Source of the DNA: Ruegeria sp. HKCCD8929
Lineage (GTDB): Bacteria > Pseudomonadota > Alphaproteobacteria > Rhodobacterales > Rhodobacteraceae
Direction: 5' to 3'
Length of the DNA: 64,000 nt
NCBI RefSeq assembly: GCF_013031405.1
Contig: NZ_WPZY01000011.1
Coordinates: forward strand, 1 to 64,000
Part shown: positions 1 through 64,000 of the stretch, in pieces
Position numbering within the stretch: the first letter of the stretch is position 1
Layout of the letters: each line of letters starts with the position of its first letter
Program-made: the position numbers and the translations under genes
Notes under the pieces: generated by a model
Databases searched by the model: none
The model's input: the letters and a program-made list of their open reading frames with translations, nothing else
What the model was told of the DNA's origin: nothing

Positions 1-830
1 GACCGGATTCGGCTGCAGCATCGGCGGCTTCCTGAACCTTCGCCTGCTGCTCTTCGGTCAGACTGTCCCAGACGCCCTTGCCGATCGCGATATAGTTGAG
101 GTCGACCAGATGCGAGGTCAAAACGATCTGCTTGGTGACCTCGTAGAACTTGGCGTCCACGACAGTCGGAAGCGGGTTGTCCTGACCGTCAACCGCGCCG
201 GTCGACAGGGCCGTGTAAACCTCGGAAAACGACATCGGCGTGGGGGCTGCACCAAGGGCACTGCCTAGGAACTGCCACGCATCCGTTCCGGGCATCCGCA
301 GATTCACCCCTGCCAGATCCGCCGGAGTGCTTACGGTCAGCTCATCCTTGGGCTGGCGCAGGTTCACCTGACGGCGGCCCAGATACATGACCGACAGCAG
401 TTTCACGCCCAAGTCGTTTTCAACGGTCGCTTTGAACGCATCCATCAGCGGATCGTTGAACACCGCCACCTGATGCGCCGCGTCCTGATGCACGTAGCCG
501 GCGGTGAAGATCGAGAACTCGGGGAAGAACTGCGCCAGTTCCTGCGCCGAAGTGATCGACATCTCCAGATTGCCCCGGCTGATTGCATCAAGCTCGGTGC
601 CCTGTGCAAAGATCGTGCCGTTGTAGCTCGGCTGGTAGTCGACGAAGTCAGCCACCATCGGGGCAAAGACCTCGGCCATCGCCACCGAGCGCTGATCCGT
701 CTCCGACCCCGAGGTCGCCATCCGTAGTGTGACTTTGTCTGCGGCAAAAGTCGCGCCTGAGGCGGACACAAGAATACTTATTGCCGCGAGAACCGACATT
801 GCGGCTCGCCGTGTGAATTTGATCGTCATG
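1..830 (-). CDS. TRAP transporter solute-binding protein, DctP family (3' end outside window)
   Basis: Periplasmic receptor that delivers a carboxylate-type ligand to a TRAP transporter. The reverse-strand frame is open from an ATG at 830 to the window edge. It begins with a basic stretch plus hydrophobic signal peptide ending near ATFAA, followed by the mature protein starting DKVTLRMA. DctP hallmarks are visible: LRMPGTDAW, with the arginine that normally contacts the ligand carboxylate, and the VDGQDNPLPTVVDAKFYEVT block. The membrane subunits (DctQ/DctM) would lie beyond the left edge. The dehydrogenase gene ends about 100 bp upstream on the same strand, and a perfect palindrome sits in that gap. 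The substrate cannot be told from sequence alone; the neighbouring dehydrogenase suggests a sugar, sugar acid or similar. Confidence 0.9.
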
Positions 831-914
831 GTGTTCCTCCCTGCGACGTCACGTCTTGTTCTTGTTGCGATTCCAATCTTTGGCATATTACGTCGATTTT
901 GCAATATTTTTTGC

Positions 915-931
915 AAAATATCAGATATTTT
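915..931. promoter_or_regulatory. Perfect 17-bp palindrome, candidate GntR operator (site 1)
   Basis: The sequence AAAATATC-A-GATATTTT is a perfect inverted repeat with one central base. It lies about 85 bp upstream of the TRAP receptor start and touches the stop codon of the dehydrogenase gene. The core AATATCnGATATT recurs at 2105-2117 in front of the GntR regulator gene. Its position fits repression of the TRAP gene by that regulator. This is inference. Confidence 0.6.
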
Positions 932-2012
932 AACCAGCAGCCTGTTTAGAACCACCCAGGCCATTCAGCGGTGAAATCCGAACAGCACGCCCGGATTTGC
1001 ATGAGTTTTGAATGGCTTCTATAACCTGGAGCGTCCTCAGCCCCTCCCATCCGGACACAATCGGCGCAACGCCGTTACGTACGACGTCGGCAAAGTGCCT
1101 GAGCTGATTGACCAGCGGATCGGATGCGCCGCATTTCATCGCGGTCGCCGAAATGGGCGTCCACCAATCGCGTTGCCCATCCTGATGCGTCCACAGCCGC
1201 AGATCCGGAACTGACAGCGAACCATGCGATCCGCCAATCATATAGCTGCTTTCCGACGTCGGCGGATAAACCGGGTTCTCGCGTGAGGTCATTTCCCAGC
1301 TCCACGGCGCCACGATACTGTCCGACACGCTGATGGTCCCGATGGCCCCGGTCTCGAACGTCAGCAGCGCCGCCGCCACATCCTCGTTCTCAAACCCGCG
1401 TTCGGACCGCACGGATTGCGCCTGAACGCTGACGACCTCTCCGGCCAGATGCCGCATCAGATCGATGTCGTGCACCAGATTGACCGAGATCGGACCCGCC
1501 CCAACCTTCTTGCGCCACGGGGCCGCGTCGAAATACTCATCCGGTTTGTAAAACCAGCAATTGACGTGAACGGCCCTGACGTTTCCGATCTCGCCTGTTT
1601 CGATCGCGTCCTTTGCCGCCCGGATGATGGGATTGTGCCGCCTGTGATGGCCCACCAGCAACGGCACGCCAAGGCGATCCGCCTCTCTCACTAGGCTCAG
1701 CGCATCCGAGGCCTCAACCGCAATCGGCTTTTCGACCAACACCGGACAGCCGCGGCGGATACATTCGATCCCCTGCTCAACATGCAGCGTTGTGGGCGTC
1801 GCCAGAATGATACCGTCCGGTGTCTGGTTTGCGAACAGCTCATCCAGAGTGTCATAGCACGGCACACCGTTCTCGGTGGCAAAGGCGTGGCCCTGTGCGC
1901 TCGGGTCAACGGCTGCGATCAGATCGACATCGCGCAGGGTTCTGCTTGCGACCACATGGCGCCGCCCCACCAGACCTGCCCCAACGATCGCGATTGCAAA
2001 GTTCTTAGACAC
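930..2012 (-). CDS. Gfo/Idh/MocA family NAD(P)-dependent oxidoreductase
   Basis: About 360 residues. The N-terminal Rossmann fold shows IAIVGAGLVGRRH, and the conserved EKPIA motif of the family is present (VLVEKPIAVEA). The C-terminal half is the alpha/beta substrate domain. I chose the GTG at 2012 because AGGGAAG lies a few bases upstream and translation then starts MSKNFAIAIVGAG; an upstream ATG at 2051 would add 13 residues of unlikely sequence. These enzymes oxidise hydroxyls of sugars, inositols and related polyols. It sits between the TRAP receptor (downstream, same strand) and the divergent GntR regulator, so it probably acts on the imported compound. The substrate is unknown. Confidence 0.88.
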   Translation of the reverse strand: MSKNFAIAIVGAGLVGRRHVVASRTLRDVDLIAAVDPSAQGHAFATENGVPCYDTLDELFANQTPDGIILATPTTLHVEQGIECIRRGCPVLVEKPIAVEASDALSLVREADRLGVPLLVGHHRRHNPIIRAAKDAIETGEIGNVRAVHVNCWFYKPDEYFDAAPWRKKVGAGPISVNLVHDIDLMRHLAGEVVSVQAQSVRSERGFENEDVAAALLTFETGAIGTISVSDSIVAPWSWEMTSRENPVYPPTSESSYMIGGSHGSLSVPDLRLWTHQDGQRDWWTPISATAMKCGASDPLVNQLRHFADVVRNGVAPIVSGWEGLRTLQVIEAIQNSCKSGRAVRISPLNGLGGSKQAAG

Positions 2013-2104
2013 GTCTTCCCTTTCGAAATGCCTTGTCCGCGCGTCCGGCAACCGCGACTCGGTGACTTTCCCGGATCGTAGGCAGGTTTTTCAGCTTTCG
2101 CAAT

Positions 2105-2117
2105 AATATCTGATATT
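2105..2117. promoter_or_regulatory. 13-bp palindrome, candidate GntR operator (site 2)
   Basis: AATATC-T-GATATT lies in the divergent intergenic region between the dehydrogenase (start 2012, reverse) and the GntR gene (start 2206, forward). It shares its core with the perfect palindrome at 915-931. One site here could control both divergent genes, including autoregulation. Confidence 0.6.
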
Positions 2118-2205
2118 TTTTGTTATGCCATATACACATCAAGATTGCTGACACCCCAAAAAAGTGTTACTCGGGGTGTTCAGGTCAAAAATATCGGACA
2201 AACCT

Positions 2206-2859
2206 ATGGCCAAGGCCCCCTCGACCGTCGGCGCAAGCACATACCAGCGAATAAAAAAAGACATCATCTTCGGCAAACTTGAGCCGGGATCGAAGCTGAA
2301 GCTCGACACCCTCAAGGATCGCTATGCCGCCAGCCTGTCGACGCTGCGCGAAACCCTGAACCGGCTTGCCAGCGAAGGTTTCGTCGAGGCGCCCGAGCAG
2401 CGCGGCTTTCTGGTGACACCGGTGTCGCGAGAGGATCTGATCGAGATCGCCGAACTGAGGGTCCTGCTGGAATGCTACGCGCTTGAGCTGTCGGTCCGGA
2501 ACGGAGATACCGACTGGGAAGGCAATCTGGTCGCCGCACATCACAAGCTGCACCTGACCGAACAACAATTGCTGCGCGGCGACGAGTCGGAAAAGGAAAC
2601 CTGGAAACGCTATGACTGGGAGTTCCACCAGGCGATGATTTCCGCCTGCAACTCCCGAAATCTTTTGTCCGCACACTCGCTCATCTATGACAAGTACCTG
2701 CGGTATCAGATGTTGGTTCTGACCTATCGCGGCGCCGAGGCGGTGCAGGAACACAAGGACATGTTCGACGCCGCCCTCGCCCGCGACGCCCGCAAGGCCA
2801 AGAGCCTACTGGAGGCCCACATCCGCAATGGCCTGGAACACACGCTGAACGCCATGTAG
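2206..2859 (+). CDS. GntR family transcriptional regulator, FCD (FadR) subfamily
   Basis: 217 residues from the ATG at 2206 (MAKAPSTVGAS); a GTG at 2164 would extend it by 14 residues. The N-terminal winged helix-turn-helix shows the GntR pattern (YQRIKKDIIFGKLEPGSKL, then STLRETLNRLASEG and a wing with EAPEQRGFLV). The C-terminal half is a helical FCD ligand domain with the expected acidic and histidine residues (ELRVLLECYALE, WEFHQAMI, EAHIRNGLEHT), which in this family bind a metal plus a carboxylate ligand. It is transcribed divergently from the dehydrogenase and TRAP genes and flanked by the palindromes at 915 and 2105, so a local regulator of that uptake/catabolic set is the simplest reading. 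Confidence 0.88.
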   Translation: MAKAPSTVGASTYQRIKKDIIFGKLEPGSKLKLDTLKDRYAASLSTLRETLNRLASEGFVEAPEQRGFLVTPVSREDLIEIAELRVLLECYALELSVRNGDTDWEGNLVAAHHKLHLTEQQLLRGDESEKETWKRYDWEFHQAMISACNSRNLLSAHSLIYDKYLRYQMLVLTYRGAEAVQEHKDMFDAALARDARKAKSLLEAHIRNGLEHTLNAM

Positions 2860-2912
2860 AGCACTGCGCTAAGCGCTGTGACACTCTCCGCAGGGTGCCA
2901 CCAGCCTGGACT

Positions 2913-3722
2913 CTATACAGCGGCCCCCTGCCATTTGAGGAAAGCGCTGAACAGCTGCTGCTGGGTGCTGATCCCAAGCTTGGCATAGGCGTTCTTGCGG
3001 TGGGTTTTGACCGTCGGCAGCGCGATACCCAAGGTCAGACTGATCGACAGGCTTGAATGGCCCTTCAGGATCAACTGCACAATCTCCGCCTCACGCGGGG
3101 ACAGGGTGGCACGCGCGAAATCCTGCAGTTTCCGCTCGGACTCGGTTGGGATCTGGGCATCGCCCTGCCGGGCCCAGAACTGCCGAAACGCGGTAGCGAA
3201 CAGCGGCAGGAAGGGGCGCAACCGGGTCAGAAGTTCCTCGGGAAATCCACCCGCATCTGCAGGCCGGGCAAAGCTGATCTCGCCCATCGCACCCCGCGGC
3301 AGATCCACTAGCAACGCCAGTTCCTGCAGACCGGCGGGCCAGCCAGGGGTGCGATAGCCGATCTCTTCTTGGTTCTCGACCAGAATTCCCAAGGGTTCTG
3401 GGACCGGGTTCCAGTTATCGGGCGCCAGGGCCGCCATCCGGTGCAGCCCTGACGGCACCCCATCGAGAATGGCGTTGTAGATCGGATTCAGCAGGTAGGT
3501 GCTGTTTACATAGAGTTGCACCGCGTCCTTGGCCGGGCCTTCGGGATAGGTGTCGGCCAGATAATGCGGGCGCTGTCCCTTGCGGTTCACCACGCAGAAG
3601 GCGGCGGTGAAGGGCAGCAGATGGCGGGCGGCGGCGATCATCTCCAGCGCGCCGCTGCGGCCTTCGATGACGTCTGCCAGCGCGGTGCTTACTGCTTCGA
3701 TGTCAGGACCTTTGTCGCCCAT
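2913..3722 (-). CDS. LuxR-family transcriptional regulator
   Basis: 269 residues from the ATG at 3722, which has GGAGGGTGAA directly upstream; a start at 3758 is possible but lacks such a site. The C-terminal 60 residues are a LuxR-type helix-turn-helix (LSPREAEIVQLILKGHSS, then LPTVKTHRKNAYAKLGI). The N-terminal about 190 residues are a sensory region I cannot assign; they contain no autoinducer-domain signature that I recognise and no phosphoreceiver aspartate pattern. The gene diverges from the ornithine cyclodeaminase-like ORF and the aminotransferase, with an 8-bp inverted repeat between them, so it probably controls that pair. Confidence 0.82.
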   Translation of the reverse strand: MGDKGPDIEAVSTALADVIEGRSGALEMIAAARHLLPFTAAFCVVNRKGQRPHYLADTYPEGPAKDAVQLYVNSTYLLNPIYNAILDGVPSGLHRMAALAPDNWNPVPEPLGILVENQEEIGYRTPGWPAGLQELALLVDLPRGAMGEISFARPADAGGFPEELLTRLRPFLPLFATAFRQFWARQGDAQIPTESERKLQDFARATLSPREAEIVQLILKGHSSLSISLTLGIALPTVKTHRKNAYAKLGISTQQQLFSAFLKWQGAAV

Positions 3723-3768
3723 TTCACCCTCCAGATCGTGCCGCAATACCACGCACATGCGGGCAGTG

Positions 3769-3788
3769 CATCATCCTTGGGGATGATG
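3769..3788. promoter_or_regulatory. Inverted repeat CATCATCC-N4-GGATGATG, candidate LuxR operator
   Basis: A perfect 8-bp inverted repeat with a 4-base spacer (ttgg). It lies between the divergent LuxR gene (start 3722) and the cyclodeaminase-like ORF (start 3839), where an operator for both would be expected. A structural role as an RNA hairpin is also possible. Confidence 0.5.
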
Positions 3789-3838
3789 GAAAGACCCGTT
3801 GCGCTCTACTAAAACTCGCAATCAACGAGGAAAAACCC

Positions 3839-4087
3839 ATGATGACCACCCCCCTTGTTCTTGATTGCGACTATCGTGAGACCACGCCCGCAACAGCCGG
3901 TGAGATGGCGCTGGCGGCGCAGCATCACGGCTGGAGCGCAGAGCAGGTCCGGGGTGATCTGGCCGGGCTGTCCGTCAGGGCGTGTCCACTTCCAGAGCCT
4001 GACCGCCCGGTCTTTTTCCGTTCGGTCGGGCTGGGGCTGGAAGACATCGCCATCGCCAATGCCATCTACCGCGCTGCCAGCGCCTGA
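3839..4087 (+). CDS. Ornithine cyclodeaminase-like protein, C-terminal module only
   Basis: 82 codons starting ATG-ATG with GAGG upstream. The whole ORF reads like the last about 80 residues of the ornithine cyclodeaminase/mu-crystallin family: an AGEMALA segment, then VRGDLAGL, then the terminal FFRSVGLGLEDIAIANAIY block (family consensus FkSvGlAleDlaaA). Full-length members are about 310-350 residues with an NAD-binding Rossmann fold; none of that is present here or upstream, where the divergent LuxR gene begins. It is either a decayed remnant or a retained stand-alone module. The intact start, ribosome site and 19-bp spacing to the aminotransferase gene argue that it is still translated. 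Function unknown. Confidence 0.6.
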   Translation: MMTTPLVLDCDYRETTPATAGEMALAAQHHGWSAEQVRGDLAGLSVRACPLPEPDRPVFFRSVGLGLEDIAIANAIYRAASA

Positions 4088-4106
4088 AGACGAAGGAGAA
4101 ACCCTC

Positions 4107-5228
4107 ATGCATATCGAACCTTTCGGCGTCGAAATCTGGATGAATGAGTGGGAGACCAGGTGCGAATGGAACCTGGCCGAGACCTGCGTCGAAAGCCTGA
4201 CGATTGAGGAACTGCTGCGGCTGGCGGGCAGGAACGAGAACAGCCTGTCGGAATTGCTGGGCATGAAGATGACCTATGGCGCCATCGAGGGCTCGGACCG
4301 GCTGCGCCGCGCGATTGCCTCGCTCTATGACCGGCAGGAGGTTGAGAACACCGTCGTCACCCATGGCACCATTGGCGCGAACATGCTGGTGCACAAGGCC
4401 CTGGTATCGCGCGGGGACCGGGTGGTGGCCGTGGTGCCGACCTATCAGCAGCACTATTCGATCCCCGTCAGCATCGGGGCGGATGTGCTCCAGCTCAGCC
4501 TGCGTGAGGAGAACGGGTTTCTGCCGGATCTCGACGAGTTGCGCGCGCTGGCGGTCCCGGGCACCAAGCTGATCGCCATCAACAACCCGAACAACCCGAC
4601 AGGCGCGCTGATGGATCGGGCGATGCTGGAGGAGATCGCGGCCATTGCCCGCGAGGCGGGCGCTTGGATCCTGTGTGACGAGGTCTATCGCGGCACCGAT
4701 CAGGAAGGGGCGGGCATGACCGCTTCGATTGCCGATATCTATGAAAAGGGCATTTCGACTGCCGGCATGTCCAAGGCCTATTCTCTGGCCGGGCTCCGGC
4801 TCGGGTGGATCGCGGGCCCGACGGAGGTGATAGAGGCGGTTTCGATCCACCGCGACTATGACACCATCTCGGTCGGGATGGTAGACGATCACTTTGCCGC
4901 GTTGGCACTGGAAAACCGTGAACAGGTGCTGGCGCGCAGCCAGCGAATTACCCGTGGCAATCTGGGGATTCTGGACGACTGGGTGGAGCGGGAGCCGCTT
5001 ATCTCCTGGGTGAAGCCGCGCTCGGGCACCACCGCCTTGCTGAAATACGACCTACCGATGCCTTCGCGGGATTTCTGCGTGGCGCTGTTGAAAGAGACCG
5101 GGGTGATGTTCACCCCCGGCTCGGCCCTGGGTATGGAGGGCTATGTCCGCATCGGCTATGCCAACGGTCCGGAGATATTGAAAGAAGGCCTCGCGCGGGT
5201 GTCAGAGTTTCTTTCAGGAAAGCCGTAG
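4107..5228 (+). CDS. PLP-dependent aminotransferase, class I/II fold
   Basis: 373 residues. The start at 4107 is fixed by GAAGGAG upstream and by similarity of the region from MHIEPFGVEIWMNEWE onward; longer frames run into the preceding gene. Fold-type I motifs are visible: NNPNNPTG (pyridoxal-binding Asn), CDEVYRG (Asp and Tyr), SMSKAYSLAGLRLGW-type block with the Schiff-base lysine, and VRIGYA with the substrate-carboxylate Arg near the C-terminus. The amino donor/acceptor is not identifiable; relatives include aminotransferases and capreomycidine-synthase-like enzymes. It is coupled to the cyclodeaminase-like ORF and divergent from LuxR, suggesting amino-acid catabolism. A 7-bp stem (GGCTGAA/TTCAGCC, 5228-5254) follows the stop. 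Confidence 0.85.
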   Translation: MHIEPFGVEIWMNEWETRCEWNLAETCVESLTIEELLRLAGRNENSLSELLGMKMTYGAIEGSDRLRRAIASLYDRQEVENTVVTHGTIGANMLVHKALVSRGDRVVAVVPTYQQHYSIPVSIGADVLQLSLREENGFLPDLDELRALAVPGTKLIAINNPNNPTGALMDRAMLEEIAAIAREAGAWILCDEVYRGTDQEGAGMTASIADIYEKGISTAGMSKAYSLAGLRLGWIAGPTEVIEAVSIHRDYDTISVGMVDDHFAALALENREQVLARSQRITRGNLGILDDWVEREPLISWVKPRSGTTALLKYDLPMPSRDFCVALLKETGVMFTPGSALGMEGYVRIGYANGPEILKEGLARVSEFLSGKP

Positions 5229-5332
5229 GCTGAAAAGGTTCACTCAATTCAGCCATTCGCCAAAGCACCAATGGAGGCCTTATCGGCGTCTTGAAAGGTC
5301 CCATCTCCCGCTTGGCGGTGACCTATTCTGAG

Positions 5333-5422
5333 TGGCGGGGAGACAGGGATTCGAACCCTGGGAACGCTCTCACGTTCAACGGTTTTCAAGACCGCCGCAT
5401 TCGACCACTCTGCCACCTCCCC
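5333..5422 (-). tRNA. tRNA-Ser (anticodon UGA)
   Basis: The reverse strand folds as a class II tRNA of 90 nt including an encoded CCA. The acceptor stem is GGGGAGG paired with TCTCCCC (one G-T pair), discriminator G. The anticodon loop is CTTGAAA with anticodon TGA, the variable arm is long (GAACGTGAGAGCGTTC), and the T arm contains GGTTCGAATCC. The long variable arm and anticodon identify serine. It stands alone between the aminotransferase and the SPOR lipoprotein gene. Confidence 0.97.
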
Positions 5423-5625
5423 GGCGCAGGCAGGGTCTAAGGCCAAGCTGCGGCGGTGGCAAGCCAAAAGAGGGAAATCTTGCCGAGCCTTCCGCAGCGG
5501 GCTTTCATTAGTAAGGGCTGCGCGCTATCATCTGCGCGGCGGGCCTGCAAAGGCCTATCAGACAACGTCGGTCAACCGGCGGCAGGGCGCGGAAAGTGGC
5601 CCGGGTTCAGGCAAGGGACAAGAAG

Positions 5626-6516
5626 ATGAAGCGAGCGACAGCGACACGCAACAGGCCGTATCGTCTGGTGATGCTGGCCGTGGCATTTGGCGCATTGGCG
5701 GGCTGTGAAGAAGGATCACCGATGTCCTTTTTGAAACCCAAGGAAGAGCCTGCGACCGAGACCCCCGAAAGCAGCGAAAGCGAAAGTGGGAATGTGATCG
5801 AACGCGACGTCGAAAAGCCCGACGTGTTCGAGACCACCGAAAAAGGTCTGTGGGACGGGCGCCCGTCGCTGGGTGGCATCTGGGTTGCGCATCCGGACGC
5901 AGAAACGCCCGAGCGGGTGATCATCCGGAATACCTCCAACGGCAAATCGGTGAACGGCGCCCTGTTCCGGCGCGAACGCGATATTCCAGGGCCGAGCTTG
6001 CAGGTTTCATCCGAGGCCGCCGAAGAGCTTGGGATGCTGGCCGGCGCTCCGACCGAACTGTATGTGATCGTGTTGCGCCGCGAAAAAGTCGAAGTGGCAC
6101 CGCCGCCTGAGCCCGCCCCTGCACCGGCAGATGCTGCCGCACCTGTCGAGGCGGCAGCGGTGGAAACAAGTGGTGAAATCACCGAGACCCCGCTTGATCC
6201 GATCGTCGGCGCAGCCGCCGCGATCGAGGCGGCGGAGCCAGAGGTTGCCGCAGCACCGGCTGCTCCGGCAAAAACCTCGTCGCTGATGAAGCCCTATGTC
6301 CAGATCGGGACCTATGGCGTGGAAGAAAACGCCAATCGCGCCGCGGAACAACTGCAGGCTGCCGGGCTGACCGCGACCGTGCGTGAAGGAACCCGGAGAG
6401 ACAAACCACTCTGGCGCGTTCTGGCCGGACCGGTCCAGACCCGGGCCGAGCGCAAGGAGTTGCAGAAAAAGGTGGCGGAACTCGGGTTCTCGGACGCCTA
6501 TATCGTAAGAAAATAA
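5626..6516 (+). CDS. SPOR-domain lipoprotein
   Basis: 296 residues from the ATG at 5626; an upstream GTG at 5596 is less likely because the signal peptide then sits too far inside. The signal peptide ends in the lipobox LAGC, with the lipidated Cys at about residue 27. A low-complexity Ala/Pro/Glu-rich linker (roughly residues 170-225) leads to a C-terminal SPOR domain (KPYVQIGTYGVEENANRAAE to GFSDAYIVRK), which binds denuded septal peptidoglycan. The dacA-type gene follows after 13 bp, consistent with a shared cell-wall function. In RlpA-type proteins a SPOR domain follows a catalytic domain, but I see no RlpA double-psi barrel here. Confidence 0.85.
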   Translation: MKRATATRNRPYRLVMLAVAFGALAGCEEGSPMSFLKPKEEPATETPESSESESGNVIERDVEKPDVFETTEKGLWDGRPSLGGIWVAHPDAETPERVIIRNTSNGKSVNGALFRRERDIPGPSLQVSSEAAEELGMLAGAPTELYVIVLRREKVEVAPPPEPAPAPADAAAPVEAAAVETSGEITETPLDPIVGAAAAIEAAEPEVAAAPAAPAKTSSLMKPYVQIGTYGVEENANRAAEQLQAAGLTATVREGTRRDKPLWRVLAGPVQTRAERKELQKKVAELGFSDAYIVRK

Positions 6517-6529
6517 GGAGGAAGCCGCC

Positions 6530-7696
6530 GTGCTGTCTTCGCTTCGCTCAACTGCCCTTGCCTTAAGCCTTGCGCTGCTCGCGCTGCCGGCGCAGGCATT
6601 CGACACCTCGGCCAACGCGGCCTATGTGCTGGATCAGACCACCGGCACGGTGCTGTTGTCGAAAGAGCCGGATCAGCCCCTGCCGCCAGCATCGATGTCC
6701 AAGCTGATGACGCTCTATGTGGCGTTCGAGGCGCTGCGCGACGGGCGGCTGACACTGGATGAACGCCTGCCGGTATCGGAGCATGCGATGAGCTATGGCG
6801 GCTCGACCATGTTCCTGAACACGCAGGACCGGGTGCGGGTCGAGGATCTGTTGCGCGGCATCATCGTGCTGTCGGGCAACGACGCCTGCGCCGTGATCGC
6901 CGAGGCGCTCAGCCCCGACGGGACCGAAGCCGGGTTCTCCCGCTACATGACCCAGCGGGCGCAACAGATGGGCATGAACAATTCGACCTTCGCCAATTCC
7001 AACGGCTGGCCGGCAGCGGGACATATGATGTCGGTCCGGGACCTAGCGACACTGGCGGACCGGCTGATCGCGGATTTCCCGGAGTATTATCCGCTCTTTG
7101 CCGAGGAAGAGTATGAATTTGATGGCCGCGCGCCCTCGAACACACGCAACCGCAACCCGCTGCTCAAACTCGGGATCGGGGCCGACGGGCTCAAGACCGG
7201 GCACACGGTCGAGGCGGGCTACGGTCTGGTCGGATCGGCCAAACAGGGCGACCGCCGGGTGATCTTCGTGCTGACCGGGCTGGAAAGCACCGGCCGCCGC
7301 GCAGAGGAGGCCGAGGCCATCGTTAACTGGTCGTTTCGCCATTTTGTCGAGAAAACCATTGCCAAAGCGGACACGCCCGTCGCGCAAGCGGACGTCTGGA
7401 TGGGGGCAGAGCGATCGGTAGGGCTGGTGCCCGCGCAGGATCTGAGCCTGCTGTTGCCCATTCTTTCGGGCAAGAGCGTCGAGGCCGAGGTGGTCTATGA
7501 AGGGCCGGTGAACGCGCCGGTGACCAAGGGCCAGCAACTTGCCGAACTGGTCATCAAGCCCGAAGGTCTACCCGAGATCCGCCGACCTCTGGTCGCCTCG
7601 CAAGACGTGCCGCTGGGCGGGTTCGTGATCCGCATGATGACCGTCGCCGGGATCGTGCTTGACGACATCATCAACGGTCCGCTGGAGGCGATGTGA
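6530..7696 (+). CDS. D-alanyl-D-alanine carboxypeptidase (PBP5/6-type, S11 family)
   Basis: 388 residues, GTG start preceded by AAGGAGG. Periplasmic enzyme that trims the terminal D-Ala from peptidoglycan pentapeptides. The signal peptide ends at LPAQAF. The three serine-peptidase motifs are in the expected order: SMSK (residues 55-58, nucleophile Ser55), SGN (115-117) and KTG (222-224). The C-terminal region after about 280 is the beta-rich PBP5-C domain, and the last 20-25 residues form the usual weakly hydrophobic/amphipathic membrane anchor. The stop overlaps the tmk start by 4 bp, so translation is probably coupled. Confidence 0.93.
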   Translation: MLSSLRSTALALSLALLALPAQAFDTSANAAYVLDQTTGTVLLSKEPDQPLPPASMSKLMTLYVAFEALRDGRLTLDERLPVSEHAMSYGGSTMFLNTQDRVRVEDLLRGIIVLSGNDACAVIAEALSPDGTEAGFSRYMTQRAQQMGMNNSTFANSNGWPAAGHMMSVRDLATLADRLIADFPEYYPLFAEEEYEFDGRAPSNTRNRNPLLKLGIGADGLKTGHTVEAGYGLVGSAKQGDRRVIFVLTGLESTGRRAEEAEAIVNWSFRHFVEKTIAKADTPVAQADVWMGAERSVGLVPAQDLSLLLPILSGKSVEAEVVYEGPVNAPVTKGQQLAELVIKPEGLPEIRRPLVASQDVPLGGFVIRMMTVAGIVLDDIINGPLEAM

Positions 7697-8319
7697 CGCA
7701 AAAAGGGCTGTTCCTGACCTTCGAGGGGATCGACGGATCGGGAAAATCCACTCAGGCGCGGCGTCTGGCAGATGTCTTGTGCGCGCAGGGCCGCGAGGTG
7801 GTGCTGACGCGCGAGCCCGGCGGCTCACCCGGGGCCGAGGAAATCCGGCGGCTGGTGCTGGAAGGCAACCCTGACCGCTGGTCCGCCGAGACCGAGATTC
7901 TGCTGTTCACCGCCGCCCGCCGCGATCATCTGGAGCGCACCATCCAGCCCGCGCTGGAGGCGGGCAAGGTGGTGATCTGCGACCGTTTTGCGGACAGCAC
8001 GCGGATGTATCAGGGCCTCTCGCGCGGCGAGTTACGCCCGGTGGTGGACCAGTTGCATACGCTGATGATCGGGCGTGAGCCGGATCTGACCCTGCTGATC
8101 GACATGGACCCCGACACCGGGCTGTCCCGCGCCAAGGGGCGGCAGGGCACGGAAGAGCGGTTCGAGGATTTTGGCCCCGATCTGCAGCACCGCATGCGGG
8201 CGGGTTTTCTGGCGCTGGCCGAGGAATTCCTGGATCGGTTCCGCATCATCGACGGCAATCGTGACGTGGACAGCGTGGCGGCGGATGTGACAGATATCGT
8301 GATGCAGACATTGCGATAA
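7693..8319 (+). CDS. tmk: Thymidylate kinase
   Basis: 208 residues, GTG start within ATGTGA overlapping the dacA-type stop. It phosphorylates dTMP to dTDP. The P-loop FEGIDGSGKST is at residues 10-20; the DR(F/Y) motif (VICDRFADSTRMYQG) and REPGG (LTREPGGSPGAEEIR), both diagnostic of Tmk, are present. The holB gene follows after 5 bp, the common tmk-holB-tatD order of many bacteria. Confidence 0.96.
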   Translation: MTQKGLFLTFEGIDGSGKSTQARRLADVLCAQGREVVLTREPGGSPGAEEIRRLVLEGNPDRWSAETEILLFTAARRDHLERTIQPALEAGKVVICDRFADSTRMYQGLSRGELRPVVDQLHTLMIGREPDLTLLIDMDPDTGLSRAKGRQGTEERFEDFGPDLQHRMRAGFLALAEEFLDRFRIIDGNRDVDSVAADVTDIVMQTLR

Positions 8320-8324
8320 ATCTG

Positions 8325-9446
8325 ATGAGCGACAACACACCGACCCCGGATCAGGCCCCCGGCGCCCCCCACCCGCGTGAGACAGCGCAGCTTTTCGGCC
8401 AGTCAGCGGCGGAAGAGGCGTTTCTGGGCGCCTACACCTCGGACCGACTGCACCATGGTTGGCTGCTGACCGGACCGCAGGGTGTGGGCAAGGCCACGCT
8501 GGCCTGGCGCATCGCGCGGTTTCTGCTGGCCACACCTCAGGCGGACGAGGGCGGGTTGTTCGGCGCACCGCCGCCTCCGACCTCGCTGGAGTTCGACCCG
8601 GAGCATCCGGTCTCGCACCGCATTCTGGCCGGAGCCGAGCCGGGTCTGGCCACGATCACCCGCTCGCTCAACGATCAGGGACGGCTGCGGGCCGAGATCG
8701 TGGTCGATGATATCCGCAAGCTGGGCCGGTTCTTCGGCCTGTCCTCCACTGATGGCGGGCGGCGGGTGGTGATCGTCGATTCGGCGGATGAGATGAATGT
8801 CAGCGCGGCCAATGCGCTGCTGAAGATGCTGGAAGAGCCCCCGGCGCGCACCACGCTGTTGCTGATCTCGCACCAGCCCTCGCGCCTGTTGCCCACCATC
8901 CGCTCACGCTGTCGCACCTTGCGCCTGTCGCCGCTGGGCGCCTCTGATATGCAGGCCGCCCTTGCGCAGGCCGGAACCGAGTTGCCCGACAATACCGATC
9001 ACCTCGCGGCGCTGGCTTCCGGCTCGGTCGGTGCGGCGCTGCGGCTGATCAATCTGGGCGGGCTGGAACTCTATGCCGAACTGATCGGAATTCTGGGCAC
9101 CCTGCCGCGCCTAGACCGCCAGCGGGCATTGCGGCTGGCCGAGTCCGCGGCGCAACGTGGCGCCGCCGACCGGTTCGAACTGCTCCTGACCCTGATCGAC
9201 GTGGCGCTCGCCCGCCTTGCCCGTACCGGCGCCACCGGCCAGCCGCCGACGCCCGAGGCCGCCGACGGTGAGGCGCAGACCCTCGCCCGTCTTGCCTCGG
9301 ACCCGCAGCGTGGCCGCAAATGGGCCGAGGTTGCAGCCACCATCACCGCCCGCGCCCGCCACGGGCAGGCGGTGAACCTTGACCCCGCCGCCCTTGTCCT
9401 AGATACGGTTTTCAAGATGCAGGAAACCGCCAGTTGGGGCACATGA
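8325..9446 (+). CDS. holB: DNA polymerase III subunit delta'
   Basis: 373 residues. Clamp-loader subunit with an AAA+ fold. The N-terminal region contains HHGWLLTGPQGVGKATLAWR (Walker A-like), and VVIVDSADEMNVSAANALLKMLEEP is the typical DnaX/HolB Walker B plus sensor region, followed by SRLLPTIRSRCR, the SRC motif. It is placed between tmk and tatD with overlapping ends, as is usual. The C-terminal third is the helical collar domain. Confidence 0.93.
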   Translation: MSDNTPTPDQAPGAPHPRETAQLFGQSAAEEAFLGAYTSDRLHHGWLLTGPQGVGKATLAWRIARFLLATPQADEGGLFGAPPPPTSLEFDPEHPVSHRILAGAEPGLATITRSLNDQGRLRAEIVVDDIRKLGRFFGLSSTDGGRRVVIVDSADEMNVSAANALLKMLEEPPARTTLLLISHQPSRLLPTIRSRCRTLRLSPLGASDMQAALAQAGTELPDNTDHLAALASGSVGAALRLINLGGLELYAELIGILGTLPRLDRQRALRLAESAAQRGAADRFELLLTLIDVALARLARTGATGQPPTPEAADGEAQTLARLASDPQRGRKWAEVAATITARARHGQAVNLDPAALVLDTVFKMQETASWGT

Positions 9447-10258
9447 GCGACGCCGTTCACACACCGGAAATCACCGACAGCCATTGCCACCTCGACTTCC
9501 CCGATTTCGAAGGGCAGTTGGGCGATATCGTCACCCGCGCCGCCGAGGCCGGCGTGACCCGCATGGTCACAATCTGCACCCGCCCGCGCAACGAACCGAA
9601 CGTGCGCGCGATCGCCGAGGCGCACGCGCCCGTGTTCTACGCGGCAGGCACCCACCCGATGAGCGCCGCCGAGGAACCGATGACCACGGCAGACGAGTTG
9701 GTGACGCTGGCGCAGCATCCGAAATTCGTCGGCATCGGCGAGACCGGGCTGGATTACCACTACACGAGCGACAGCGCCGAGGTGCAGAAACAATCGCTGC
9801 GCATCCATATCGAGGCTGCCCAGCGCACCGGCCTGCCGCTGATTATCCATGCCCGCGCTGCCGATGACGACATGGCCCGCATTCTGACCGAAGAACATCG
9901 CAACGCGCCCTATTCCTGCGTGATGCACTGCTTTTCCTCCTCGGCGGAACTGGCCCGCGCCGCGCTGGATCTGGGATTCTACCTGTCGATGTCCGGCATC
10001 GCCGCGTTTCCCAAAAGCCAGGAGCTGCGCGATATCTTCGCCGCCGCCCCTGTGGAGCGCGTCCTGATCGAAACCGACGCGCCCTATCTGGCCCCGCCGC
10101 CCCATCGCGGCAAGCGCAACGAACCGGCCTATACCGCCCACACCGCCCGCAAGGGGGCCGAGGTGTTCGGCATGGACTATGCCGAGTTCGCCGCTCAGAC
10201 GCAGACGAATTTTGACCGGCTGTTCTCCAAGGTCGCGGCCTACAAGGCGGCTGCATGA
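9443..10258 (+). CDS. TatD family hydrolase (metal-dependent DNase)
   Basis: 271 residues from the ATG at 9443, which overlaps the holB stop as ATGA; a start at 9434 is three codons longer. Metal-ligand motifs of the TatD TIM barrel are present: TDSHCHLDF (HxH), GIGETGLDYH, PLIIHARAADDD, VMHCFSS and LIETDAPYLAP. TatD proteins are Mg-dependent 3'-5' exonucleases/DNases. The gene overlaps the next gene by 4 bp. Confidence 0.94.
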   Translation: MSDAVHTPEITDSHCHLDFPDFEGQLGDIVTRAAEAGVTRMVTICTRPRNEPNVRAIAEAHAPVFYAAGTHPMSAAEEPMTTADELVTLAQHPKFVGIGETGLDYHYTSDSAEVQKQSLRIHIEAAQRTGLPLIIHARAADDDMARILTEEHRNAPYSCVMHCFSSSAELARAALDLGFYLSMSGIAAFPKSQELRDIFAAAPVERVLIETDAPYLAPPPHRGKRNEPAYTAHTARKGAEVFGMDYAEFAAQTQTNFDRLFSKVAAYKAAA

Positions 10259-11055
10259 CCAACGAACTGCGTTTCACCATCCTCGGCTGCGGCTCGTCGG
10301 GCGGGGTGCCCCGGCTGGGCGGCCATTGGGGAGATTGCGATCCGCAGAACCCGAAAAACCGCCGCCGCCGCTGCTCGATGCTGGTGGAGCGTGAGGGTCG
10401 GGACGGCACGACCTCGATCCTGATTGACACCACGCCGGACATGCGCAGCCAGTTGCTGGACACCGGCACCGGGCGGCTCGACGGCGTGGTCTATACCCAT
10501 TCCCACGCCGATCATGTCCACGGCATCGACGACCTGCGCATGATCGTCTTCAACATGCGCTCGCGCATTCCAGTCTGGGCCGACGGCGACACCCAGAATG
10601 CGCTGCTGGGACGGTTCGGTTACGCCTTCATCCAGCCCGAAGGCTCGCCTTATCCGCCGATCCTCGACCTCAAGACCATCGACGGGCCCTTCGAAATCGA
10701 CGGCCCCGGAGGCCCGATCCCGCTGCGGCCCTTTCGGGTCAATCACGGCTCGATCGACTCGCTGGGGTTTCGCATTCACGACCTGGCCTATCTGCCGGAC
10801 GTGGCCGAGATCTATGACGACGCCTGGCCCGAGCTGCAAGACCTCGACTGCTGGGTACTGGACGCGCTGCGGCGCAGCCCACACCCGACCCACACGCATC
10901 TTGAGAAATCGCTGGGCTGGATCGACCAGATGCGACCGAAACGCGCCATCCTGACCAACATGCATATCGACCTCGACTATGCGGCGCTCGACGGCGAAAC
11001 CCCGGATTACATCACGCCTGCCTATGACGGCATGGTGATCCGCTACCCGCTCTAG
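10255..11055 (+). CDS. MBL-fold metallohydrolase (PhnP-like)
   Basis: 266 residues, ATGA overlap with tatD. Metallo-beta-lactamase fold with the metal motif THSHADHVHGIDDLR (HxHxDH). An N-terminal GCGSSGGVPR motif and a cysteine-containing region (GDCDPQNPKNRRRRCS) resemble the PhnP/cyclic-phosphodiesterase subgroup, in which Cys residues bind a structural zinc. C-terminal LTNMHIDLDY supplies a further metal histidine. The gene follows tatD in many alphaproteobacteria; its substrate is probably a phosphodiester, not established here. Confidence 0.88.
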   Translation: MTNELRFTILGCGSSGGVPRLGGHWGDCDPQNPKNRRRRCSMLVEREGRDGTTSILIDTTPDMRSQLLDTGTGRLDGVVYTHSHADHVHGIDDLRMIVFNMRSRIPVWADGDTQNALLGRFGYAFIQPEGSPYPPILDLKTIDGPFEIDGPGGPIPLRPFRVNHGSIDSLGFRIHDLAYLPDVAEIYDDAWPELQDLDCWVLDALRRSPHPTHTHLEKSLGWIDQMRPKRAILTNMHIDLDYAALDGETPDYITPAYDGMVIRYPL

Positions 11056-11056
11056 A

Positions 11057-11096
11057 CCTCTTGCCAGGCCGACCGAGCATATCCCCGCCCAAGGCG
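11057..11096. repeat. Copy 1 of a recurring intergenic element (CCTCTTGCC...ATATCCCCGCC)
   Basis: CCTCTTGCC followed 13 bases later by CATATCCCCGCCC. The same two blocks occur closer together at 23776-23805. It lies in the short gap between the MBL hydrolase and the AEC transporter. See the copy at 23776 for the likely terminator function. Confidence 0.45.
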
Positions 11097-11119
11097 TCCA
11101 CCAACCCGAGGCGCGGGTC

Positions 11120-12052
11120 ATGTTTCAAAGCCTGATCGACGTCATCCTGCCGGTCTTTCTGGTGATCGGCGCAGGGTATGCCGCGACGCGGGCGGGGTAT
11201 TTCCGCACCGATCATATCGACGGGCTGATGCGGTTCACCCAGAGTTTCGCTATCCCCTGCCTGCTGTTTCACGCCATTGCAGGTCTGGACCTTGAGGCCA
11301 GCTTCGACCCCCGCCTGCTGGCCAGTTTTTACACCGGCGCTGCTCTGTGTTTCACCGCCGGTCTGTTCGGCGCCCGACTGATCTTTGACCGCGATTGGGA
11401 GGATTGCGTCGCCATCGGCTTTTGCTGCCTGTTCTCGAACTCGGTCCTGCTGGGGTTGCCGATTACCGAGCGCGCCTACGGCGCGGGCAACCTGACCGGC
11501 AACTACGCCATCATCGCCTTCCATTCGCCGTTCTGCTACGGCGTCGGCATCACGATGATGGAGATCATCCGCAACCGCGGCGATGGCGGGCGGCGCATGG
11601 CGCGCTCGGTGCTGACGGCGATGTTCAAGAACGCGCTGATCCTTGGAATCGCTCTGGGCTTTGTCGTCAACCTCTCAGGGCTTGCGGTGCCGCTGGTGGT
11701 GGACGAGGCACTGGGCCTGATCACCCGCGCTGCCCTGCCCGGGGCGCTGTTTGCACTCGGTGGCGTGCTGGTGCAGTACCGGCCCGAGGGCGATCTGCGC
11801 ACCATCCTGTTCGTCTGCTGCATCTCTCTGATCCTGCACCCGACGTTGGTTTGGTTGTTCGGCAAGGCACTGTCACTACCACAAGACCTGTTCCGCTCGG
11901 CGGTGCTGAACGCCTCGATGGCAACGGGGTTCAACGGCTATATCTTCGCGAGCATGTATGGGCGGGCCAAACGGGTCGCGGCCTCGTCGGTGCTGATTGC
12001 CACCGGGGCGTCGATCCTGACGGTCTGGGTGTGGCTGACCATGTTGGAGTAA
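11120..12052 (+). CDS. AEC family transporter (auxin efflux carrier-like permease)
   Basis: 310 residues, almost entirely hydrophobic with about ten predicted membrane segments in two halves. It starts MFQSLIDVILPVFLVIGAGY, the usual AEC N-terminus, and has the ATGFNGYIFASMYG segment near the C-terminus typical of the family. Bacterial members export or import small carboxylates such as malate/malonate; the substrate here is unknown. The gene is separated from the upstream MBL gene by 64 bp and followed by an AT-rich gap. Confidence 0.87.
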   Translation: MFQSLIDVILPVFLVIGAGYAATRAGYFRTDHIDGLMRFTQSFAIPCLLFHAIAGLDLEASFDPRLLASFYTGAALCFTAGLFGARLIFDRDWEDCVAIGFCCLFSNSVLLGLPITERAYGAGNLTGNYAIIAFHSPFCYGVGITMMEIIRNRGDGGRRMARSVLTAMFKNALILGIALGFVVNLSGLAVPLVVDEALGLITRAALPGALFALGGVLVQYRPEGDLRTILFVCCISLILHPTLVWLFGKALSLPQDLFRSAVLNASMATGFNGYIFASMYGRAKRVAASSVLIATGASILTVWVWLTMLE

Positions 12053-12181
12053 TTTTCATGCATATTTATCATAATATTACGCGCCGGTCTTCATACAAAA
12101 AGCCACACGATTTCGATGTGTTTCAATTGACATGATAAGCTGTGGACGCATCTTTGCGGCAGACAAACAGGAACCCCAAGA

Positions 12182-12883
12182 ATGCCACACGCTTTGATCG
12201 TCGCACATGGCCAACCCTCGGACCCGGCCCCTGCTGAGGCCGCCCTGTCCAGCTTTGCCCGCCGCGTGCAGGCAGCGACATCCGGTGTCACTGTCCATTC
12301 GGCCACGCTGGCCGCTCCGGGGCGGTTCGAGGCTGCTTTGGCAGACCTGCCCGAAGACGCGGTGATCTATCCGCTGTTCATGGCCAAAGGCTGGTTTGTC
12401 ACCAGCGCCCTGCCCAAACGACTTGGAGACCGCCCGCTGGCCATTTTGGACCCGCTGGGAGTGGACACCGCCCTGCCAGATCTGGCAGCAGCCTCTCTTA
12501 AGGATGAGATCGCTGGACTGGAATGGACGCCCGAACAGACGCAACTGGTTCTGGCCGCGCACGGCTCGGGCCGCAGCCGCAACCCATCGCAGGTCGCCCG
12601 CAGATTTGCGGCAGAGCTGGAACAGCGGCTGCCGCTTGCGGGGCTTCATGTCGGTTTTGTCGAGGAAACGCCGTCAATCACCGATGCCGCGCATGGAACC
12701 GGGGAAACCGCCCTGTGCCTGCCCTTCTTCGCTTGTCAGGGCGGGCATGCGCAGGAAGACGTGCCCGAGGCGCTTGAGGCGGCTGGGTTTCAGGGCCGCA
12801 CGCTGCCGGTTCTGGGTGAACTGCCGCCAATCCCGGCGCATATCGGTCAACGGCTGTCGGAGCACTTCGAGAGCGTCACCTGA
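12182..12883 (+). CDS. CbiX/SirB-type chelatase-like protein (two-domain)
   Basis: 233 residues with two copies of the class II chelatase half-domain. Each carries the histidine motif: VAHGQPSDP near the N-terminus and AAHGSGRSRNP around residue 120. Single-domain CbiX and two-domain SirB insert Co or Fe into sirohydrochlorin; tandem proteins of this type are common in Rhodobacteraceae and are usually annotated as CbiX/SirB N-terminal domain proteins. No cobalamin or siroheme genes lie nearby, so the role is unproven. The 129-bp upstream gap is AT-rich; no confident promoter was found in it. Confidence 0.8.
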   Translation: MPHALIVAHGQPSDPAPAEAALSSFARRVQAATSGVTVHSATLAAPGRFEAALADLPEDAVIYPLFMAKGWFVTSALPKRLGDRPLAILDPLGVDTALPDLAAASLKDEIAGLEWTPEQTQLVLAAHGSGRSRNPSQVARRFAAELEQRLPLAGLHVGFVEETPSITDAAHGTGETALCLPFFACQGGHAQEDVPEALEAAGFQGRTLPVLGELPPIPAHIGQRLSEHFESVT

Positions 12884-12911
12884 TGTCTATCGCCTTAGCT
12901 GGACAATACAA

Positions 12912-12943
12912 AACCCCCGCGAACGCAACGCCCGCGGGGGGTT
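12912..12943 (-). terminator. Intrinsic terminator between convergent genes
   Basis: The 8-bp GC stem CCCCCGCG/CGCGGGGG (12914-12921 with 12933-12940) encloses an 11-base loop. On the reverse strand the hairpin is followed by TTTTGTATTG, so it should terminate the exported peptidoglycan-binding gene; it could also stop the CbiX transcript from the other side. Confidence 0.8.
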
Positions 12944-12966
12944 CGCTGATTAAGCGTGTTTCAGGA

Positions 12967-14250
12967 TCAGTTCCCTGACGAGGTCGAGAACACCGGCAGC
13001 GAGCCGCCGCCCGCGCCACCGCTTGCCTCGCTCAGCACCGCGATGCGGTCAGGTGTCTGTCCCAGTACTGTATTGCCGCTTTGGGCCGCGCCCAGTGCAA
13101 GCCGCATCCAGTCGCCGGGCTGCGAGCCGGTCGATTTGTTCACCCCAAGCCCTTCGCGCAGATGGTGGCTGACGACCTCGCCATAGCCGGACTGACCGGC
13201 AGCGGCGAGCAGCACGCCCGAGGCGAGCGCCATGTCGGCATCATCGAGACGATAACCGACGCCCAGACACACCTTGCCGCCCGAGACCAGTTGGTCCATC
13301 GGCTGACCTGAATTGCGCAGGAAGCCCGAGGTCTTGTCGATCACTTCACCCATGGCGGTGTATTCGATCCCCGAGACCTGCGGCTCCAGCGCCTCGGTCA
13401 GGCGCAGGCATTGATCCTCGATCTGCGGGGCAGTCATGTTGGGGATTGCCTCCTCCAACTGGCTGGCCTCGGCCATGGCTTGTACCCGCGCATGGCAGAA
13501 CTGTTCGTTCAGCGCCAGCGCGGGATTGGTCACCGAACCGGGCTGTGCCGAACCGCCATTCGAAGCAGTCGCCACATTGGTCTCGTTGCAGAGCGCATTG
13601 GGCGATTTGCCGGTCGAGGCGAACCCGAAGGACGGCAGCTGACCGCCGGTATCCGCGCGCGCCGTCACGGTGCCCTGCGGGGCCGTGCCCTGCTGCTGGG
13701 TCTGCGGAACCACCGCGAGCTGGGATTGCGGCTGCGCGGGGGTGGCGATGCCCAGTTGCTCGTTCCGGTAGGTTCTGAGCAACCCGGCCTGCCCCTGGCT
13801 GGCCAGAATCTGGTTGTACGGCGCCACATGGGCACTGGACAGCGCGCGCTGATGCGAGGTCAGCAGGAAATTGCGCTCATGCGCGTCGAGATAGCCGTCG
13901 ATGTTGTAGCCCATGTCAGCCTGGTAGCGGGAAATACCTGCCCGGCTGCGGCGCCCGAGCTGGCCGTCGACCACGCCGACATTATAGCCGAAGTAGTTCA
14001 GCGCGGACTGTACCTCGCGGTTTTGCTGGCGCTGCGCGGCGGTTGTACCGGAATAACCGGTTGCGCGTCTGGTCGACTGGCGCGCGGCCCGCTGCTGACG
14101 CTGCTTGTTCTTGTGAACCTCATTGACGATCAGACCCCCAACCAGCGCTCCGCCCAGAAATGCGGCGCCTTCGTCGGCTTGTGATTCTGTTGCGGGGGCG
14201 AGGACAAGGCCAGCGGCCACAGCGGTGGCGCACAGATACTTTGCAATCAT
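12967..14250 (-). CDS. Exported protein with peptidoglycan-binding-like domain
   Basis: 427 residues. The signal peptide ends near ATESQADEG, followed by a short hydrophobic glycine-rich segment (AAFLGGALVGGLIVNEV) and a basic Gln/Arg-rich stretch. Residues about 80-125 (REVQSALNYFGYNVGVVDGQ to YQADMGYNIDGYLD) match the repeat of PG-binding-1 domains (QxxLxxxGYxxGxxDGxxGxxTRxA). The rest is Gln/Thr/Gly-rich linker and an unrecognised C-terminal domain with a few cysteines. No catalytic motif was seen. Likely periplasmic, possibly cell-wall associated. A terminator follows its stop. Confidence 0.75.
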   Translation of the reverse strand: MIAKYLCATAVAAGLVLAPATESQADEGAAFLGGALVGGLIVNEVHKNKQRQQRAARQSTRRATGYSGTTAAQRQQNREVQSALNYFGYNVGVVDGQLGRRSRAGISRYQADMGYNIDGYLDAHERNFLLTSHQRALSSAHVAPYNQILASQGQAGLLRTYRNEQLGIATPAQPQSQLAVVPQTQQQGTAPQGTVTARADTGGQLPSFGFASTGKSPNALCNETNVATASNGGSAQPGSVTNPALALNEQFCHARVQAMAEASQLEEAIPNMTAPQIEDQCLRLTEALEPQVSGIEYTAMGEVIDKTSGFLRNSGQPMDQLVSGGKVCLGVGYRLDDADMALASGVLLAAAGQSGYGEVVSHHLREGLGVNKSTGSQPGDWMRLALGAAQSGNTVLGQTPDRIAVLSEASGGAGGGSLPVFSTSSGN

Positions 14251-14449
14251 AACAACAACCTCTCAGATTTCGGGACCCGCCGGCGGGCGGAATCCAGCAT
14301 TACTTATTAATTCAAATGATAGCTCAAGCCCAACAAACCGCCCGCTGTTTGTCAAGTTTGCGCCCCTCTGCGCGGATGTGGTTCAGAAAAAGGAGATCAG
14401 CTTTGCGAAAAACCGCCGCGCCAAATCGGCCGGGTTTCCGTCGGCAGAT

Positions 14450-15487
14450 TCACGCCTCGGGTTCGGCATTTGCGCGCGAAGGCACCCTGTTTTGATCCAC
14501 GTTCTGATCAAGATCTTGGGAATAGAAGCAGTGGCAGGCGCGGCCCGCGCGTTTGGCAGCGTAGAGCGCCAGGTCGGCAGATTGCAGCAATGTTCCGGGA
14601 TCTGGCTGTGTGACCTGTGACGACAGAACGGTGCCGATGCTGGCGGAAATCCGGCAGAGGTCACCGCCGAACGGCATTGGTTCCTCCAGGCGGGTGATCA
14701 GGCGGCGGGCGATGCTGTCCAGCCGCTCGCGGTCCTGAAGCAGCTTGAAGATCAGCACGAACTCGTCCCCGCCAATCCGCGCCACGGTGTCATCGCCACG
14801 GGTCTCTTCGACCATGATGCGGGCCACCTGCTGCAGGACATGATCCCCGGCTGCGTGGCCCAATGTGTCATTGATGGATTTGAAGAAGTCGAGATCCAGA
14901 TGCATCAGCGCAAAGGGGGTGCCCGCCCTCAGCAGCCGTTCAAGTATGTGGTCCATTGCCCGGCGGTTCTTGAGGCCGGTCAACGTGTCGGTAAAGGCCT
15001 GCTCCTCTGCCGCGATCATCGCGCCCTGCAGGCGCAGGTTCAGGGTGCGCGATGCCTCCATGGCAGCGGATTTCGCCTCGACCAGGTAGAGCAGTTCGAT
15101 GGCCAGATCGGTGCCGGAAAAATCGGCGCTGGTCAGGGCATAGTCGCGCACCGCATCCAGGATCGAGATACCGAAGGACAGGTTCACCACCGCGCCCTGC
15201 CGCCCGGGCAGAGGCACGATCAGGCCTTTCAGAGCGGTCTGCGGCTGATCTCGAAACCGCAGATGCAGCTTGGCGCCCGCCGAGGCCAACAGAGCCGGCA
15301 TCGTCGTCACGGTGCGCGGTCGCAGCAGTTCGAACAGGTCCAAAAAGCGCTGCCCGGGCATCTCCTGATCCGTGCGCAGCTTTTGTAGGGTCGGTCCGAC
15401 ATTTTTGATATGCCCGGTTTCGTCCAACAACACGAACATCGGGCAGAGCCGTTCGAGCAACGCGGCGATGTCGCTGTCGCCAATCAT
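14450..15487 (-). CDS. Diguanylate cyclase with H-NOX-associated-type N-terminal domain
   Basis: 345 residues. Residues 1-120 resemble the H-NOX-associated (HNOBA/PAS-like) domain (MFVLLDETGHIKNVGPTLQ, GQRFLDLFELLRP), then a helical linker and a GGDEF domain. The active motif GGDEF is at 239-243 and an RxxD inhibitory site (RGDD, 230-233) is five residues ahead, so it should make c-di-GMP and be product-inhibited. Its start overlaps the H-NOX-like stop by 4 bp (ATGA), the classical sensor-effector pairing. The partner has lost its heme ligand, so what this cyclase senses is an open question. Confidence 0.88.
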   Translation of the reverse strand: MIGDSDIAALLERLCPMFVLLDETGHIKNVGPTLQKLRTDQEMPGQRFLDLFELLRPRTVTTMPALLASAGAKLHLRFRDQPQTALKGLIVPLPGRQGAVVNLSFGISILDAVRDYALTSADFSGTDLAIELLYLVEAKSAAMEASRTLNLRLQGAMIAAEEQAFTDTLTGLKNRRAMDHILERLLRAGTPFALMHLDLDFFKSINDTLGHAAGDHVLQQVARIMVEETRGDDTVARIGGDEFVLIFKLLQDRERLDSIARRLITRLEEPMPFGGDLCRISASIGTVLSSQVTQPDPGTLLQSADLALYAAKRAGRACHCFYSQDLDQNVDQNRVPSRANAEPEA

Positions 15488-16071
15488 ACCGCCCGAGCCC
15501 CCAATTCGAACCGGCGCCCTTCGGCGAAGGCGGTTTCGATCAACTTGATCGAAATTGTCTCGGTTTGTTCCTGACTGTCATTGTGGTGCAGCATCACCAG
15601 GGCGCCGTAATCGTCTGCCATCGCGCGCAAGACACCGATCATCACATTGGCGTATCCCGGCAGACCCGGATAGCAGGTCAGAGTGAATTCGGCCGGGTTA
15701 TGTTCATGTAACTCCAGCTCCGGCAGATGCAGGTCCGAAACCGCCAGAAGCGCACGGTCAGCTAAGTCGTCCAGCGAGTGCAGGAACTCGACATAGCTTA
15801 CGCCGCCAAAGCGCAGCAACCGGCGCAGGGCCTCGGTGTTCGGGTTCGAGACTAGGTAGGTTCCAAGATCTTCGAGTATCTCATCGCGTGGGCGGCCCAG
15901 TTCGGCGCAAAGCTCGTGCAAAACCCTCTGAGAAGTTTCGTCGTCATAGACCAGCATCGCTTCAAACTCGACGAATCCCAGATGAGCGGCCTCGGTCACG
16001 CGAATCCACCGGCTTTGTCCATACGTGTTGCAGACAAAGGATTGGATGGCCCTGTTGATCAGCCCATGCAT
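15484..16071 (-). CDS. H-NOX (HNOB) fold protein lacking the heme histidine
   Basis: 195 residues, the normal H-NOX length, beginning MHGLINRAIQSFV as in bacterial H-NOX proteins. H-NOX proteins bind heme through a histidine in the LDxLHxxx motif and hold the propionates with YxSxR. Here the first motif reads SLDDLADRALLAV, with Ala104 at the histidine position, and the second reads FTLTC (129-133), so Tyr, Ser and Arg are all replaced. The rest of the fold is well kept (LRRLLRFGG, PGYANVMIGVLRAMADDYG). It is translationally coupled to the diguanylate cyclase. By family rules it should not bind heme normally; it may have become a heme-free regulator or bind another ligand. Confidence 0.85.
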   Translation of the reverse strand: MHGLINRAIQSFVCNTYGQSRWIRVTEAAHLGFVEFEAMLVYDDETSQRVLHELCAELGRPRDEILEDLGTYLVSNPNTEALRRLLRFGGVSYVEFLHSLDDLADRALLAVSDLHLPELELHEHNPAEFTLTCYPGLPGYANVMIGVLRAMADDYGALVMLHHNDSQEQTETISIKLIETAFAEGRRFELGARAV

Positions 16072-16280
16072 GCACGGTCCCCGAATTACTCTGCGGGCAG
16101 TTTCGCTTGGGAGTGCTTAACAAAACCCCAAGATTTGCTTCGTTAAATCGCTCCAATTCCGGCTAATCTCGGAATGAGGCCACTCAACGTCGATTGCTTG
16201 CGATGCGCACAACCGGCAGCAAAAGATGGAGGCCAGAATATTCAACACCGAGTTGTGTCGGACATTTGCTTAACGGGGGG

Positions 16281-17840
16281 TCAGAAATCGGTGGGCGCGC
16301 CGCCTTCGGCCTTGCGGCGGGCAACAAAATCGGCCAGCTCATCGCGGATCGCCTCATCCATCGGCGGTGCTTCGAAACTGCCGATGATCTCCTTGAACAG
16401 GTGGTGGGCGCGCTCGGGGGTCCAGATGCCTCCGGCGGCCTCCCACCCTTCAAAGTTCTTCCAGTCGCTGAGGAAGGGTTGGTAGAAGGCGGTGGTGTAG
16501 CGGTCCTGGGTGTGCTGGATGCCGAAGAAATGGCCGTCATTGCCGACGGATTTGATGGCATTGAGCGCGATCTCATCCGGCCCGGTGGCGGTCACTTCGG
16601 GCTGCATGTAGCGCTGAATCTGCTGCAGAATCTCGCAATCCATGATGAATTTCTCAGGGGACGCGATCAGCCCGCCCTCAAGCCAGCCCGCCGCGTGGTA
16701 GACCATGTTGGTGCCCGACTGCACCGCGGCCCAGAGCGAATTCGACGTCTCCCACATCGCCTGTCCGTCCGGCACGTTGGCGGCGCAGACACCGGACGAA
16801 CGCATCGGCAGGCCGTAGAACCGGGCCATCTGGCCGGTCATCTGGGTCGAGCGCATATACTCGGGCGTCCCAAAGGCGGGCGCGCCGGATTTCATGTCAA
16901 CATTGGACGTGAAGGTCCCGATAACACAGGGAATTCCGGGCCGGACATACTGGAACAGAGCGATGGCACAGAGCGCCTCGGCCAGCGATTGCGCCACCGC
17001 TCCGGCCATGGTCACCGGCGCCATGGCACCGGCCAGCGTGAACGGCGTCACCACGATGGCCTGCCCGCGCCGGGCCAGCCGCAGGCAGCCGTCGATCATC
17101 GGGTGGTCGTGCTTCAGCGGCGAGGTCGAGTTGATGTTGGAGTACATCCGCGGCGTGGCCTCGAATTCGTCATGGCTCAGGCCGCCCGCGATGCGGACCA
17201 TCTCCATCACGTCCTCGACCCGCTCCTTGCCCAGGCAATAGGCGTGCATGGCCTTGTCGCTGAGCGTCAGCTTGTCGTAGAGCACGTCCAGATGCCGGAT
17301 GCTGGCGTGGATATCCACCGGCTCCACCGGGTAACCACCGGCGAAGTGGATGCAGTTGAAATATTGGGTCAATTTCAGCAGGTTGCGGCACATCTCGCGA
17401 TTACCCGGGACCTTCCTGCCGATCTCCATGTCCCAGTAGTTGGGGGGCGAGGAGACGTTGCCGAACAGGATCGTCTTGCCGCCAATCTCGATGGTGCGTT
17501 CCGGATTGCGCGGAGTGATGGTGAACTTATCCGGCGCCTTGCCAATCATCTCCATGACAAAGTCGCGGCCCAGGCGCACGACGTCGCCATCGACCGAGCA
17601 TCCCGCTTCCTTGAAGAGGCCGAGCGCCTCTTCGTTATAAAAGGCGATGCCGATCTCTTCGAGGATGCGCATCGCGCCCTCGTGAATGGCCTCGATCCCC
17701 TCCTGATCCAGCGGTTCGGTCGGACGATCCGTGTTGATCGGAGGTGCCCAGGGCATCTGGTCGATGACGGCAGCGCCCCGGCGAGCTGCAGCTCCGGCGC
17801 GGCCGCCGCCGCGGCGTCTACGAGTCGCACTGTCTGCCAT
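16281..17840 (-). CDS. Trimethylamine methyltransferase (MttB) family protein, non-pyrrolysine
   Basis: 519 residues from the ATG at 17840 (MADSATRRRRGGG); the frame is open further upstream but gives implausible sequence. It is a member of the MttB superfamily (COG5598-type), recognised by EGAMRILEEIGIAFYNEEAL, IEIGGKTILFGNVSSPPNYW, TPFTLAGAMAPVTMAGA and YHAAGWLEGGLIASPEKFI. There is no in-frame TAG, so no pyrrolysine. Non-Pyl members include corrinoid-dependent glycine-betaine-type demethylases, but most roseobacter copies have no assigned substrate. No corrinoid protein or methyltransferase-activase gene is adjacent. The HAD gene lies 121 bp upstream on the same strand. Confidence 0.85.
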   Translation of the reverse strand: MADSATRRRRGGGRAGAAARRGAAVIDQMPWAPPINTDRPTEPLDQEGIEAIHEGAMRILEEIGIAFYNEEALGLFKEAGCSVDGDVVRLGRDFVMEMIGKAPDKFTITPRNPERTIEIGGKTILFGNVSSPPNYWDMEIGRKVPGNREMCRNLLKLTQYFNCIHFAGGYPVEPVDIHASIRHLDVLYDKLTLSDKAMHAYCLGKERVEDVMEMVRIAGGLSHDEFEATPRMYSNINSTSPLKHDHPMIDGCLRLARRGQAIVVTPFTLAGAMAPVTMAGAVAQSLAEALCAIALFQYVRPGIPCVIGTFTSNVDMKSGAPAFGTPEYMRSTQMTGQMARFYGLPMRSSGVCAANVPDGQAMWETSNSLWAAVQSGTNMVYHAAGWLEGGLIASPEKFIMDCEILQQIQRYMQPEVTATGPDEIALNAIKSVGNDGHFFGIQHTQDRYTTAFYQPFLSDWKNFEGWEAAGGIWTPERAHHLFKEIIGSFEAPPMDEAIRDELADFVARRKAEGGAPTDF

Positions 17841-17961
17841 GGGAACCTCTTTAACTTGCTTCGCCATAAGCAAGCCTTGATGGACGGGCCGTGGCCGCTC
17901 TGTCCGCGACAGGTTTTGTCGTTTTTCGCCGACGGACCGGCGAATTCGGCGCGTTGGTGGT

Positions 17962-18651
17962 TTATGCAGCCAGCCAGCCCGGGATGTGGCCGATATCCGG
18001 CAGCACCACATCTGCCAGCGGCGACAGATCCTCAGGCCCCGCCAGACCGGTCAGAACGCCGATAGTGACCATCCCGGCGGCACGCCCGGCCTTCAGGTCG
18101 TGGGTACTGTCGCCCACCATCGCCACGCGCGAGGGATCGACCCCGACATGAGCGGCAAAGGCCAGCAATTGCCCCGGCCCCGGCTTGGCCCCGTGGCCGC
18201 TGTCGAAGCCGGCGATGAAGTCAAACCGATCTTCAATACCCGCTGCACCCAGATGCGCCAGCGCGGGAGACTCGGCGTCATTGGTCGCCACCCCCAGCTT
18301 GATCCCCCGCTGCCGCAACCCGTCGAGGAACGGGATCAGTGGCACCGCCTCGGCCTGCGGCGCGCGGGCGGCCTCTTCGTTGATCAGATCGACGATGGCG
18401 GCATGCTCCATCTCGGGCAGGCTCGGCATCAGCGCGTCGGCGATTTCGGACGGAGTGCCCGCGATCACGATGCTGTCCGGGGAGAACCGGTTTTCGATCA
18501 TGCCAAAGCCGATGGTCCGGCCCACTACGGTCGCGCGGTCCAGATCGTTTTGCGTGATCCGCAGCAGGAAGGCGCGGGCAAAGGCCTCCCACGTGGCGGC
18601 GAAATCGAAAAGCGTGCCGTCCTTGTCGAACAGAAGGGCGTCGATGGGCAT
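17962..18651 (-). CDS. HAD family hydrolase (phosphoglycolate phosphatase-like)
   Basis: 229 residues from the ATG at 18651. HAD motif I is LLFDKDGTLFDF (catalytic Asp pair DxD as DKD), motif II GVATNDAES, motif III lysine AKPGPGQLL and motif IV VAMVGDSTHDLKAGRAAG. The helical cap lies between motifs I and II. The substrate is unknown. The upstream-extended frame to 18789 reads through a neighbour and is rejected. Confidence 0.85.
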   Translation of the reverse strand: MPIDALLFDKDGTLFDFAATWEAFARAFLLRITQNDLDRATVVGRTIGFGMIENRFSPDSIVIAGTPSEIADALMPSLPEMEHAAIVDLINEEAARAPQAEAVPLIPFLDGLRQRGIKLGVATNDAESPALAHLGAAGIEDRFDFIAGFDSGHGAKPGPGQLLAFAAHVGVDPSRVAMVGDSTHDLKAGRAAGMVTIGVLTGLAGPEDLSPLADVVLPDIGHIPGWLAA

Positions 18652-18679
18652 CCCGGTACTCCAGAGAATGGGCGTCGTT

Positions 18680-18964
18680 TCAGGTCCAGTGCATCCCGGC
18701 CGCCCCGGCAAGCATGGCCTGCGCTTGAACCGGCTGGTCGTAGGGCACCGAGTGAGCGTCACAAAACGCCACCACCCAGGCGTCGTCAAGCATCAGAAAG
18801 TCGAGAACCGAGGCCAGAAACTCCGACTCACCGGCGCGTACCCACAAATCGGCCTCGGACGCGCCGGTCGATCCCAGAAACACCGGCAGCAATTCGTCAT
18901 TTCCAACCAGCCAGGTCAGGGCCCTGAGGGCCAGAGTCTCGGCTGCATCGGCGGAAATCGGCAT
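18680..18964 (-). CDS. DUF3572 family protein
   Basis: 94 residues, no signal peptide, mostly helical. The pattern ALRALTWLVGNDELLPVFL followed by LASVLDFLMLDDAWV and FC is that of DUF3572, a small alphaproteobacterial family of unknown function that often sits beside pleD, as it does here (divergent, about 95 bp away). Confidence 0.78.
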   Translation of the reverse strand: MPISADAAETLALRALTWLVGNDELLPVFLGSTGASEADLWVRAGESEFLASVLDFLMLDDAWVVAFCDAHSVPYDQPVQAQAMLAGAAGMHWT

Positions 18965-19059
18965 ATGCGGACCTCGGATCGGGCGTTGGAAAGGGTTTGT
19001 TAACCAGACTCATAAACACTTCGGAAAGGAATGGAAACAAATGCCGAAAGGTCAGGGCT

Positions 19060-20451
19060 GTGCAGGGAACGATACTGGTTCTCGACGGGGTGTCGACCAA
19101 CCGCATCATGCTGAAGGTGCAGTTGACGTCGGCCTGGTACCGTGTCGCGCAAGGCGACCGGGTCGACGGCCTGTTGCCTCTGCTGCGACGGGTGCGGCCC
19201 GATCTGGTGCTAACGGCGATGTTCCTGCCCGATGGCAGCGCGCTGGACGTGCGTGCGCTGATGCAGACCGACGAGACGCTGGCGGATATCCCCGTCGTCG
19301 CCGTCGCCCCGCAGAACGACCGCGCAGCACGGCTTCGGGCGCTGGCCGCCGGGCTGGACGAGGTTCTGGTGCAGCCCTATGACGACGTGCTGCTGCTGGC
19401 GCGCATCCGCAGCCTGATCCGCTCCCATGCCAATACCGAGGAATTGCGGGCACAGGGCGGCCCCCAGGCGCTGGGCTTTGCCGAACCGGCAGCAGGGCTG
19501 CTGGCCCCTGCCCCTGCCGCTTCGGTGGCGCTGGTCACCCGCAAGTCGGGCACGGGGGCGGTGTGGCGGTCCAAGCTGCGCACACTGACGCGGCACCGGC
19601 TGAACATTCACCGGCTGGACGATATCCATTCGCTGCTGACCGAGCCTGTGCCGGATGCCATCGTGATGGAGCTGGGCGCGGGCGGCAAGGGGCTGAACCT
19701 GCTGGCCGATCTGCGCGCCCGCAGCGCCACCCGGCATGCCGCCGTGATCGCGGTGCCCGAGCCGTGCAATCCCAATCTGGCCGCCGAGGCGCTGGACCGG
19801 GGCGCGGACGACGTGATGCCCGCCGGGTTCTGTGCCGATGAGCTGGCGCTGCGGCTGGACACCCAGCTGGCCCGTAAGGTCCGTAGCGACGGTTACCGCG
19901 CCTCGGTCCGTGATGGGTGGCGCGCGGCGCTAACCGATCCGATGACCGGGTTGCACAATCGCCGCTACGCCATGCCTGCCCTGCAGCGAATCGCCGCCTC
20001 GGCCCGGGACCGGGGCGCAAGCTTTGCGGTGATGCTGGCGGATCTGGACCACTTCAAACGGATCAATGACCAATATGGCCATCCAGCAGGAGATGCAGTG
20101 CTGATCGAGACCGCCCGGCGCCTGCGCACCGCCCTGCGCCCGTCGGACATCGTGGCACGCGTTGGTGGTGAAGAGTTCATGATCGTGCTGCCTGATACCG
20201 GGCGCCGCAAGGCGCAGCACATGGCCGACGATCTGTGCCAGCGGATCAACGGGCAGAGCTTTACCCTGCCCGGATGTGGAAAGCCGATCCCGGTCACCAC
20301 CAGCATCGGCCTGCTGGTCAGCGAACCGGGTGCCATCACTCTGCAAGGGGCGGAGGACGTGTCCGGCCTGATCGAACAGGCGGACCGGGCGCTCTATGTC
20401 GCCAAGGGCGCGGGCCGCAATCAGGTCTCGATGATCCAGAGCGCGGCCTGA
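19060..20451 (+). CDS. PleD-like diguanylate cyclase with two degenerate receiver domains
   Basis: 463 residues from the GTG at 19060, which aligns the protein with PleD (MQGTILVLDGVSTNRIMLK). Receiver 1 spans about 1-120 and receiver 2 about 150-275; the GGDEF domain follows. The active-site motif GGEEF is at 369-373 with an RPSD inhibitory site at 360-363, so cyclase activity is expected. The position of the phosphorylated Asp53 is Ala (VLTAMFLP), and Asp10 of the acidic pocket is Gly (LDG), so receiver 1 should not be phosphorylated conventionally. Receiver 2 also lacks the motif. Activation must differ from classical PleD, or the protein is constitutive. Confidence 0.88.
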   Translation: MQGTILVLDGVSTNRIMLKVQLTSAWYRVAQGDRVDGLLPLLRRVRPDLVLTAMFLPDGSALDVRALMQTDETLADIPVVAVAPQNDRAARLRALAAGLDEVLVQPYDDVLLLARIRSLIRSHANTEELRAQGGPQALGFAEPAAGLLAPAPAASVALVTRKSGTGAVWRSKLRTLTRHRLNIHRLDDIHSLLTEPVPDAIVMELGAGGKGLNLLADLRARSATRHAAVIAVPEPCNPNLAAEALDRGADDVMPAGFCADELALRLDTQLARKVRSDGYRASVRDGWRAALTDPMTGLHNRRYAMPALQRIAASARDRGASFAVMLADLDHFKRINDQYGHPAGDAVLIETARRLRTALRPSDIVARVGGEEFMIVLPDTGRRKAQHMADDLCQRINGQSFTLPGCGKPIPVTTSIGLLVSEPGAITLQGAEDVSGLIEQADRALYVAKGAGRNQVSMIQSAA

Positions 20452-20456
20452 GCCGG

Positions 20457-20924
20457 TCAGTCCCGATGGCGTCTGCGGCGATCGCCCTTGCGCACCACTT
20501 CCTCCAGACGGTCCGCATAGTCCGCGCGTTCGGTATCGCTCATGTCGGACACGCGCGCCAGCCAGGCCTGGTTGAGAGATTTGTGCACCTCGGCCCGGGC
20601 CTGTGCCTGCGCCTCGATGACCGCTTCGACGGCGCCCGGTTCGAACGGCACCGCCCGCAGCGCCTCAGCCAGCGCGCGGAAATCTTCACCCCGCGACTTT
20701 GAGCCGCCGTCGTGCCGGCCGCGCAATTCCCCGTGAAGCGCCTTGCGGTCGGCATCGGGCAGCGCGCGGTAGAGTGCCGGGCCAAAAGCGGGCGGATGCC
20801 GACCGTCGCCCCGGAACCGCAGTACAGTGCCGGCAACCAACCCGATCACCAGCAGGTTCAGCGCGAGAGACACCCCCAGCAAAATGCGCGGCCACCGCCG
20901 CTTTTTCGGGTTTGCGTCGCTCAT
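20457..20924 (-). CDS. Periplasmic heavy-metal-sensor-like (CnrX/Spy-type) membrane protein
   Basis: 155 residues. A basic cytoplasmic N-terminus (ANPKKRRWPR) and one transmembrane helix (ILLGVSLALNLLVIGLVAGTVL) precede a periplasmic, charged, helical domain with two LP/FEP-type turns (ALPDADRKAL, VPFEPGAVEAV), as in the CnrX/ZraP/Spy group. It is the last gene of the EF-hand/ECF/anti-sigma operon and directly abuts the anti-sigma gene, suggesting that it tunes the sigma factor from the periplasm. Only 5 bp separate it from the convergent PleD-like gene. Confidence 0.75.
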   Translation of the reverse strand: MSDANPKKRRWPRILLGVSLALNLLVIGLVAGTVLRFRGDGRHPPAFGPALYRALPDADRKALHGELRGRHDGGSKSRGEDFRALAEALRAVPFEPGAVEAVIEAQAQARAEVHKSLNQAWLARVSDMSDTERADYADRLEEVVRKGDRRRRHRD

Positions 20925-21287
20925 CTACCCTTCCTCCGCATTCAGGTCCGACAGGCTCAGGTCGGCGAACAGGTCCGTATCGCTCTGCGGATACAGCAGC
21001 TCTGCCGGGTCCGGCAGAAAGGCGGGCGGCGCCAGCCCAATCCAAACCCCCGCCGCGCAGGCCGTTGCCAGACCGCCGATACCCCGCCAGCCGCCCAATG
21101 CGCTGCCGAGTTGCGACCACAAGCCGGGCCTCTTTGCCTGCTCAGGCGCGGTCTCGGATGCGGCACGCACGGCTTGCACCGCCTGCGCATCGGCCAGCAT
21201 CCTGGCCGCCAGATCCTCGGGGAGAAAATCGCGTTCCTGCCGCGCCGCCGCGAACAGGGCGTCAAGGTCGGTGTCGTTCTCAGCCAT
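20925..21287 (-). CDS. Probable anti-sigma factor, single-pass membrane protein
   Basis: 120 residues from the ATG at 21287 (GGGA seven bases upstream); an ATG at 21293 is also in frame. The N-terminal about 65 residues are charged and helical with no zinc-binding HxxxCxxC motif. One membrane segment (GIGGLATACAAGVWIGLAPP) follows, then a short acidic periplasmic tail. Its start overlaps the ECF sigma stop, the usual sigma/anti-sigma arrangement. Assignment rests on topology and position rather than a recognised domain. Confidence 0.68.
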   Translation of the reverse strand: MAENDTDLDALFAAARQERDFLPEDLAARMLADAQAVQAVRAASETAPEQAKRPGLWSQLGSALGGWRGIGGLATACAAGVWIGLAPPAFLPDPAELLYPQSDTDLFADLSLSDLNAEEG

Positions 21288-21843
21288 CGTCATATCCCAG
21301 TTCTGTGCGCCGACCGGCCAAAGCCTTGGCCAGCGCCCGTTTGCCCCGGGCGGTCAGACTTTCGACCGCCTCGACGCTGATGTCCATGATCCCCGCGATC
21401 TCGGGGTTGGACAGCTCCTCGATGTGGCGCAGGATCACCGCTTGCCGCTGCCGCTCGGGCAGTTGCATCAGCGCCGCCTGCAGCGCATCGATCCGCGCCG
21501 CCTCCTGCAGCCGCTCCGGCGCGCTGAGGCTGTCGTCCTGCGGTTCAGGCACCGCATCCAGGTCTTCGGTCCGCCGCCGCCGTTTGAGATCGAGGCACAG
21601 GTTCAGCGTGACCCGGTATAGCCAGGTCGAGACCTTGGCCCGCCCCGGCTGCCAGTCCGGCGCCATCTGCCAGAGCCGCATCATCGCCTCTTGCGCCACA
21701 TCCTCGGCCTCGGCCCGATTTCCCAACACGCGCAGCGCCACCGAATAGGCCCGAGGGCCCAGCCGCCCGGTCAGATCGCGCGCTGCCTGCCCGTCGCCAT
21801 TGGCAAAAAGCACCAGCAACGCGTCGTCACCGGGGTCACCCAT
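21280..21843 (-). CDS. ECF-type RNA polymerase sigma factor
   Basis: 187 residues from the ATG at 21843; a GTG at 21894 would add 17 residues but has no ribosome site. Region 2 shows RVLGNRAEAEDVAQEAMMRLW and WLYRVTLNLCLDLKRRR; region 4 shows LPERQRQAVILRHIEELSNPEIAGIMD followed by a recognition helix (VEAVESLTARGKRALAKAL). It is part of a four-gene operon with an EF-hand exported protein upstream and the anti-sigma and periplasmic sensor genes downstream. The stimulus is probably envelope or metal/cation related (inference). Confidence 0.9.
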   Translation of the reverse strand: MGDPGDDALLVLFANGDGQAARDLTGRLGPRAYSVALRVLGNRAEAEDVAQEAMMRLWQMAPDWQPGRAKVSTWLYRVTLNLCLDLKRRRRTEDLDAVPEPQDDSLSAPERLQEAARIDALQAALMQLPERQRQAVILRHIEELSNPEIAGIMDISVEAVESLTARGKRALAKALAGRRTELGYDDG

Positions 21844-21900
21844 GGCGGCATCCCCGCCATGGGTCGTAGCGGATATGGAGGTCAAATCCTCCACCCCGGG

Positions 21901-22368
21901 TCAGTTCTGCTTGTGCCAGCGGTGGCCACGTTTGCCGCGATGCTCCTTCATCCGCTCCTGTGCCTCGGCGAATTCCTGTTCCGAGATGGCACCATTGCCA
22001 TCCGCATCCATGCGGTCAAAGAACCGGCCTTCCCGGCGCGGTTTCGGCAACTCGTCCTCGGTCAGGAAGCCGTCCTTGTTGGCATCGTGCCGCTCAAGCA
22101 TCTGCGAGGCGCGGTCCTTGGCCCGCTCCTGCGCGCTGGCCTGAACTTCCTCAAGGCTCAGCTTGCCATCATTGTCCGTGTCAGCCTTGGTGAACCGGGC
22201 AGCGCGATGCGCGTCCATCTCGGCCTTGCTCACCTCGCCATTGCCGTCGGTGTCAAGCTCCTGGAAGGTGACGTCCGCGCCCCGGCCCGGCCCCATGGCC
22301 AGTGCCGATGTGCCGGTCACGGCCAGAGCTGCCACGACGATCCCTGCGATAAAGCCTGCATGTTTCAT
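21901..22368 (-). CDS. Exported EF-hand calcium-binding protein
   Basis: 155 residues from the ATG at 22368. The signal peptide ends near TSALAMG. Four EF-hand loops with the DxDxDG spacing are visible: DTDGNGEVSKAE, DTDNDGKLSLEE, DANKDGFLTEDE and DADGNGAISEQE. It should bind several Ca2+ ions in the periplasm. It is first in the operon with the ECF sigma factor and may be its calcium-responsive target or input. The 225-bp upstream region contains AAAAAAGTTCC on the coding strand, but I cannot assign a promoter with confidence. Confidence 0.85.
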   Translation of the reverse strand: MKHAGFIAGIVVAALAVTGTSALAMGPGRGADVTFQELDTDGNGEVSKAEMDAHRAARFTKADTDNDGKLSLEEVQASAQERAKDRASQMLERHDANKDGFLTEDELPKPRREGRFFDRMDADGNGAISEQEFAEAQERMKEHRGKRGHRWHKQN

Positions 22369-22593
22369 ATCGGGTGTTCCCTTGCTCTCAAGCGGCCCCA
22401 TGCCGCCGATCATAGTTCTCAAACGCGGGCCCGCACGCTTTCCGTCGCGCTTTTTGGAACTTTTTTCACCCGGCCTCGGCGCCGGGGTTTGAAGCTGACT
22501 CGAAAACGCCTATTTTTGCGACATCGCGACGCAAAGGCCCCGCACCCCCTTTCGGCCCGGTGGAAAGCCCAGCTAAATGGCGGGCGGAAACGC

Positions 22594-22998
22594 ATGAGTG
22601 ACAAGATGACAGATCAGACCATCGAGACCACGCCGGACCGTCCCACCTGGCCCGCGATCGTCAGCGGCTTTCGCTGCAAATGCCCCAATTGCGGCAAGGG
22701 CCGGCTGCTGCACAGCTATCTCAAGGTGAACGATGCCTGCTCGGAGTGCGGCGAGGAGTTTCTGCATCACCGCGCCGACGACGGCCCGGCCTATCTGACC
22801 ATCCTGATCGTAGGTCACTTGATGGCACCGCTGCTGCACATCGCCTATGTGCAATGGCGCCCCACGCCGCTGATGCTGTTCCTCATCTTTGCGCTTGGTT
22901 GTCTGGCGCTCTCGCTCTACCTTCTGCCCAGGCTGAAGGGTGTGGTCGTCGCCTACCAATGGGCGCGCCGGATGCATGGGTTCGACAAACCCCGCTGA
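22594..22998 (+). CDS. DUF983 family membrane protein
   Basis: 134 residues. An N-terminal zinc-ribbon-like pair (CKCPNCGKGRLL and CSECGEEF, four or five cysteines) precedes two transmembrane helices (YLTILIVGHLMAPLLHIAYV and PLMLFLIFALGCLALSLYLL). This is the DUF983 layout, a family of unknown function found widely in alphaproteobacteria. The NUDIX gene follows after 25 bp. Confidence 0.85.
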   Translation: MSDKMTDQTIETTPDRPTWPAIVSGFRCKCPNCGKGRLLHSYLKVNDACSECGEEFLHHRADDGPAYLTILIVGHLMAPLLHIAYVQWRPTPLMLFLIFALGCLALSLYLLPRLKGVVVAYQWARRMHGFDKPR

Positions 22999-23023
22999 CC
23001 CCTTCCATCGGGCAGGAGGGGAC

Positions 23024-23725
23024 ATGACCGCAGACAAGACCGCAATTCGCAACGCCGCCACGGTGATCGTCCTGCGCGACCGCATGAGCGATCCGGCGAT
23101 CCTGATGGGCCAGCGCGGCGCCAAGGCTGCGTTCATGCCCAACAAGTTCGTCTTTCCCGGCGGCGCGGTGGATGCGGGAGACGCGGATATCCCGCTGGCC
23201 AGCCCGCTGCCCCAAGTCTGCCTCGACCGGTTGTACGAAAACGCCCCAAAAGGTCTGCAAAACGCGCTCGCCGTGGCCGCCATCCGCGAACTGTGGGAGG
23301 AAACCGGCCTGATCCTCGGCACGCCCGGCACATGGTCCGGAGACATCCCCGCCGACTGGCAGAGCTTTGCAGCAACCGGCCACTGCCCCGCCGCCCATGC
23401 GCTGCAATTCGTGTTTCGCGCCCTGACCCCGCCGGGCCGTCCGCGCCGGTTCGACGCGCGCTTTTTTCTGGTGGATGCCGACGAGATTCAGGGCGACCTC
23501 GACGATTTCACCCATGCCTCGGACGAGTTGTCGCACCTGCAATGGATCAAGCTGAGCGAGGCGCGCCGGTTCGACCTGCCTTTCATAACCGAGGTCGTCC
23601 TCGCCGAGGTCGAAGGCCGCGTCACCGACCCCACACCGCCCGCCTCGGTGCCCTATTTCCACAACAACGACGAGGCCAGCCTGTTCCTGCGCCTGCGCGG
23701 CTACCCGATGCCCGAGGTGGACTAG
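23024..23725 (+). CDS. NUDIX hydrolase (NUDT19-like subgroup)
   Basis: 233 residues, start chosen for GGAGGGG just upstream. The NUDIX helix is seen as AVAAIRELWEETGLILG, with the REUxEExGU core complete. The preceding glycines (FPGGAVDAGDADI) are separated from it by an insertion of about 40 residues, a feature of the NUDT7/NUDT19 coenzyme-A-hydrolase type. Hydrolyses a nucleoside-diphosphate-linked substrate; CoA derivatives are possible. The convergent rnj gene ends about 100 bp away. Confidence 0.85.
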   Translation: MTADKTAIRNAATVIVLRDRMSDPAILMGQRGAKAAFMPNKFVFPGGAVDAGDADIPLASPLPQVCLDRLYENAPKGLQNALAVAAIRELWEETGLILGTPGTWSGDIPADWQSFAATGHCPAAHALQFVFRALTPPGRPRRFDARFFLVDADEIQGDLDDFTHASDELSHLQWIKLSEARRFDLPFITEVVLAEVEGRVTDPTPPASVPYFHNNDEASLFLRLRGYPMPEVD

Positions 23726-23775
23726 ACCACACGGCGGCCTCGGATAGAGCACCCCCATTCAAAGACGCCCCTCTT

Positions 23776-23824
23776 CCTCTTGCCAAAAAATATCCCCGCC
23801 GGAGGCACGCGCCGAGAGGCGCGT
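23776..23824 (-). terminator. Terminator-like element after rnj, copy 2 of the recurring motif
   Basis: On the reverse strand a perfect stem ACGCGCC-tctc-GGCGCGT (23807-23824) is followed by CCTCCGGCGGGGATATTTTTTGGCAAGAGG (23776-23805), a short GC hairpin plus a T-run. It is placed directly downstream of rnj, so it probably ends the birA-coaX-rnj transcript. The CCTCTTGCC/ATATCCCCGCC blocks also occur at 11057-11096. Confidence 0.6.
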
Positions 23825-23827
23825 ATC

Positions 23828-25495
23828 TCAGCGCATCCGGCTGACCACCACCGTAACCTCGGGCTTCTTGCCGATCTCGCCCTGCGCCGTCTGCCGCACG
23901 ATCCGGCGCAGCGATTCCTCAAGCCGGTCGTCGTCACGCAGGGTCTTCGCCTCGGCCCGCATCAGGAACTGGTTCAGATCCTCTTCCAGCACCTCGACCA
24001 GCGCCGCGCGCGAAGTGCCGGTCTCGGGCAGACCCATCGTGTCGCACCAGGGCTCGCCCAGCGGCTCGTCCTCTTCATCGAGAATGACCGTCACCGTCAC
24101 ATGCCCGTTCAGCGCCATACGGATGCGGTCGCGCACGACGCCATCCATCGCACCGACCTTGACCGAGCCATCCAGATATGTGCGCCCGGTCTCGATATAC
24201 TTGGCGACGCTTGGTGCATTGCCAGACAGATCCAGCATCATGCCGTTCACCGCCACGATGCCCGGGCGGCCCCCGGCCTCGGCCAGCTTGGCATGTTCAC
24301 GCAGATGCCGGTGCTCACCATGCATCGGGATCACCATCTGCGGATCGACGACCTGATGCACCCGCTCCAGATCGGGACGGTTGGCATGGCCCGAGACGTG
24401 ATAGAGGCCCGAGCTGTCATCCACCACATCCACGCCCTTTTCGCTGAACTGGTTGATGATGCGGATCACACCGCGTTCGTTTCCGGGAATGGTCTTGGAG
24501 GAAAACAGGAACAGATCGCCCTCTTTCACTTCAAGCCCACGATACTTGCCACGCGCGAGTTGGGCACTTGCGGCCCGGCGTTCGCCCTGACTGCCGGTCA
24601 CGATCAGCATCAGGTTCTCGCGCGGTATATGCGCCGCCTCTTCCGGGCTGATCACCTTGGGGAAATCCCCCAGCACACCGGTCTCGATCGACGCCTCGAT
24701 CATCCGGCGCATGGCCCGGCCCAGCAGCACGACCGAGCGGCCCGCCCGTTCGCCCGCCTCGGCCAGCGTTTTCACCCGCGCCACGTTCGAGGCAAAGGTG
24801 GTTGCGACCACCATGCCCGAGGCCCCTGCCACCAGTTTGGTGATCTCAGGCCCCACCTCGGATTCCGAGCGGCCCGGATGGGACGAGAACACGTTGGTGC
24901 TGTCGCAGACCAGTGCCCGCACACCAGGCTTGGCCACCTCGGCCCACAGGTCGGGGTCGAAGGCCTCGCCCACCACCGGATCGGGGTCAAGCTTGAAATC
25001 ACCGGAATGCACCACCCGGCCTGCAGGCGTGTCGATCACCAGTCCCGCGCTTTCGGGGATCGAGTGTGACACCGGCAGGAAGCCCACCTTAAAGGGGCCC
25101 GCCGAGATCTGCTCGGGCCAGGACGAGGCGGTCATCACCGCATCCTCGGGGTGGCCATGTTCCTCCATCTTCCGCCGCGCGATATTGGCGGTGAAGGCAC
25201 GGGCATAAACCGGCGCACCGAGCGCTTCGTAGCAATGCGCCACCGCGCCCACGTGATCCTCGTGGGCGTGGGTGACAAAGATCGCCTCCAACCGGTCGAC
25301 GCGCTCTTTCAGCCAGGTGATGTCGGCAAAGATCAGGTCGACCCCGGGGGTGGTGTCCATGTCGGGAAAGGCCACGCCCAGATCGACCAGGATCAGCCGC
25401 TCCTCATCCGGTTTGCCGTAGCCGTAGACATAGGCGTTCATGCCAATTTCGCCCGCCCCGCCGAGGGGCAGGTAAATCAATCTCTCACTGCTCAT
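23828..25495 (-). CDS. rnj: Ribonuclease J
   Basis: 555 residues. MBL-fold/beta-CASP ribonuclease with 5'-3' exo- and endonuclease activity, used for RNA processing in bacteria with RNase J. Motifs: VTHAHEDHVGAV (HxHxDH, about residues 76-81), HSGDFKLDPDP, the beta-CASP region with VTGSQGE, and the C-terminal HVSGHANRPD / PMHGEHRHL block. ATGA overlap with coaX upstream. Length is normal for the family. Confidence 0.95.
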   Translation of the reverse strand: MSSERLIYLPLGGAGEIGMNAYVYGYGKPDEERLILVDLGVAFPDMDTTPGVDLIFADITWLKERVDRLEAIFVTHAHEDHVGAVAHCYEALGAPVYARAFTANIARRKMEEHGHPEDAVMTASSWPEQISAGPFKVGFLPVSHSIPESAGLVIDTPAGRVVHSGDFKLDPDPVVGEAFDPDLWAEVAKPGVRALVCDSTNVFSSHPGRSESEVGPEITKLVAGASGMVVATTFASNVARVKTLAEAGERAGRSVVLLGRAMRRMIEASIETGVLGDFPKVISPEEAAHIPRENLMLIVTGSQGERRAASAQLARGKYRGLEVKEGDLFLFSSKTIPGNERGVIRIINQFSEKGVDVVDDSSGLYHVSGHANRPDLERVHQVVDPQMVIPMHGEHRHLREHAKLAEAGGRPGIVAVNGMMLDLSGNAPSVAKYIETGRTYLDGSVKVGAMDGVVRDRIRMALNGHVTVTVILDEEDEPLGEPWCDTMGLPETGTSRAALVEVLEEDLNQFLMRAEAKTLRDDDRLEESLRRIVRQTAQGEIGKKPEVTVVVSRMR

Positions 25496-26271
25496 GCGGA
25501 GCCGTTATCCTTGTTATAGCGATGGATCACGGTCAGGCCGTGCATCGTCAGATCGTCTTCGAATGCGTCGAACAGGTCGGCGGTCTGCTGAAACAGCGGC
25601 GCCAGCCCGCCCGTCGAAATCACTTTCATCGGCACCCCGGCCTCGCTCTTGATGCGCTCGCAAATCTCGCGCACGAGGCCGACATAGCCCCAGAACACAC
25701 CGGATTGCATGCATTCGACCGTGTTGGTGCCGATCACCTTCTGTGGTTTCGAAATGTCCACATGGGGAAGTGCCGCCGCCGCCAGATGCAGCGCCTCTAG
25801 GCTCAGGTTCACGCCGGGTGCGATCACACCGCCGACATAGGCGCCATCATGGGCCACCACGTCAAAGGTTGTGGCTGTGCCGAAATCCACCACAATCAGA
25901 TCGCCGCCGTATCGGTCAAAGGCGCCAGCGGTGTTGACCAGGCGGTCAGGCCCCACCTGCGTCCCCTCATCCACGCGCGGCTTGAACGGCAGCAGCGTTT
26001 CGGGCTTGCCCACCACCAGCGGGCGGCAGCCAAAGAAGCGGTCGGCAAAGACCCGCAGGTTGAACACCACGCGCGGCACAGTGGACGAAATGATCACATC
26101 GGTAATGTTCGCCTCAATCCCATAATGCTTCACCAGCGTCGAGTACCAGGTGAAATAGGCATCCGCCGTGCGCGCGTGATGGGTCGAGGTGCGCAGGGTG
26201 CACAGGAATTTCTCCCCGTCCCAGATCGAGAACACCGTGTTGGTGTTGCCGCAGTCGATGGCCAGAAGCAT
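25492..26271 (-). CDS. coaX: Type III pantothenate kinase
   Basis: 259 residues from the ATG at 26271. It phosphorylates pantothenate in the first step of CoA synthesis. Acetate-kinase-superfamily motifs: LLAIDCGNTNTVFS (phosphate 1), DRLVNTAGAFDRYGGDLIVVDFGTATTFD (phosphate 2, two pieces) and the GGVIAPGVNLS segment. It lies between birA and rnj, a common alphaproteobacterial order (nuoN-birA-coaX-rnj). Confidence 0.95.
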   Translation of the reverse strand: MLLAIDCGNTNTVFSIWDGEKFLCTLRTSTHHARTADAYFTWYSTLVKHYGIEANITDVIISSTVPRVVFNLRVFADRFFGCRPLVVGKPETLLPFKPRVDEGTQVGPDRLVNTAGAFDRYGGDLIVVDFGTATTFDVVAHDGAYVGGVIAPGVNLSLEALHLAAAALPHVDISKPQKVIGTNTVECMQSGVFWGYVGLVREICERIKSEAGVPMKVISTGGLAPLFQQTADLFDAFEDDLTMHGLTVIHRYNKDNGSA

Positions 26272-26281
26272 CCGCGCCCCC

Positions 26282-27031
26282 TCAGAAATACACATCCGCC
26301 GCGGGAATGCCGACGCGGCCTTTGGCGGTGTTTAAGACAAGGTTGCCGCCCGCGTCCACCGTTTCGAAGGTGCCGACGGTCTCGGACGCTGCGGTACGGG
26401 CGGTAATCACCTCGCCCAATCGCGCCGCACGGGCCAGCCAGGCGGTGCGGATCGGTTCGAACCCGTAGGTGGTGAATTGGGTCTCGTAGCGGGCGTAGGC
26501 CGTGGCCAGTTCGGTCAGGAAATCCTCCGGCCCCACTTGCGCGCCGGTTTCCGAGAGCAGCGAGACCGGGCGTACCGCCCCGGGTTCAACCGCGTCCGCC
26601 CCCGGCGCCTCGGCCAGATTGACGCCGATGCCGATGGCCAGATGCGTCACGCCATTCCCCTGCCCGGTGCTTTCCAGCAGGATGCCCGCCAGCTTGCCGC
26701 CGTTCAGCAACACGTCGTTTGGCCATTTCAACGCCAACCCCGCAGCTCGGCCCGTGACCGCAACGCAGGCATCGAACAGCGCCAGCGCGGCCACGAAACT
26801 GCGCAGCGCCGCCTGTTCTGGCGACCCCTCGGGACGCAGCAGCAGCGTGGCCGCCAGATTGCCTTTGGGATGCGCCCAGGCCCGGCCCCGGCGCCCGCGC
26901 GCCGCTGTCTGGCGACGCGCCATGATCCAGAGCGGCCCCGGCGCGGTGGGCGCGATCCGGGCGGCCTCGTTCAGGGTGCTGTCCACCTCTTGCAGGACCT
27001 GCAGCCCGTATCCGTGCGGCCATTCTCTCAT
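26282..27031 (-). CDS. birA: Biotin--[acetyl-CoA-carboxylase] ligase
   Basis: 249 residues, catalytic domain only, without the DNA-binding repressor domain. Attaches biotin to carboxylases; the methylcrotonyl-CoA carboxylase in this window is a likely client. Motifs: EVDSTLNEAARIA, RRQTAARGRRGRAW (GRGRxGR-type biotinyl-AMP loop), LKWPNDVLLNGGKLAGIL and IGIGVNLAEA. The start codon lies just three bases past the T-run of an intrinsic terminator that follows nuoN, and no clear ribosome site precedes it. Confidence 0.93.
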   Translation of the reverse strand: MREWPHGYGLQVLQEVDSTLNEAARIAPTAPGPLWIMARRQTAARGRRGRAWAHPKGNLAATLLLRPEGSPEQAALRSFVAALALFDACVAVTGRAAGLALKWPNDVLLNGGKLAGILLESTGQGNGVTHLAIGIGVNLAEAPGADAVEPGAVRPVSLLSETGAQVGPEDFLTELATAYARYETQFTTYGFEPIRTAWLARAARLGEVITARTAASETVGTFETVDAGGNLVLNTAKGRVGIPAADVYF

Positions 27032-27034
27032 GGC

Positions 27035-27061
27035 AAAAAGGCCCGGTCCTGCGACCGAGCC
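27035..27061 (-). terminator. Intrinsic terminator after nuoN, abutting birA start
   Basis: On the reverse strand GGCTCGGTC-gcag-GACCGGGCC forms a 9-bp stem (one G-U pair) with a 4-base loop, followed at once by TTTTT and then GCC and the birA ATG. Geometry is that of a strong rho-independent terminator for the nuo operon. Because it sits on the birA ribosome-binding region it could also act as an attenuator or translation-blocking hairpin for birA. Confidence 0.82.
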
Positions 27062-27085
27062 CTCCGGTATTTCCTGTGTCCGCGG

Positions 27086-28528
27086 TCAGTTGACAAGCGT
27101 TGCCGCCGCAGCTGCCGCCGCGCCTTCGACACCGAACTGATAGAACACGCCGATCAGCATCAGCGCGGCCGAGCCCATCAGCGCGCCCCACAGAACGGGG
27201 GAGGAGCGGGTCTCGATCGGGTCCTCGTTCTCTTCCCCGAAATACATGTAGAACACGATCCGCAGATAATAGAACGCGCCGATGGCCGAGGCGATGGCCG
27301 ACGCGACGACCAAGCCGGTCAGGCCCGCATCCACGCCCGCCTGCCAGACGCCGAACTTGGCGAAGAACCCCAGCATCGGCGGCACGCCCGCAAGGCTGAA
27401 CATCAGGATCAGCACCGCCAGCGCCTTGCCCGGATCGCGACGGGAATACTGGCGGAGCGCGTCGATATCAGTGACTGGCTGGCCATCCCGCTCCATCATC
27501 AGGATAAAGGCGAAGGTGCCCACATTCATGGTCACGTAGATCGCCAGATACATCAGCATCGACTTGACGCCCAGCTCGGTGCCCGCGGCAAGGCCGATCA
27601 GGGCATAGCCCATGTGCGCAATCGACGAAAACGCCATTAGCCGCTTGATGTCGCGCTGCCCGATGGCGGCGATGGCGCCGAGGAACATCGACAGCACCGA
27701 CAGCAGCACGATGACCTGCTGCCAGTCAGCCACGGCGGCGCCGAAGGCATCATGCAACACCCGGGCGAACAGGCCCATGGCAGCCACTTTCGGCGCGGTG
27801 GCGAAGAAAGCGGTGATCGGCGTGGGCGAGCCTTCGTAGACGTCGGGCGTCCACATGTGGAACGGCACCGCCGAGACCTTGAACGCAAGACCCGAGATCA
27901 GGAAGATCAGGCCAAAGAGCAGACCCAGAGAGACCTCGCCCGCCTGCGCGGTCTGGATGATGCCGGAAAACAGCGTGGTGCCCGAGAAGCCATAGATCAG
28001 CGAGGCGCCATAGAGCAGCAGGCCCGAGCTGAGCGCGCCGAGTACGAAATACTTAAGACCCGCCTCGGTCGATTTCGCGCTGTCGCGACGCAGCGCCGCC
28101 ACGACATAGAGCGCCAGCGATTGCAGTTCGAGCCCCATGTAAAGCGACATCAGGTCGCCGGCGCTGACCATCATCATCATACCGACGGCAGACAGTGCCA
28201 CTAGCAGAGGATACTCGAACCGCAGCAGACCCCGGCGGGCCATGTAGTCCTGGCTCATCAGCAGCACGGACGCCGCCGAGAGCAGGATCGCCACTTTAGC
28301 GAAGCGGGCAAATCCGTCATCGACGAACATGCCGCCGAACGCCTCGCGCGTGCCGCCGCCCTGCGTGGCAATGCCGAAGGCCAGCAGTGCCATCAGCCCC
28401 GCCGTGGTCCAGACCAACAGAGGCCCCAACCCGTCCTTCGAGGTGTAGACCGCCCCGATCAGCGCCACCATCGCATAGATCGCCAGAATGATTTCCGGCA
28501 GGATTACAGTCAGATCAGCCTGGATCAT
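27086..28528 (-). CDS. nuoN: NADH-quinone oxidoreductase subunit N
   Basis: 480 residues, about 14 membrane helices. One of the three antiporter-like proton-pumping subunits of complex I. The conserved block of this subunit is visible ([34 protein letters not shown], cited here only by its ends GLELQS and KYFVLGA), with the lysine in the discontinuous helix and the loop [14 protein letters not shown]. Last core gene of the nuo operon; 15 bp after nuoM, and followed by an intrinsic terminator. Confidence 0.96.
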
Positions 28529-28543
28529 GTCTCCAAAGCTCCC

Positions 28544-30085
28544 TTAATGCGAGGCGACCTGGGTCGCGGCCTCAGCCGCGGCCAGAGCCATGTCGTAATT
28601 CGAAATCAGCGCGGCGGTCGAGTTGCCGATCACATCCGTGACCAGCGACGGGTAGACGCCCAACAGGATGGTCATCACGACCAGCGGGGCAAAGATCGCG
28701 CGTTCCCGGCTGCTCATGTCGGTGATCGACTTCAGGCTTTCCTTGATCAGGTCGCCAAAGACCACGCGGCGGTAAAGCCACAGCGCATAGGCCGCCGAGA
28801 AGATCACGCCTGAGGCCGCCACCGCAGTCACCCAGGTGTTGACCTGGAACGCGCCCATCAGGGTCAGGAATTCCCCGACAAAGCCCGAGGTGCCGGGCAG
28901 ACCGACATTGGCCATAGTGAACAGCATGAAGACCAGCGCATAGGCGGGCATCCGGTTCACCAGACCGCCATAGGCCTCGATATCGCGGGTGTGCATCCGG
29001 TCATAGATCACACCGACGATAAGGAAGAGTGCCGCCGAGATGAAACCGTGGCTGAGCATCTGGAAGATAGCGCCGTCGATCCCCTGCTGGTTCGCCGCAA
29101 AGATGCCCATGGTGACAAAGCCCATGTGAGCCACCGAGGAATAGGCGATCAGCTTTTTCATATCCTCCTGCACCAGCGCCACCAGTGAGGTGTAGACCAC
29201 CGCAATCGCGGACATCCACAACACCAGATCGGTCATCACCGCCGAGCCAACCGGGAACATCGGCAGCGAGAAGCGCAGGAAGCCATAGCCGCCCATCTTT
29301 AGCAGGATCGCGGCCAGTACCACCGACCCGGCGGTCGGCGCCTGGACGTGCGCGTCCGGCAGCCAGGTGTGGACCGGCCACATCGGCATCTTGACGGCAA
29401 AGCTGGCGAAGAAGGCCAGGAACATCAGCGTCTGCATGCCACCGACGATATAGATGCCCAGCACACTGAAGCTCTCGGACGAGAACTGATGGGTCATCAG
29501 CGCCTCGATATCGGTGGTGCCCGCATCCGCATACATCGCCACCATCGCCACCAGCATCAGTACCGACCCGAGGAAGGTGTAAAGGAAGAACTTAAAGCTC
29601 GCGTAGATCCGGTCCTTGCCGCCCCAGATGCCGATGATCAGGAACATCGGGATCAGGCCGGCCTCGAAGAACAAGTAGAACAGCACCAGATCTAGCGCCA
29701 TGAAGACGCCCAGCATCAGCGTTTCCAGAAGCAGGAAGGCGATCATGTAGTCCTTGACGCGATCCGTGACCTGCCAGCTGGCCAGAATGGTCAACGGCAT
29801 GATGAAGGTGGTCAGCAGGATGAACAGGATGCTGATGCCGTCCACGCCCATCTTGTATTTCAGGCCCATCAGCCACTCACCTTCTTCCACCATCTGGAAG
29901 CCGGTGTTCGAGGGGTCAAAGCCGGTATAGATGCCAATCGAGACCAGGAAGGTCACCGTGGTCGCAAACAGCGCCACCCATTTGGCGTTGCGCTGTGCGG
30001 CGGCATCCTCACCCCGCAGGAACAGCGCCAGGATCAGCGCGGCCAGTGCGGGGATGAAGGTGACAATGGAGAGGATATTATCCAT
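28544..30085 (-). CDS. nuoM: NADH-quinone oxidoreductase subunit M
   Basis: 513 residues from the ATG at 30085, which overlaps the nuoL stop as TAATG; the longer frame to 30271 is not used. Proton-pumping antiporter-like subunit. Typical segments: [18 protein letters not shown] (with the essential Glu of TM5), [20 protein letters not shown] and [16 protein letters not shown] (key lysine and histidine residues). About 14 membrane helices. Confidence 0.96.
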
Positions 30086-32283
30086 TACTGTGCGCCTCCG
30101 CCGATCGACATCCAGGTGACCAGGGCAGCGATCCCCAGAACCATCCAGAAGGCGTAAGTGAAGATGTAGCCCGACTGCGCCTTGCCTGCGAGACGGGTGA
30201 AATAGGGAACGATGCCCATCGCTACTCCGTTCAGGAAGCCGTCGATTGTGTTGCCGTCGCCGTGTTTCCACAGGAACCGGCCAAGGGCCACGAAGGGTTT
30301 GACGAGAATCGCGTCATAGATCTCGTCAAAGTACCACTTGTTCTTGAGGAACAGGTAGAGGGGCCGCTGGTTCGCCGCCAGCCGCACCGGCAGAGACGGG
30401 TTCACGATGTAGAAGAGATAGGCCAGTGCAAAGCCCAGCACCATGGCGACGAAGGGTGAAACTTTGACCCATTTGGGTGCGGCATGCGCGTCATCCAGCA
30501 CGGTGTTGTCGGGGCCCATATAGATGCCGCCCTCGCCCGGCTTGCCGGCAAACACATAGTGATGCTCGCCCTCGGCCATGGCCTCATCATGGCTGTCCTC
30601 AGCGGCGGCCTCACCATGACCATCATCGGCGGTTGCGGCGGCGGTGTTCTCGCCATGCGCGCTGTCCTGCGCCTCATCGTGATGTTCGGCGGCGGTGCCG
30701 TCGGCGACATGTTCGGCATGGGTATCGGCGTCGTGCCCCTCGGCATGTGCTTCGGCAACCGGGATGCCGTAGAACTTGCCCACCTTGTCAGTGTGGCCGA
30801 AGAACTGGCCATACCAGATCATGCCCGCAAAGATCGCGCCCAGCGACAGCACGCCCAACGGCACCAGCATGGACATCGGGCTTTCATGCGCATGCTCATG
30901 CGTGTGCTTGTCGCCCCGCTCTTCGCCGTAGAAGGTCAGGAAGATCAGGCGCCAGGAATAGAACGAGGTCATGGCAGCGGCGATAACCAGCAGCCAGAAG
31001 CCATAGCTCGATCCGCCCGCGTAGGCGCTTTCGATGATGGCGTCCTTGCTGAGGAACCCGGCAAAGCCGATTGTGGTCAGCGGGATGCCGACGCCGGTGA
31101 TGGCCAGTGTGCCGATCATCATCGCCCAGAAGGTATAGGGGATCTTTTTCCGCAGATTGCCATAGTTCATCATGTCCTGCTCATGGTGCATCGCATGGAT
31201 GACCGAGCCGGCGCCAAGAAACAGCAGCGCCTTGAAGAAGGCGTGCGTGAACAGGTGGAACATCGCCGCCGAATACATGCCCACACCGGCGGCCACGAAC
31301 ATATAGCCCAGCTGCGAACAGGTCGAATAGGCGATGACGCGCTTGATGTCGGTCTGCACCAGACCAACGGTCGCGGCGAAGAACGCGGTTGAGGCGCCCA
31401 ACACGGTCACGAAGCCAGCAGCGCCCGGCGCGAATTCATAAAGCGGCGACATGCGGCAGACCAGGAACACGCCAGCGGTCACCATGGTCGCAGCGTGGAT
31501 CAGTGCCGAGACCGGCGTCGGGCCTTCCATCGCGTCCGGCAGCCAAGTGTGCAGGATCAGCTGCGCAGACTTGCCCATGGCACCGATGAAGAGCAGCACG
31601 CAAACCAGCTCGATTGAGCTCCACTCGCCCCACAGGAAGGTCAGCTGGCTTTCGGCCAGCGAGGGCGCGGCCTCAAACACGTCCGACAGGTTGATGCTGT
31701 CGGTCAGGAAGAACAGCGCGAAGATCCCCAGCGCAAAGCCGAAATCGCCCACGCGGTTGACGATGAACGCCTTGATCGCTGCGGCATTGGCCGAAGGTTT
31801 GCGATAGTAGAAGCCGATCAGCAGGTACGAGGCGACGCCGACACCCTCCCAGCCAAAGAACATCTGCACCAGGTTGTCCGAGGTCACCAGCATCAGCATC
31901 GCGAAGGTGAAGAAGCTGAGATAGGCGAAGAAACGCGGCTTATAGCTCTCGCCCTCGCGCCATTGCGGGTCGTGACCCATGTAGCCAAAGCTGTAGAGAT
32001 GTACGAAAGCCGAAACGGTCGTCACCACGATCAGCATGATGGCGGTCAGCCGGTCCAGACGGATCGCCCATGAGGTCGACAGCGAACCGCTTTCGATCCA
32101 GCGCAGGATCTCAATCTGCTGGGTATGGCCGTCAAAGACGAAGAACACGATCCAGCTGAGCAGACAGGCGAGGAACAGCAGGCCCGTGGCGGTCCACATG
32201 GCAGCCTTTTCGCCGATGAATTTCCAGCCGAACCCGCACAGGATGGCGCCCACCAGCGGGGCAAAGAGGATGGTTGTTTCCAT
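30085..32283 (-). CDS. nuoL: NADH-quinone oxidoreductase subunit L with His/acidic-rich insertion
   Basis: 732 residues, about 100 longer than many bacterial NuoL proteins. Core motifs are normal ([55 protein letters not shown]), and the C-terminal lateral helix region is present. The extra length is a soluble insertion at about residues 458-578: a short THEHAHES cluster, a membrane segment, then a run very rich in His, Asp, Glu and Ala ending at EGEHHYVF. It lies between late membrane helices. A metal-binding or flexible linker role is possible; nothing in the core looks damaged. Confidence 0.95.
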
Positions 32284-32289
32284 GATCTC

Positions 32290-32595
32290 TTACCCCTTCA
32301 TCATGTTGACGTCTTCCACCGCGATGGAGCCGCGGTTGCGGAAGAAGCAAACCAGAATGGCGAGCCCGATGGCAGCCTCGGCAGCGGCAACGGTCAGCAC
32401 GAAAAGCGTGAAGACCTGCCCCACCAGATCGTCAAGGAAGCTGGAGAACGCCACGAGGTTGATGTTCACCGCCAGCAGCATCAGTTCGATGCTCATCAGC
32501 AGGATGATGACGTTCTTGCGGTTCAGGAAGAGACCGAAGATGCCGATGACGAACAGCGTCGCCGCGACCGTAAGATAGTGTTCAAGTCCGATCAT
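32290..32595 (-). CDS. nuoK: NADH-quinone oxidoreductase subunit K
   Basis: 101 residues, three membrane helices, the normal size. The conserved membrane glutamates are in [18 protein letters not shown] and [14 protein letters not shown]. Forms part of the proton path next to NuoJ and NuoN. Spaced 4 bp after nuoJ and 6 bp before nuoL. Confidence 0.96.
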
Positions 32596-32599
32596 CGTC

Positions 32600-33202
32600 T
32601 TATAGTCCCTGCCCCGGTTTCACGTCCTTGAGTTCCATCGCCTGCGCCGGGTCGCGCATCATCTGGCCGATGATATCCTGACGCTTGATGTCCTGACGGT
32701 GGCGCAGTGTCAGAACGATGGCGCCGATCATGGCCACCAGCAGGATCAGGCCCGCCAGTTGGAACAGAAGGAAGTATTGATCATAGAGGATAAGCCCCAA
32801 CGCCTCGGTGTTGTGGCGGTCCGTCGGGATCGGCTGGGCCAGTTGCCCCGCCGCGCCTTCAGCGGTTTCCCAGGCTCCGAAGGCCATGACGAACTGCATC
32901 AGGATCACCAGCCCGATCAGCAGCGCCAGCGGCATGTAGCGTGCCATCTCGGCCTTGAGCTCGGCAAAGTCCACGTCCAGCATCATCACCACGAACAGGA
33001 ACAGCACCGCGACCGCGCCCACATAGACGATGATCAGCAGCATCGCGACGAACTCGGCCCCCAGGAGCACGAACAGCCCCGCCGACGAGATGAAGGACAG
33101 GATCAGCCACAGCACCGAATGCACCGGCTGGCGGCTGATCACGGTGAACAGCCCCCCGGTGATGGCGCTGATGGCAAAGAGGTAAAAGGCAAATACGCTC
33201 AT
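32600..33202 (-). CDS. nuoJ: NADH-quinone oxidoreductase subunit J
   Basis: 200 residues, five membrane helices. Recognised by the [20 protein letters not shown] segment and [20 protein letters not shown], with the pi-bulge-forming Tyr/Gly region of TM3. ATGA-type 4-bp overlap with the preceding carboxymuconolactone-decarboxylase-like gene. Confidence 0.95.
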
Positions 33203-33609
33203 TGGTCATCGTCCCCTTGTTCGCCCATGGCCTCCTGCGCCAGTTCCAGCGCGCGGGTCATGGCCGGGATGCCAGCGAATACCGACATCTGACCGATCGT
33301 TTCCACGATCTCCTGTTTCTTGGCGCCCGCCTCGACGGCGTGGCGCACGGTCTGGCGCACGGCGGTGTCGGCTTGCGCGCCTTGGCAGGTCAGCCCGGCC
33401 AGCGTCAGCAGCAACCGGGTCTTGGCATCCAGACCGTCGGTGTTGACGGCATTGCCGAACATCATCTCCATGACCTCTTTGGGCATGGTCGGCCACAGCG
33501 CCTCGAACCCCTTGGGCGAGAAGTTCTCGAGCCCCGGGTTGAACGCCCTGGCCATGTCCTGGGCCTGCTTGAGCATCTGCTCGAATGGGTTTTTGGCCGT
33601 CTCACTCAT
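33199..33609 (-). CDS. Carboxymuconolactone decarboxylase-like protein in nuo operon
   Basis: 136 residues, no signal peptide. The central fold matches the CMD/AhpD family ([54 protein letters not shown]). It overlaps both nuoI and nuoJ by 4 bp, so it is made with them. The usual AhpD CxxC pair is absent: only one Cys (TCQGA). The catalytic His of true CMD enzymes also appears replaced. This suggests a structural or assembly role rather than decarboxylase or peroxidase chemistry (inference). Confidence 0.8.
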
Positions 33610-34100
33610 CTGTACGGCGCGTCCAGTTCGAGGTTGCGGGCGATCTCAGCCTCCCAGCGCTCGCCATTCTCAAGCAGTTTGGCCTTGTCATAGAACAGCT
33701 CTTCGCGGGTCTCCGTGGCGAATTCGAAATTGGGGCCTTCGACGATGGCATCGACCGGACAGGCCTCTTGGCAGAAACCACAATAGATGCACTTGGTCAT
33801 GTCGATGTCATAGCGCGTGGTGCGGCGGCTTCCATCCTCACGCGGTTCGGCGTCGATGGTGATGGCCTGCGCCGGGCAGATCGCCTCGCAGAGTTTGCAG
33901 GCGATGCAGCGTTCCTCTCCGTTCGGGTAACGGCGCAGCGCGTGTTCACCACGAAAGCGCGGGCTGAGCGGGCCTTTTTCATGCGGGTAGTTCACGGTGG
34001 CCTTGGGCGCGAAGAAATACTTCAGACCCAACTTCATGCCGACCCAGAAGTCCTGAAGCAGGAAGTATTTGGCCGCGCGGGTGTAGTCGATATTTGCCAT
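33606..34100 (-). CDS. nuoI: NADH-quinone oxidoreductase subunit I
   Basis: 164 residues. Carries the N6a and N6b [4Fe-4S] clusters: [16 protein letters not shown] and [16 protein letters not shown], both complete CxxCxxCxxxCP motifs. The N-terminal amphipathic stretch anchors it on NuoH. It starts 2 bp after the nuoH stop. Confidence 0.97.
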
Positions 34101-34102
34101 TG

Positions 34103-35140
34103 TCAGCCTCCCACGCTCCAGCGGGCAAAGGCGCCCCAGAACCAGTCGAATTTCGCCGCGAAGGCCACGAAGACCACCCAGGCCAGCGAGAAGGGCAGGA
34201 AGACCTTCCAGCCCAGCCGCATAAGCTGGTCATAGCGGTAGCGGGGGGTGATGGCCTTCACCATCGCGAAGATGAAGAAGAAGAACGCCATCTTGGCGAC
34301 CATCCACAGCACGCCGTCGGGCAGGCCCGGGATCGGCGACAGCCAGCCACCGAAGAACAGCAGCGACGTCAGCGCGCACATCAGGAAGATGGCGATGTAT
34401 TCACCTGCCATGAACAGCAAGAACGGCGTGGCCGAGTATTCCACCTGATAACCCGCAACCAGTTCCGATTCCGCTTCCGGAAGGTCAAACGGAGGCCGGT
34501 TAGTCTCGGCGAGCGCCGAGATGAAGAACAGGAAGACCATCGGGAAATGCGGCAGCCAGTACCAGCTGAAGAAGCCGAAACGGCCATCCTGCGCCTGAAC
34601 GATGTCGCCGAAATTCATCGATCCAGTTGAGATGATCACACCGATGATGATCAGACCGATGGAGACCTCGTAGGAAATCATTTGCGCGGCCGAGCGCAGT
34701 GAACCAAGAAACGGGTACTTTGAGTTCGACGCCCAACCGCCCATGATCACGCCATAAACCTCCAATGAGGAGACGGCGAAGACGTAGAGAATGGCGACGT
34801 TGATATCGGACAGCACCCAGCCGTCATTGAATGGGATCACCGCCCAGGCGATCATGGCCAATACGAAGCTGGTCAGGGGCGCGAGGATGAATACGGTGCG
34901 GTCGGCCCCGGCGGGAATGACCACTTCCTTGACCACGTATTTCAGCGCATCCGCCACCGATTGCAGCAGGCCGTAGACGCCCACCACGTTGGGGCCCCGG
35001 CGCATCTGGACAGCGGCCCAGATCTTGCGGTCGCCATAGACGAGGAAAAGCAGCGAGATCATCACAAAGGCAACAACTGCAAGCACTTGCGCCAGGATGA
35101 TGATGGCTATGCCGCCTGGGGTGTCAAAGAATTCAGCCAT
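34103..35140 (-). CDS. nuoH: NADH-quinone oxidoreductase subunit H
   Basis: 345 residues, about eight membrane helices. It forms the quinone channel. Signatures: [23 protein letters not shown] near the N-terminus (quoted by its ends QMRRGPN and ADALK), [18 protein letters not shown] with its acidic E-channel residues, and [10 protein letters not shown]. The family-typical loop with Arg/Glu residues facing the quinone site is intact. Confidence 0.97.
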
Positions 35141-35146
35141 TGGTCC

Positions 35147-35533
35147 TCACACCGTGGGTATTCCGTTTTCCGCGCAGGCTTCGACCTCGACGCGCGCGTC
35201 GATGATCTTCAACCCCTGCGGCTGGGCGGGCGAGATGGTGTAAACAGCATCTGCCGTCCATACGCCACCCTTTTCGTTCACATTCGTCCGCAAATGCCGG
35301 GCATAGCCAAAGCCATTGTCCAGCGCATATTGCGCGACCGCGCATTGGGCGTAGGCCACCACATCCTCACCCTGATCGGTCCCCGAGACCGAGACATCCA
35401 TCTGCACCAGATCGTCGTCCAGCGGCACCGCCTGGGCCCCCAGATATTCCGGGGGCTCCCGCGTCTCGTCCGCGCCGGGTTGCTCGGCGCAGGCCGCCAG
35501 AGCCAAGGGAGATATGAGCGCCAGCCGGATCAT
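35147..35533 (-). CDS. Small hypothetical lipoprotein in nuo operon
   Basis: 128 residues. A short signal peptide ends in the lipobox LAAC (Cys at about residue 15), so the mature protein would be a lipoprotein with a periplasmic domain of about 110 residues containing two further cysteines (YAQCAV, VEACAEN). No domain recognised. It overlaps nuoG by 4 bp and is followed by nuoH after 6 bp, so it is co-expressed with complex I. Its periplasmic location places it on the opposite side from the peripheral arm. Confidence 0.75.
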
Positions 35534-37551
35534 TCTGCCGCGATCTTCTCGGCGCCGCGTGCCTTGGCCTGAGCCGACAGCTCGGCCATGAGTTGCGAGG
35601 CGCGCGCGATCGGGTTGGTCAGGTAGAAATCCTTGACCGCGTTGCGGAAGGTGGCCTGACCCAGCGGCGCGGCGTCGAGCGCCTGCACCTCGTTCTCGAT
35701 GACCTGATCGATCTTGGCCAGATGCGGCACCACCTCAACCAATTTCTGGCGCAGTTGCGCCAGCGAGTCATAGGGCAGTGCTTCACCCAGCTCAGCAGAG
35801 AGAGCGCGCAGGATGGCCCAGTTCTCCTTGGCGTCGCCTGGGGCAAAACCGGCGCGCATGGCCAGTTGCGGGCGGCCTTCGGTGTTCACGAACAGGCCGT
35901 TTTCCTCGGTATAGGCCGCGCCCGGCATGATCACATCGGCACGGTGAGCACCACGGTCGCCATGGCTGCCCTGATAGATCACGAAGGCGCCCACGCCGAT
36001 CTCGATCTCATCGGCGCCGAGATTGTAGATCACGTCCGCCTCGCTGACCGCGCCCATGCCGCGTTCGTTGGTGGCGTCCACATCCATCGCGCCCACGCGG
36101 GACGCGGCAGTGTGCAGGATCAGCAGGCCGCTTTCGGTGTTGGCGGCAATGGTCTGCGCAGCGGCCAGAACAGCGGCACCGTCAGCCTCTTGCAGGGCGC
36201 CCTGCCCCACGATGACCAGTGAGCGCTTGGCCCTGATCTCATCATCGCCGCCCATGTCCACGACTTGGTTCAGCGCGGCTCGGTCGTTGCCCACATGGTA
36301 GTAGTCATAGGTCAGATCGGCGGCAGGCCCGACCAGCGCCACCTCGGCACCATGCGCCCAGGCCTTGCGGATGCGAGCGTTCAGCACCGGCGCCTCGTCG
36401 CGCGGGTTGGTGCCGATCAGCAGGATGCGTTCGGCGCTGTCGATATCCTCGATGGCGGCGGTCCCGGCATAAGCGCCGCGATTGCCCGTAGGCAGTTTGG
36501 CACCATCGGTGCGGCATTCCACGACACCGCCCTTGCCCTCGACCATCTGCTTCAGCGCAAAGGTGGCCTCGACCGGTGCCAGATCGCCGACGATCCCGGC
36601 CAGCTTTTTCGCACCGTTGATCGCCTTTGCCGTTGCCGCCAGCGCCTCAGGCCAGGTGGCCGGTTTCAGCTTGCCGTCGACGCGCACATAGGGCTTGTCC
36701 AACCGCTGGCGGCGCAGGCCGTCCCAGACAAAGCGGGTCTTGTCGCTGATCCATTCCTCGTTCACGCCGTCATGGTTGCGCGGCAGAAAGCGCATCACTT
36801 CGCGACCCTTGGTATCCACGCGAATGTTCGAACCCAGAGCATCCATCACGTCGATGCTCTCGGTCTTGGTCAGTTCCCATGGGCGGGCAGTGAAGGCATA
36901 CGGCTTGGAGGTCAGCGCCCCCACCGGGCACAGGTCGATGATATTGCCCTGCAGGTTCGAATCTAGCGTCTGGTTCAGATAGGACGTGATCTCGGCGTCT
37001 TCACCGCGCCCGGTCTGGCCCATCTGAGTGATCCCGGCCACTTCGGTCGTAAAGCGCACGCAGCGGGTACAGCTAATGCAGCGCGTCATCGCAGTACCAA
37101 CTAGCGGGCCGAGGTCGAGATCATCAACCGCCCGCTTGGCTTCCCGGAAGCGCGTGCCGGACAGACCATAGGCCATTGCCTGGTCCTGCAGATCACACTC
37201 CCCACCCTGATCGCAGATCGGGCAGTCGAGCGGATGGTTAATGAGTAGGAACTCCATCACCCCCTCGCGGGCCTTCTTCACCATGGGTGAGTTGGTCTTG
37301 ACCACCGGCGGCTGACCTTCCGGTCCCGGGCGCAAATCGCGCACCTGCATGGCGCAGGAGGCCGCCGGTTTCGGCGGGCCGCCCACGACCTCGACCAGGC
37401 ACATGCGGCAATTGCCCGCAATCGACAGACGCTCGTGATAGCAGAAGCGCGGCACCTCGACCCCGGCCTGTTCACAGGCCTGGATCAGAGTCATCGCCCC
37501 GTCCACTTCGATCTCTTGTCCGTCGATATTGATCTTGCGAAGGTCAGACAT
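35530..37551 (-). CDS. nuoG: NADH-quinone oxidoreductase subunit G
   Basis: 673 residues. N-terminal [2Fe-2S] ferredoxin-like domain ([19 protein letters not shown]), then the His-ligated [4Fe-4S] site ([19 protein letters not shown]) and a [11 protein letters not shown] cluster motif, followed by a molybdopterin-oxidoreductase-like domain without cofactor. The length matches the short alphaproteobacterial/mitochondrial type rather than the 900-residue E. coli type. The gene lies after a five-gene accessory block that separates it from nuoF. Confidence 0.96.
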
Positions 37552-37556
37552 GGCTT

Positions 37557-37961
37557 TCAGTTCGCCCTCAAATACACGCCGATCGCGCTGTTTCTTTTGA
37601 TCTCCGCGCGTCCCAGCGCGCAGAAAGTTTCCGGTCTTTCGTAAGTGACGCCTTTCTGCGCCAGATACGCCTCACCCTTGGCCCGCATCCGCGCCTTTTC
37701 CGCGTCCGATTCGACATAGGCACGGATCTCGGAATCCGAGTAGCCCAGCGAATTTGCCTTGGACCGCAACCTCCACATCACCCCGATCGCTTTCATGCGC
37801 CGTCCCGCGATCGCGTCGCATTGCTTGGAAATCTCGTTTGCGATGGCGATGTAGTAGAGCTCGTTGTCGATCTCCTTGACTTCGCGCAAGGACGGTTTGG
37901 CCTGAGCCAGCGTGGGCGCAGTCAGCAGGAGCGACAGGGCAACGGTTTTGAGAACTGACAT
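37557..37961 (-). CDS. DUF5333-type exported protein (paralogue A)
   Basis: 134 residues from the ATG at 37961 (AAGGGA upstream). The signal peptide ends at TLAQAKPS; the mature part is helical with two cysteines (ISKQC and ETFCALG). It aligns without gaps to the product of 39385-39792: the two cysteines are exactly 65 residues apart in both, GV precedes the second by nine residues, and both end 20 residues after it with an IGxxL motif. Unknown function; two copies in one complex I operon suggest a paired or assembly role. The nuoG gene follows after 5 bp. Confidence 0.78.
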
Positions 37962-37972
37962 GACATATCCCT

Positions 37973-37995
37973 TCGATCTGGAAGCACCAGATCGA
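37973..37995. other. Perfect 9-bp hairpin upstream of the DUF5333 gene
   Basis: TCGATCTGG-aagca-CCAGATCGA forms a 9-bp perfect stem with a 5-base loop. It sits just upstream of the ribosome site of the DUF5333 gene (start 37961) and about 65 bases after the preceding gene. There is no T-run, so it is not a clear terminator; an operator, a processing site or a 5'-end stabilising hairpin is possible. Confidence 0.5.
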
Positions 37996-38059
37996 GGCGT
38001 TGCGGGCGCGTTATTCAATAACGAGAGGCCCGAAAGGCGGGGATATGCCGTAACAGATC

Positions 38060-38407
38060 TCATGGCCGCTGACAGGTTCCCGCAAAGGTCATCTTGTCAT
38101 CGACGACACGCAGTTGCTCGGTGTCGGGTCCGGTTTTCCAGTCGATCTTGGACGTACCGTAGTTTTCGATGCAGTATCGGGTGCCGGCATAACGCCCGGC
38201 CTCGCGCGCACCGTCGAGCGAGGCCGAAACCCCGTTGATCGACACAGTGAAGTCGGCGCGGCTGACCTTCTTGTCCACCACCTTGGCCTTGGTGCGGAAG
38301 GCGTGGCCATCAAAAAGAACCCGGTCCTTCTTGCGCTGAATAGAGCAGCCGGCGGTCACAGCCAATGCGCCAATCAGCCCGAGCATTATCGCGTGCTTGC
38401 GTGTCAT
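38060..38407 (-). CDS. Hypothetical small lipoprotein
   Basis: 115 residues from the ATG at 38407, preceded by GGAGGG; the longer frame to 38503 is unlikely. The signal peptide ends in the lipobox VTAGC (Cys at about 20). The mature part has two cysteines (TRYCIEN, AGTCQRP) that could pair, and a short basic region (IQRKKDR). No family recognised. It lies within the accessory block between nuoF and nuoG, 56 bp after the DUF3291 gene. Confidence 0.72.
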   Translation of the reverse strand: MTRKHAIMLGLIGALAVTAGCSIQRKKDRVLFDGHAFRTKAKVVDKKVSRADFTVSINGVSASLDGAREAGRYAGTRYCIENYGTSKIDWKTGPDTEQLRVVDDKMTFAGTCQRP

Positions 38408-38463
38408 TCCGTGCCCTCCCGCTCCGGCGGCCTGTTGGATATGCGAATCCTGCGTCATCGCGT

Positions 38464-38967
38464 TCACTCCGCCGCTACCGGCGCGCAGCCATGGCTGCGC
38501 CACATGGTGGCTTCTTTCACTTCGTTCCAGCCGAATGCATGGTCGCTGGGACCATGGGCCCGCAGGTGCTTCAGGCGTTCCAATGCCTCGCTCAACGTTG
38601 GCTTATGGCCCTTCGGCACCCACCACATGACGAAATGCATCTCGCCCAGAAGTTCGAACCACTCCTGCCGACGCTCATAGAATTGCCGGTGGATGGTTCC
38701 CCAGACGAACCGTTCCAGGCTGGGCGTATCCTCCCAGACCGTAAGATTGGCAACGAATTGCGGATCGTCCCCGATATTGTTTTCGGTGTTGCCGGTCCCC
38801 GGCTCGCCCGAGCCTTCCATCATCCAGACGAAACCCGGCATGCGCTTGCCCAGCCCGTTCACACGGTCGAGCGCCTCCATGAACTCGGTCACGCGCGGAT
38901 CGTCCGTCGGGGCCAGCAGGCGACCGACGTTCAGTTCGGCCAGGTGATATCCGTCCGGCTGAATCAA
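38464..38967 (-). CDS. DUF3291 family protein
   Basis: 167 residues if it starts at the TTG at 38967, which overlaps the MAPEG stop; an ATG at 39015 would give 183 residues but overlaps MAPEG by 52 bp. DUF3291 pattern: YHLAELNVGRLLAP, RVTEFMEALDRVNGL, PGFVWMMEG, then LTVWEDTPSLERFVWGTIH and HFVMWWVPKGHKP. A ferredoxin-like dimeric alpha/beta-barrel fold of the monooxygenase-like type is expected; no cofactor residues are evident. Function unknown. Confidence 0.78.
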   Translation of the reverse strand: MIQPDGYHLAELNVGRLLAPTDDPRVTEFMEALDRVNGLGKRMPGFVWMMEGSGEPGTGNTENNIGDDPQFVANLTVWEDTPSLERFVWGTIHRQFYERRQEWFELLGEMHFVMWWVPKGHKPTLSEALERLKHLRAHGPSDHAFGWNEVKEATMWRSHGCAPVAAE

Positions 38968-39380
38968 AACGCCGCCACCAATGCCATGAGGCCCAGAACC
39001 GCCATACAGGCCCATCCCGCCACGTAAAAGATCGAGCGCACCCCGCCATGCGGATTGCCTGTGCCGCGCAGATGAATGATCAGCATCAAGATCCGCGCCA
39101 GCAGCGCGAGCGAGGCCAGAAGGTTCACCCAGAACGGGCTGGCGCCGGCAAGGATCGCCGCCACGGTCACCGTCAGGAATGCCGGCAGCGTTTCGGTGCC
39201 GTTCAGATAGGCCCGGTTCAGGCGATAGGCCTTGTCCGCATAGTCCTGTTCAGGCGTAGCTCCAGGGGCCAACCCCTTGCCCTGTTTGGCCAGCGCCGAG
39301 AATGGCGACATGGCCAAAACGATCAGCGTGAAGATCACCAGTGAGGCAATCGCGTGGGAATATGCGTCAAAGCCTTCCAT
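38964..39380 (-). CDS. MAPEG family membrane protein
   Basis: 138 residues from the ATG at 39380 (AAGGAG upstream). Four predicted membrane helices. The loop RAYLNGTETLPAFLTV between helices 1 and 2 is the MAPEG signature (NxxE...). Eukaryotic members are glutathione S-transferases and leukotriene-synthesis proteins; bacterial members mostly lack a known function. Embedded in the nuo operon 4 bp after the DUF5333-like gene. Confidence 0.85.
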   Translation of the reverse strand: MEGFDAYSHAIASLVIFTLIVLAMSPFSALAKQGKGLAPGATPEQDYADKAYRLNRAYLNGTETLPAFLTVTVAAILAGASPFWVNLLASLALLARILMLIIHLRGTGNPHGGVRSIFYVAGWACMAVLGLMALVAAF

Positions 39381-39384
39381 CAAC

Positions 39385-39792
39385 TCACTCCTTGATCAGA
39401 AATCGCCCGATCGTGTCATTCTTGCCCGCCACTTCCTGCGCAAAGGCACACATCTTGCCGGTATTTCCGGGATCGACGCCCCGAGCACTCAGAACCGCTG
39501 CCGCCTGTTGTTCCAGCCAGGCTGTCTTTCCGTAAATCAAAAGCCGCCGCATCATGCGCTTGTTCAGCCCCTGTTCTGCCGCCATGTCGGACGCAGCGTG
39601 AACGAACTGCTGATAGTCCGAGCCACCGATCCGGCCGATCCCCTGGCATGAGCTGCTGATCATGTCCGCCGCGAAAATCTGGCCGACAGCCTGGTCAAGC
39701 GCGGCGGTGCTGTCGGCAGACGCAGAGCCTGCACCCGCCGTGGCAGCGACTGCGGCAAGAGACCGGAGGGTATTTCTGGGACCATTGGTCAT
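39385..39792 (-). CDS. Exported protein, DUF5333-like (paralogue B)
   Basis: 135 residues, ATGA overlap with the nuoF stop. The signal peptide ([20 protein letters not shown]) precedes a helical mature domain with two cysteines (SSSCQG, KMCAFA) separated by 65 residues. The spacing, the GV dipeptide nine residues before the second Cys, and the ending CA-x10-IGxxL match the DUF5333 protein at 37557-37961 without a gap. It opens the accessory block between nuoF and nuoG. Confidence 0.75.
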
Positions 39793-41087
39793 TCGGCTGC
39801 CATCGCTCCCATGCGGCCAGATTTCTGCGCCTTGATGCGGTCCTCGATCTCTTCGCGGAAGTTGCGGATCAGGCCCTGGATCGGCCAAGCCGCAGCGTCG
39901 CCAAGCGCGCAGATGGTGTGGCCCTCGACCTGTTTGGTGACATCGAACAGCATGTCGATCTCTTCCAGTTCGGCTTCGCCGCGCACCAGACGGTCCATCA
40001 CGCGCATCATCCAGCCGGTGCCTTCCCGGCAGGGTGTGCACTGACCACAGCTTTCATGCTTGTAGAATTTCGACAGACGCCAGATCGCCTTGATGATATC
40101 GGTGGATTTGTCCATCACGATCACCGCAGCCGTGCCAAGGCCCGAGCCCAGCTCGCCGCGCAGATAGTCGAAATCCATGAGCGCGTCGCGCATGTTCTCG
40201 CCGCGCACGCATGGCACGGACGAGCCGCCAGGGATCACCGCCAACAGGTTGTCCCAGCCGCCGCGAATGCCGCCGCAATGGGTCTCGATCAGGTCTTCGA
40301 ATGAGATCGACATCGCCTCTTCGACTACGCAGGGATTGTTCACATGACCCGAGACGGCGAACAGCTTGGTACCCGCATTGTTGGGGCGGCCAAAGCCTAC
40401 GAACCAATCAGCGCCGCGCCGTAGGATGGTGGGTACCACGGCGATGGATTCGACGTTGTTCACCGTGGTCGGACAGCCATAAAGGCCCGCGCCCGCCGGA
40501 AACGGGGGCTTCATGCGCGGCATGCCCTTTTTGCCTTCCAGGCTTTCGATCAGGGCGGTTTCCTCGCCGCAGATATAGGCGCCTGCGCCGTGGTGCAGGA
40601 ACAGGTCGAAATCCCATCCCGAACCGGCAGCGTTCTTGCCCAGCAGCCCTGCATCATAGGCTTCGTCAATCGCGGCCTGAAGCGCCTCGCGCTCGCGGAT
40701 GTATTCACCGCGGATGTAAATGTAGCAGGCATGCGCGTTCATCGCGAAGGACGCAATCAGGCAACCCTCGATCAGCGTGTGCGGATCATGACGCATGATC
40801 TCGCGGTCCTTGCAGGTGCCGGGCTCGGATTCGTCCGCGTTCACAACAAGATAGGCCGGACGCCCGTCGCTTTCCTTGGGCATGAACGACCATTTCAGAC
40901 CAGTGGGAAAGCCGGCGCCGCCGCGCCCGCGCAGACCTGAGTCCTTCATCGTCTGAATGATCCAGTCACGCCCCTTTTCGATCAGGCCAGCGGTGCCGTC
41001 CCAATGCCCCCGGGCCTGCGCGCCTTTCAGCGTGCGCTCGTGCATCCCGTAGATGTTGGTAAAGATCCGGTCCTGATCCTTCAGCAT
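39789..41087 (-). CDS. nuoF: NADH-quinone oxidoreductase subunit F
   Basis: 432 residues. Binds NADH, FMN and the N3 [4Fe-4S] cluster. Motifs: [20 protein letters not shown] (NADH/FMN), [13 protein letters not shown]-type block seen as [18 protein letters not shown], and the C-terminal cluster [15 protein letters not shown] plus a downstream cysteine ([13 protein letters not shown]). Length normal. A DUF5337 gene precedes it by 8 bp. Confidence 0.97.
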
Positions 41088-41095
41088 CGCTCGAC

Positions 41096-41323
41096 TTACC
41101 TTTGGCTATCCTGACGCATGCGCCAGAGTTGAAAAATGTTGACCCCCGCATAGATAAACCCCGCCAGCGCGGCGAAGTCGAACAGCAGGGCATACCGGCC
41201 CGGCAGGCCGATGGCGGGACCGATGAACAGGGTCAGCGCAAGCCAAGCCAGCATGGTCACCGCGATGACCAGTCCGATGTAGCGGCCCTTGCGGGCTATG
41301 GCGTGTTCCTTGTCCGTGCTCAT
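41096..41323 (-). CDS. DUF5337-type small membrane protein
   Basis: 75 residues from the ATG at 41323; a longer frame exists but its start is unsupported. Two membrane helices ([20 protein letters not shown] and [20 protein letters not shown]) with basic ends. Matches in layout the DUF5337 proteins found between nuoE and nuoF in Rhodobacteraceae. Probably a complex I-associated or assembly membrane protein (inference from position). Confidence 0.75.
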
Positions 41324-41383
41324 CGCTTCCGGTTCATCCCGGCGCCCATCGGATGAGGACGCCCATTGTCTCATTCCCGGCCC

Positions 41384-42523
41384 CTATTTCTCGTAGGTGC
41401 CTTCATCCTTGGCGCGTTTGGCGAAATCGGTCTCTTCGCCCGCTGCCAGTTGTGCCGCCTGTTCGATCCAGCCATCACGCTCGATCCGGCCCTTGAACTT
41501 GAGCCGGGCATCGACCCAGGCCACATGCGCCGGGGTCCAGGCCGCGATCTGGTCGAAATGGTAAAAGCCCAGTTCGTTCAGCGTCTGCTCCAGCTTGGGG
41601 CCCACGCCCTTGAGCAGTTTCAGATCGTCCGCCCCGCCTTCACGCGCGGCTTGCAGGGTGTGGGGCTGCTCCTCGGCGGTTGCATCCGCCTTTTCGGCCG
41701 GTTTCGCGGCAGGCTTGGCCGCCTTGGCTTCTTCGGCCTGTTTCACGGCGGGTTTCGGCGCCGCTGGCGCTGCTGGCGGTTTTTCCGACGCCTTCGTGCT
41801 AGCGGTTTTGCCATCCTCGCCCAGCCAAGGGGTCAACAGCGGCACTTCGGTCCCGTCGATCCGTTTGACGCTGTCGCCAATATCGGCGGCCAGTTGCACC
41901 GAGGCGTTGTATTGTGTCCGGCCGCTTTCATACTCGGTCAAGCTGGTCAGCCCCTTGAGCGGTTCCGCGCCGTAGCGGCCATTCTGCGGACCCGGTACCG
42001 GCACCTTGCCTGCGGTCAGATCGTCAATGATCCGGGCAAAACTCTCGGAGGTCAGATCCTCGTAGTAGTCCTTACCGATCTGCGCCATCGGCGCGTTGGT
42101 GCAGGAGCCGAGGCATTCCACCTCTTCCCAGCTCAGCTTGCCATCGGGGGACACCACATGCGGCTTGTCGGCGATTTTCTCGCGGCAGACCGCGATCAGA
42201 TCCTCGGCGCCGCAGATCATGCAGGACGTGGTACCGCAGACCTGAATATGTGCAACGGAGCCAACCGGTTGCAACTGAAACATGAAGTAAAAGGAAGCAA
42301 CCTCAAGCACGCGGATATAGGCCATGCCCAGCATGTCGGCGACGGATTCAATCGCCGGGCGGCTCAGCCAGCCCTCCTGCTCCTGCGCACGCCACAAGAG
42401 CGGGATGACCGCGCTGGCCTGACGGCCCTCGGGGTATTTGGTGATCTGCGCTTCGGCCCAAGCCTGATTGGCGGAGGTAAAGGCAAAGCTGTCGGGTTGT
42501 TCGGGATGCAGACGGCGCAGCAT
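41384..42523 (-). CDS. nuoE: NADH-quinone oxidoreductase subunit E with C-terminal HhH-like extension
   Basis: 379 residues; ordinary NuoE has about 170-240. Residues 1-200 are the thioredoxin-like [2Fe-2S] N1a domain with ligands in [15 protein letters not shown] and [11 protein letters not shown] low-complexity Ala/Lys/Pro linker (about 220-285) follows, then a domain containing [20 protein letters not shown] and [17 protein letters not shown], which is a helix-hairpin-helix-like fold otherwise seen in DNA-binding and ribosomal L21-fused proteins of this bacterial family. The start codon directly follows the stop of the small exported gene upstream (TAAATG). Confidence 0.94.
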
Positions 42524-42796
42524 TTACTTTTCAAGCTCCTCAATCGGAATGCAGACCACGCGGTCTGCGGCCTGCTTCAGCTCGCCGCTCGCGGCAAAAG
42601 CCTGAAAGTCCTCGTCGCTGACATCGAAGCGGCAGATGAATGTCCCCATGGATTCCCCTTCCAGCAAAACCACACCGGGCCGGATCGTCGTGTACCCGAT
42701 CGTATCGGTCACCAGATCGCTGATATCAGGCTGCGTGCCCGCAAAGGCGGGAAGCCCCGCAACGGAGAGAGCACTCAGAGTAAGAAGGCGGTTCAT
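42524..42796 (-). CDS. Small exported protein between nuoD and nuoE
   Basis: 90 residues. The ATG at 42796 overlaps the nuoD stop (ATGA). The signal peptide ends near LPAFAGTQ; the mature domain of about 70 residues has two cysteines ([16 protein letters not shown]). No family recognised. Its stop is directly followed by the nuoE ATG, so translation of nuoD, this ORF and nuoE looks coupled. The longer reading frame upstream is a shadow of nuoD. Confidence 0.75.
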
Positions 42797-44010
42797 CGGT
42801 CGATCTCTCCAAAAACGACGTCCATGGTGCCGATGATGGCGGCAACGTCGGCCAGTTGGTGGCCCTTGGCAACGTGGTCCATGGCTTGCAGGTGCAGATA
42901 CCCCGGCGCGCGCAGCTTGGCGCGGTAGGGTTTGTTGGTGCCGTCGGCGACCAGATAGACGCCGAACTCGCCCTTGGGCGCCTCGACAGCGGCATAGACC
43001 TCGCCCGCGGGCACGTGGAAGCCCTCGGTGTACAGCTTGAAGTGATGGATCAGGCTTTCCATCGAGGTTTTCATGTCCGAACGGCTCGGCGGGGTGATCT
43101 TGCCGCGTGCCAGCACGTCGCCGGGGCAATCGCGCAGCTTGGCGATGGCCTGCTGGATGATCGAGAGCGACTGACGCATTTCCTCCATGCGGACGAGATA
43201 GCGGTCGTAGCAGTCGCCGTTCTTGCCGACGGGGATCTGGAACTCGAACTCATCATAGCATTCATAGGGTTGCGCCCGGCGCAGGTCCCAGGCCAGACCC
43301 GAGCCGCGCACCATGACGCCCGAGAAGCCGTAGTTCAGGATGTCTTCCTCGGTCACCACGCCGATATCGGCGTTGCGCTGTTTGAAGATGCGGTTCTCGG
43401 TCAGCAGCCCGTCGATGTCGTCCAGAACAGCCGGGAATTCGTGGCTCCACGCTTCGATATCGTCCAGCAGTTCCGGTGGCAGGTCCTGATGCACACCGCC
43501 GGGACGGAAATAAGCCGCGTGCAGGCGGGCGCCGCAGGCGCGTTCGTAGAAGACCATCAGCTTTTCGCGCTCTTCGAAGCCCCACAGAGGCGGGGTCAGC
43601 GCGCCGACGTCCATCGCCTGCGTGGTCACATTCAGCAGGTGGTTCAGGATGCGCCCGATCTCGGAATAGAGCACCCGGATCAGAGAGGCCCGGCGCGGCA
43701 CCTCGACCCCGGTCAGTTTTTCGATGGCCAGACACCAGGCATGTTCCTGATTCATCGGCGCCACATAGTCGAGCCGGTCGAAATAGGGCAGGTTCTGCAG
43801 GTAGGTGCGGCTTTCCATCAGCTTTTCGGTGCCACGGTGCAGCAGGCCGATATGCGGGTCGCAGCGCTCGACGATCTCTCCGTCCAGTTCCAGCACCAGA
43901 CGCAACACGCCGTGGGCCGCAGGGTGCTGCGGGCCGAAGTTGATGTTGAAGTTGCGGATCTTCTGCTCGCCCGTCAGAGCGTCTTCGAAGCCCTTGCCGC
44001 CATCCATCAT
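42793..44010 (-). CDS. nuoD: NADH-quinone oxidoreductase subunit D
   Basis: 405 residues from the ATG-ATG at 44010 (AGGAG upstream); the longer frame to 44049 is unsupported. The 49-kDa subunit forms the quinone-reduction site with NuoB. Motifs: [20 protein letters not shown] with the quinone-site His, [20 protein letters not shown] and the C-terminal [19 protein letters not shown]. No hydrogenase cysteines remain, as expected. Confidence 0.97.
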
Positions 44011-44085
44011 CGTGTCTCTCCTGTCCGAGCGCAGTGCCCGGCTTGTCATTCGGTCCGGCCCCGGAGGCCGGTGCTCAGGGTCGGC

Positions 44086-44223
44086 TCAGCGCCGCCCCCG
44101 CTTGTTCTTTTTCGCCTCGGCCGGGACGCGGGCCTTTTCCGCCTGCGCGGCCTTGGCAGCCGCCCCCGCCAGCAACAACCCCAACGCGCCGAGGGCCGCT
44201 AGTTCTCCAAGCAATGTCAGCAT
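44086..44223 (-). CDS. 45-residue membrane-anchored small protein in nuo operon
   Basis: An ORF of 45 codons: MLTLLGELAALGALGLLLAG, a single hydrophobic helix, followed by a strongly basic Ala/Lys tail ending KKNKRGRR. It starts one base after the stop of the 57-codon ORF upstream (TGACATG) and ends about 75 bp before nuoD. Its size makes it easy to miss. Consistent codon usage, tight spacing and a clear one-helix plus basic-tail topology support it as real. Probable accessory or assembly factor of complex I. Confidence 0.62.
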   Translation of the reverse strand: MLTLLGELAALGALGLLLAGAAAKAAQAEKARVPAEAKKNKRGRR

Positions 44224-44224
44224 G

Positions 44225-44398
44225 TCAGCGGCGCTCCAGCTCCTGCAGTTTCATCCCCATCCACCACAACAGCGCAATTGTGCCGAACGGGATCAGACAG
44301 ACCAGACACCAGTATTTGTTGATCCCGAAGAACGGCAGCAGCTTGACCATCGGAATGATAGTCAGCGCAGAAAGGATCAGCCACCAGATGCTTCCCAT
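44225..44398 (-). CDS. 57-residue double-pass small membrane protein in nuo operon
   Basis: 57 codons beginning [20 protein letters not shown] and ending GMKLQELERR. Two hydrophobic segments are separated by a short loop (FFGINKYWC), with two cysteines (WCLVC). The ATG overlaps the nuoC stop by one base (TGATG), a typical coupling signal, and the next small ORF begins one base after its stop. A competing 75-codon frame in the same place has unlikely composition and is rejected. Function unknown. Confidence 0.65.
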   Translation of the reverse strand: MGSIWWLILSALTIIPMVKLLPFFGINKYWCLVCLIPFGTIALLWWMGMKLQELERR

Positions 44399-45003
44399 CA
44401 CGTGTTCTCCTGTTTCTCATCTCCCGGCAGAATGTAGTTCGCACCGTCCCACGGGCTCATGAAGTCGAATTGGCGGTATTCCTGCACCAGGTTGACCGGC
44501 TCATAGACGACGCGCTTTTGCGCCTCGTCATAGCGCACCTCGGTGTAACCGGTGGTCGGGAAATCCTTGCGCAGCGGATAGCCGCGGAAACCATAGTCGG
44601 TGAGGATGCGCCGCAGGTCCGGATGGCCCGAGAACAGGATGCCGAACATGTCGAACACCTCACGCTCGAACCAGTTGGCCGAGGGGTGCACATCGATGAT
44701 CGACGGCACCATGTCATCCTCGCGGATCGACACCCGCAGGCGGATGCGCTGGTTCTGATACATCGACAGGAAGTGATAGACCACGTCGAACCGCTTGGCC
44801 CGCTCCGGATAATCCACACCTGTGATGTCCACCAGGCTCGAGAACTGGCAGTTCCGGTCGGATTTCAGATACTCGACGAATTCCACAAGGTTGGATGGCG
44901 CCACGTCGATGTTCAACTCGCCATACGTCACATCCCAGGCCAGCACGCAATTGGGGCGCTTGAGTTCGATATGCTGCCCGAGTTCGTTCAGTGCTTCGCT
45001 CAT
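44398..45003 (-). CDS. nuoC: NADH-quinone oxidoreductase subunit C
   Basis: 201 residues. The 30-kDa subunit of the peripheral arm, with no cofactor. The signature ERECFD-type region is seen as [20 protein letters not shown] followed by [19 protein letters not shown], which is diagnostic of NuoC. It is a separate gene from nuoD, unlike the E. coli fused form. Overlaps nuoB by 4 bp. Confidence 0.97.
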
Positions 45004-45533
45004 CGTACAATCGTCCCCGTGCGGCGGATCTTGCGTTGCAGCTGCATCAGGCCATAGAGCAGCGCCTCGGCGGTCGGCGGGCAGCCGGGGACGTAGATGT
45101 CCACCGGAACGATGCGGTCACAGCCGCGCACCACTGAATAGGAATAGTGATAGTAACCACCGCCATTGGCGCAGGAGCCCATCGACACCACGTAACGCGG
45201 CTCGGGCATCTGATCATAGACCTTGCGCAGCGCCGGGGCCATCTTGTTGGTGAGCGTCCCAGCCACGATCATCACGTCAGACTGGCGCGGGGAGGCGCGC
45301 GGCGCGATGCCGAACCGTTCCGCATCGTAGCGCGGCATCGAGGTGTGCATCATCTCGACCGCGCAGCAAGCCAGACCGAATGTCATCCAGTGCAACGAAC
45401 CGGTGCGCGCCCAGTTGATGATGTCTTCGGTCGAGGTCAGCAGGAAGCCCTTGTCCTGCAGTTCTGCATTCAGGGCCTGGGTGGCGACTTCCTTGTCGAC
45501 GCCGGCGGTGTTTGCACCCGTCATCACTCCCAT
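45000..45533 (-). CDS. nuoB: NADH-quinone oxidoreductase subunit B
   Basis: 177 residues from the ATG at 45533 (AAAGGGG upstream). The ATG at 45524, which overlaps the nuoA stop as TGATG, is an alternative. Holds cluster N2: [15 protein letters not shown] with the tandem cysteines, [10 protein letters not shown], and [18 protein letters not shown]. The quinone-reducing end of the electron chain. Confidence 0.96.
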
Positions 45534-45889
45534 TCCAGGGCCCCTTTCTTCCATTCATAGGCAAAGCCGATCGTCAGCACCGCCAGGAACACCATCATCG
45601 ACCAGAAGCCGACATCCGAAATGTCGCGGAACCCGACGGCCCAGGGGAACAGCATGGCAATCTCGAGGTCGAAGATGATGAAGAGGATCGACACCAGGTA
45701 GAACCGGACATCGAATTTCATCCGCGCATCGTCGAAGGCGTTGAAGCCGCATTCATAGGCGCTGACCTTTTCGGGATCGGGGTTGCGGACGGCCAGAACC
45801 ACCGCCGCGAGAATCAGGACAATTCCAAGGCCGACGGCGACGACCAGAAACACCAGGATGGGGAGATACTCCCGCAACAGCTCTTCCAC
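45524..45889 (-). CDS. nuoA: NADH-quinone oxidoreductase subunit A
   Basis: 121 residues, GTG start with AAAGGAG upstream. Three membrane helices. The loop [20 protein letters not shown], with the conserved cysteine and acidic residues near the quinone cavity, is diagnostic. First gene of the 14-subunit operon, about 57 bases after the predicted transcription start. Confidence 0.96.
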
Positions 45890-45952
45890 GAGTGGCTCCT
45901 TTCCTGCGCGCGGCTCTTAAGCGCGCCGTCAATTGGCGTGTTGACTGGACAT

Positions 45953-45981
45953 TCTCTACCTGCGCGGGGTCAGAGGGTCAA
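45953..45981 (-). promoter_or_regulatory. Sigma70-type promoter for the nuo operon
   Basis: On the reverse strand TTGACC (-35) is followed after exactly 17 bases by TAGAGA (-10). The transcript would begin near 45946 and carry a leader of about 57 bases before the nuoA GTG. It lies in the 185-bp gap between the enoyl-CoA hydratase gene and nuoA, both on the reverse strand. I saw no clear terminator for the upstream gene here. Confidence 0.5.
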
Positions 45982-46074
45982 CCAAGCGAAAACGCGCAGC
46001 GGCGGTTTAGTCGCGGCGCTAGCCGCCCGGAATTTCGGATGATTTCGCAAACGGCGCCCGCTGCGCAACAGACG

Positions 46075-46863
46075 TCAAACCTGACTGTTCCATGAAGGTT
46101 TTCTCTTGCCGAAAAACGCCGCGATCCCCTCGCGCGCCTCGTCGGTCTTCCACCGGTCCACCAGCGCCTGAATCGTCCGGTCGATCACGTCTTCGTCGAT
46201 CCGGGGGCCAAGGTCGCGGGCCAGTTGCTTGGCGGACGCCACCGCGCCCGGAGCGCAGGCGAGATAGGGGGCCACCTCGGCCTCGACCGCCTCGGCCAGC
46301 TGGTCGGCAGGCACGGATTTGGCCAGCAAGCCCAGTCCCACCGCCTCGGCGACGTCAAAGAGCCGCGCCGACATGAACACCCGCCGTGCCCGCGCCTCGC
46401 CCATCCGGGCGATGACATAGGGCCCGATGGTGGCCGGGATCAGACCCAGCCGCGTCTCGGTCAGGCCCATCTTCAGACTGTCCACCCCAATGGCGATGTC
46501 ACAGACCGAGGCCAGCCCCACCCCACCGCCAAAGGCATTGCCCTGCAAGGCCCCGATCACCGGCTTGGGCAGTGTGTTGAGCGCCTGCAACATCTCGGCC
46601 AGCTTGCGCGCTTCGACAAAACGCGTCTCCGGATCCGCAGCCATCTGGTCCTGCATCCAGCCCAGATCGCCGCCGGCGCAGAACGTCTTACCTGCACCGG
46701 TCAGCACCACCACCCGCACAGCGTTATCCGCAGCCAGCTGGCCCGCCGCCGCGCTCAGATCGGCCAGCATCTGCGCTGACATGGCGTTGTGTTTTTCGGG
46801 ACGGTTGAGGGTCAGCGTCGCGACGCCACGCGCGTCGGTGGAAACATCAATGGTTTCAAACAT
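46075..46863 (-). CDS. Enoyl-CoA hydratase/isomerase, probable methylglutaconyl-CoA hydratase
   Basis: 262 residues from the ATG at 46863, seven bases after AGGAG; in-frame GTG and ATG codons at 46866 and 46869 are alternatives. Crotonase-fold motifs: LTLNRPEKHNAMSAQML, GKTFCAGGDLGWMQ (oxyanion hole) and GNAFGGGVGLASVCDIAIG. Context with methylcrotonyl-CoA carboxylase and HMG-CoA lyase points to hydration of 3-methylglutaconyl-CoA in leucine breakdown. Last gene of the liu cluster; overlaps the kinase gene by 8 bp. Confidence 0.85.
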   Translation of the reverse strand: MFETIDVSTDARGVATLTLNRPEKHNAMSAQMLADLSAAAGQLAADNAVRVVVLTGAGKTFCAGGDLGWMQDQMAADPETRFVEARKLAEMLQALNTLPKPVIGALQGNAFGGGVGLASVCDIAIGVDSLKMGLTETRLGLIPATIGPYVIARMGEARARRVFMSARLFDVAEAVGLGLLAKSVPADQLAEAVEAEVAPYLACAPGAVASAKQLARDLGPRIDEDVIDRTIQALVDRWKTDEAREGIAAFFGKRKPSWNSQV

Positions 46864-47386
46864 CACCATTCTCCTGAGTTTCATTCCGGATGGCCGTCCC
46901 AAGAAGGGCGACAGCCTCCCGCAGAGTTGTCCTGGCCGTGTCGATGCGGAAATCGGGGGCCGGAAAAGGCTCGTATCGGCGCGCCTGCACCGCCTGCCAA
47001 TCAGGACCAACCCGGCCCGAAAGATCGACCGAGCGCGTCTCGACACGCTTGCGGTGTTCCACCTCATCAGAGCACCAGATCTCCACGTCCAGATGCCGCG
47101 CGCCGATTTTCCGAGAAACCTCCCGCCATGCATCACGCGACAGGCCAATCGGGTTCACGCAATCGGCAATGACGTCAAATCCCTGCTCCAGAGCGCCCTG
47201 TGCCACCGCCTGCGCCGCCGCATAACCGCCATCGGCAAGATCGTTGGTCTGCATATGCGAGGCCTTTATCGCGGTTTCGATCTGATCGATCCAAAGCCAC
47301 AGCGCGCCCGTCTGCCGCGCAACCTGGCGGGCAATGGTGGTCTTGCCGACGCCCGGCAAGCCGGACAGGCACATCAGCACCGGCAC
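46856..47386 (-). CDS. P-loop kinase-like ATP-binding protein
   Basis: 176 residues. The Walker A motif LSGLPGVGKTTIARQVA is at the N-terminus; WIDQIETAIKAS and FDVIADCVNPIGLSRDAWR follow, a pattern shared by predicted kinases of the adenylate/zeta-toxin/APS-kinase type. No partner domain. It abuts the HMG-CoA lyase gene and overlaps the hydratase gene, so it is co-expressed with leucine catabolism. Its substrate is unknown. Confidence 0.75.
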   Translation of the reverse strand: MPVLMCLSGLPGVGKTTIARQVARQTGALWLWIDQIETAIKASHMQTNDLADGGYAAAQAVAQGALEQGFDVIADCVNPIGLSRDAWREVSRKIGARHLDVEIWCSDEVEHRKRVETRSVDLSGRVGPDWQAVQARRYEPFPAPDFRIDTARTTLREAVALLGTAIRNETQENGDV

Positions 47387-48241
47387 CTAAGCCCCACGCA
47401 TTGCCCGGGCCATCCCGGCGGCTTCTTCCAGCACCTCCGCATTCAGCCCGGTTTCATAGCCCAGCCGCTCCAGATGCGCCGCCACCGCCTCGGTCGCCAC
47501 ATTGCCCGCCGCTCCCGGAGCGTAGGGACATCCGCCCAAGCCCCCGACGGCGGCATCAAACACCCGCACGCCCAGCGCCAGTGAAGCGTCGATATTGTCA
47601 ATGGCTCGCCCGGCAGTGTCATGATAATGCCCCGCCAGCCGCGTCATCGGTACGCGCTCGCGCACCGCCAGCAGCATCTGGGCAATCGAGGCCGGCGTTG
47701 CCTGCCCGATGGTGTCGCCCAGCGAAATCTCGTAGCAACCCAGTGCAAACAACCGGTCCGCCACTTCGGCCACTTTTTCCGGCGGCGTCGGTCCGTCATA
47801 AGGGCAATCGGTCACGCAGGAGACATAGCCCCGCACCGGCAGATCGATATGCCGCGCGGCCTCGAGGATCGGCACGAAGCGCTCAATCGATTCGTCGATG
47901 CTGGCGTTGATATTCGCCTTGGAAAACCCCTCGGAGGCTGAGGCAAACACCGCGATCTCATCCGCCTTCGCTGCTAGCGCATCCTCATAGCCACGCATGT
48001 TTGGCGCCAGCGCTGCATAGCGGATGCCGTCCGCCCGGGAAATCCCCGCCAGCACCTCAGCCGAGCCGGCCATCTGCGGCACCCATTTCGGAGACACGAA
48101 ACTGGCCACCTCGATCCGGTTGAACCCGACCCGGCTCAGACAATCGACCAGCGCCACTTTCTCGGTCACCGGGATCTCGCGCGCCTCGTTCTGCAGCCCG
48201 TCGCGCGGCCCCACTTCGAATATCTCGACCCGTTCGCTCAT
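47387..48241 (-). CDS. Hydroxymethylglutaryl-CoA lyase
   Basis: 284 residues from the ATG at 48241. Cleaves HMG-CoA to acetyl-CoA and acetoacetate, the last step of leucine breakdown. Motifs: FEVGPRDGLQNEAREIP with catalytic Arg/Asp, the metal-binding HYHDTAGRAI region and GLGGCPYAPGAAGN, the HMG-CoA lyase signature with its catalytic cysteine. Normal length. Confidence 0.94.
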   Translation of the reverse strand: MSERVEIFEVGPRDGLQNEAREIPVTEKVALVDCLSRVGFNRIEVASFVSPKWVPQMAGSAEVLAGISRADGIRYAALAPNMRGYEDALAAKADEIAVFASASEGFSKANINASIDESIERFVPILEAARHIDLPVRGYVSCVTDCPYDGPTPPEKVAEVADRLFALGCYEISLGDTIGQATPASIAQMLLAVRERVPMTRLAGHYHDTAGRAIDNIDASLALGVRVFDAAVGGLGGCPYAPGAAGNVATEAVAAHLERLGYETGLNAEVLEEAAGMARAMRGA

Positions 48242-48256
48242 CCCGGCGCCCTTCCC

Positions 48257-48316
48257 TGCTTCTTCTTGCTGCAAATACGCAAATCCCACCGCCGCAGCCT
48301 GCGCCGCCGCCGGAGG
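48257..48316 (-). repeat. Possible degenerate copy of the recurring intergenic element
   Basis: On the reverse strand CCCCTCCGGCGG is followed, after an insertion, by GGGATTTGCGTATTTGCAGCAAGAAGAAG. This resembles the element after rnj (CCTCCGGCGGGGATATTTTTTGGCAAGAGG). It lies between the methylcrotonyl-CoA carboxylase alpha and HMG-CoA lyase genes. The match is partial. Confidence 0.35.
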
Positions 48317-48326
48317 GGAAGCAACC

Positions 48327-50258
48327 TCATTCCTCTTCCAGCCGCACCAGCGCCGCCCCGGCCTCGACCTGAGCCCCTGCCCCGGCCAACACCTCGGCCA
48401 CCACCCCGTCGCGGGCGGCCAGGAGGGAATGCTCCATCTTCATCGCTTCCAGAATGGCCAGCCGGTCACCTTCCTTCACGGCCTGCCCGGCCTCGGCAAA
48501 CACCGCCTTCACCAGCCCCGGCATCGGCGCCTCGATCACGTTGGTATCGCCGCCTGCGGAGGCATCCCGGTCCAGCGGGTCGATCACGTCAAAGGCCAGT
48601 CCATATCCGTCGAACACGGTCACAACCGAACCGGCCACGGCCACATCCGGCATCGCCTGCCCGGCGATCCGCCAGCCTCCGTCGCGACGCTCGGCAAGCA
48701 CTTGATCCTCGCCCCACTGCCAGAGCTGCCGGTCCGGCCCGGCAACTTGCACATCCATCGGGAAAACCTCACCCTGCCAGGCCAGATCCACAGCTCGGTG
48801 TAGCGGCGCCCAGAGCGAGAAACCGGTTTCCTCACCGGTCTCGAACAGCCCCAAAGCCGTCATCGCTGCCGCCACCTTGTGCCGGGGCTCGGGCGCGGGC
48901 TCCCGCACCAACGTGTCCAGATCACGCGCGATCAGGCCGGTATCCACGTCGCCCGCCGCAAATCCCGCATGCCGGGTCAGCGCGCCAAGGAAGGCCAAAT
49001 TGGTGACGGTGCCGCCTACCTGCGTGCCGCTCAGCGCCCGGTCCAGTTTCGCCAGCGCCACCTCGCGCGTGGCCCCGTGCACGATAACCTTCGAGATCAT
49101 CGGGTCATACCACGGGCTGATCGTGTCGCCCGCCCGCACGCCGCTATCAGCGCGGCAGCCCGCCGGGAACCGCAGATGGGTCAGTGTACCTGTGGCGGGC
49201 AGAAAGCCCTTGGGCACGTCCTCGGCATAAAGCCGGGCTTCGAAAGCGTGGCCGGTGATGGTCAGGTCTTCCTGCCGCTTTGGCAGGCTTTCCCCGGCAG
49301 CGACGCGCAGTTGCCATTCCACCAGATCGACGCCAGTGATGGCCTCGGTCACGGGATGTTCCACTTGCAAACGCGTGTTCATCTCCATGAACCAGAACCG
49401 GTCGGGCCGCAGCCCGTCCGAGGCATCGACGATGAATTCCACCGTGCCCGCGCCCTTGTAGCCGATGACCTCGGCGGCGCGCACGCCCGCCTGCCCCATC
49501 GCCTCGCGCATCTCAGCCGTCATACCCGGCGCCGGAGCCTCTTCGATCACCTTCTGGTGCCGCCGCTGCAACGAGCAGTCGCGTTCGAAAAGGTGCACCG
49601 CATGGGTGCCGTCGCCAAAGACCTGCACCTCGATATGGCGGGGCTTGGCGACGTATTTCTCGACCAGCACCGCGTCGTTGCCGAAAGCCGTCCGCGCCTC
49701 GCCCCGGGCGCTGTCCAGCGCGGCAGCAAAGTCCTGCGGACGCTCGACCAGCCGCATCCCTTTGCCGCCACCGCCCGCTACGGCCTTGATCAGCACCGGA
49801 TAACCGATGGCGTCCGCCGCGCCGGACAGATGTTCCGGATCTTGATTATCTCCATGATAACCCGGCACCACGGGCACACCTGCCTGCTCCATCAGCACCT
49901 TGGCCGCGTCCTTAAGCCCCATCTTGCGGATCGCATCCGCCGAAGGGCCAATGAAGACCAACCCCGCCGCCTCGACGGCACCGACGAATTCGGGGTTCTC
50001 AGAAAGGAAACCATAACCGGGATGGATCGCCTGCGCGCCATTATCGAGCGCCGCCTGAATGATCACCTCGCCCCTCAGGTAACTCTCCGCCGGAGCCGCA
50101 CCGCCGATGCGGACGGCCTCATCGGCCATCTGTACATGCTTGGCCGAGGTGTCGGCGTCCGAGTACACCGCTACACAAGCCACCCCCATGGATTGAGCCG
50201 TTTCGATGACGCGGCACGTAATCTCACCCCGATTGGCGATCAGGATCTTGTCAAACAT
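48327..50258 (-). CDS. Methylcrotonyl-CoA carboxylase, biotin-carboxylase/carrier (alpha) subunit
   Basis: 643 residues. Biotin carboxylase domain first (MFDKILIANRGEITCRVIET, AVAGGGGKGMRLV, FMEMNTRLQVEHPVTEAITG), then a linker and a C-terminal biotin carrier domain with the attachment lysine in EAMKMEHS. The pairing with the beta subunit gene two genes upstream, plus HMG-CoA lyase downstream, identifies it as methylcrotonyl- rather than acetyl- or propionyl-CoA carboxylase. It needs BirA for biotinylation. Confidence 0.92.
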   Translation of the reverse strand: MFDKILIANRGEITCRVIETAQSMGVACVAVYSDADTSAKHVQMADEAVRIGGAAPAESYLRGEVIIQAALDNGAQAIHPGYGFLSENPEFVGAVEAAGLVFIGPSADAIRKMGLKDAAKVLMEQAGVPVVPGYHGDNQDPEHLSGAADAIGYPVLIKAVAGGGGKGMRLVERPQDFAAALDSARGEARTAFGNDAVLVEKYVAKPRHIEVQVFGDGTHAVHLFERDCSLQRRHQKVIEEAPAPGMTAEMREAMGQAGVRAAEVIGYKGAGTVEFIVDASDGLRPDRFWFMEMNTRLQVEHPVTEAITGVDLVEWQLRVAAGESLPKRQEDLTITGHAFEARLYAEDVPKGFLPATGTLTHLRFPAGCRADSGVRAGDTISPWYDPMISKVIVHGATREVALAKLDRALSGTQVGGTVTNLAFLGALTRHAGFAAGDVDTGLIARDLDTLVREPAPEPRHKVAAAMTALGLFETGEETGFSLWAPLHRAVDLAWQGEVFPMDVQVAGPDRQLWQWGEDQVLAERRDGGWRIAGQAMPDVAVAGSVVTVFDGYGLAFDVIDPLDRDASAGGDTNVIEAPMPGLVKAVFAEAGQAVKEGDRLAILEAMKMEHSLLAARDGVVAEVLAGAGAQVEAGAALVRLEEE

Positions 50259-50276
50259 TGCTTTTCTCCTGCTGCG

Positions 50277-50834
50277 TCAGTGACACCAACTCGGCCAACC
50301 CCGACCGGAATGCGGCCGGGCGTGGCCCGTTTCCACCATGAGACTGGCGAGAGATCGACCATCCAACCACACCTTGATCAGGGCCCGTTTGTCCACGTCC
50401 TTTCCTTCCCGGACGATTGTCACGTCCTTGGCCCCCATGACGGCCAGACGTAGCGCCCGACGCGCGGCAAAGGCCTCGAGAAACTCCGACTTGCATCTGG
50501 CATAGTACAATTTTGGCGCGCTGAACCCTTGCAGCCGCCCGACTTCGACACCGCGCGCCGGACACCAGGTACGCACGGTGTTGCCATCGACAACCGACAC
50601 GATCCGGCATCGGTCGTCCTGATCGGCGTCCTTCGACCACAAAAACAAGTCCGGCAGTATCTGAAACAGAACGAACGACACAACTATCGCGGCCAATACT
50701 GCCCTGAGATAAAGTCGCGGGTTCAGGATGCTTGGCAGCAAAGGCATGTTCGCCGCCCGAGGGTCTGCATCCGGGCGCCCTTGAACGTCGCCATTTCGGC
50801 CTGATGTACGCCCGGCGAACAGTCTTGTCTTCAT
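50277..50834 (-). CDS. SNase-like (thermonuclease-fold) membrane-anchored protein
   Basis: 185 residues from the ATG at 50834; an ATG at 50747 would give 156. One membrane helix (LYLRAVLAAIVVSFVLFQIL) precedes a staphylococcal-nuclease-like domain: CRIVSVVDGNTVRTWC, VGRLQGFSAPKLYYARC, VTIVREGKDVDKRALIKVWL and ASLMVETGHARP. The catalytic arginine/acidic set is only partly conserved (the usual DxDT is VDGNT), so nuclease activity is uncertain. It lies between the two carboxylase subunit genes, a position unrelated to any obvious nuclease role. Confidence 0.75.
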   Translation of the reverse strand: MKTRLFAGRTSGRNGDVQGRPDADPRAANMPLLPSILNPRLYLRAVLAAIVVSFVLFQILPDLFLWSKDADQDDRCRIVSVVDGNTVRTWCPARGVEVGRLQGFSAPKLYYARCKSEFLEAFAARRALRLAVMGAKDVTIVREGKDVDKRALIKVWLDGRSLASLMVETGHARPHSGRGWPSWCH

Positions 50835-50941
50835 CGCAATCGCTTAAGTTAAAAGTTGAACCCCGGCACCCCTGATCAAACAGGAGTTGTGTCAGGGCAG
50901 AGTGCGGTGCCTTTCGTTTCGATGCAAGCATGTCGAGCCCC

Positions 50942-52549
50942 TTACATCCGGAACACGCCAAAACGTGTCTCCTCGATCGGCGCGTTCAGCGCCGCACTCA
51001 GGGAAAGCGCCAGCACGTCACGGCTCTTGCGCGGGTCGATGATGCCGTCATCCCAGAGCCGCGCCGAGGCGTAAAGCGGGTGGGACTGGTGTTCGAACAT
51101 CTCCAGCGTGGGGCGTTTGAATTCGGCCTCCTCCTCGGCAGACCAGGTGCCGCCCGTACGTTCGATCCCGTCGCGTTTGACGGTGGCGAGAACCCCGGCC
51201 GCCTGCTCGCCCCCCATGACCGAGATGCGCGAGTTGGGCCAGGTCCACAGGAAACGCGGCTGATAGGCGCGGCCCGCCATGCCGTAATTGCCCGCCCCGA
51301 ACGAGCCGCCGACCAGCATGGTAATTTTGGGCACATTCGTGGTAGCCACGGCAGTCACCATCTTGGCGCCGTGCCGGGCGATGCCTTCGTTTTCATATTT
51401 GCGGCCGACCATAAAGCCGGTGATGTTCTGCAAGAACACCAGCGGGGTTTTCCGCTGCGAGCACAGCTCCACGAAATGCGCCCCCTTCTGGGCGGATTCC
51501 GAGAACAGCACACCATTGTTGGCGATGATGCCGATGGGGCAGCCCTTGAGATGAGCAAAACCGGTCACAAGCGTCTCGCCAAACCGCGGTTTGAACTCGT
51601 CAAAGCGCGAGCCGTCAACCAGCCGTGCGATCACCTCGCGGATGTCGTAAGGCGTGCGCAGGTCGGCGGGAACGACCCCCAGAATTTCCTCGGGATCATA
51701 CGCCGGGTCCTCCGGCGCCTCCAACCGTAGGCCGGGCTTCAGCCCGGCACCCCCGAAAGACCCAACCGCCCGCCGCGCCAGTGCCAGCGCATGGGCGTCA
51801 TCCTCGGCCAGGTAGTCGGCCACGCCGGATAGACGCGTGTGGACGTCGCCGCCGCCGAGGTCTTCGGCGCTGACCACCTCGCCCGTCGCTGCCTTCACCA
51901 GCGGCGGACCGGCGAGGAAGATGGTGCCCTGTTCCTTGACGATGATCGTGACGTCGGACATGGCCGGAACATAGGCGCCACCGGCAGTGCACGAGCCCAT
52001 GACGACCGCGACCTGCGGGATGCCCTTGGCGCTCATCCGCGCCTGATTGTAGAAGATGCGGCCAAAGTGGTCGCGGTCGGGAAAGACCTCGTCCTGATTG
52101 GGCAGGTTCGCGCCACCCGAGTCCACGAGGTAGATGCAGGGCAGATGGTTTTCCTCGGCAATCTCCTGCGCGCGCAGGTGTTTCTTGACCGTCATCGGAT
52201 AGTAGGTGCCGCCCTTCACGGTGGCGTCGTTGCAGACCACCATGACCTCCTGCCCCGCGACCCGGCCAATGCCCGCGACGACACCGGCGCAGGGCGCGGC
52301 TCTGTCATACATGTCATGCGCCGCTGTCGCGCCGATTTCGAGAAAGGGGGAGCCCGGGTCCAGCAGGTTCGCCACCCGCCTGCGCGGCAGCATCTTGCCG
52401 CGGGATTCATGCCGCGCGCGGGATTTCTCGCCGCCTCCCATGCGTGCGTCCTCGGCAGCGGCAGAGATCTGAGCCAGCGCGTCGAGATGCGCGGCGCGGT
52501 TTGCCTTGAAACCTTCAGAGGCGGGCATGGCTTTGGATGTGAGTTTCAT
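50942..52549 (-). CDS. Methylcrotonyl-CoA carboxylase, carboxyltransferase (beta) subunit
   Basis: 535 residues. Carboxyltransferase domains with [19 protein letters not shown] near the start, [19 protein letters not shown] and [16 protein letters not shown] (the methylcrotonyl-CoA carboxylase-type motif), then [15 protein letters not shown] and [20 protein letters not shown]. Transfers CO2 from biotin to 3-methylcrotonyl-CoA. 4-bp overlap with the Cys-rich exported ORF upstream. Confidence 0.94.
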
Positions 52550-53022
52550 TCCTTAACCTCCAAGGCAAGTCGCTGCAAATAACGCCATTGTACCCAATCA
52601 CCAGTTTTCAGATAAATGTCGCACCACGTTTCTATTGGGATTTCGTCAATGGGCGATGCGTCACAGACATCAAACACGTCTTCGACTAACTGCCGGTATT
52701 TACGTTCATAGTTACGCGCGGTCCAAGTCGATCCTTCAATTCTTTGAGGTATTCTGTCTTTGATCGCGAGAGAAACCGAAACCACATGATCGCCAAAATC
52801 AGTAAGGCACTGTAGTTGTTTATCTTTAGTGCGACCGGCCACACAGTATTGGACGGCCAGATCTGCGCAGTTGATGTCCATGACCATCCCATTGCCTATC
52901 TGCGTAAGTTGGGCGCAGCCGTCGAACCAATCAATAACGTCGATTGGCAATGGATCGGTTTCCGCATTAGCTTTGCAGACGAAGGACATAGAAAACGAAA
53001 TGGCAACCAGAAAGTACTTCAT
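52546..53022 (-). CDS. Cys-rich exported protein in the liu cluster (low GC)
   Basis: 158 residues. The signal peptide ends near CKANAETD. The mature part has six cysteines ([31 protein letters not shown]), probably disulfide-paired in the periplasm. Base composition is clearly more AT-rich than its neighbours, yet it overlaps the acyl-CoA ligase and carboxylase genes by 4 bp on each side. The C-x7-C pair and overall order resemble the exported protein at 55396-55926. No family recognised; an LprI-like fold is possible. Confidence 0.7.
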
Positions 53023-54536
53023 TCAGCAGTCTCCTCCGCCGCCAAACGTTTTAGTTCCTTCCGAATAACCTTCCCCGTCATCGTCATCGGTAGTTCCTCC
53101 AAAAACGCGATCTCGCGCGGGTAGGAATACTGCGCCAGACGGTCCTTGACCCAGCCCTGCAACTCCTCCACCGAGGCTTCAGCCCTCGGTTTCAGCACGA
53201 CATAAGCCTTCACGATCTCGGTCCGCAAAGGATCGGGTTTACCAACCACTCCAACTGTCGCGACCGCCGGATGGGTCAGCAGGCAATCCTCAATCTCCGC
53301 CGGACCGATGCGGTAGCCGGATGAGGTGATCACGTCGTCCTCGCGGCCCACGAAGCGCAGATAATCGCCTTCCCATACACCCCGGTCACCGGTGATCAGC
53401 CAGTCTCCACGGAATTTCTCGGCAGTCGCATCAAGCCGATCCCAATATTCCAGCAGCATCGAGGCCGAACCCCGGCGGATGGCCACGTCGCCCTCATCCG
53501 TCGTCGGGGTGCCGTCCTCGTCGATCACCGCCACCTCGTGCCCCGGCACCGGCTTGCCGATGCAGCCCGGGCGCACCGGGAAGTCCTCGGCACAGGAGGA
53601 CACCACCATGTTGCACTCGGTCTGGCCGTAGAACTCGTTGATCGTCAGGCCGAACGCCTGTTCGCCCCAAGCCAGCATCTCGGCGCCCAGCGGCTCGCCG
53701 CCCGAAGCGACCGAGCGCAGCCCCGGAATCGCCTTATCCGCCGCCTTGAGCATCCTGAGCGCCGTGGGCGGGAAGAACACGTTGCGCACTCCGCCGCGTG
53801 CGATCACGTCGGCGCAGGCCTGCGGGTCGAACTTGTCAAGCCGGGACGCGACCACCGGGATGCCCAGCGCCAGACCCGGCATCAGCACGTCGAACAGCCC
53901 GCCGATCCAGGCCCAGTCGGCCGGGGTCCACAGGCAATCGCCCTCGCGCAGGTGATTGTGGCTGATCGACACGCCGGGCAGATGACCCGTCAGCACCCGG
54001 TGGCCATGCAGCGCGCCCTTGGGGCTGCCGGTGGTGCCGGAGGTATAGATCAGCACCGCCGGGTCCTCGGGGCCGGTATCCGCGAAATGCACCGGCCCGC
54101 CCTCCTCGCCGATTTCATCAACCATCAGCGGGGTGGCCAGATCGCCCAGCACCTGCGCCCCCTCGGCGTCGGTCAGAACGATCCGCGCCCCGGCATCGCC
54201 CACACGGGAGTGCAGCGCGTCCCTTTTGAACAGCTTGAATAGCGGCACCGAGATCGTGCCGGTCTTCCAGATCGCTAGATGCGCGGCGGCGCACCAGGGG
54301 GACTGGCTGAGCAGCACGCCAACCCGGTCACCCGGCGCAACCTCGCGCAGCAGGCGGCGTGACAAGCGGTCGACCATCTGGCGAAGCTGCGTGTAGGAGA
54401 CATCCACCCGCTCCGGACCGGTCAGGTCGATGATCGCCGTTTGGCCATCCCCGCCCCGCAGGCATTGCTGTGCCATGTTGAGGCGTTCGGGGATGTCCCA
54501 GCCTCCCGCTTGATGCAGACCCGGTATGCGCCTCAT
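53019..54536 (-). CDS. AMP-forming acyl-CoA synthetase
   Basis: 505 residues from the ATG at 54536 (GAGGGG upstream). Adenylating-enzyme motifs: ILIYTSGTTGSPKGALHGHR-type P-loop (AVLIYTSGTTGSPKG), NEFYGQTECNMV, WLITGDRGVWEGDYLRFVGR and the catalytic lysine region MTMTGKVIRKELKR. It activates a short- or medium-chain carboxylic acid with CoA. In a leucine/isovalerate cluster, isovalerate or acetoacetate are sensible substrates (inference). First gene of the downstream part of the cluster. Confidence 0.87.
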   Translation of the reverse strand: MRRIPGLHQAGGWDIPERLNMAQQCLRGGDGQTAIIDLTGPERVDVSYTQLRQMVDRLSRRLLREVAPGDRVGVLLSQSPWCAAAHLAIWKTGTISVPLFKLFKRDALHSRVGDAGARIVLTDAEGAQVLGDLATPLMVDEIGEEGGPVHFADTGPEDPAVLIYTSGTTGSPKGALHGHRVLTGHLPGVSISHNHLREGDCLWTPADWAWIGGLFDVLMPGLALGIPVVASRLDKFDPQACADVIARGGVRNVFFPPTALRMLKAADKAIPGLRSVASGGEPLGAEMLAWGEQAFGLTINEFYGQTECNMVVSSCAEDFPVRPGCIGKPVPGHEVAVIDEDGTPTTDEGDVAIRRGSASMLLEYWDRLDATAEKFRGDWLITGDRGVWEGDYLRFVGREDDVITSSGYRIGPAEIEDCLLTHPAVATVGVVGKPDPLRTEIVKAYVVLKPRAEASVEELQGWVKDRLAQYSYPREIAFLEELPMTMTGKVIRKELKRLAAEETAE

Positions 54537-54640
54537 GGATAGCCCCTCGCGCACTCACAAAAATGTTTTTTACTTTCAAAGCCTTGCCAAAGTTTCCCCA
54601 ACCGCCTCGGCCGCAAGTACGGCTTCTGGCCACTCGGCAC

Positions 54641-54654
54641 TTGATCCAGATCAG
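54641..54654 (+). promoter_or_regulatory. FNR/FnrL-like box upstream of ompW
   Basis: TTGATCCAGATCAG matches the FNR consensus TTGATnnnnATCAA at nine of ten specified positions. It lies 71 bases before the ompW ATG and about 105 bases before the divergent acyl-CoA ligase gene. OmpW expression is FNR-controlled in other Proteobacteria, supporting a functional site for oxygen-responsive control. Confidence 0.6.
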
Positions 54655-54724
54655 AGCCGCAGTCCGGTCCGGTGTCCAGAACGGGACCGGCACCAATTAA
54701 TGCAGTATGAGAATAGGAGTTCCC

Positions 54725-55330
54725 ATGAAACGCACAGCCGCCGCTCTGGTTCTGACCACGGCCCTGACCGCCCTTGCCGCCCCTGTCGCGGCGCAATCGC
54801 AGGGCGACTGGACGGTTGGCGTCGGGTTTGGTTACCTGGATCCGAAATCCGACAACGGCACGCTGGCGGGCGCGGCTGCGTCCATCGACGACGACACCCG
54901 CCCGATCTTCACTATGGAGTATTTCATCCGCGACAATATCGGGATCGAACTGCTGGCCGCGACGCCGTTCGAACATGACGTCACGCTGGCGGGTCTCGGC
55001 AATGCCGGTTCGGTCAAGCACCTGCCGCCCACCCTGTCGGTCAACTACCACTTCGCCACCCAAAGCGCGTGGAAGCCTTATGTCGGGCTGGGACTGAACT
55101 ACACCACCTTCTTCGACGAGCAATCGCCGCTCGGAAACCTTGAGGCGGACGATTCCTTTGGCATCTCGGTGCAGGCCGGCTTGGACTATCAGATCACCGA
55201 CAGGGGCGCACTGCGCCTGAACGTGCGCTGGTTCGACATCGAAAGCGACGTTACCCTGAACGGCGCGCCCATCGGCACCGCCGATATCGACCCCATTCTG
55301 GTGGGCATTTCCTACGTCCACAGCTTCTGA
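54725..55330 (+). CDS. OmpW family outer membrane protein
   Basis: 201 residues from the ATG at 54725. The signal peptide ends at APVAAQSQ. An eight-stranded beta-barrel is expected: alternating strands such as WTVGVGFGYLDP, IGIELLAATPFEHDV, PPTLSVNYHF and WKPYVGLGLNYTTFF, ending in the aromatic C-terminal residue (SYVHSF) needed for outer-membrane insertion. It is the only forward gene inside the liu cluster and carries an FNR-like box upstream and paired hairpins downstream. Confidence 0.92.
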   Translation: MKRTAAALVLTTALTALAAPVAAQSQGDWTVGVGFGYLDPKSDNGTLAGAAASIDDDTRPIFTMEYFIRDNIGIELLAATPFEHDVTLAGLGNAGSVKHLPPTLSVNYHFATQSAWKPYVGLGLNYTTFFDEQSPLGNLEADDSFGISVQAGLDYQITDRGALRLNVRWFDIESDVTLNGAPIGTADIDPILVGISYVHSF

Positions 55331-55340
55331 TCCCTCGGTA

Positions 55341-55396
55341 CCGGCGGCCCCGCGCCGCCGGCGAACGGCCCGCTTGCCATCTGGCGCGCGGGCCGT
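55341..55396. terminator. Paired GC hairpins between convergent genes
   Basis: Two perfect stems follow the ompW stop: CCGGCGGC/GCCGCCGG (55341-55361) and ACGGCCCGC/GCGGGCCGT (55365-55396). The second reaches the stop of the convergent gene at 55396. There is no long T-run on either strand, so termination may be bidirectional but weak. Confidence 0.5.
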
Positions 55397-55926
55397 CATT
55401 TCACCAACCCCAGATTGCGCAAATCCGAAACCCGCTCGGCCCGCAGGCGGATTCTGCATACGTATTGCGTGCTGCTGGCAGCCGTTCCGGCACCCCGATG
55501 GGCGCTTTCCAGAAAACACTGCTCTTGCGCATAGGTCAGCCATGCGGCTTCGGTTCGCAGAAACAACTCCAGCCTGTCGTCGGCTGCACTCTCAAACCGG
55601 ATTGAGTCCGCATCAAAGGCAATAGCCGCGTCGACAACCCCGGACACGGTCTCGCTGTAAAGCTGGTCCCAGATGCGCATCTCCGCCACCAGGCACTGCT
55701 CCATATCCAGGCGCGAGTAAGGTTCGATCAGCCTGTCCCGGCAGTCCTGGACCGTGATCTCTGAACAGGCCGAACCGGCCTTGGTGAATGCGTCTGTCTG
55801 CATGCAGTCGCGGATCGCGGCGATGTCCCGCTCAAACTGCGCGCGCTTCCTGTCCAACTCCGGATCAGCCGCCAAAGCGGGCCACGCAACGGAAGCCACC
55901 AGAGCCAATGCAAGCGCCGCGCGCAT
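55396..55926 (-). CDS. Exported Cys-containing protein (LprI-like)
   Basis: 176 residues. The signal peptide ends at WPALAADP. Six cysteines include the pairs IRDCMQ, GSACSEITVQDCRD and MEQCLV near the middle and EQCFLE/YVCRIR near the end. Four of them have the spacing C-x12-C-x7-C-x15-C, similar to the exported protein at 52546-53022. The aromatic/LTYAQEQC segment resembles DUF1311/LprI lysozyme-inhibitor-like domains. It starts 2 bp after the isovaleryl-CoA dehydrogenase stop, so the two are probably co-transcribed. Confidence 0.72.
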   Translation of the reverse strand: MRAALALALVASVAWPALAADPELDRKRAQFERDIAAIRDCMQTDAFTKAGSACSEITVQDCRDRLIEPYSRLDMEQCLVAEMRIWDQLYSETVSGVVDAAIAFDADSIRFESAADDRLELFLRTEAAWLTYAQEQCFLESAHRGAGTAASSTQYVCRIRLRAERVSDLRNLGLVK

Positions 55927-55928
55927 GG

Positions 55929-57095
55929 TCAGACTCCCATGGTGCCCATCATCTCGCGCCCGATCAGCATCCGGCGGATTTCCGAGGTGCCCGCGCCGAT
56001 CTCCATCAGCTTGGCGTCGCGGAAAATGCGGCTCACGGCGGCATCGGACAGGAAACCGGCCCCACCCATCGCCTGCACCGCCTGATGCGCCTGCGCCATC
56101 CCCTGCTCCGAGGCATAGAGACAGCAGGCCGCCGCGTCCTGGCGGGTCACATCGCCCCGATCGCAGGCCTTGGCGACCTCGTAGACATAGGCTCGGGCCG
56201 AGTTCATCGCCGTGTACATATCCGCGATCTTGCCCTGCATCAGTTGGAAGGTCCCGATCGGCTTTCCGAACTGCTTGCGCTCGGCCAGATAGGGCATGAC
56301 CTCATCCAGACAGGCCGCCATGATACCGGTGCCGATCCCGGCCAGCACCACACGCTCATAGTCGAGGCCCGACATCAGCACTGCCACGCCCTTGCCTTCT
56401 TCGCCCAGCACGTTCTCGAAGGGCACCTCGACGTCTTCGAAGATCAACTCAGCCGTGTTCGACCCGCGCATCCCCAGCTTGTCGAAATGGGGCGAGGTTG
56501 AGAAACCTTTCATCTCCTTCTCGATCAGAAATGCGGTGATCCCCTTCGACCGGGCCTCCGGATCGGTCTTGGCGTAAACCACCAGAGTGTCCGCGTCCGG
56601 CCCGTTGGTAATCCAGTACTTGTTGCCGTTCAGCCGGTAATGATCATTCCGCTTCTCGGCCCGCAGCTTCATCGACACCACATCCGACCCGGCCCCCGGC
56701 TCGGACATCGCCAGCGCGCCCACATGCTCACCCGAAATAAGGCGCGGCAGATACTTCTTCTTCTGCTCGTCATTGCCGTTCAGCTTGATCTGGTTCACGC
56801 AGAGGTTGGAATGTGCACCATAGGACAGCGACACCGACGCCGAAGCCCGCGCGACCTCTTCCACCGCAACCGTGTGGGCAAGATAAGACATCCCCGCGCC
56901 GCCATATTCCTCGGGAACGGTGATGCCCAGAAGGCCAAGCTCGCCCATCTCCTTCCACAGATCGTTCGGGAATGCGTTGGTCCGGTCGATCTCGGCGGCC
57001 ATGGGCTTGACCCGCTCCTGTGCCCAGCGATGCACCACCTCACGCAGGGCGTTCACATCCTCGCCAAGGTCGAATTGCATGGTTGCGGTGAACAT
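55929..57095 (-). CDS. Isovaleryl-CoA dehydrogenase
   Basis: 388 residues, start with GGAGG upstream. FAD-dependent acyl-CoA dehydrogenase: [38 protein letters not shown], and [17 protein letters not shown], whose Glu is at the position used as catalytic base in isovaleryl-CoA dehydrogenase rather than at the C-terminal site of other family members. The C-terminal [20 protein letters not shown] and [17 protein letters not shown] match. First step of the leucine pathway here; a palindrome lies just upstream. Confidence 0.93.
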
Positions 57096-57112
57096 CGCGG
57101 CCTCCTCTCACG

Positions 57113-57134
57113 TTAATGAACACTTGTTCAATAA
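57113..57134. promoter_or_regulatory. 22-bp interrupted palindrome upstream of isovaleryl-CoA dehydrogenase
   Basis: TTA-a-TGAACA-ct-TGTTCA-a-TAA is symmetric except for the central CT and one position on each arm. It lies 18 bases ahead of the dehydrogenase ATG, overlapping the likely promoter/leader. This form is typical of TetR-type operators that control branched-chain acyl-CoA genes. No regulator gene for it is visible in the window. Confidence 0.6.
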
Positions 57135-57210
57135 CCGGGATAACAGCGAATCCGCCACCGGTCAACGCCAAGCCTTTCACACGACCCGGCGTTTCCGCAC
57201 ACGCCAACGG

Positions 57211-57243
57211 AAAATGGCGCCGCTCCGCTGGGGAAGGGCGCCA
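57211..57243 (-). terminator. Probable terminator after the DegT-type gene
   Basis: On the reverse strand TGGCGCC...GGCGCCA (57243-57237 with 57221-57215) encloses a 15-base loop and is followed by TTTTCC. A second short stem, GTGCGC/GCGCAC at 57260-57276, sits closer to the gene end. Together they would end the transcript before the liu promoter. Confidence 0.45.
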
Positions 57244-57285
57244 ATCCAAAGACTCGAGCGTGCGCTGCAGGCGCACTCAATCTGG

Positions 57286-58476
57286 TTATGATTGATAGAC
57301 CGCGCCGACCTCGGCCCGGATGATGCGAGCGATCAGCTGGCAATCGGCAAGGCTGAAGGTCAGCGGCACCCGCATGTCGATGATCCCGGCCAGAACGCGA
57401 TCGCTTGCAGGCATTCGCTTGCTTTCCACGTAACGCCAGCTGTCATAGCGCGAGGTGAAACCGGTGGGCTCGGCGCCGCCGAACCATTTCAACTCAACCC
57501 CCCGCGCACCACAGCGCCGGATCACCTCGTTCACTCGCTCCGTTGCCCAGTCGAGCAGCAGGAACTGGATCGACGAGCCCACATAGGTCTCGGCTTCGGG
57601 CCGTTCGACAACAGTCAAGCCCGGCGTGCCGCGCAGGCCCTCCTCCAGCACCCGGTAACGTTCGTTCCAGCGCGTCACCTGCGCGTCCAGATCGCAAAGC
57701 TGAGGCCGCAGGATCGCCGCGCGCAGATTGTCCATCCGGCCCGAGACATTGGGGGTGTGATACTTGATCCGCTCGAACACCTCCGGCGACGGCGCCGCAA
57801 GATGGCGTTCGTAGAGCATATACGACCCCGACAGCATCACCGCCTTTGCCGCCAGCTTCTCATCATCGGTGATGAGAAGCCCGCCCTCGCCGGAATTCAC
57901 ATGCTTGTAGGTCTGGCAGGAATAGCAGCCGATGGCCCCTTGCCGCCCCGAGGCGACGCCGTTCCACGCGGCCCCCATCGTGTGGGCGCAATCCTCGATC
58001 ACCGTGATGCCCGCCGTATCGCAGATCTGCATCAGCCGGTCCATGTCACACAGATGCCCGCGCATGTGGCTGAGCATCAGCACCTTCGCCTGATCCGCCT
58101 TGGCCGCGAGATCGTCCAGATCGATTGTCAGGCCCTCAGTCACACCGACAAAAATCGGCTGCGCCCCCACGGACGCAATCGAGCCCGGCACCGGCGCCAG
58201 CGTAAACGCATTGGTCAGAACCGGATCGCCCGGCACCACGCCCACCGCGCGCAACGCCGTGGCCAGCGCATAGCCACCCGAGGCAACGGCGAGGCAGTAT
58301 TTCACCCCCATCCACGCAGCGAATTCCTGTTCCAGCAACGCAGTTTCGCCCAGCTCTCCGGGCGCCACATTGTAGCGGTGCAACCGGCCATGGCGCAGGA
58401 CCGAGACCGCCGCCTCGATCGCCTCGTCCGGAATGGGTTCCTGCTGGGTGAAGCTGCCAGAAAATATCTCAGTCAT
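57286..58476 (-). CDS. DegT/DnrJ/EryC1/StrS-type PLP aminotransferase
   Basis: 396 residues. Fold-type I family used for sugar-nucleotide or 3-amino-3-deoxy compounds. Motifs: LHRYNVAPGELGETALLEQE, GVKYCLAVASGGYALATALR, VIEDCAHTMGAAWNG (PLP Asp) and SCQTYKHVNSGEGGLLITDD with the Schiff-base lysine. No nucleotide-sugar or polysaccharide gene is adjacent, so the amino-sugar role is not supported by context and other substrates are possible. Followed by a terminator. Confidence 0.85.
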   Translation of the reverse strand: MTEIFSGSFTQQEPIPDEAIEAAVSVLRHGRLHRYNVAPGELGETALLEQEFAAWMGVKYCLAVASGGYALATALRAVGVVPGDPVLTNAFTLAPVPGSIASVGAQPIFVGVTEGLTIDLDDLAAKADQAKVLMLSHMRGHLCDMDRLMQICDTAGITVIEDCAHTMGAAWNGVASGRQGAIGCYSCQTYKHVNSGEGGLLITDDEKLAAKAVMLSGSYMLYERHLAAPSPEVFERIKYHTPNVSGRMDNLRAAILRPQLCDLDAQVTRWNERYRVLEEGLRGTPGLTVVERPEAETYVGSSIQFLLLDWATERVNEVIRRCGARGVELKWFGGAEPTGFTSRYDSWRYVESKRMPASDRVLAGIIDMRVPLTFSLADCQLIARIIRAEVGAVYQS

Positions 58477-58537
58477 GCGCCGTTTGTGCGGCGCGCTGTG
58501 CAGGTGGTCAAGGGGCGCGATGCAGAAATCGCCCGCC

Positions 58538-59209
58538 TCACGCGGCCTGACCGATGAGCCCCGGCACCAGCCCGGGCAGGTCGTCGAAATGATCCAATAG
58601 CGCCTCGGGCTGCAACGCGGCCATATCGGCGCCCGAGGGCCCGAAGGTCACCAGCACCGAGGGCACCCCCGCCGCACGTGCCGTGTTTCGGTCAGTATCG
58701 GAATCCCCGATCAGCACGCAGAGTGCCGGATCGCCTCCGGCCCGCCGTGCCGCCTCCCGCAGTGGCTCGGGGTCGGGCTTTCGCACTGGCAACGTGTCCG
58801 CACCGATCAGCGAGGCAAAGGCGCCGCGCACGCCGAGCCGTGTCAGCAGCAAATCGGCGAGCCTTTCGGGCTTGTTGGTGCAGATGCCGACGCCATAACC
58901 GGCGGCCTTCAGCGTCTCGACCGCTTCCAGCGCGCCGGGATAGAACTCTGTGTGATGGTCGATGGCCTGCGCATAGGCGTCGAGCAGCACCGGATAATAC
59001 TGATCGACGGTCGCCGCCTCATAGGCATCCACCCGTTTCAGCCCATGGGTCAGCATCATTCGCCCACCCCGCAGGGCCACGGCGGCGTCATCCCCATGCA
59101 CCAGCACATCGCCATGCCCCATGTCCCGAAAACAGTGATTGGCCGCGGCCAAAAGGTCGCCCGACGTGTCCGCCAGCGTGCCGTCCAGATCGAAGATTAC
59201 TGTGCGCAT
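58538..59209 (-). CDS. HAD phosphatase, phosphoglycolate phosphatase-like
   Basis: 223 residues from the ATG at 59209; the longer frame is a shadow. Motif I MRTVIFDLDGTLADTSGDLL, motif II YGVGICTNKPE, lysine motif VRKPDPEPLREAARRAGG, motif IV LIGDSDTDRNTARAAGVPSV. The first motif (DLDGTLxDTxxDL) is that of Gph-type 2-phosphoglycolate phosphatase, a housekeeping enzyme. Divergent from glmU. Confidence 0.87.
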   Translation of the reverse strand: MRTVIFDLDGTLADTSGDLLAAANHCFRDMGHGDVLVHGDDAAVALRGGRMMLTHGLKRVDAYEAATVDQYYPVLLDAYAQAIDHHTEFYPGALEAVETLKAAGYGVGICTNKPERLADLLLTRLGVRGAFASLIGADTLPVRKPDPEPLREAARRAGGDPALCVLIGDSDTDRNTARAAGVPSVLVTFGPSGADMAALQPEALLDHFDDLPGLVPGLIGQAA

Positions 59210-59342
59210 CCTGCCCTCATGTTCGGCGGGTTTCCGCCACGCCTTGTTGCAAACGGCAACCTTGTTTGATCGCTCAACCGCTTGCGCCTTTGCCCTCAGC
59301 GGATAAAACGGACCGCAGCAAAACAAAAGAGAAATCATTTTC

Positions 59343-60695
59343 ATGACCACTGCCCTTGTCATCCTCGCCGCTGGAAAAGGCACCAGGATGAAGTCGGATT
59401 TACCAAAGGTTCTCCATCCCATCGCCCACGCTCCGATGCTGGTGCATGCCATGCGCGCGGGCGCCGTTTTGTCGCCCGAGCGTACCGTGGTGGTCGCGGG
59501 GCACGGCGCCGATGACGTGCGCAAGGCGGTCGCGGTTGAGGATGAGACCGCGCAGGTCGTGCTGCAGGAGGAACAGCTCGGCACCGCCCATGCCGTGGAT
59601 CAGGCGCGCGAGGCGCTGACCGGGTTCAGCGGCGATGTGGTGGTTCTCTATGGCGACACCCCGTTTCTACAACCCGATACGCTGGAACGTATGGTGGCGG
59701 CGCGGGCGACCCATGATCTGGTAATCCTCGGGTTCGAAGCGGCGGACCCCGCGCGCTATGGCCGCCTGGTGATGCAGGGCGACACGCTGGAGCGGATCGT
59801 CGAGTTCAAGGACGCATCAGATGAGGAACGCGCCATAACCTTCTGTAACTCAGGCCTTATGGCTTGCGATTCAAAAACGCTGTTCTCTCTGATCTCCGAG
59901 GTCGGCAACGGAAATGCTGCGGGCGAATACTACCTGACGGATATCGTCGAGATCGCTCGCAGTCGCGGCCTCAAGGTCACCGCCGTGGCCTGTGACGAGG
60001 AGCAGACGCTGGGCGTCAACTCCCGCGCCGATCTGGCAGCCGCGGATGCGGTGTTTCAGACCCGCGCACGAGTCGAGCTGCTGGATTTGGGCGTGACCCT
60101 GATGGCGCCCGAGACCGTCTATCTGGCCGCCGACACCGTGATTGGCCGCGACACGGTGATCGAACCCAACGTGGTCTTCGGCCCTGGCGTCACCGTCGAA
60201 AGCGGCGCCACGATCCGCGCCTTTTCCCATCTCGAAGGCTGCCATGTCAGCCAAGGCGCCGTGGTCGGCCCCTATGCCCGCCTCCGCCCCGGTGCGGAAC
60301 TGGCCGAGAACGCCAAGATCGGCAATTTTGTTGAGATCAAGAACGCCGAGATCGGCGAAGGTGCCAAGGTCAATCACCTGAGCTATGTGGGCGATGCCTC
60401 GGTCGGAGCGGCGACAAATATCGGCGCGGGCACCATCACCTGCAACTATGATGGCGTGATGAAACACCGTACCGAGATCGGTGAGAAAGTGTTCATCGGC
60501 TCGAACACGATGCTGGTGGCGCCGGTCACGCTGGGCGACGGCGCCATGACCGCCACCGGCACGGTCGTCACCAAGAATGTGGACCCCGATGCCCTGGCCG
60601 TGGCGCGCGCCAGGCAGGAAAACAAACCGGGTTATGCGCGCAAATTGTTTGATATGTTGAAGGCGAAAAAGGCTCGCCAGAATAAAGGGGCCTGA
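59343..60695 (+). CDS. glmU: Bifunctional N-acetylglucosamine-1-phosphate uridyltransferase / GlcN-1-P acetyltransferase
   Basis: 450 residues. Makes UDP-GlcNAc, precursor of peptidoglycan and LPS. The N-terminal pyrophosphorylase domain (about 1-230) shows LAAGKGTRMKSDLPKVLH and VLYGDTPFL; the C-terminal left-handed beta-helix (about 250-450) has hexapeptide repeats (AVVGPYARLRPGAELAE, NFVEIKNAEIGEGAKV, TCNYDG) with the acetyltransferase His and Asn/Tyr region. glmS follows after 4 bp. Confidence 0.97.
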   Translation: MTTALVILAAGKGTRMKSDLPKVLHPIAHAPMLVHAMRAGAVLSPERTVVVAGHGADDVRKAVAVEDETAQVVLQEEQLGTAHAVDQAREALTGFSGDVVVLYGDTPFLQPDTLERMVAARATHDLVILGFEAADPARYGRLVMQGDTLERIVEFKDASDEERAITFCNSGLMACDSKTLFSLISEVGNGNAAGEYYLTDIVEIARSRGLKVTAVACDEEQTLGVNSRADLAAADAVFQTRARVELLDLGVTLMAPETVYLAADTVIGRDTVIEPNVVFGPGVTVESGATIRAFSHLEGCHVSQGAVVGPYARLRPGAELAENAKIGNFVEIKNAEIGEGAKVNHLSYVGDASVGAATNIGAGTITCNYDGVMKHRTEIGEKVFIGSNTMLVAPVTLGDGAMTATGTVVTKNVDPDALAVARARQENKPGYARKLFDMLKAKKARQNKGA

Positions 60696-60699
60696 ATTT

Positions 60700-62523
60700 A
60701 TGTGTGGAATTGTTGGAGTTCTGGGGAGCCACGAAGCGGCCCCCATTCTTGTCGAGGCGCTGAAGCGGCTGGAATATCGCGGCTATGACAGCGCCGGGAT
60801 CGCGACCGTGAATGACGGCGCATTGGGCCGCCGCCGTGCGGTGGGCAAGCTGGTCAATCTCAGTGACCTGCTTGTGCATGACCCGCTGCCGGGCAAGGCC
60901 GGGATCGGCCATACCCGCTGGGCGACCCATGGCGCGCCCTCGGTGACCAATGCGCACCCCCACCGCGCCGGACCGGTGGCCGTGGTCCATAACGGCATCG
61001 TCGAAAACTACCGTGAGCTGCGGACGGAACTGGCCGAGAACGGCATCGCGTTCCAGACCGAGACCGACACCGAGACCGTCGCCCTGCTGACCGAGCATTA
61101 CCTGCAATCCGGCCTCGCGCCGGTTGAGGCCGCGTTCAAGACCATCGACCGGCTCGACGGCGCCTTTGCGCTGGCCTTCCTGTTCGACGGGCAGGAGGAT
61201 CTGATCGTTGCTGCCCGCAAGGGCTCGCCTTTGGCCATCGGGCATGGGGATGGCGAGATGTATGTGGGCTCGGACGCCATCGCGCTGGCGCCACTGACGA
61301 ACAGGATCACCTATCTGGAAGAGGGCGACCGTGCCGTGGTCACCCGAACCTCGCTTGAGATCCGCACCGAGCAGGGTGAGCTTGCCAATCGCGAAATGCG
61401 CAAGATCAAGCTGGATCAGGCGCGCACCGACAAGGGCGAGCACAAGCACTACATGTCCAAGGAAATCGCCGAGCAGCCGGTGGTGGTGGCCGAAGCGGTA
61501 CGCTCCTACCTGCCCACCGGCAGCGACCGGGTGCGCCTGCCCGGAGAAGGGCTGGATTTCACCAAGATCGACCGGCTGACCATGGTCGCCTGCGGCACCG
61601 CCTTTTACGCCTGTCTCACCGCCAAATACTGGTTTGAGCAACTGGCGAAACTGCCGGTTGAGGTCGATATCGCCAGCGAGTTCCGCTACCGCGAACCGCC
61701 CGTCACCGACCGCACGCTGGCGCTGTTCGTCAGCCAGTCGGGCGAGACCGCCGACACGCTGGCAGCCCTGCGTTATTGCGAGGGCAAGGCGGACAAGATC
61801 GTCTCGGTGGTCAACGTGCCGGAAAGCTCGATTGCGCGGGAGAGCGACATTGCGCTGCCCATTCATGCGGGGGTTGAGATCGGCGTGGCCTCGACCAAGG
61901 CGTTCACCTGCCAGCTGAGCGTGCTGCTGATGCTGGCGCTCAAGGCTGCTGCCGACCGCGGCACGCTGAGCGATGAGGAACTGTCAGATCACGCCGCCGC
62001 TCTGCGTGGGCTGCCCTCCGTGCTGAACGCCGCCCTCGATCAGAATCGCCCGATCCGCAAGGCCTCACAACGGCTGAGCGAGGCGCGGGATGTGCTGTTC
62101 CTGGGCCGCGGCTTGATGTATCCGCTGGCGCTGGAAGGGGCGCTGAAACTCAAGGAAATCAGCTATATCCACGCCGAAGGTTATGCGTCGGGCGAACTGA
62201 AGCATGGGCCCATCGCGCTGATCGACAAGCACATGCCGGTCGTGGTGATGGCGCCCCGCGATGCGCTGTTCGACAAGACCGTGTCAAACATGCAGGAGGT
62301 GATGGCGCGCAAGGGCAAGGTCATCCTCATCTCGGATGACGAAGGCATCGCCGAGGCCGAGGATGGCGTCTGGTCCACCATCCGTATGCCGCATATCCAC
62401 CCCAGCCTCACCCCGGTCCTCTACGCGGTTCCGGCGCAGCTGCTGGCCTATCACACGGCGGTGGCCAAAGGGACGGATGTGGATCAGCCGCGCAATCTGG
62501 CGAAATCCGTGACGGTGGAGTGA
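60700..62523 (+). CDS. glmS: Glutamine--fructose-6-phosphate aminotransferase (isomerizing)
   Basis: 607 residues. First committed enzyme of hexosamine synthesis. N-terminal glutaminase with the catalytic Cys2 in MCGIVGVLGSHEAA, then two SIS domains (VSQSGETADTLAALRYCEGK, SREMSYIHAE-type EISYIHAEGYASGELKHGPI) and the C-terminal VDQPRNLAKSVTVE. It follows glmU so closely (4 bp) that no glmS ribozyme can be present. Confidence 0.97.
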   Translation: MCGIVGVLGSHEAAPILVEALKRLEYRGYDSAGIATVNDGALGRRRAVGKLVNLSDLLVHDPLPGKAGIGHTRWATHGAPSVTNAHPHRAGPVAVVHNGIVENYRELRTELAENGIAFQTETDTETVALLTEHYLQSGLAPVEAAFKTIDRLDGAFALAFLFDGQEDLIVAARKGSPLAIGHGDGEMYVGSDAIALAPLTNRITYLEEGDRAVVTRTSLEIRTEQGELANREMRKIKLDQARTDKGEHKHYMSKEIAEQPVVVAEAVRSYLPTGSDRVRLPGEGLDFTKIDRLTMVACGTAFYACLTAKYWFEQLAKLPVEVDIASEFRYREPPVTDRTLALFVSQSGETADTLAALRYCEGKADKIVSVVNVPESSIARESDIALPIHAGVEIGVASTKAFTCQLSVLLMLALKAAADRGTLSDEELSDHAAALRGLPSVLNAALDQNRPIRKASQRLSEARDVLFLGRGLMYPLALEGALKLKEISYIHAEGYASGELKHGPIALIDKHMPVVVMAPRDALFDKTVSNMQEVMARKGKVILISDDEGIAEAEDGVWSTIRMPHIHPSLTPVLYAVPAQLLAYHTAVAKGTDVDQPRNLAKSVTVE

Positions 62524-62526
62524 ACC

Positions 62527-63069
62527 ATGGCCAAGCAGTTTCCTGCCCTCGATGACGCCCATCGCAAGTTCATCGAAGAGCAGCACATGTTCTTTGTCGG
62601 GACAGCCGGGACCGACGGGCGGGTGAATATCTCGCCCAAGGGCATGGACTCGCTGCGGGTGATGGGGCCGAGCCGGATCTTGTGGATGAACCTGACCGGC
62701 AGCGGCAACGAAACCGCCGGGCACCTCCTTGAGGTCAATCGCATGACGCTGATGTGGTGCTCATTCACAACGCGCCCGATGATCCTGCGCGCCTATGGCA
62801 CCGCCCGCACCGTGCAGGCGGGTGACGCCGACTGGGAAAAGCTCGCACAGCACTTCCCGCCCCATCGCAGCGCGCGGCAGATTTTCGACGTGGAACTGGA
62901 AATGGTTCAGACATCCTGCGGCTATGCGGTGCCGTTCATGGACTACCGCGCGGACCGCGACACCATGCAGAAATGGGTGGACAACAAGTCCGACGCCGAT
63001 ATCCGCGCCTATTGGGTCGAAAAGAACCAGACCACCATCGACGGCAAACCCACCGGCGTCCCTGTCTGA
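62527..63069 (+). CDS. Pyridoxamine 5'-phosphate oxidase-fold protein
   Basis: 180 residues, 3 bp after glmS. The FMN-binding split-barrel pattern is visible in HMFFVGTAGTDGRVNISPKG and NLTGSGNETAGHLLEVNRMT followed by LMWCSFTTRPMILRAYG. It belongs to the small PNPOx-like family of unknown substrate, not PdxH. Co-transcription with glmU/glmS is likely but no functional link is evident. Confidence 0.82.
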   Translation: MAKQFPALDDAHRKFIEEQHMFFVGTAGTDGRVNISPKGMDSLRVMGPSRILWMNLTGSGNETAGHLLEVNRMTLMWCSFTTRPMILRAYGTARTVQAGDADWEKLAQHFPPHRSARQIFDVELEMVQTSCGYAVPFMDYRADRDTMQKWVDNKSDADIRAYWVEKNQTTIDGKPTGVPV

Positions 63070-63078
63070 GGCGGCACG

Positions 63079-63765
63079 ATGCTCACCGCCTATTTTGACC
63101 AAATTAAAGCTCACGCCGACCCTGAACGCGCAACGCAGGTCGCCGCCTATCACAAGGCCGAGCGCTCCTATCTGGGTGTGCCGGTACCGGTCCTGAACGA
63201 CCTGACCAAGGCGTGGCGGCGGGAGCTGTCGGTGGAGGATCGGGTGACGCTGGCCGACGCACTCTGGCAGACCAACATTCACGAAGCCCGTGTCGCCGCC
63301 TCCAAACTGCTGACGCAGGCGCGCATCCGCCCCGATGACGCCGTTTGGGATTTGCTGCAAGGCTGGGTGCCCGATTTCGACGGCTGGGCGGTGGCCGATC
63401 ACGCGTGTTCAGCAATCCAGAAGCGGCTAATGGCCGATCCCGCGCGGCTGGATCAGGTCGAACTCTGGACCCAGTCGGATCACATGTGGACCCGCCGCGC
63501 GGCGCTGGTGGCCACCCTGCCCTGGACCAAACAGAACCACCCCAAGCCCGAGGATCTGGACCGCCGCGACCGCATCCTGGGCTGGGCGGCGGGCTATGTG
63601 CCTGACCGCGACTGGTTCATCCAAAAGGCCATCGCCTGGTGGCTGCGGGATCTGTCAAAACACGACGCCCTGCGGGTTCACGCCTTTCTGAAGGAACATG
63701 GGGATCAGATGAAGGCCTTTGCCCGCAAGGAAGCAGGCAAATACCTGAAGGTTCAGTTGGCGTAG
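63079..63765 (+). CDS. DNA alkylation repair protein (AlkD-like HEAT-repeat)
   Basis: 228 residues. All-helical HEAT-like protein with LGVPVPVLNDLTKAWRREL, WQTNIHEARVAASKLLTQ, WVPDFDGWAVADHACSAIQK and WTRRAALVATLPWTKQN, a pattern of the AlkD/DNA-glycosylase family (tryptophan and aspartate in the cleft). It may excise alkylated bases; the family also has inactive members. Ends 13 bp inside the convergent gene. Confidence 0.8.
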   Translation: MLTAYFDQIKAHADPERATQVAAYHKAERSYLGVPVPVLNDLTKAWRRELSVEDRVTLADALWQTNIHEARVAASKLLTQARIRPDDAVWDLLQGWVPDFDGWAVADHACSAIQKRLMADPARLDQVELWTQSDHMWTRRAALVATLPWTKQNHPKPEDLDRRDRILGWAAGYVPDRDWFIQKAIAWWLRDLSKHDALRVHAFLKEHGDQMKAFARKEAGKYLKVQLA

Positions 63766-64000
63766 ACGTCCAACTCGACCAGTTGGTCGATCGGCTCCAA
63801 CAGCGCCCGCATCGCATCCAGCGACAGCCTGCTGCCGGCGCCCGGATCACCCGGGACCGGGATCAGCGTCACATAAGCCTGCGCGCCAGTTTTCCGCGAC
63901 ACCACCCGGCCATTACGCTCAACCTGAACCAGCGGCGTCTCCATCCAGCGGCCCGGCTTGGTGGGGTCGCCAAGCCCGGCGATGGTCTGGCGTGCCCCGG
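63753..64000 (-). CDS. Unrecognised protein, C-terminal part (start outside window)
   Basis: The frame is open from the right window edge to the stop at 63753, giving at least 82 residues ending ELDVYAN. The visible part contains the segment GLGDPTKPGRWMETPLV, then VTLIPVPGDPGAGSRLS and LDAMRALLEPIDQL. From memory, similar C-termini occur in small Rhodobacteraceae lipoproteins sometimes mislabelled as D-galactarate dehydratase, but I cannot confirm this. An internal ATG at 63944 is probably not the start because the frame continues upstream with similar composition. No function assigned. Confidence 0.6.
   Translation of the reverse strand, partial: GARQTIAGLGDPTKPGRWMETPLVQVERNGRVVSRKTGAQAYVTLIPVPGDPGAGSRLSLDAMRALLEPIDQLVELDVYAN

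Follow-up and report, generated by a model that had tools for sequence, protein, structure and literature searches.

The complex I (nuo) operon of Ruegeria sp. HKCCD8929 holds two small genes for exported proteins between nuoF and nuoG, here called P1 and P2, and the question they raise is whether the two products are relatives and whether they serve complex I, singly or as a pair. We analysed them in a window of 64,000 nucleotides (contig NZ_WPZY01000011.1, positions 1 to 64,000), which is part of a 6.08-Mb genome and carries the operon on its minus strand, to which all positions below refer. Bacterial complex I is usually seen as a core of 14 subunits with a few cytoplasmic extras, and Paracoccus and Rhodobacter are the closest tractable models of the mitochondrial enzyme; the order surveyed here (292 genomes) is taken by us to be the order of these two genera. 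One family of probably periplasmic proteins, DUF5333, is encoded within the complex I operon in about nine of ten genomes of this order and offers genetics an easy target. The interest of the locus lies in this near-universal place of the family in the complex I operon of Rhodobacteraceae, in a slot in which further copies are bred, and in a conserved leader.

The operon begins with nuoA, B, C and D, a small exported protein (42524..42796, signal sequence read by eye), nuoE, a DUF5337 gene (41096..41374, PF17272) and nuoF (39789..41087), the upstream edge of the variable slot. Then follow P2 (39385..39792), a MAPEG-family membrane protein (38964..39383, PF01124) and a DUF3291 protein (38464..38967, PF11695), both variable cargo of the slot, the small lipoprotein hypoA (38060..38407, VTAGC lipobox by eye), which is the usual upstream neighbour of P1, and P1 itself (37557..37961). 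The downstream edge is nuoG (35530..37551), after which come the small lipoprotein hypoB (35147..35533, LAAC lipobox by eye), nuoH, nuoI, a CMD-family gene and nuoJ to nuoN. It may be noted that nuoE was named against a family model and all other nuo genes by eye from their sequences; the small protein between nuoD and nuoE has no match in Pfam or NCBIfam. The start of P2 overlaps the stop of nuoF by 4 nt, and the stop of P1 lies 5 bases upstream of the start of nuoG. P1 has 134 residues with Cys48 and Cys114 and a signal peptide read by eye as AQA/KPS; P2 has 135 residues with Cys49 and Cys115 and, by eye, a weaker signal sequence.

Homology of P1 and P2

The first-pass annotation had described the two products as exported paralogues that align without a gap, each with a Cys-x65-Cys pair, and this description is correct. 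In both proteins 65 residues lie between the cysteines and 20 after the second, and the stretch from the first cysteine to the C-terminus is 87 residues long, of which 14 are identical in the ungapped alignment, with GV, the CA after the second cysteine and IGxxL in register. The alignment beats chance, its score being equalled in 4 of 20,000 shuffles (36 of 20,000 without the shared-cysteine columns). The Smith-Waterman score was equalled in 12 of 2,000 shuffles, with the ungapped register only partly preserved by that gapped alignment, and BLASTP of P1 against P2 alone gave an E-value of 0.004 over 34 residues only. Both proteins also pass the curated cut-off of DUF5333 (PF17267, 27 bits) over nearly the whole model, P1 with 137.5 and P2 with 30.4 bits. 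The profile-profile comparison for which the annotation had asked, here between canonical copies (P1-type, before nuoG) and extra copies, was significant (probability 99.6, E-value 2.6e-24). The extra-copy profile was gathered with a model that contained canonical copies, so that Pfam is the cleaner test of homology; all 42 sequences of the extra-copy alignment match PF17267 at an E-value of 1 or better. Judged by their sequences, then, P1 and P2 are true paralogues of family DUF5333, and the proposed duplication of exported proteins in the nuo operon holds, both belonging to one family and lying in cis with complex I. Within the family P2 is divergent, and a multi-copy slot is absent from the family description shown.

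The literature search found no paper on DUF5333 or PF17267, and none on a periplasmic complex I (nuo) assembly factor in Rhodobacteraceae. The available part of PMC4859585 does not mention the gene, and in that of PMC9696053 'unidentified reading frames' occur only in the title of a reference on human mtDNA. In a Tn-seq study of R. sphaeroides, nuoA to -N were scored essential on LB, and the portion of that paper at hand does not mention a DUF5333 gene (PMC5513736). P1 and P2 are two members of an unstudied family, one of them canonical and the other a rare extra.

Canonical and extra copies in the order

Of the 292 genomes of the order, 267 have a match to PF17267, as do 98 of 112 genera. In a class-wide draw it was found in 5 of 289 genomes, all five in the window's own family, and in 0 of 14 controls. 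In all 69 named loci, which were picked by similarity to P1 and one of which ends short of nuoF, a canonical DUF5333 gene lies directly before nuoG; the loci closest to P1 are from Ruegeria (best identity 82%). P1 is this canonical copy, family-wide in Rhodobacteraceae. Most matching genomes have a single match, on a model that is weak on P2-like copies, and two or three matches at an E-value of 0.001 were found in 34 of 292 genomes; since PF17267 is weak on divergent copies and misses that of R. atlantica HKCCD9150 (genome G303), the count of genomes with at least two is a lower bound. We searched these 34 genomes and G303 whole, and in the 35 the copies cluster within a few kb, excepting genome G042, where a far copy adjoins transposase-like reading frames. 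In the 40 loci that show both nuoF and nuoG, our own profile finds 80 copies, half of which (40) are extra, and all 80 lie inside the nuoF-nuoG interval on the operon strand; these loci were fetched around P1-type matches, and the completeness of the count rests on the whole-genome search. Extra copies occupy the slot in 40 of the 41 cases read, and in 18 of 40 the domain starts within 120 nt of the nuoF stop, as in P2.

P2 itself is another matter. Sequences like it were found at an E-value of 0.01 or better in 3 of 61 genomes, namely the window's, G303 and a distant genome of the class with a weak match (E-value 0.006). Among the 69 named loci one, R. atlantica HKCCD9150, has a P2-like extra copy after nuoF; in two further loci the P2 search matches nothing but the canonical copy, and in Celeribacter litoreus it missed an extra DUF5333 copy after nuoF. 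P2 is a rare, lineage-restricted and fast-diverging extra copy. The annotation had counted the absence of one copy from most relatives, if without effect on fitness, against its own reading, and for P2 the absence itself is what the named loci show. Between the window and G303 the identity is 96.8% for NuoF, 91.0% for NuoG (553 residues), 74.6% for P1 and 43.6% for P2. With 97%, 75% and 44% in one genome pair, NuoF, P1 and P2 do not evolve as one unit. These observations bear on the reading of P1 and P2 as a specific pair, perhaps disulfide-linked to each other, of structural partners of complex I in the periplasm. The common operon, strand, fold and cysteine spacing speak for such a pair, but nearly all relatives examined lack a P2-like copy, the cysteines are kept in single-copy loci, the unequal identities argue against it, and a Paracoccus complex I structure names no such subunit in the part of the source available (PMC11522691). 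We consider a specific pair highly improbable.

A second reading concerns P2 alone, which could be a decaying duplicate without function. It has diverged strongly, it is rare, and it has lost residues conserved in P1, for example the Glu of the last helix. Against decay, P2 retains an open frame, a signal sequence, both cysteines, a confident structural model and the 4-nt overlap with nuoF, and its relative in R. atlantica HKCCD9150 sits in the same place with 44-47% identity despite saturated synonymous sites. Decay is judged improbable, if less so than the specific pair. As to whether P2 arose by a recent duplication of the Ruegeria P1, in a quick tree all 40 canonical copies fall on one side of a branch (98) and P2 joins the G303 copy only (99). 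AU tests, however, left two other placements of P2 unrejected, one in the Ruegeria P1 clade (p 0.746) and one among the Ruegeria downstream copies (p 0.676); the constrained tree outscored the free one in each case, and the tree is too short for dating the P2 duplication.

The slot that holds these copies is itself variable. Across 68 named loci the gap between nuoF and nuoG ranges from 421 to 2319 bp with about ten gene contents, where only relatives of the window's genes were named and the order was taken from reading-frame starts. The commonest content (33 of 68) is MAPEG, hypoA and one DUF5333, and besides DUF5333 copies, genes for MAPEG and DUF3291 proteins and for lipoproteins turn over in the slot. 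The distance from nuoG to nuoH is 46 to 444 bp (69 loci) and that from nuoE to nuoF 114 to 1258 bp (67 loci). There are also genomes without the family, 25 of the 292 having no PF17267 match. We tested 20 of these and 3 genomes with a weak match for nuoF, which was present in 23 of 23, and the slot could be read in 20 of the 23 (17 no-match and 3 weak-match). No DUF5333-like frame was found in the slot of any of the 17 no-match genomes, in which nuoF and nuoG are both present; in three of them (L150, L160, L162) nuoG starts at or before the end of nuoF or at most 5 bp from it. The slots of the three weak-match genomes (L151, L152, L157) hold a divergent DUF5333 copy only. Since all 17 no-match slots lack DUF5333 although nuoF and nuoG flank them, complex I can do without it, and DUF5333 is not an obligatory complex I factor.

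The same data feed a strong rival explanation, in which the slot is a site of high expression where small envelope genes unrelated to complex I function land, and DUF5333 is a periplasmic or envelope-stress protein of general use that borrows the nuo promoter. The changing combinations of MAPEG, DUF3291 and lipoprotein genes, the wide range of gap lengths and the 17 slots that lack DUF5333 would all be expected of a landing site, and it is true that sharing an operon with complex I is not proof of shared function. A passenger, however, would be expected elsewhere in the genome more often, and among the 34 multi-match genomes G042 alone has a far copy. We regard the landing site as a serious possibility, though one that we lean against. 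As a side candidate, a tie between DUF5333 and the acidic His-rich insert of NuoL was tried and set aside: the insert is of like length (median 56 in 23 no-match or weak-match genomes versus 60 in 38 canonical ones, p 0.34), and its His count differs a little (5 versus 6.5, p 0.0017, by a statistic that ignores relatedness).

Cysteines, predicted fold and role

Neither cysteine varies among the aligned sequences, 54 canonical and 42 extra. When scored by rule, all 109 canonical copies and 52 of the 54 extra copies have the pair, or 161 of 163, some genomes entering this count twice under different locus numbers. The spacing is 65 in 107 of 109 canonical copies and 64 in the other 2; among extra copies it runs from 61 to 76, is mostly 63-64, and equals 65 in 6 of 52. 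The exact 65-residue spacing shared by P1 and P2 is therefore weaker evidence than it appears. A lipobox pattern was matched by 26 of 54 extra copies and by neither P1 nor P2; it also occurs in 7 canonical copies, by eye mostly within an ordinary signal peptide. Because the two cysteines persist in canonical copies at loci that show no second copy, the simplest reading, and from the sequences the most likely one, is an internal disulfide. A disulfide-linked P1-P2 pair was rejected on the distribution of P2 and on the retention of the cysteines in single-copy loci. The disulfide-stabilised pair that the annotation had suggested is not supported, and neither is an obligate pair of another kind, with P2-like copies in 1 of 69 named loci and canonical copies retaining both residues partnerless.

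AlphaFold2 models of P1 and P2 (mean pLDDT 93.8 and 87.3) have a common order of elements, with five helices, the first long and the last bearing the second cysteine, and two short strands. Cys48 of the P1 model follows directly on helix 1 (29-47), and Cys114 is part of the last helix (111-122). With the P2 model the top three VIA-align matches are OutS/PulS pilotins (Z 5.5, rmsd 4.0-4.1, 90-92 residues; next match 3.1), a score that, by the tool's own warning, helical folds can reach by chance and that may reflect no more than a shared arrangement of helices. Like P1 and P2, these pilotins (PF09691; 3utk, 4a56, 6hcg) are small exported helical domains; their fold is one of four nested helices. 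The sections of the OutS paper at hand describe a lipoprotein whose fold binds a secretin helix and whose disulfide runs from the residue that directly follows helix 1 to helix 4, its last (PMC3276575); by sequence, the cysteine positions in the P1 model agree with this. The cysteines of pilotins are 53 or 54 residues apart in the PF09691 loci examined, the spacing in DUF5333 being longer; P1 and P2 lie in a complex I operon with no secretin, and the two lack a lipobox, in contrast to many extra copies.

Profile searches do not extend this likeness to homology. No pilotin was among the matches of the 24 candidate chains for the P1 model; Foldseek returned no pilotin for P2 at an E-value of 10 or better and nothing below 0.9 for either protein. 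The hhalign probabilities against pilotin were 1.2 (extra copies), 0.1 (canonical) and 0.3 (combined), and the combined score of 12.3 is no higher than column shuffles can give (100 shuffles, mean 10.0, top 15.2). Neither P1 nor P2 matches PF09691 at an E-value of 0.01, and the family is absent among the 25 listed of the 33 families matched by extra copies at an E-value of 1. PDB sequence searches with single sequences gave nothing better than an E-value of 0.6, and the canonical profile a best of 0.21; two matches of the extra-copy profile (8.6e-6 and 8.4e-5) were set aside as designed repeat proteins, with scores summed over weak repeats. On these profiles homology to pilotins was rejected, and the structural likeness of the P2 model alone stays. 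With no profile homology, no pilotin for P1 and none from Foldseek, we say that DUF5333 perhaps works like a pilotin, and not that it is one.

In the Paracoccus complex I structure NDUFS4, NDUFS6, NDUFA12 and a PIMT are bound to the core, and the available part of the report names no DUF5333-like subunit (PMC11522691), which is telling only if P. denitrificans encodes DUF5333. Where the purification paper on the Paracoccus enzyme deals with composition, the extra proteins it names are the known supernumerary subunits, a PIMT and likely contaminants (PMC8115037). The resemblance to these Paracoccus subunits (NDUFS4, NDUFS6, NDUFA12 and CI-PIMT) is that they are extra proteins of an alphaproteobacterial complex I; they sit on the hydrophilic domain or the heel, and the sections at hand name no periplasmic extra (PMC11522691). 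Linkage to the operon, export, the disulfide and the frequent renewal of copies favour a protein that assists complex I from its periplasmic side over a fixed subunit. We infer that the most likely role of DUF5333 is that of a disulfide-stabilised periplasmic helper of complex I assembly or stability, and that P1 and P2 probably assist complex I without forming an obligate pair.

In this explanation P1 and P2 would be Sec-exported five-helix domains in which one internal disulfide joins the end of helix 1 to the last helix. P1 is the canonical copy, encoded in the same operon as complex I before nuoG and with its own 98-nt leader, and P2 a lineage-restricted, fast-evolving extra in a slot where DUF5333 copies and small genes turn over, the extra copies being possible variants for other clients or conditions. 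Of this explanation, the data show the homology, the gene order, the distribution, the conservation of the cysteines and of the leader, and the predicted fold. Taken whole (DUF5333 paralogues with an internal disulfide, a canonical P1 and a variable P2, helping complex I), it is the best explanation we have, and we hold it tentatively, with confidence somewhat short of even. A bolder form would make DUF5333 a family of diversifying pilotin-like periplasmic chaperones of Rhodobacteraceae complex I, in which the membrane arm is served by the canonical copy, expressed from behind its conserved structured leader, while lineage-specific paralogues from the slot, either soluble or lipid-anchored, tune assembly, localisation or supercomplex partners; this we think unlikely, if worth stating.

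The leader before P1

P1 is preceded by a 98-nt leader that fills the gap after hypoA (37962..38059) and holds a conserved CATATC. Together with its edges it folds at -43.8 kcal/mol (z -4.97, reached in 0 of 200 shuffles). Of the 69 named loci, 42 have a gap of exactly 98 nt before P1 and 2 have one of 101 nt; the 40 Ruegeria-titled loci include 36 with 98 nt and 2 with 101 nt, the start rule having picked GTG, not ATG, in the remaining 2. For the 44 loci chosen for a gap of 98 or 101 nt, and the window, the last 98 nt and the start codon align without gaps at a mean column identity of 74%. A hairpin (37973-37995) adjoining the ribosome-binding site of P1 covaries, with 6 of its 10 pairs changed on both sides and 25 such cells against 7.3 in shuffles, a number that 0 of 500 shuffles reach. 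No Rfam family reaches its gathering score within 27000-46500. The conserved leader is a second, independent handle on control of the nuo operon.

The leader also holds the motif GTTATTGAATAAC (38010-38022). On scanning with a slightly looser pattern, a motif near GNTATTGMATANC turned up in the 260 nt preceding the canonical copy in 106 of 137 loci from many genera, some genomes entering twice among the 137; a motif of this kind occurs in 0 of 20 slots of no-match or weak-match genomes. Its own pairing is weakly supported, the covariation score being reached in 14 of 500 shuffles and the number of paired cells in 25, and for this reason the leader motif (the GTTATTGCATAAC site) may be a protein-binding site instead of an RNA hairpin. 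Over the whole genome that contains the window, GNTATTGMATANC has three occurrences, including that in the leader before P1.

Leader and small lipoproteins around nuoG

A length count, a covariation analysis and a motif search were applied to the leader (37962-38059, minus strand) upstream of P1, the canonical DUF5333 protein encoded directly before nuoG. This leader is exactly 98 nt long in 42 of the 69 named loci (the nuo loci of neighbouring relatives), and it carries a covarying hairpin adjoining the ribosome-binding site as well as a rare motif, approximately GNTATTGMATANC, that is common to several genera. It may be an RNA element or a protein site. On the same strand, hypoB (35147-35533) and hypoA (38060-38407) encode, by their sequence, small lipoproteins of unknown family with two further cysteines in each; nuoG lies between the two genes, with P1 between nuoG and hypoA. 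Most slots between nuoF and nuoG in the named loci hold hypoA or a relative.

NuoE, NuoL and a small protein between nuoD and nuoE

In NCBIfam searches, the C-terminal extension of NuoE (41384-42523, minus strand; residues ~257-362) gave scores, all far below the cut-offs, against the models for extended forms of L21, S2 and the phasin PhaH, and these scores suggest a putative add-on domain common to otherwise unrelated proteins. Between nuoD and nuoE, a small, predicted exported protein with two cysteines (42524-42796, minus strand) gave no match in Pfam or NCBIfam searches. Sequence comparison of NuoL (30085-32283, minus strand) showed a long, acidic, His-rich and highly variable insert (residues ~497-584) with conserved flanks on both sides. 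The insert is perhaps the flexible periplasmic ND5 loop described for Paracoccus complex I (PMC11522691), and it could bind metal.

A distant DUF5333 copy

The only DUF5333 found far from nuo (L044:1925-2953) belongs to G042, a genome of the same order with at least two DUF5333 matches. Its C-terminal part resembles lipoprotein DUF5333, and transposase-like reading frames adjoin it.
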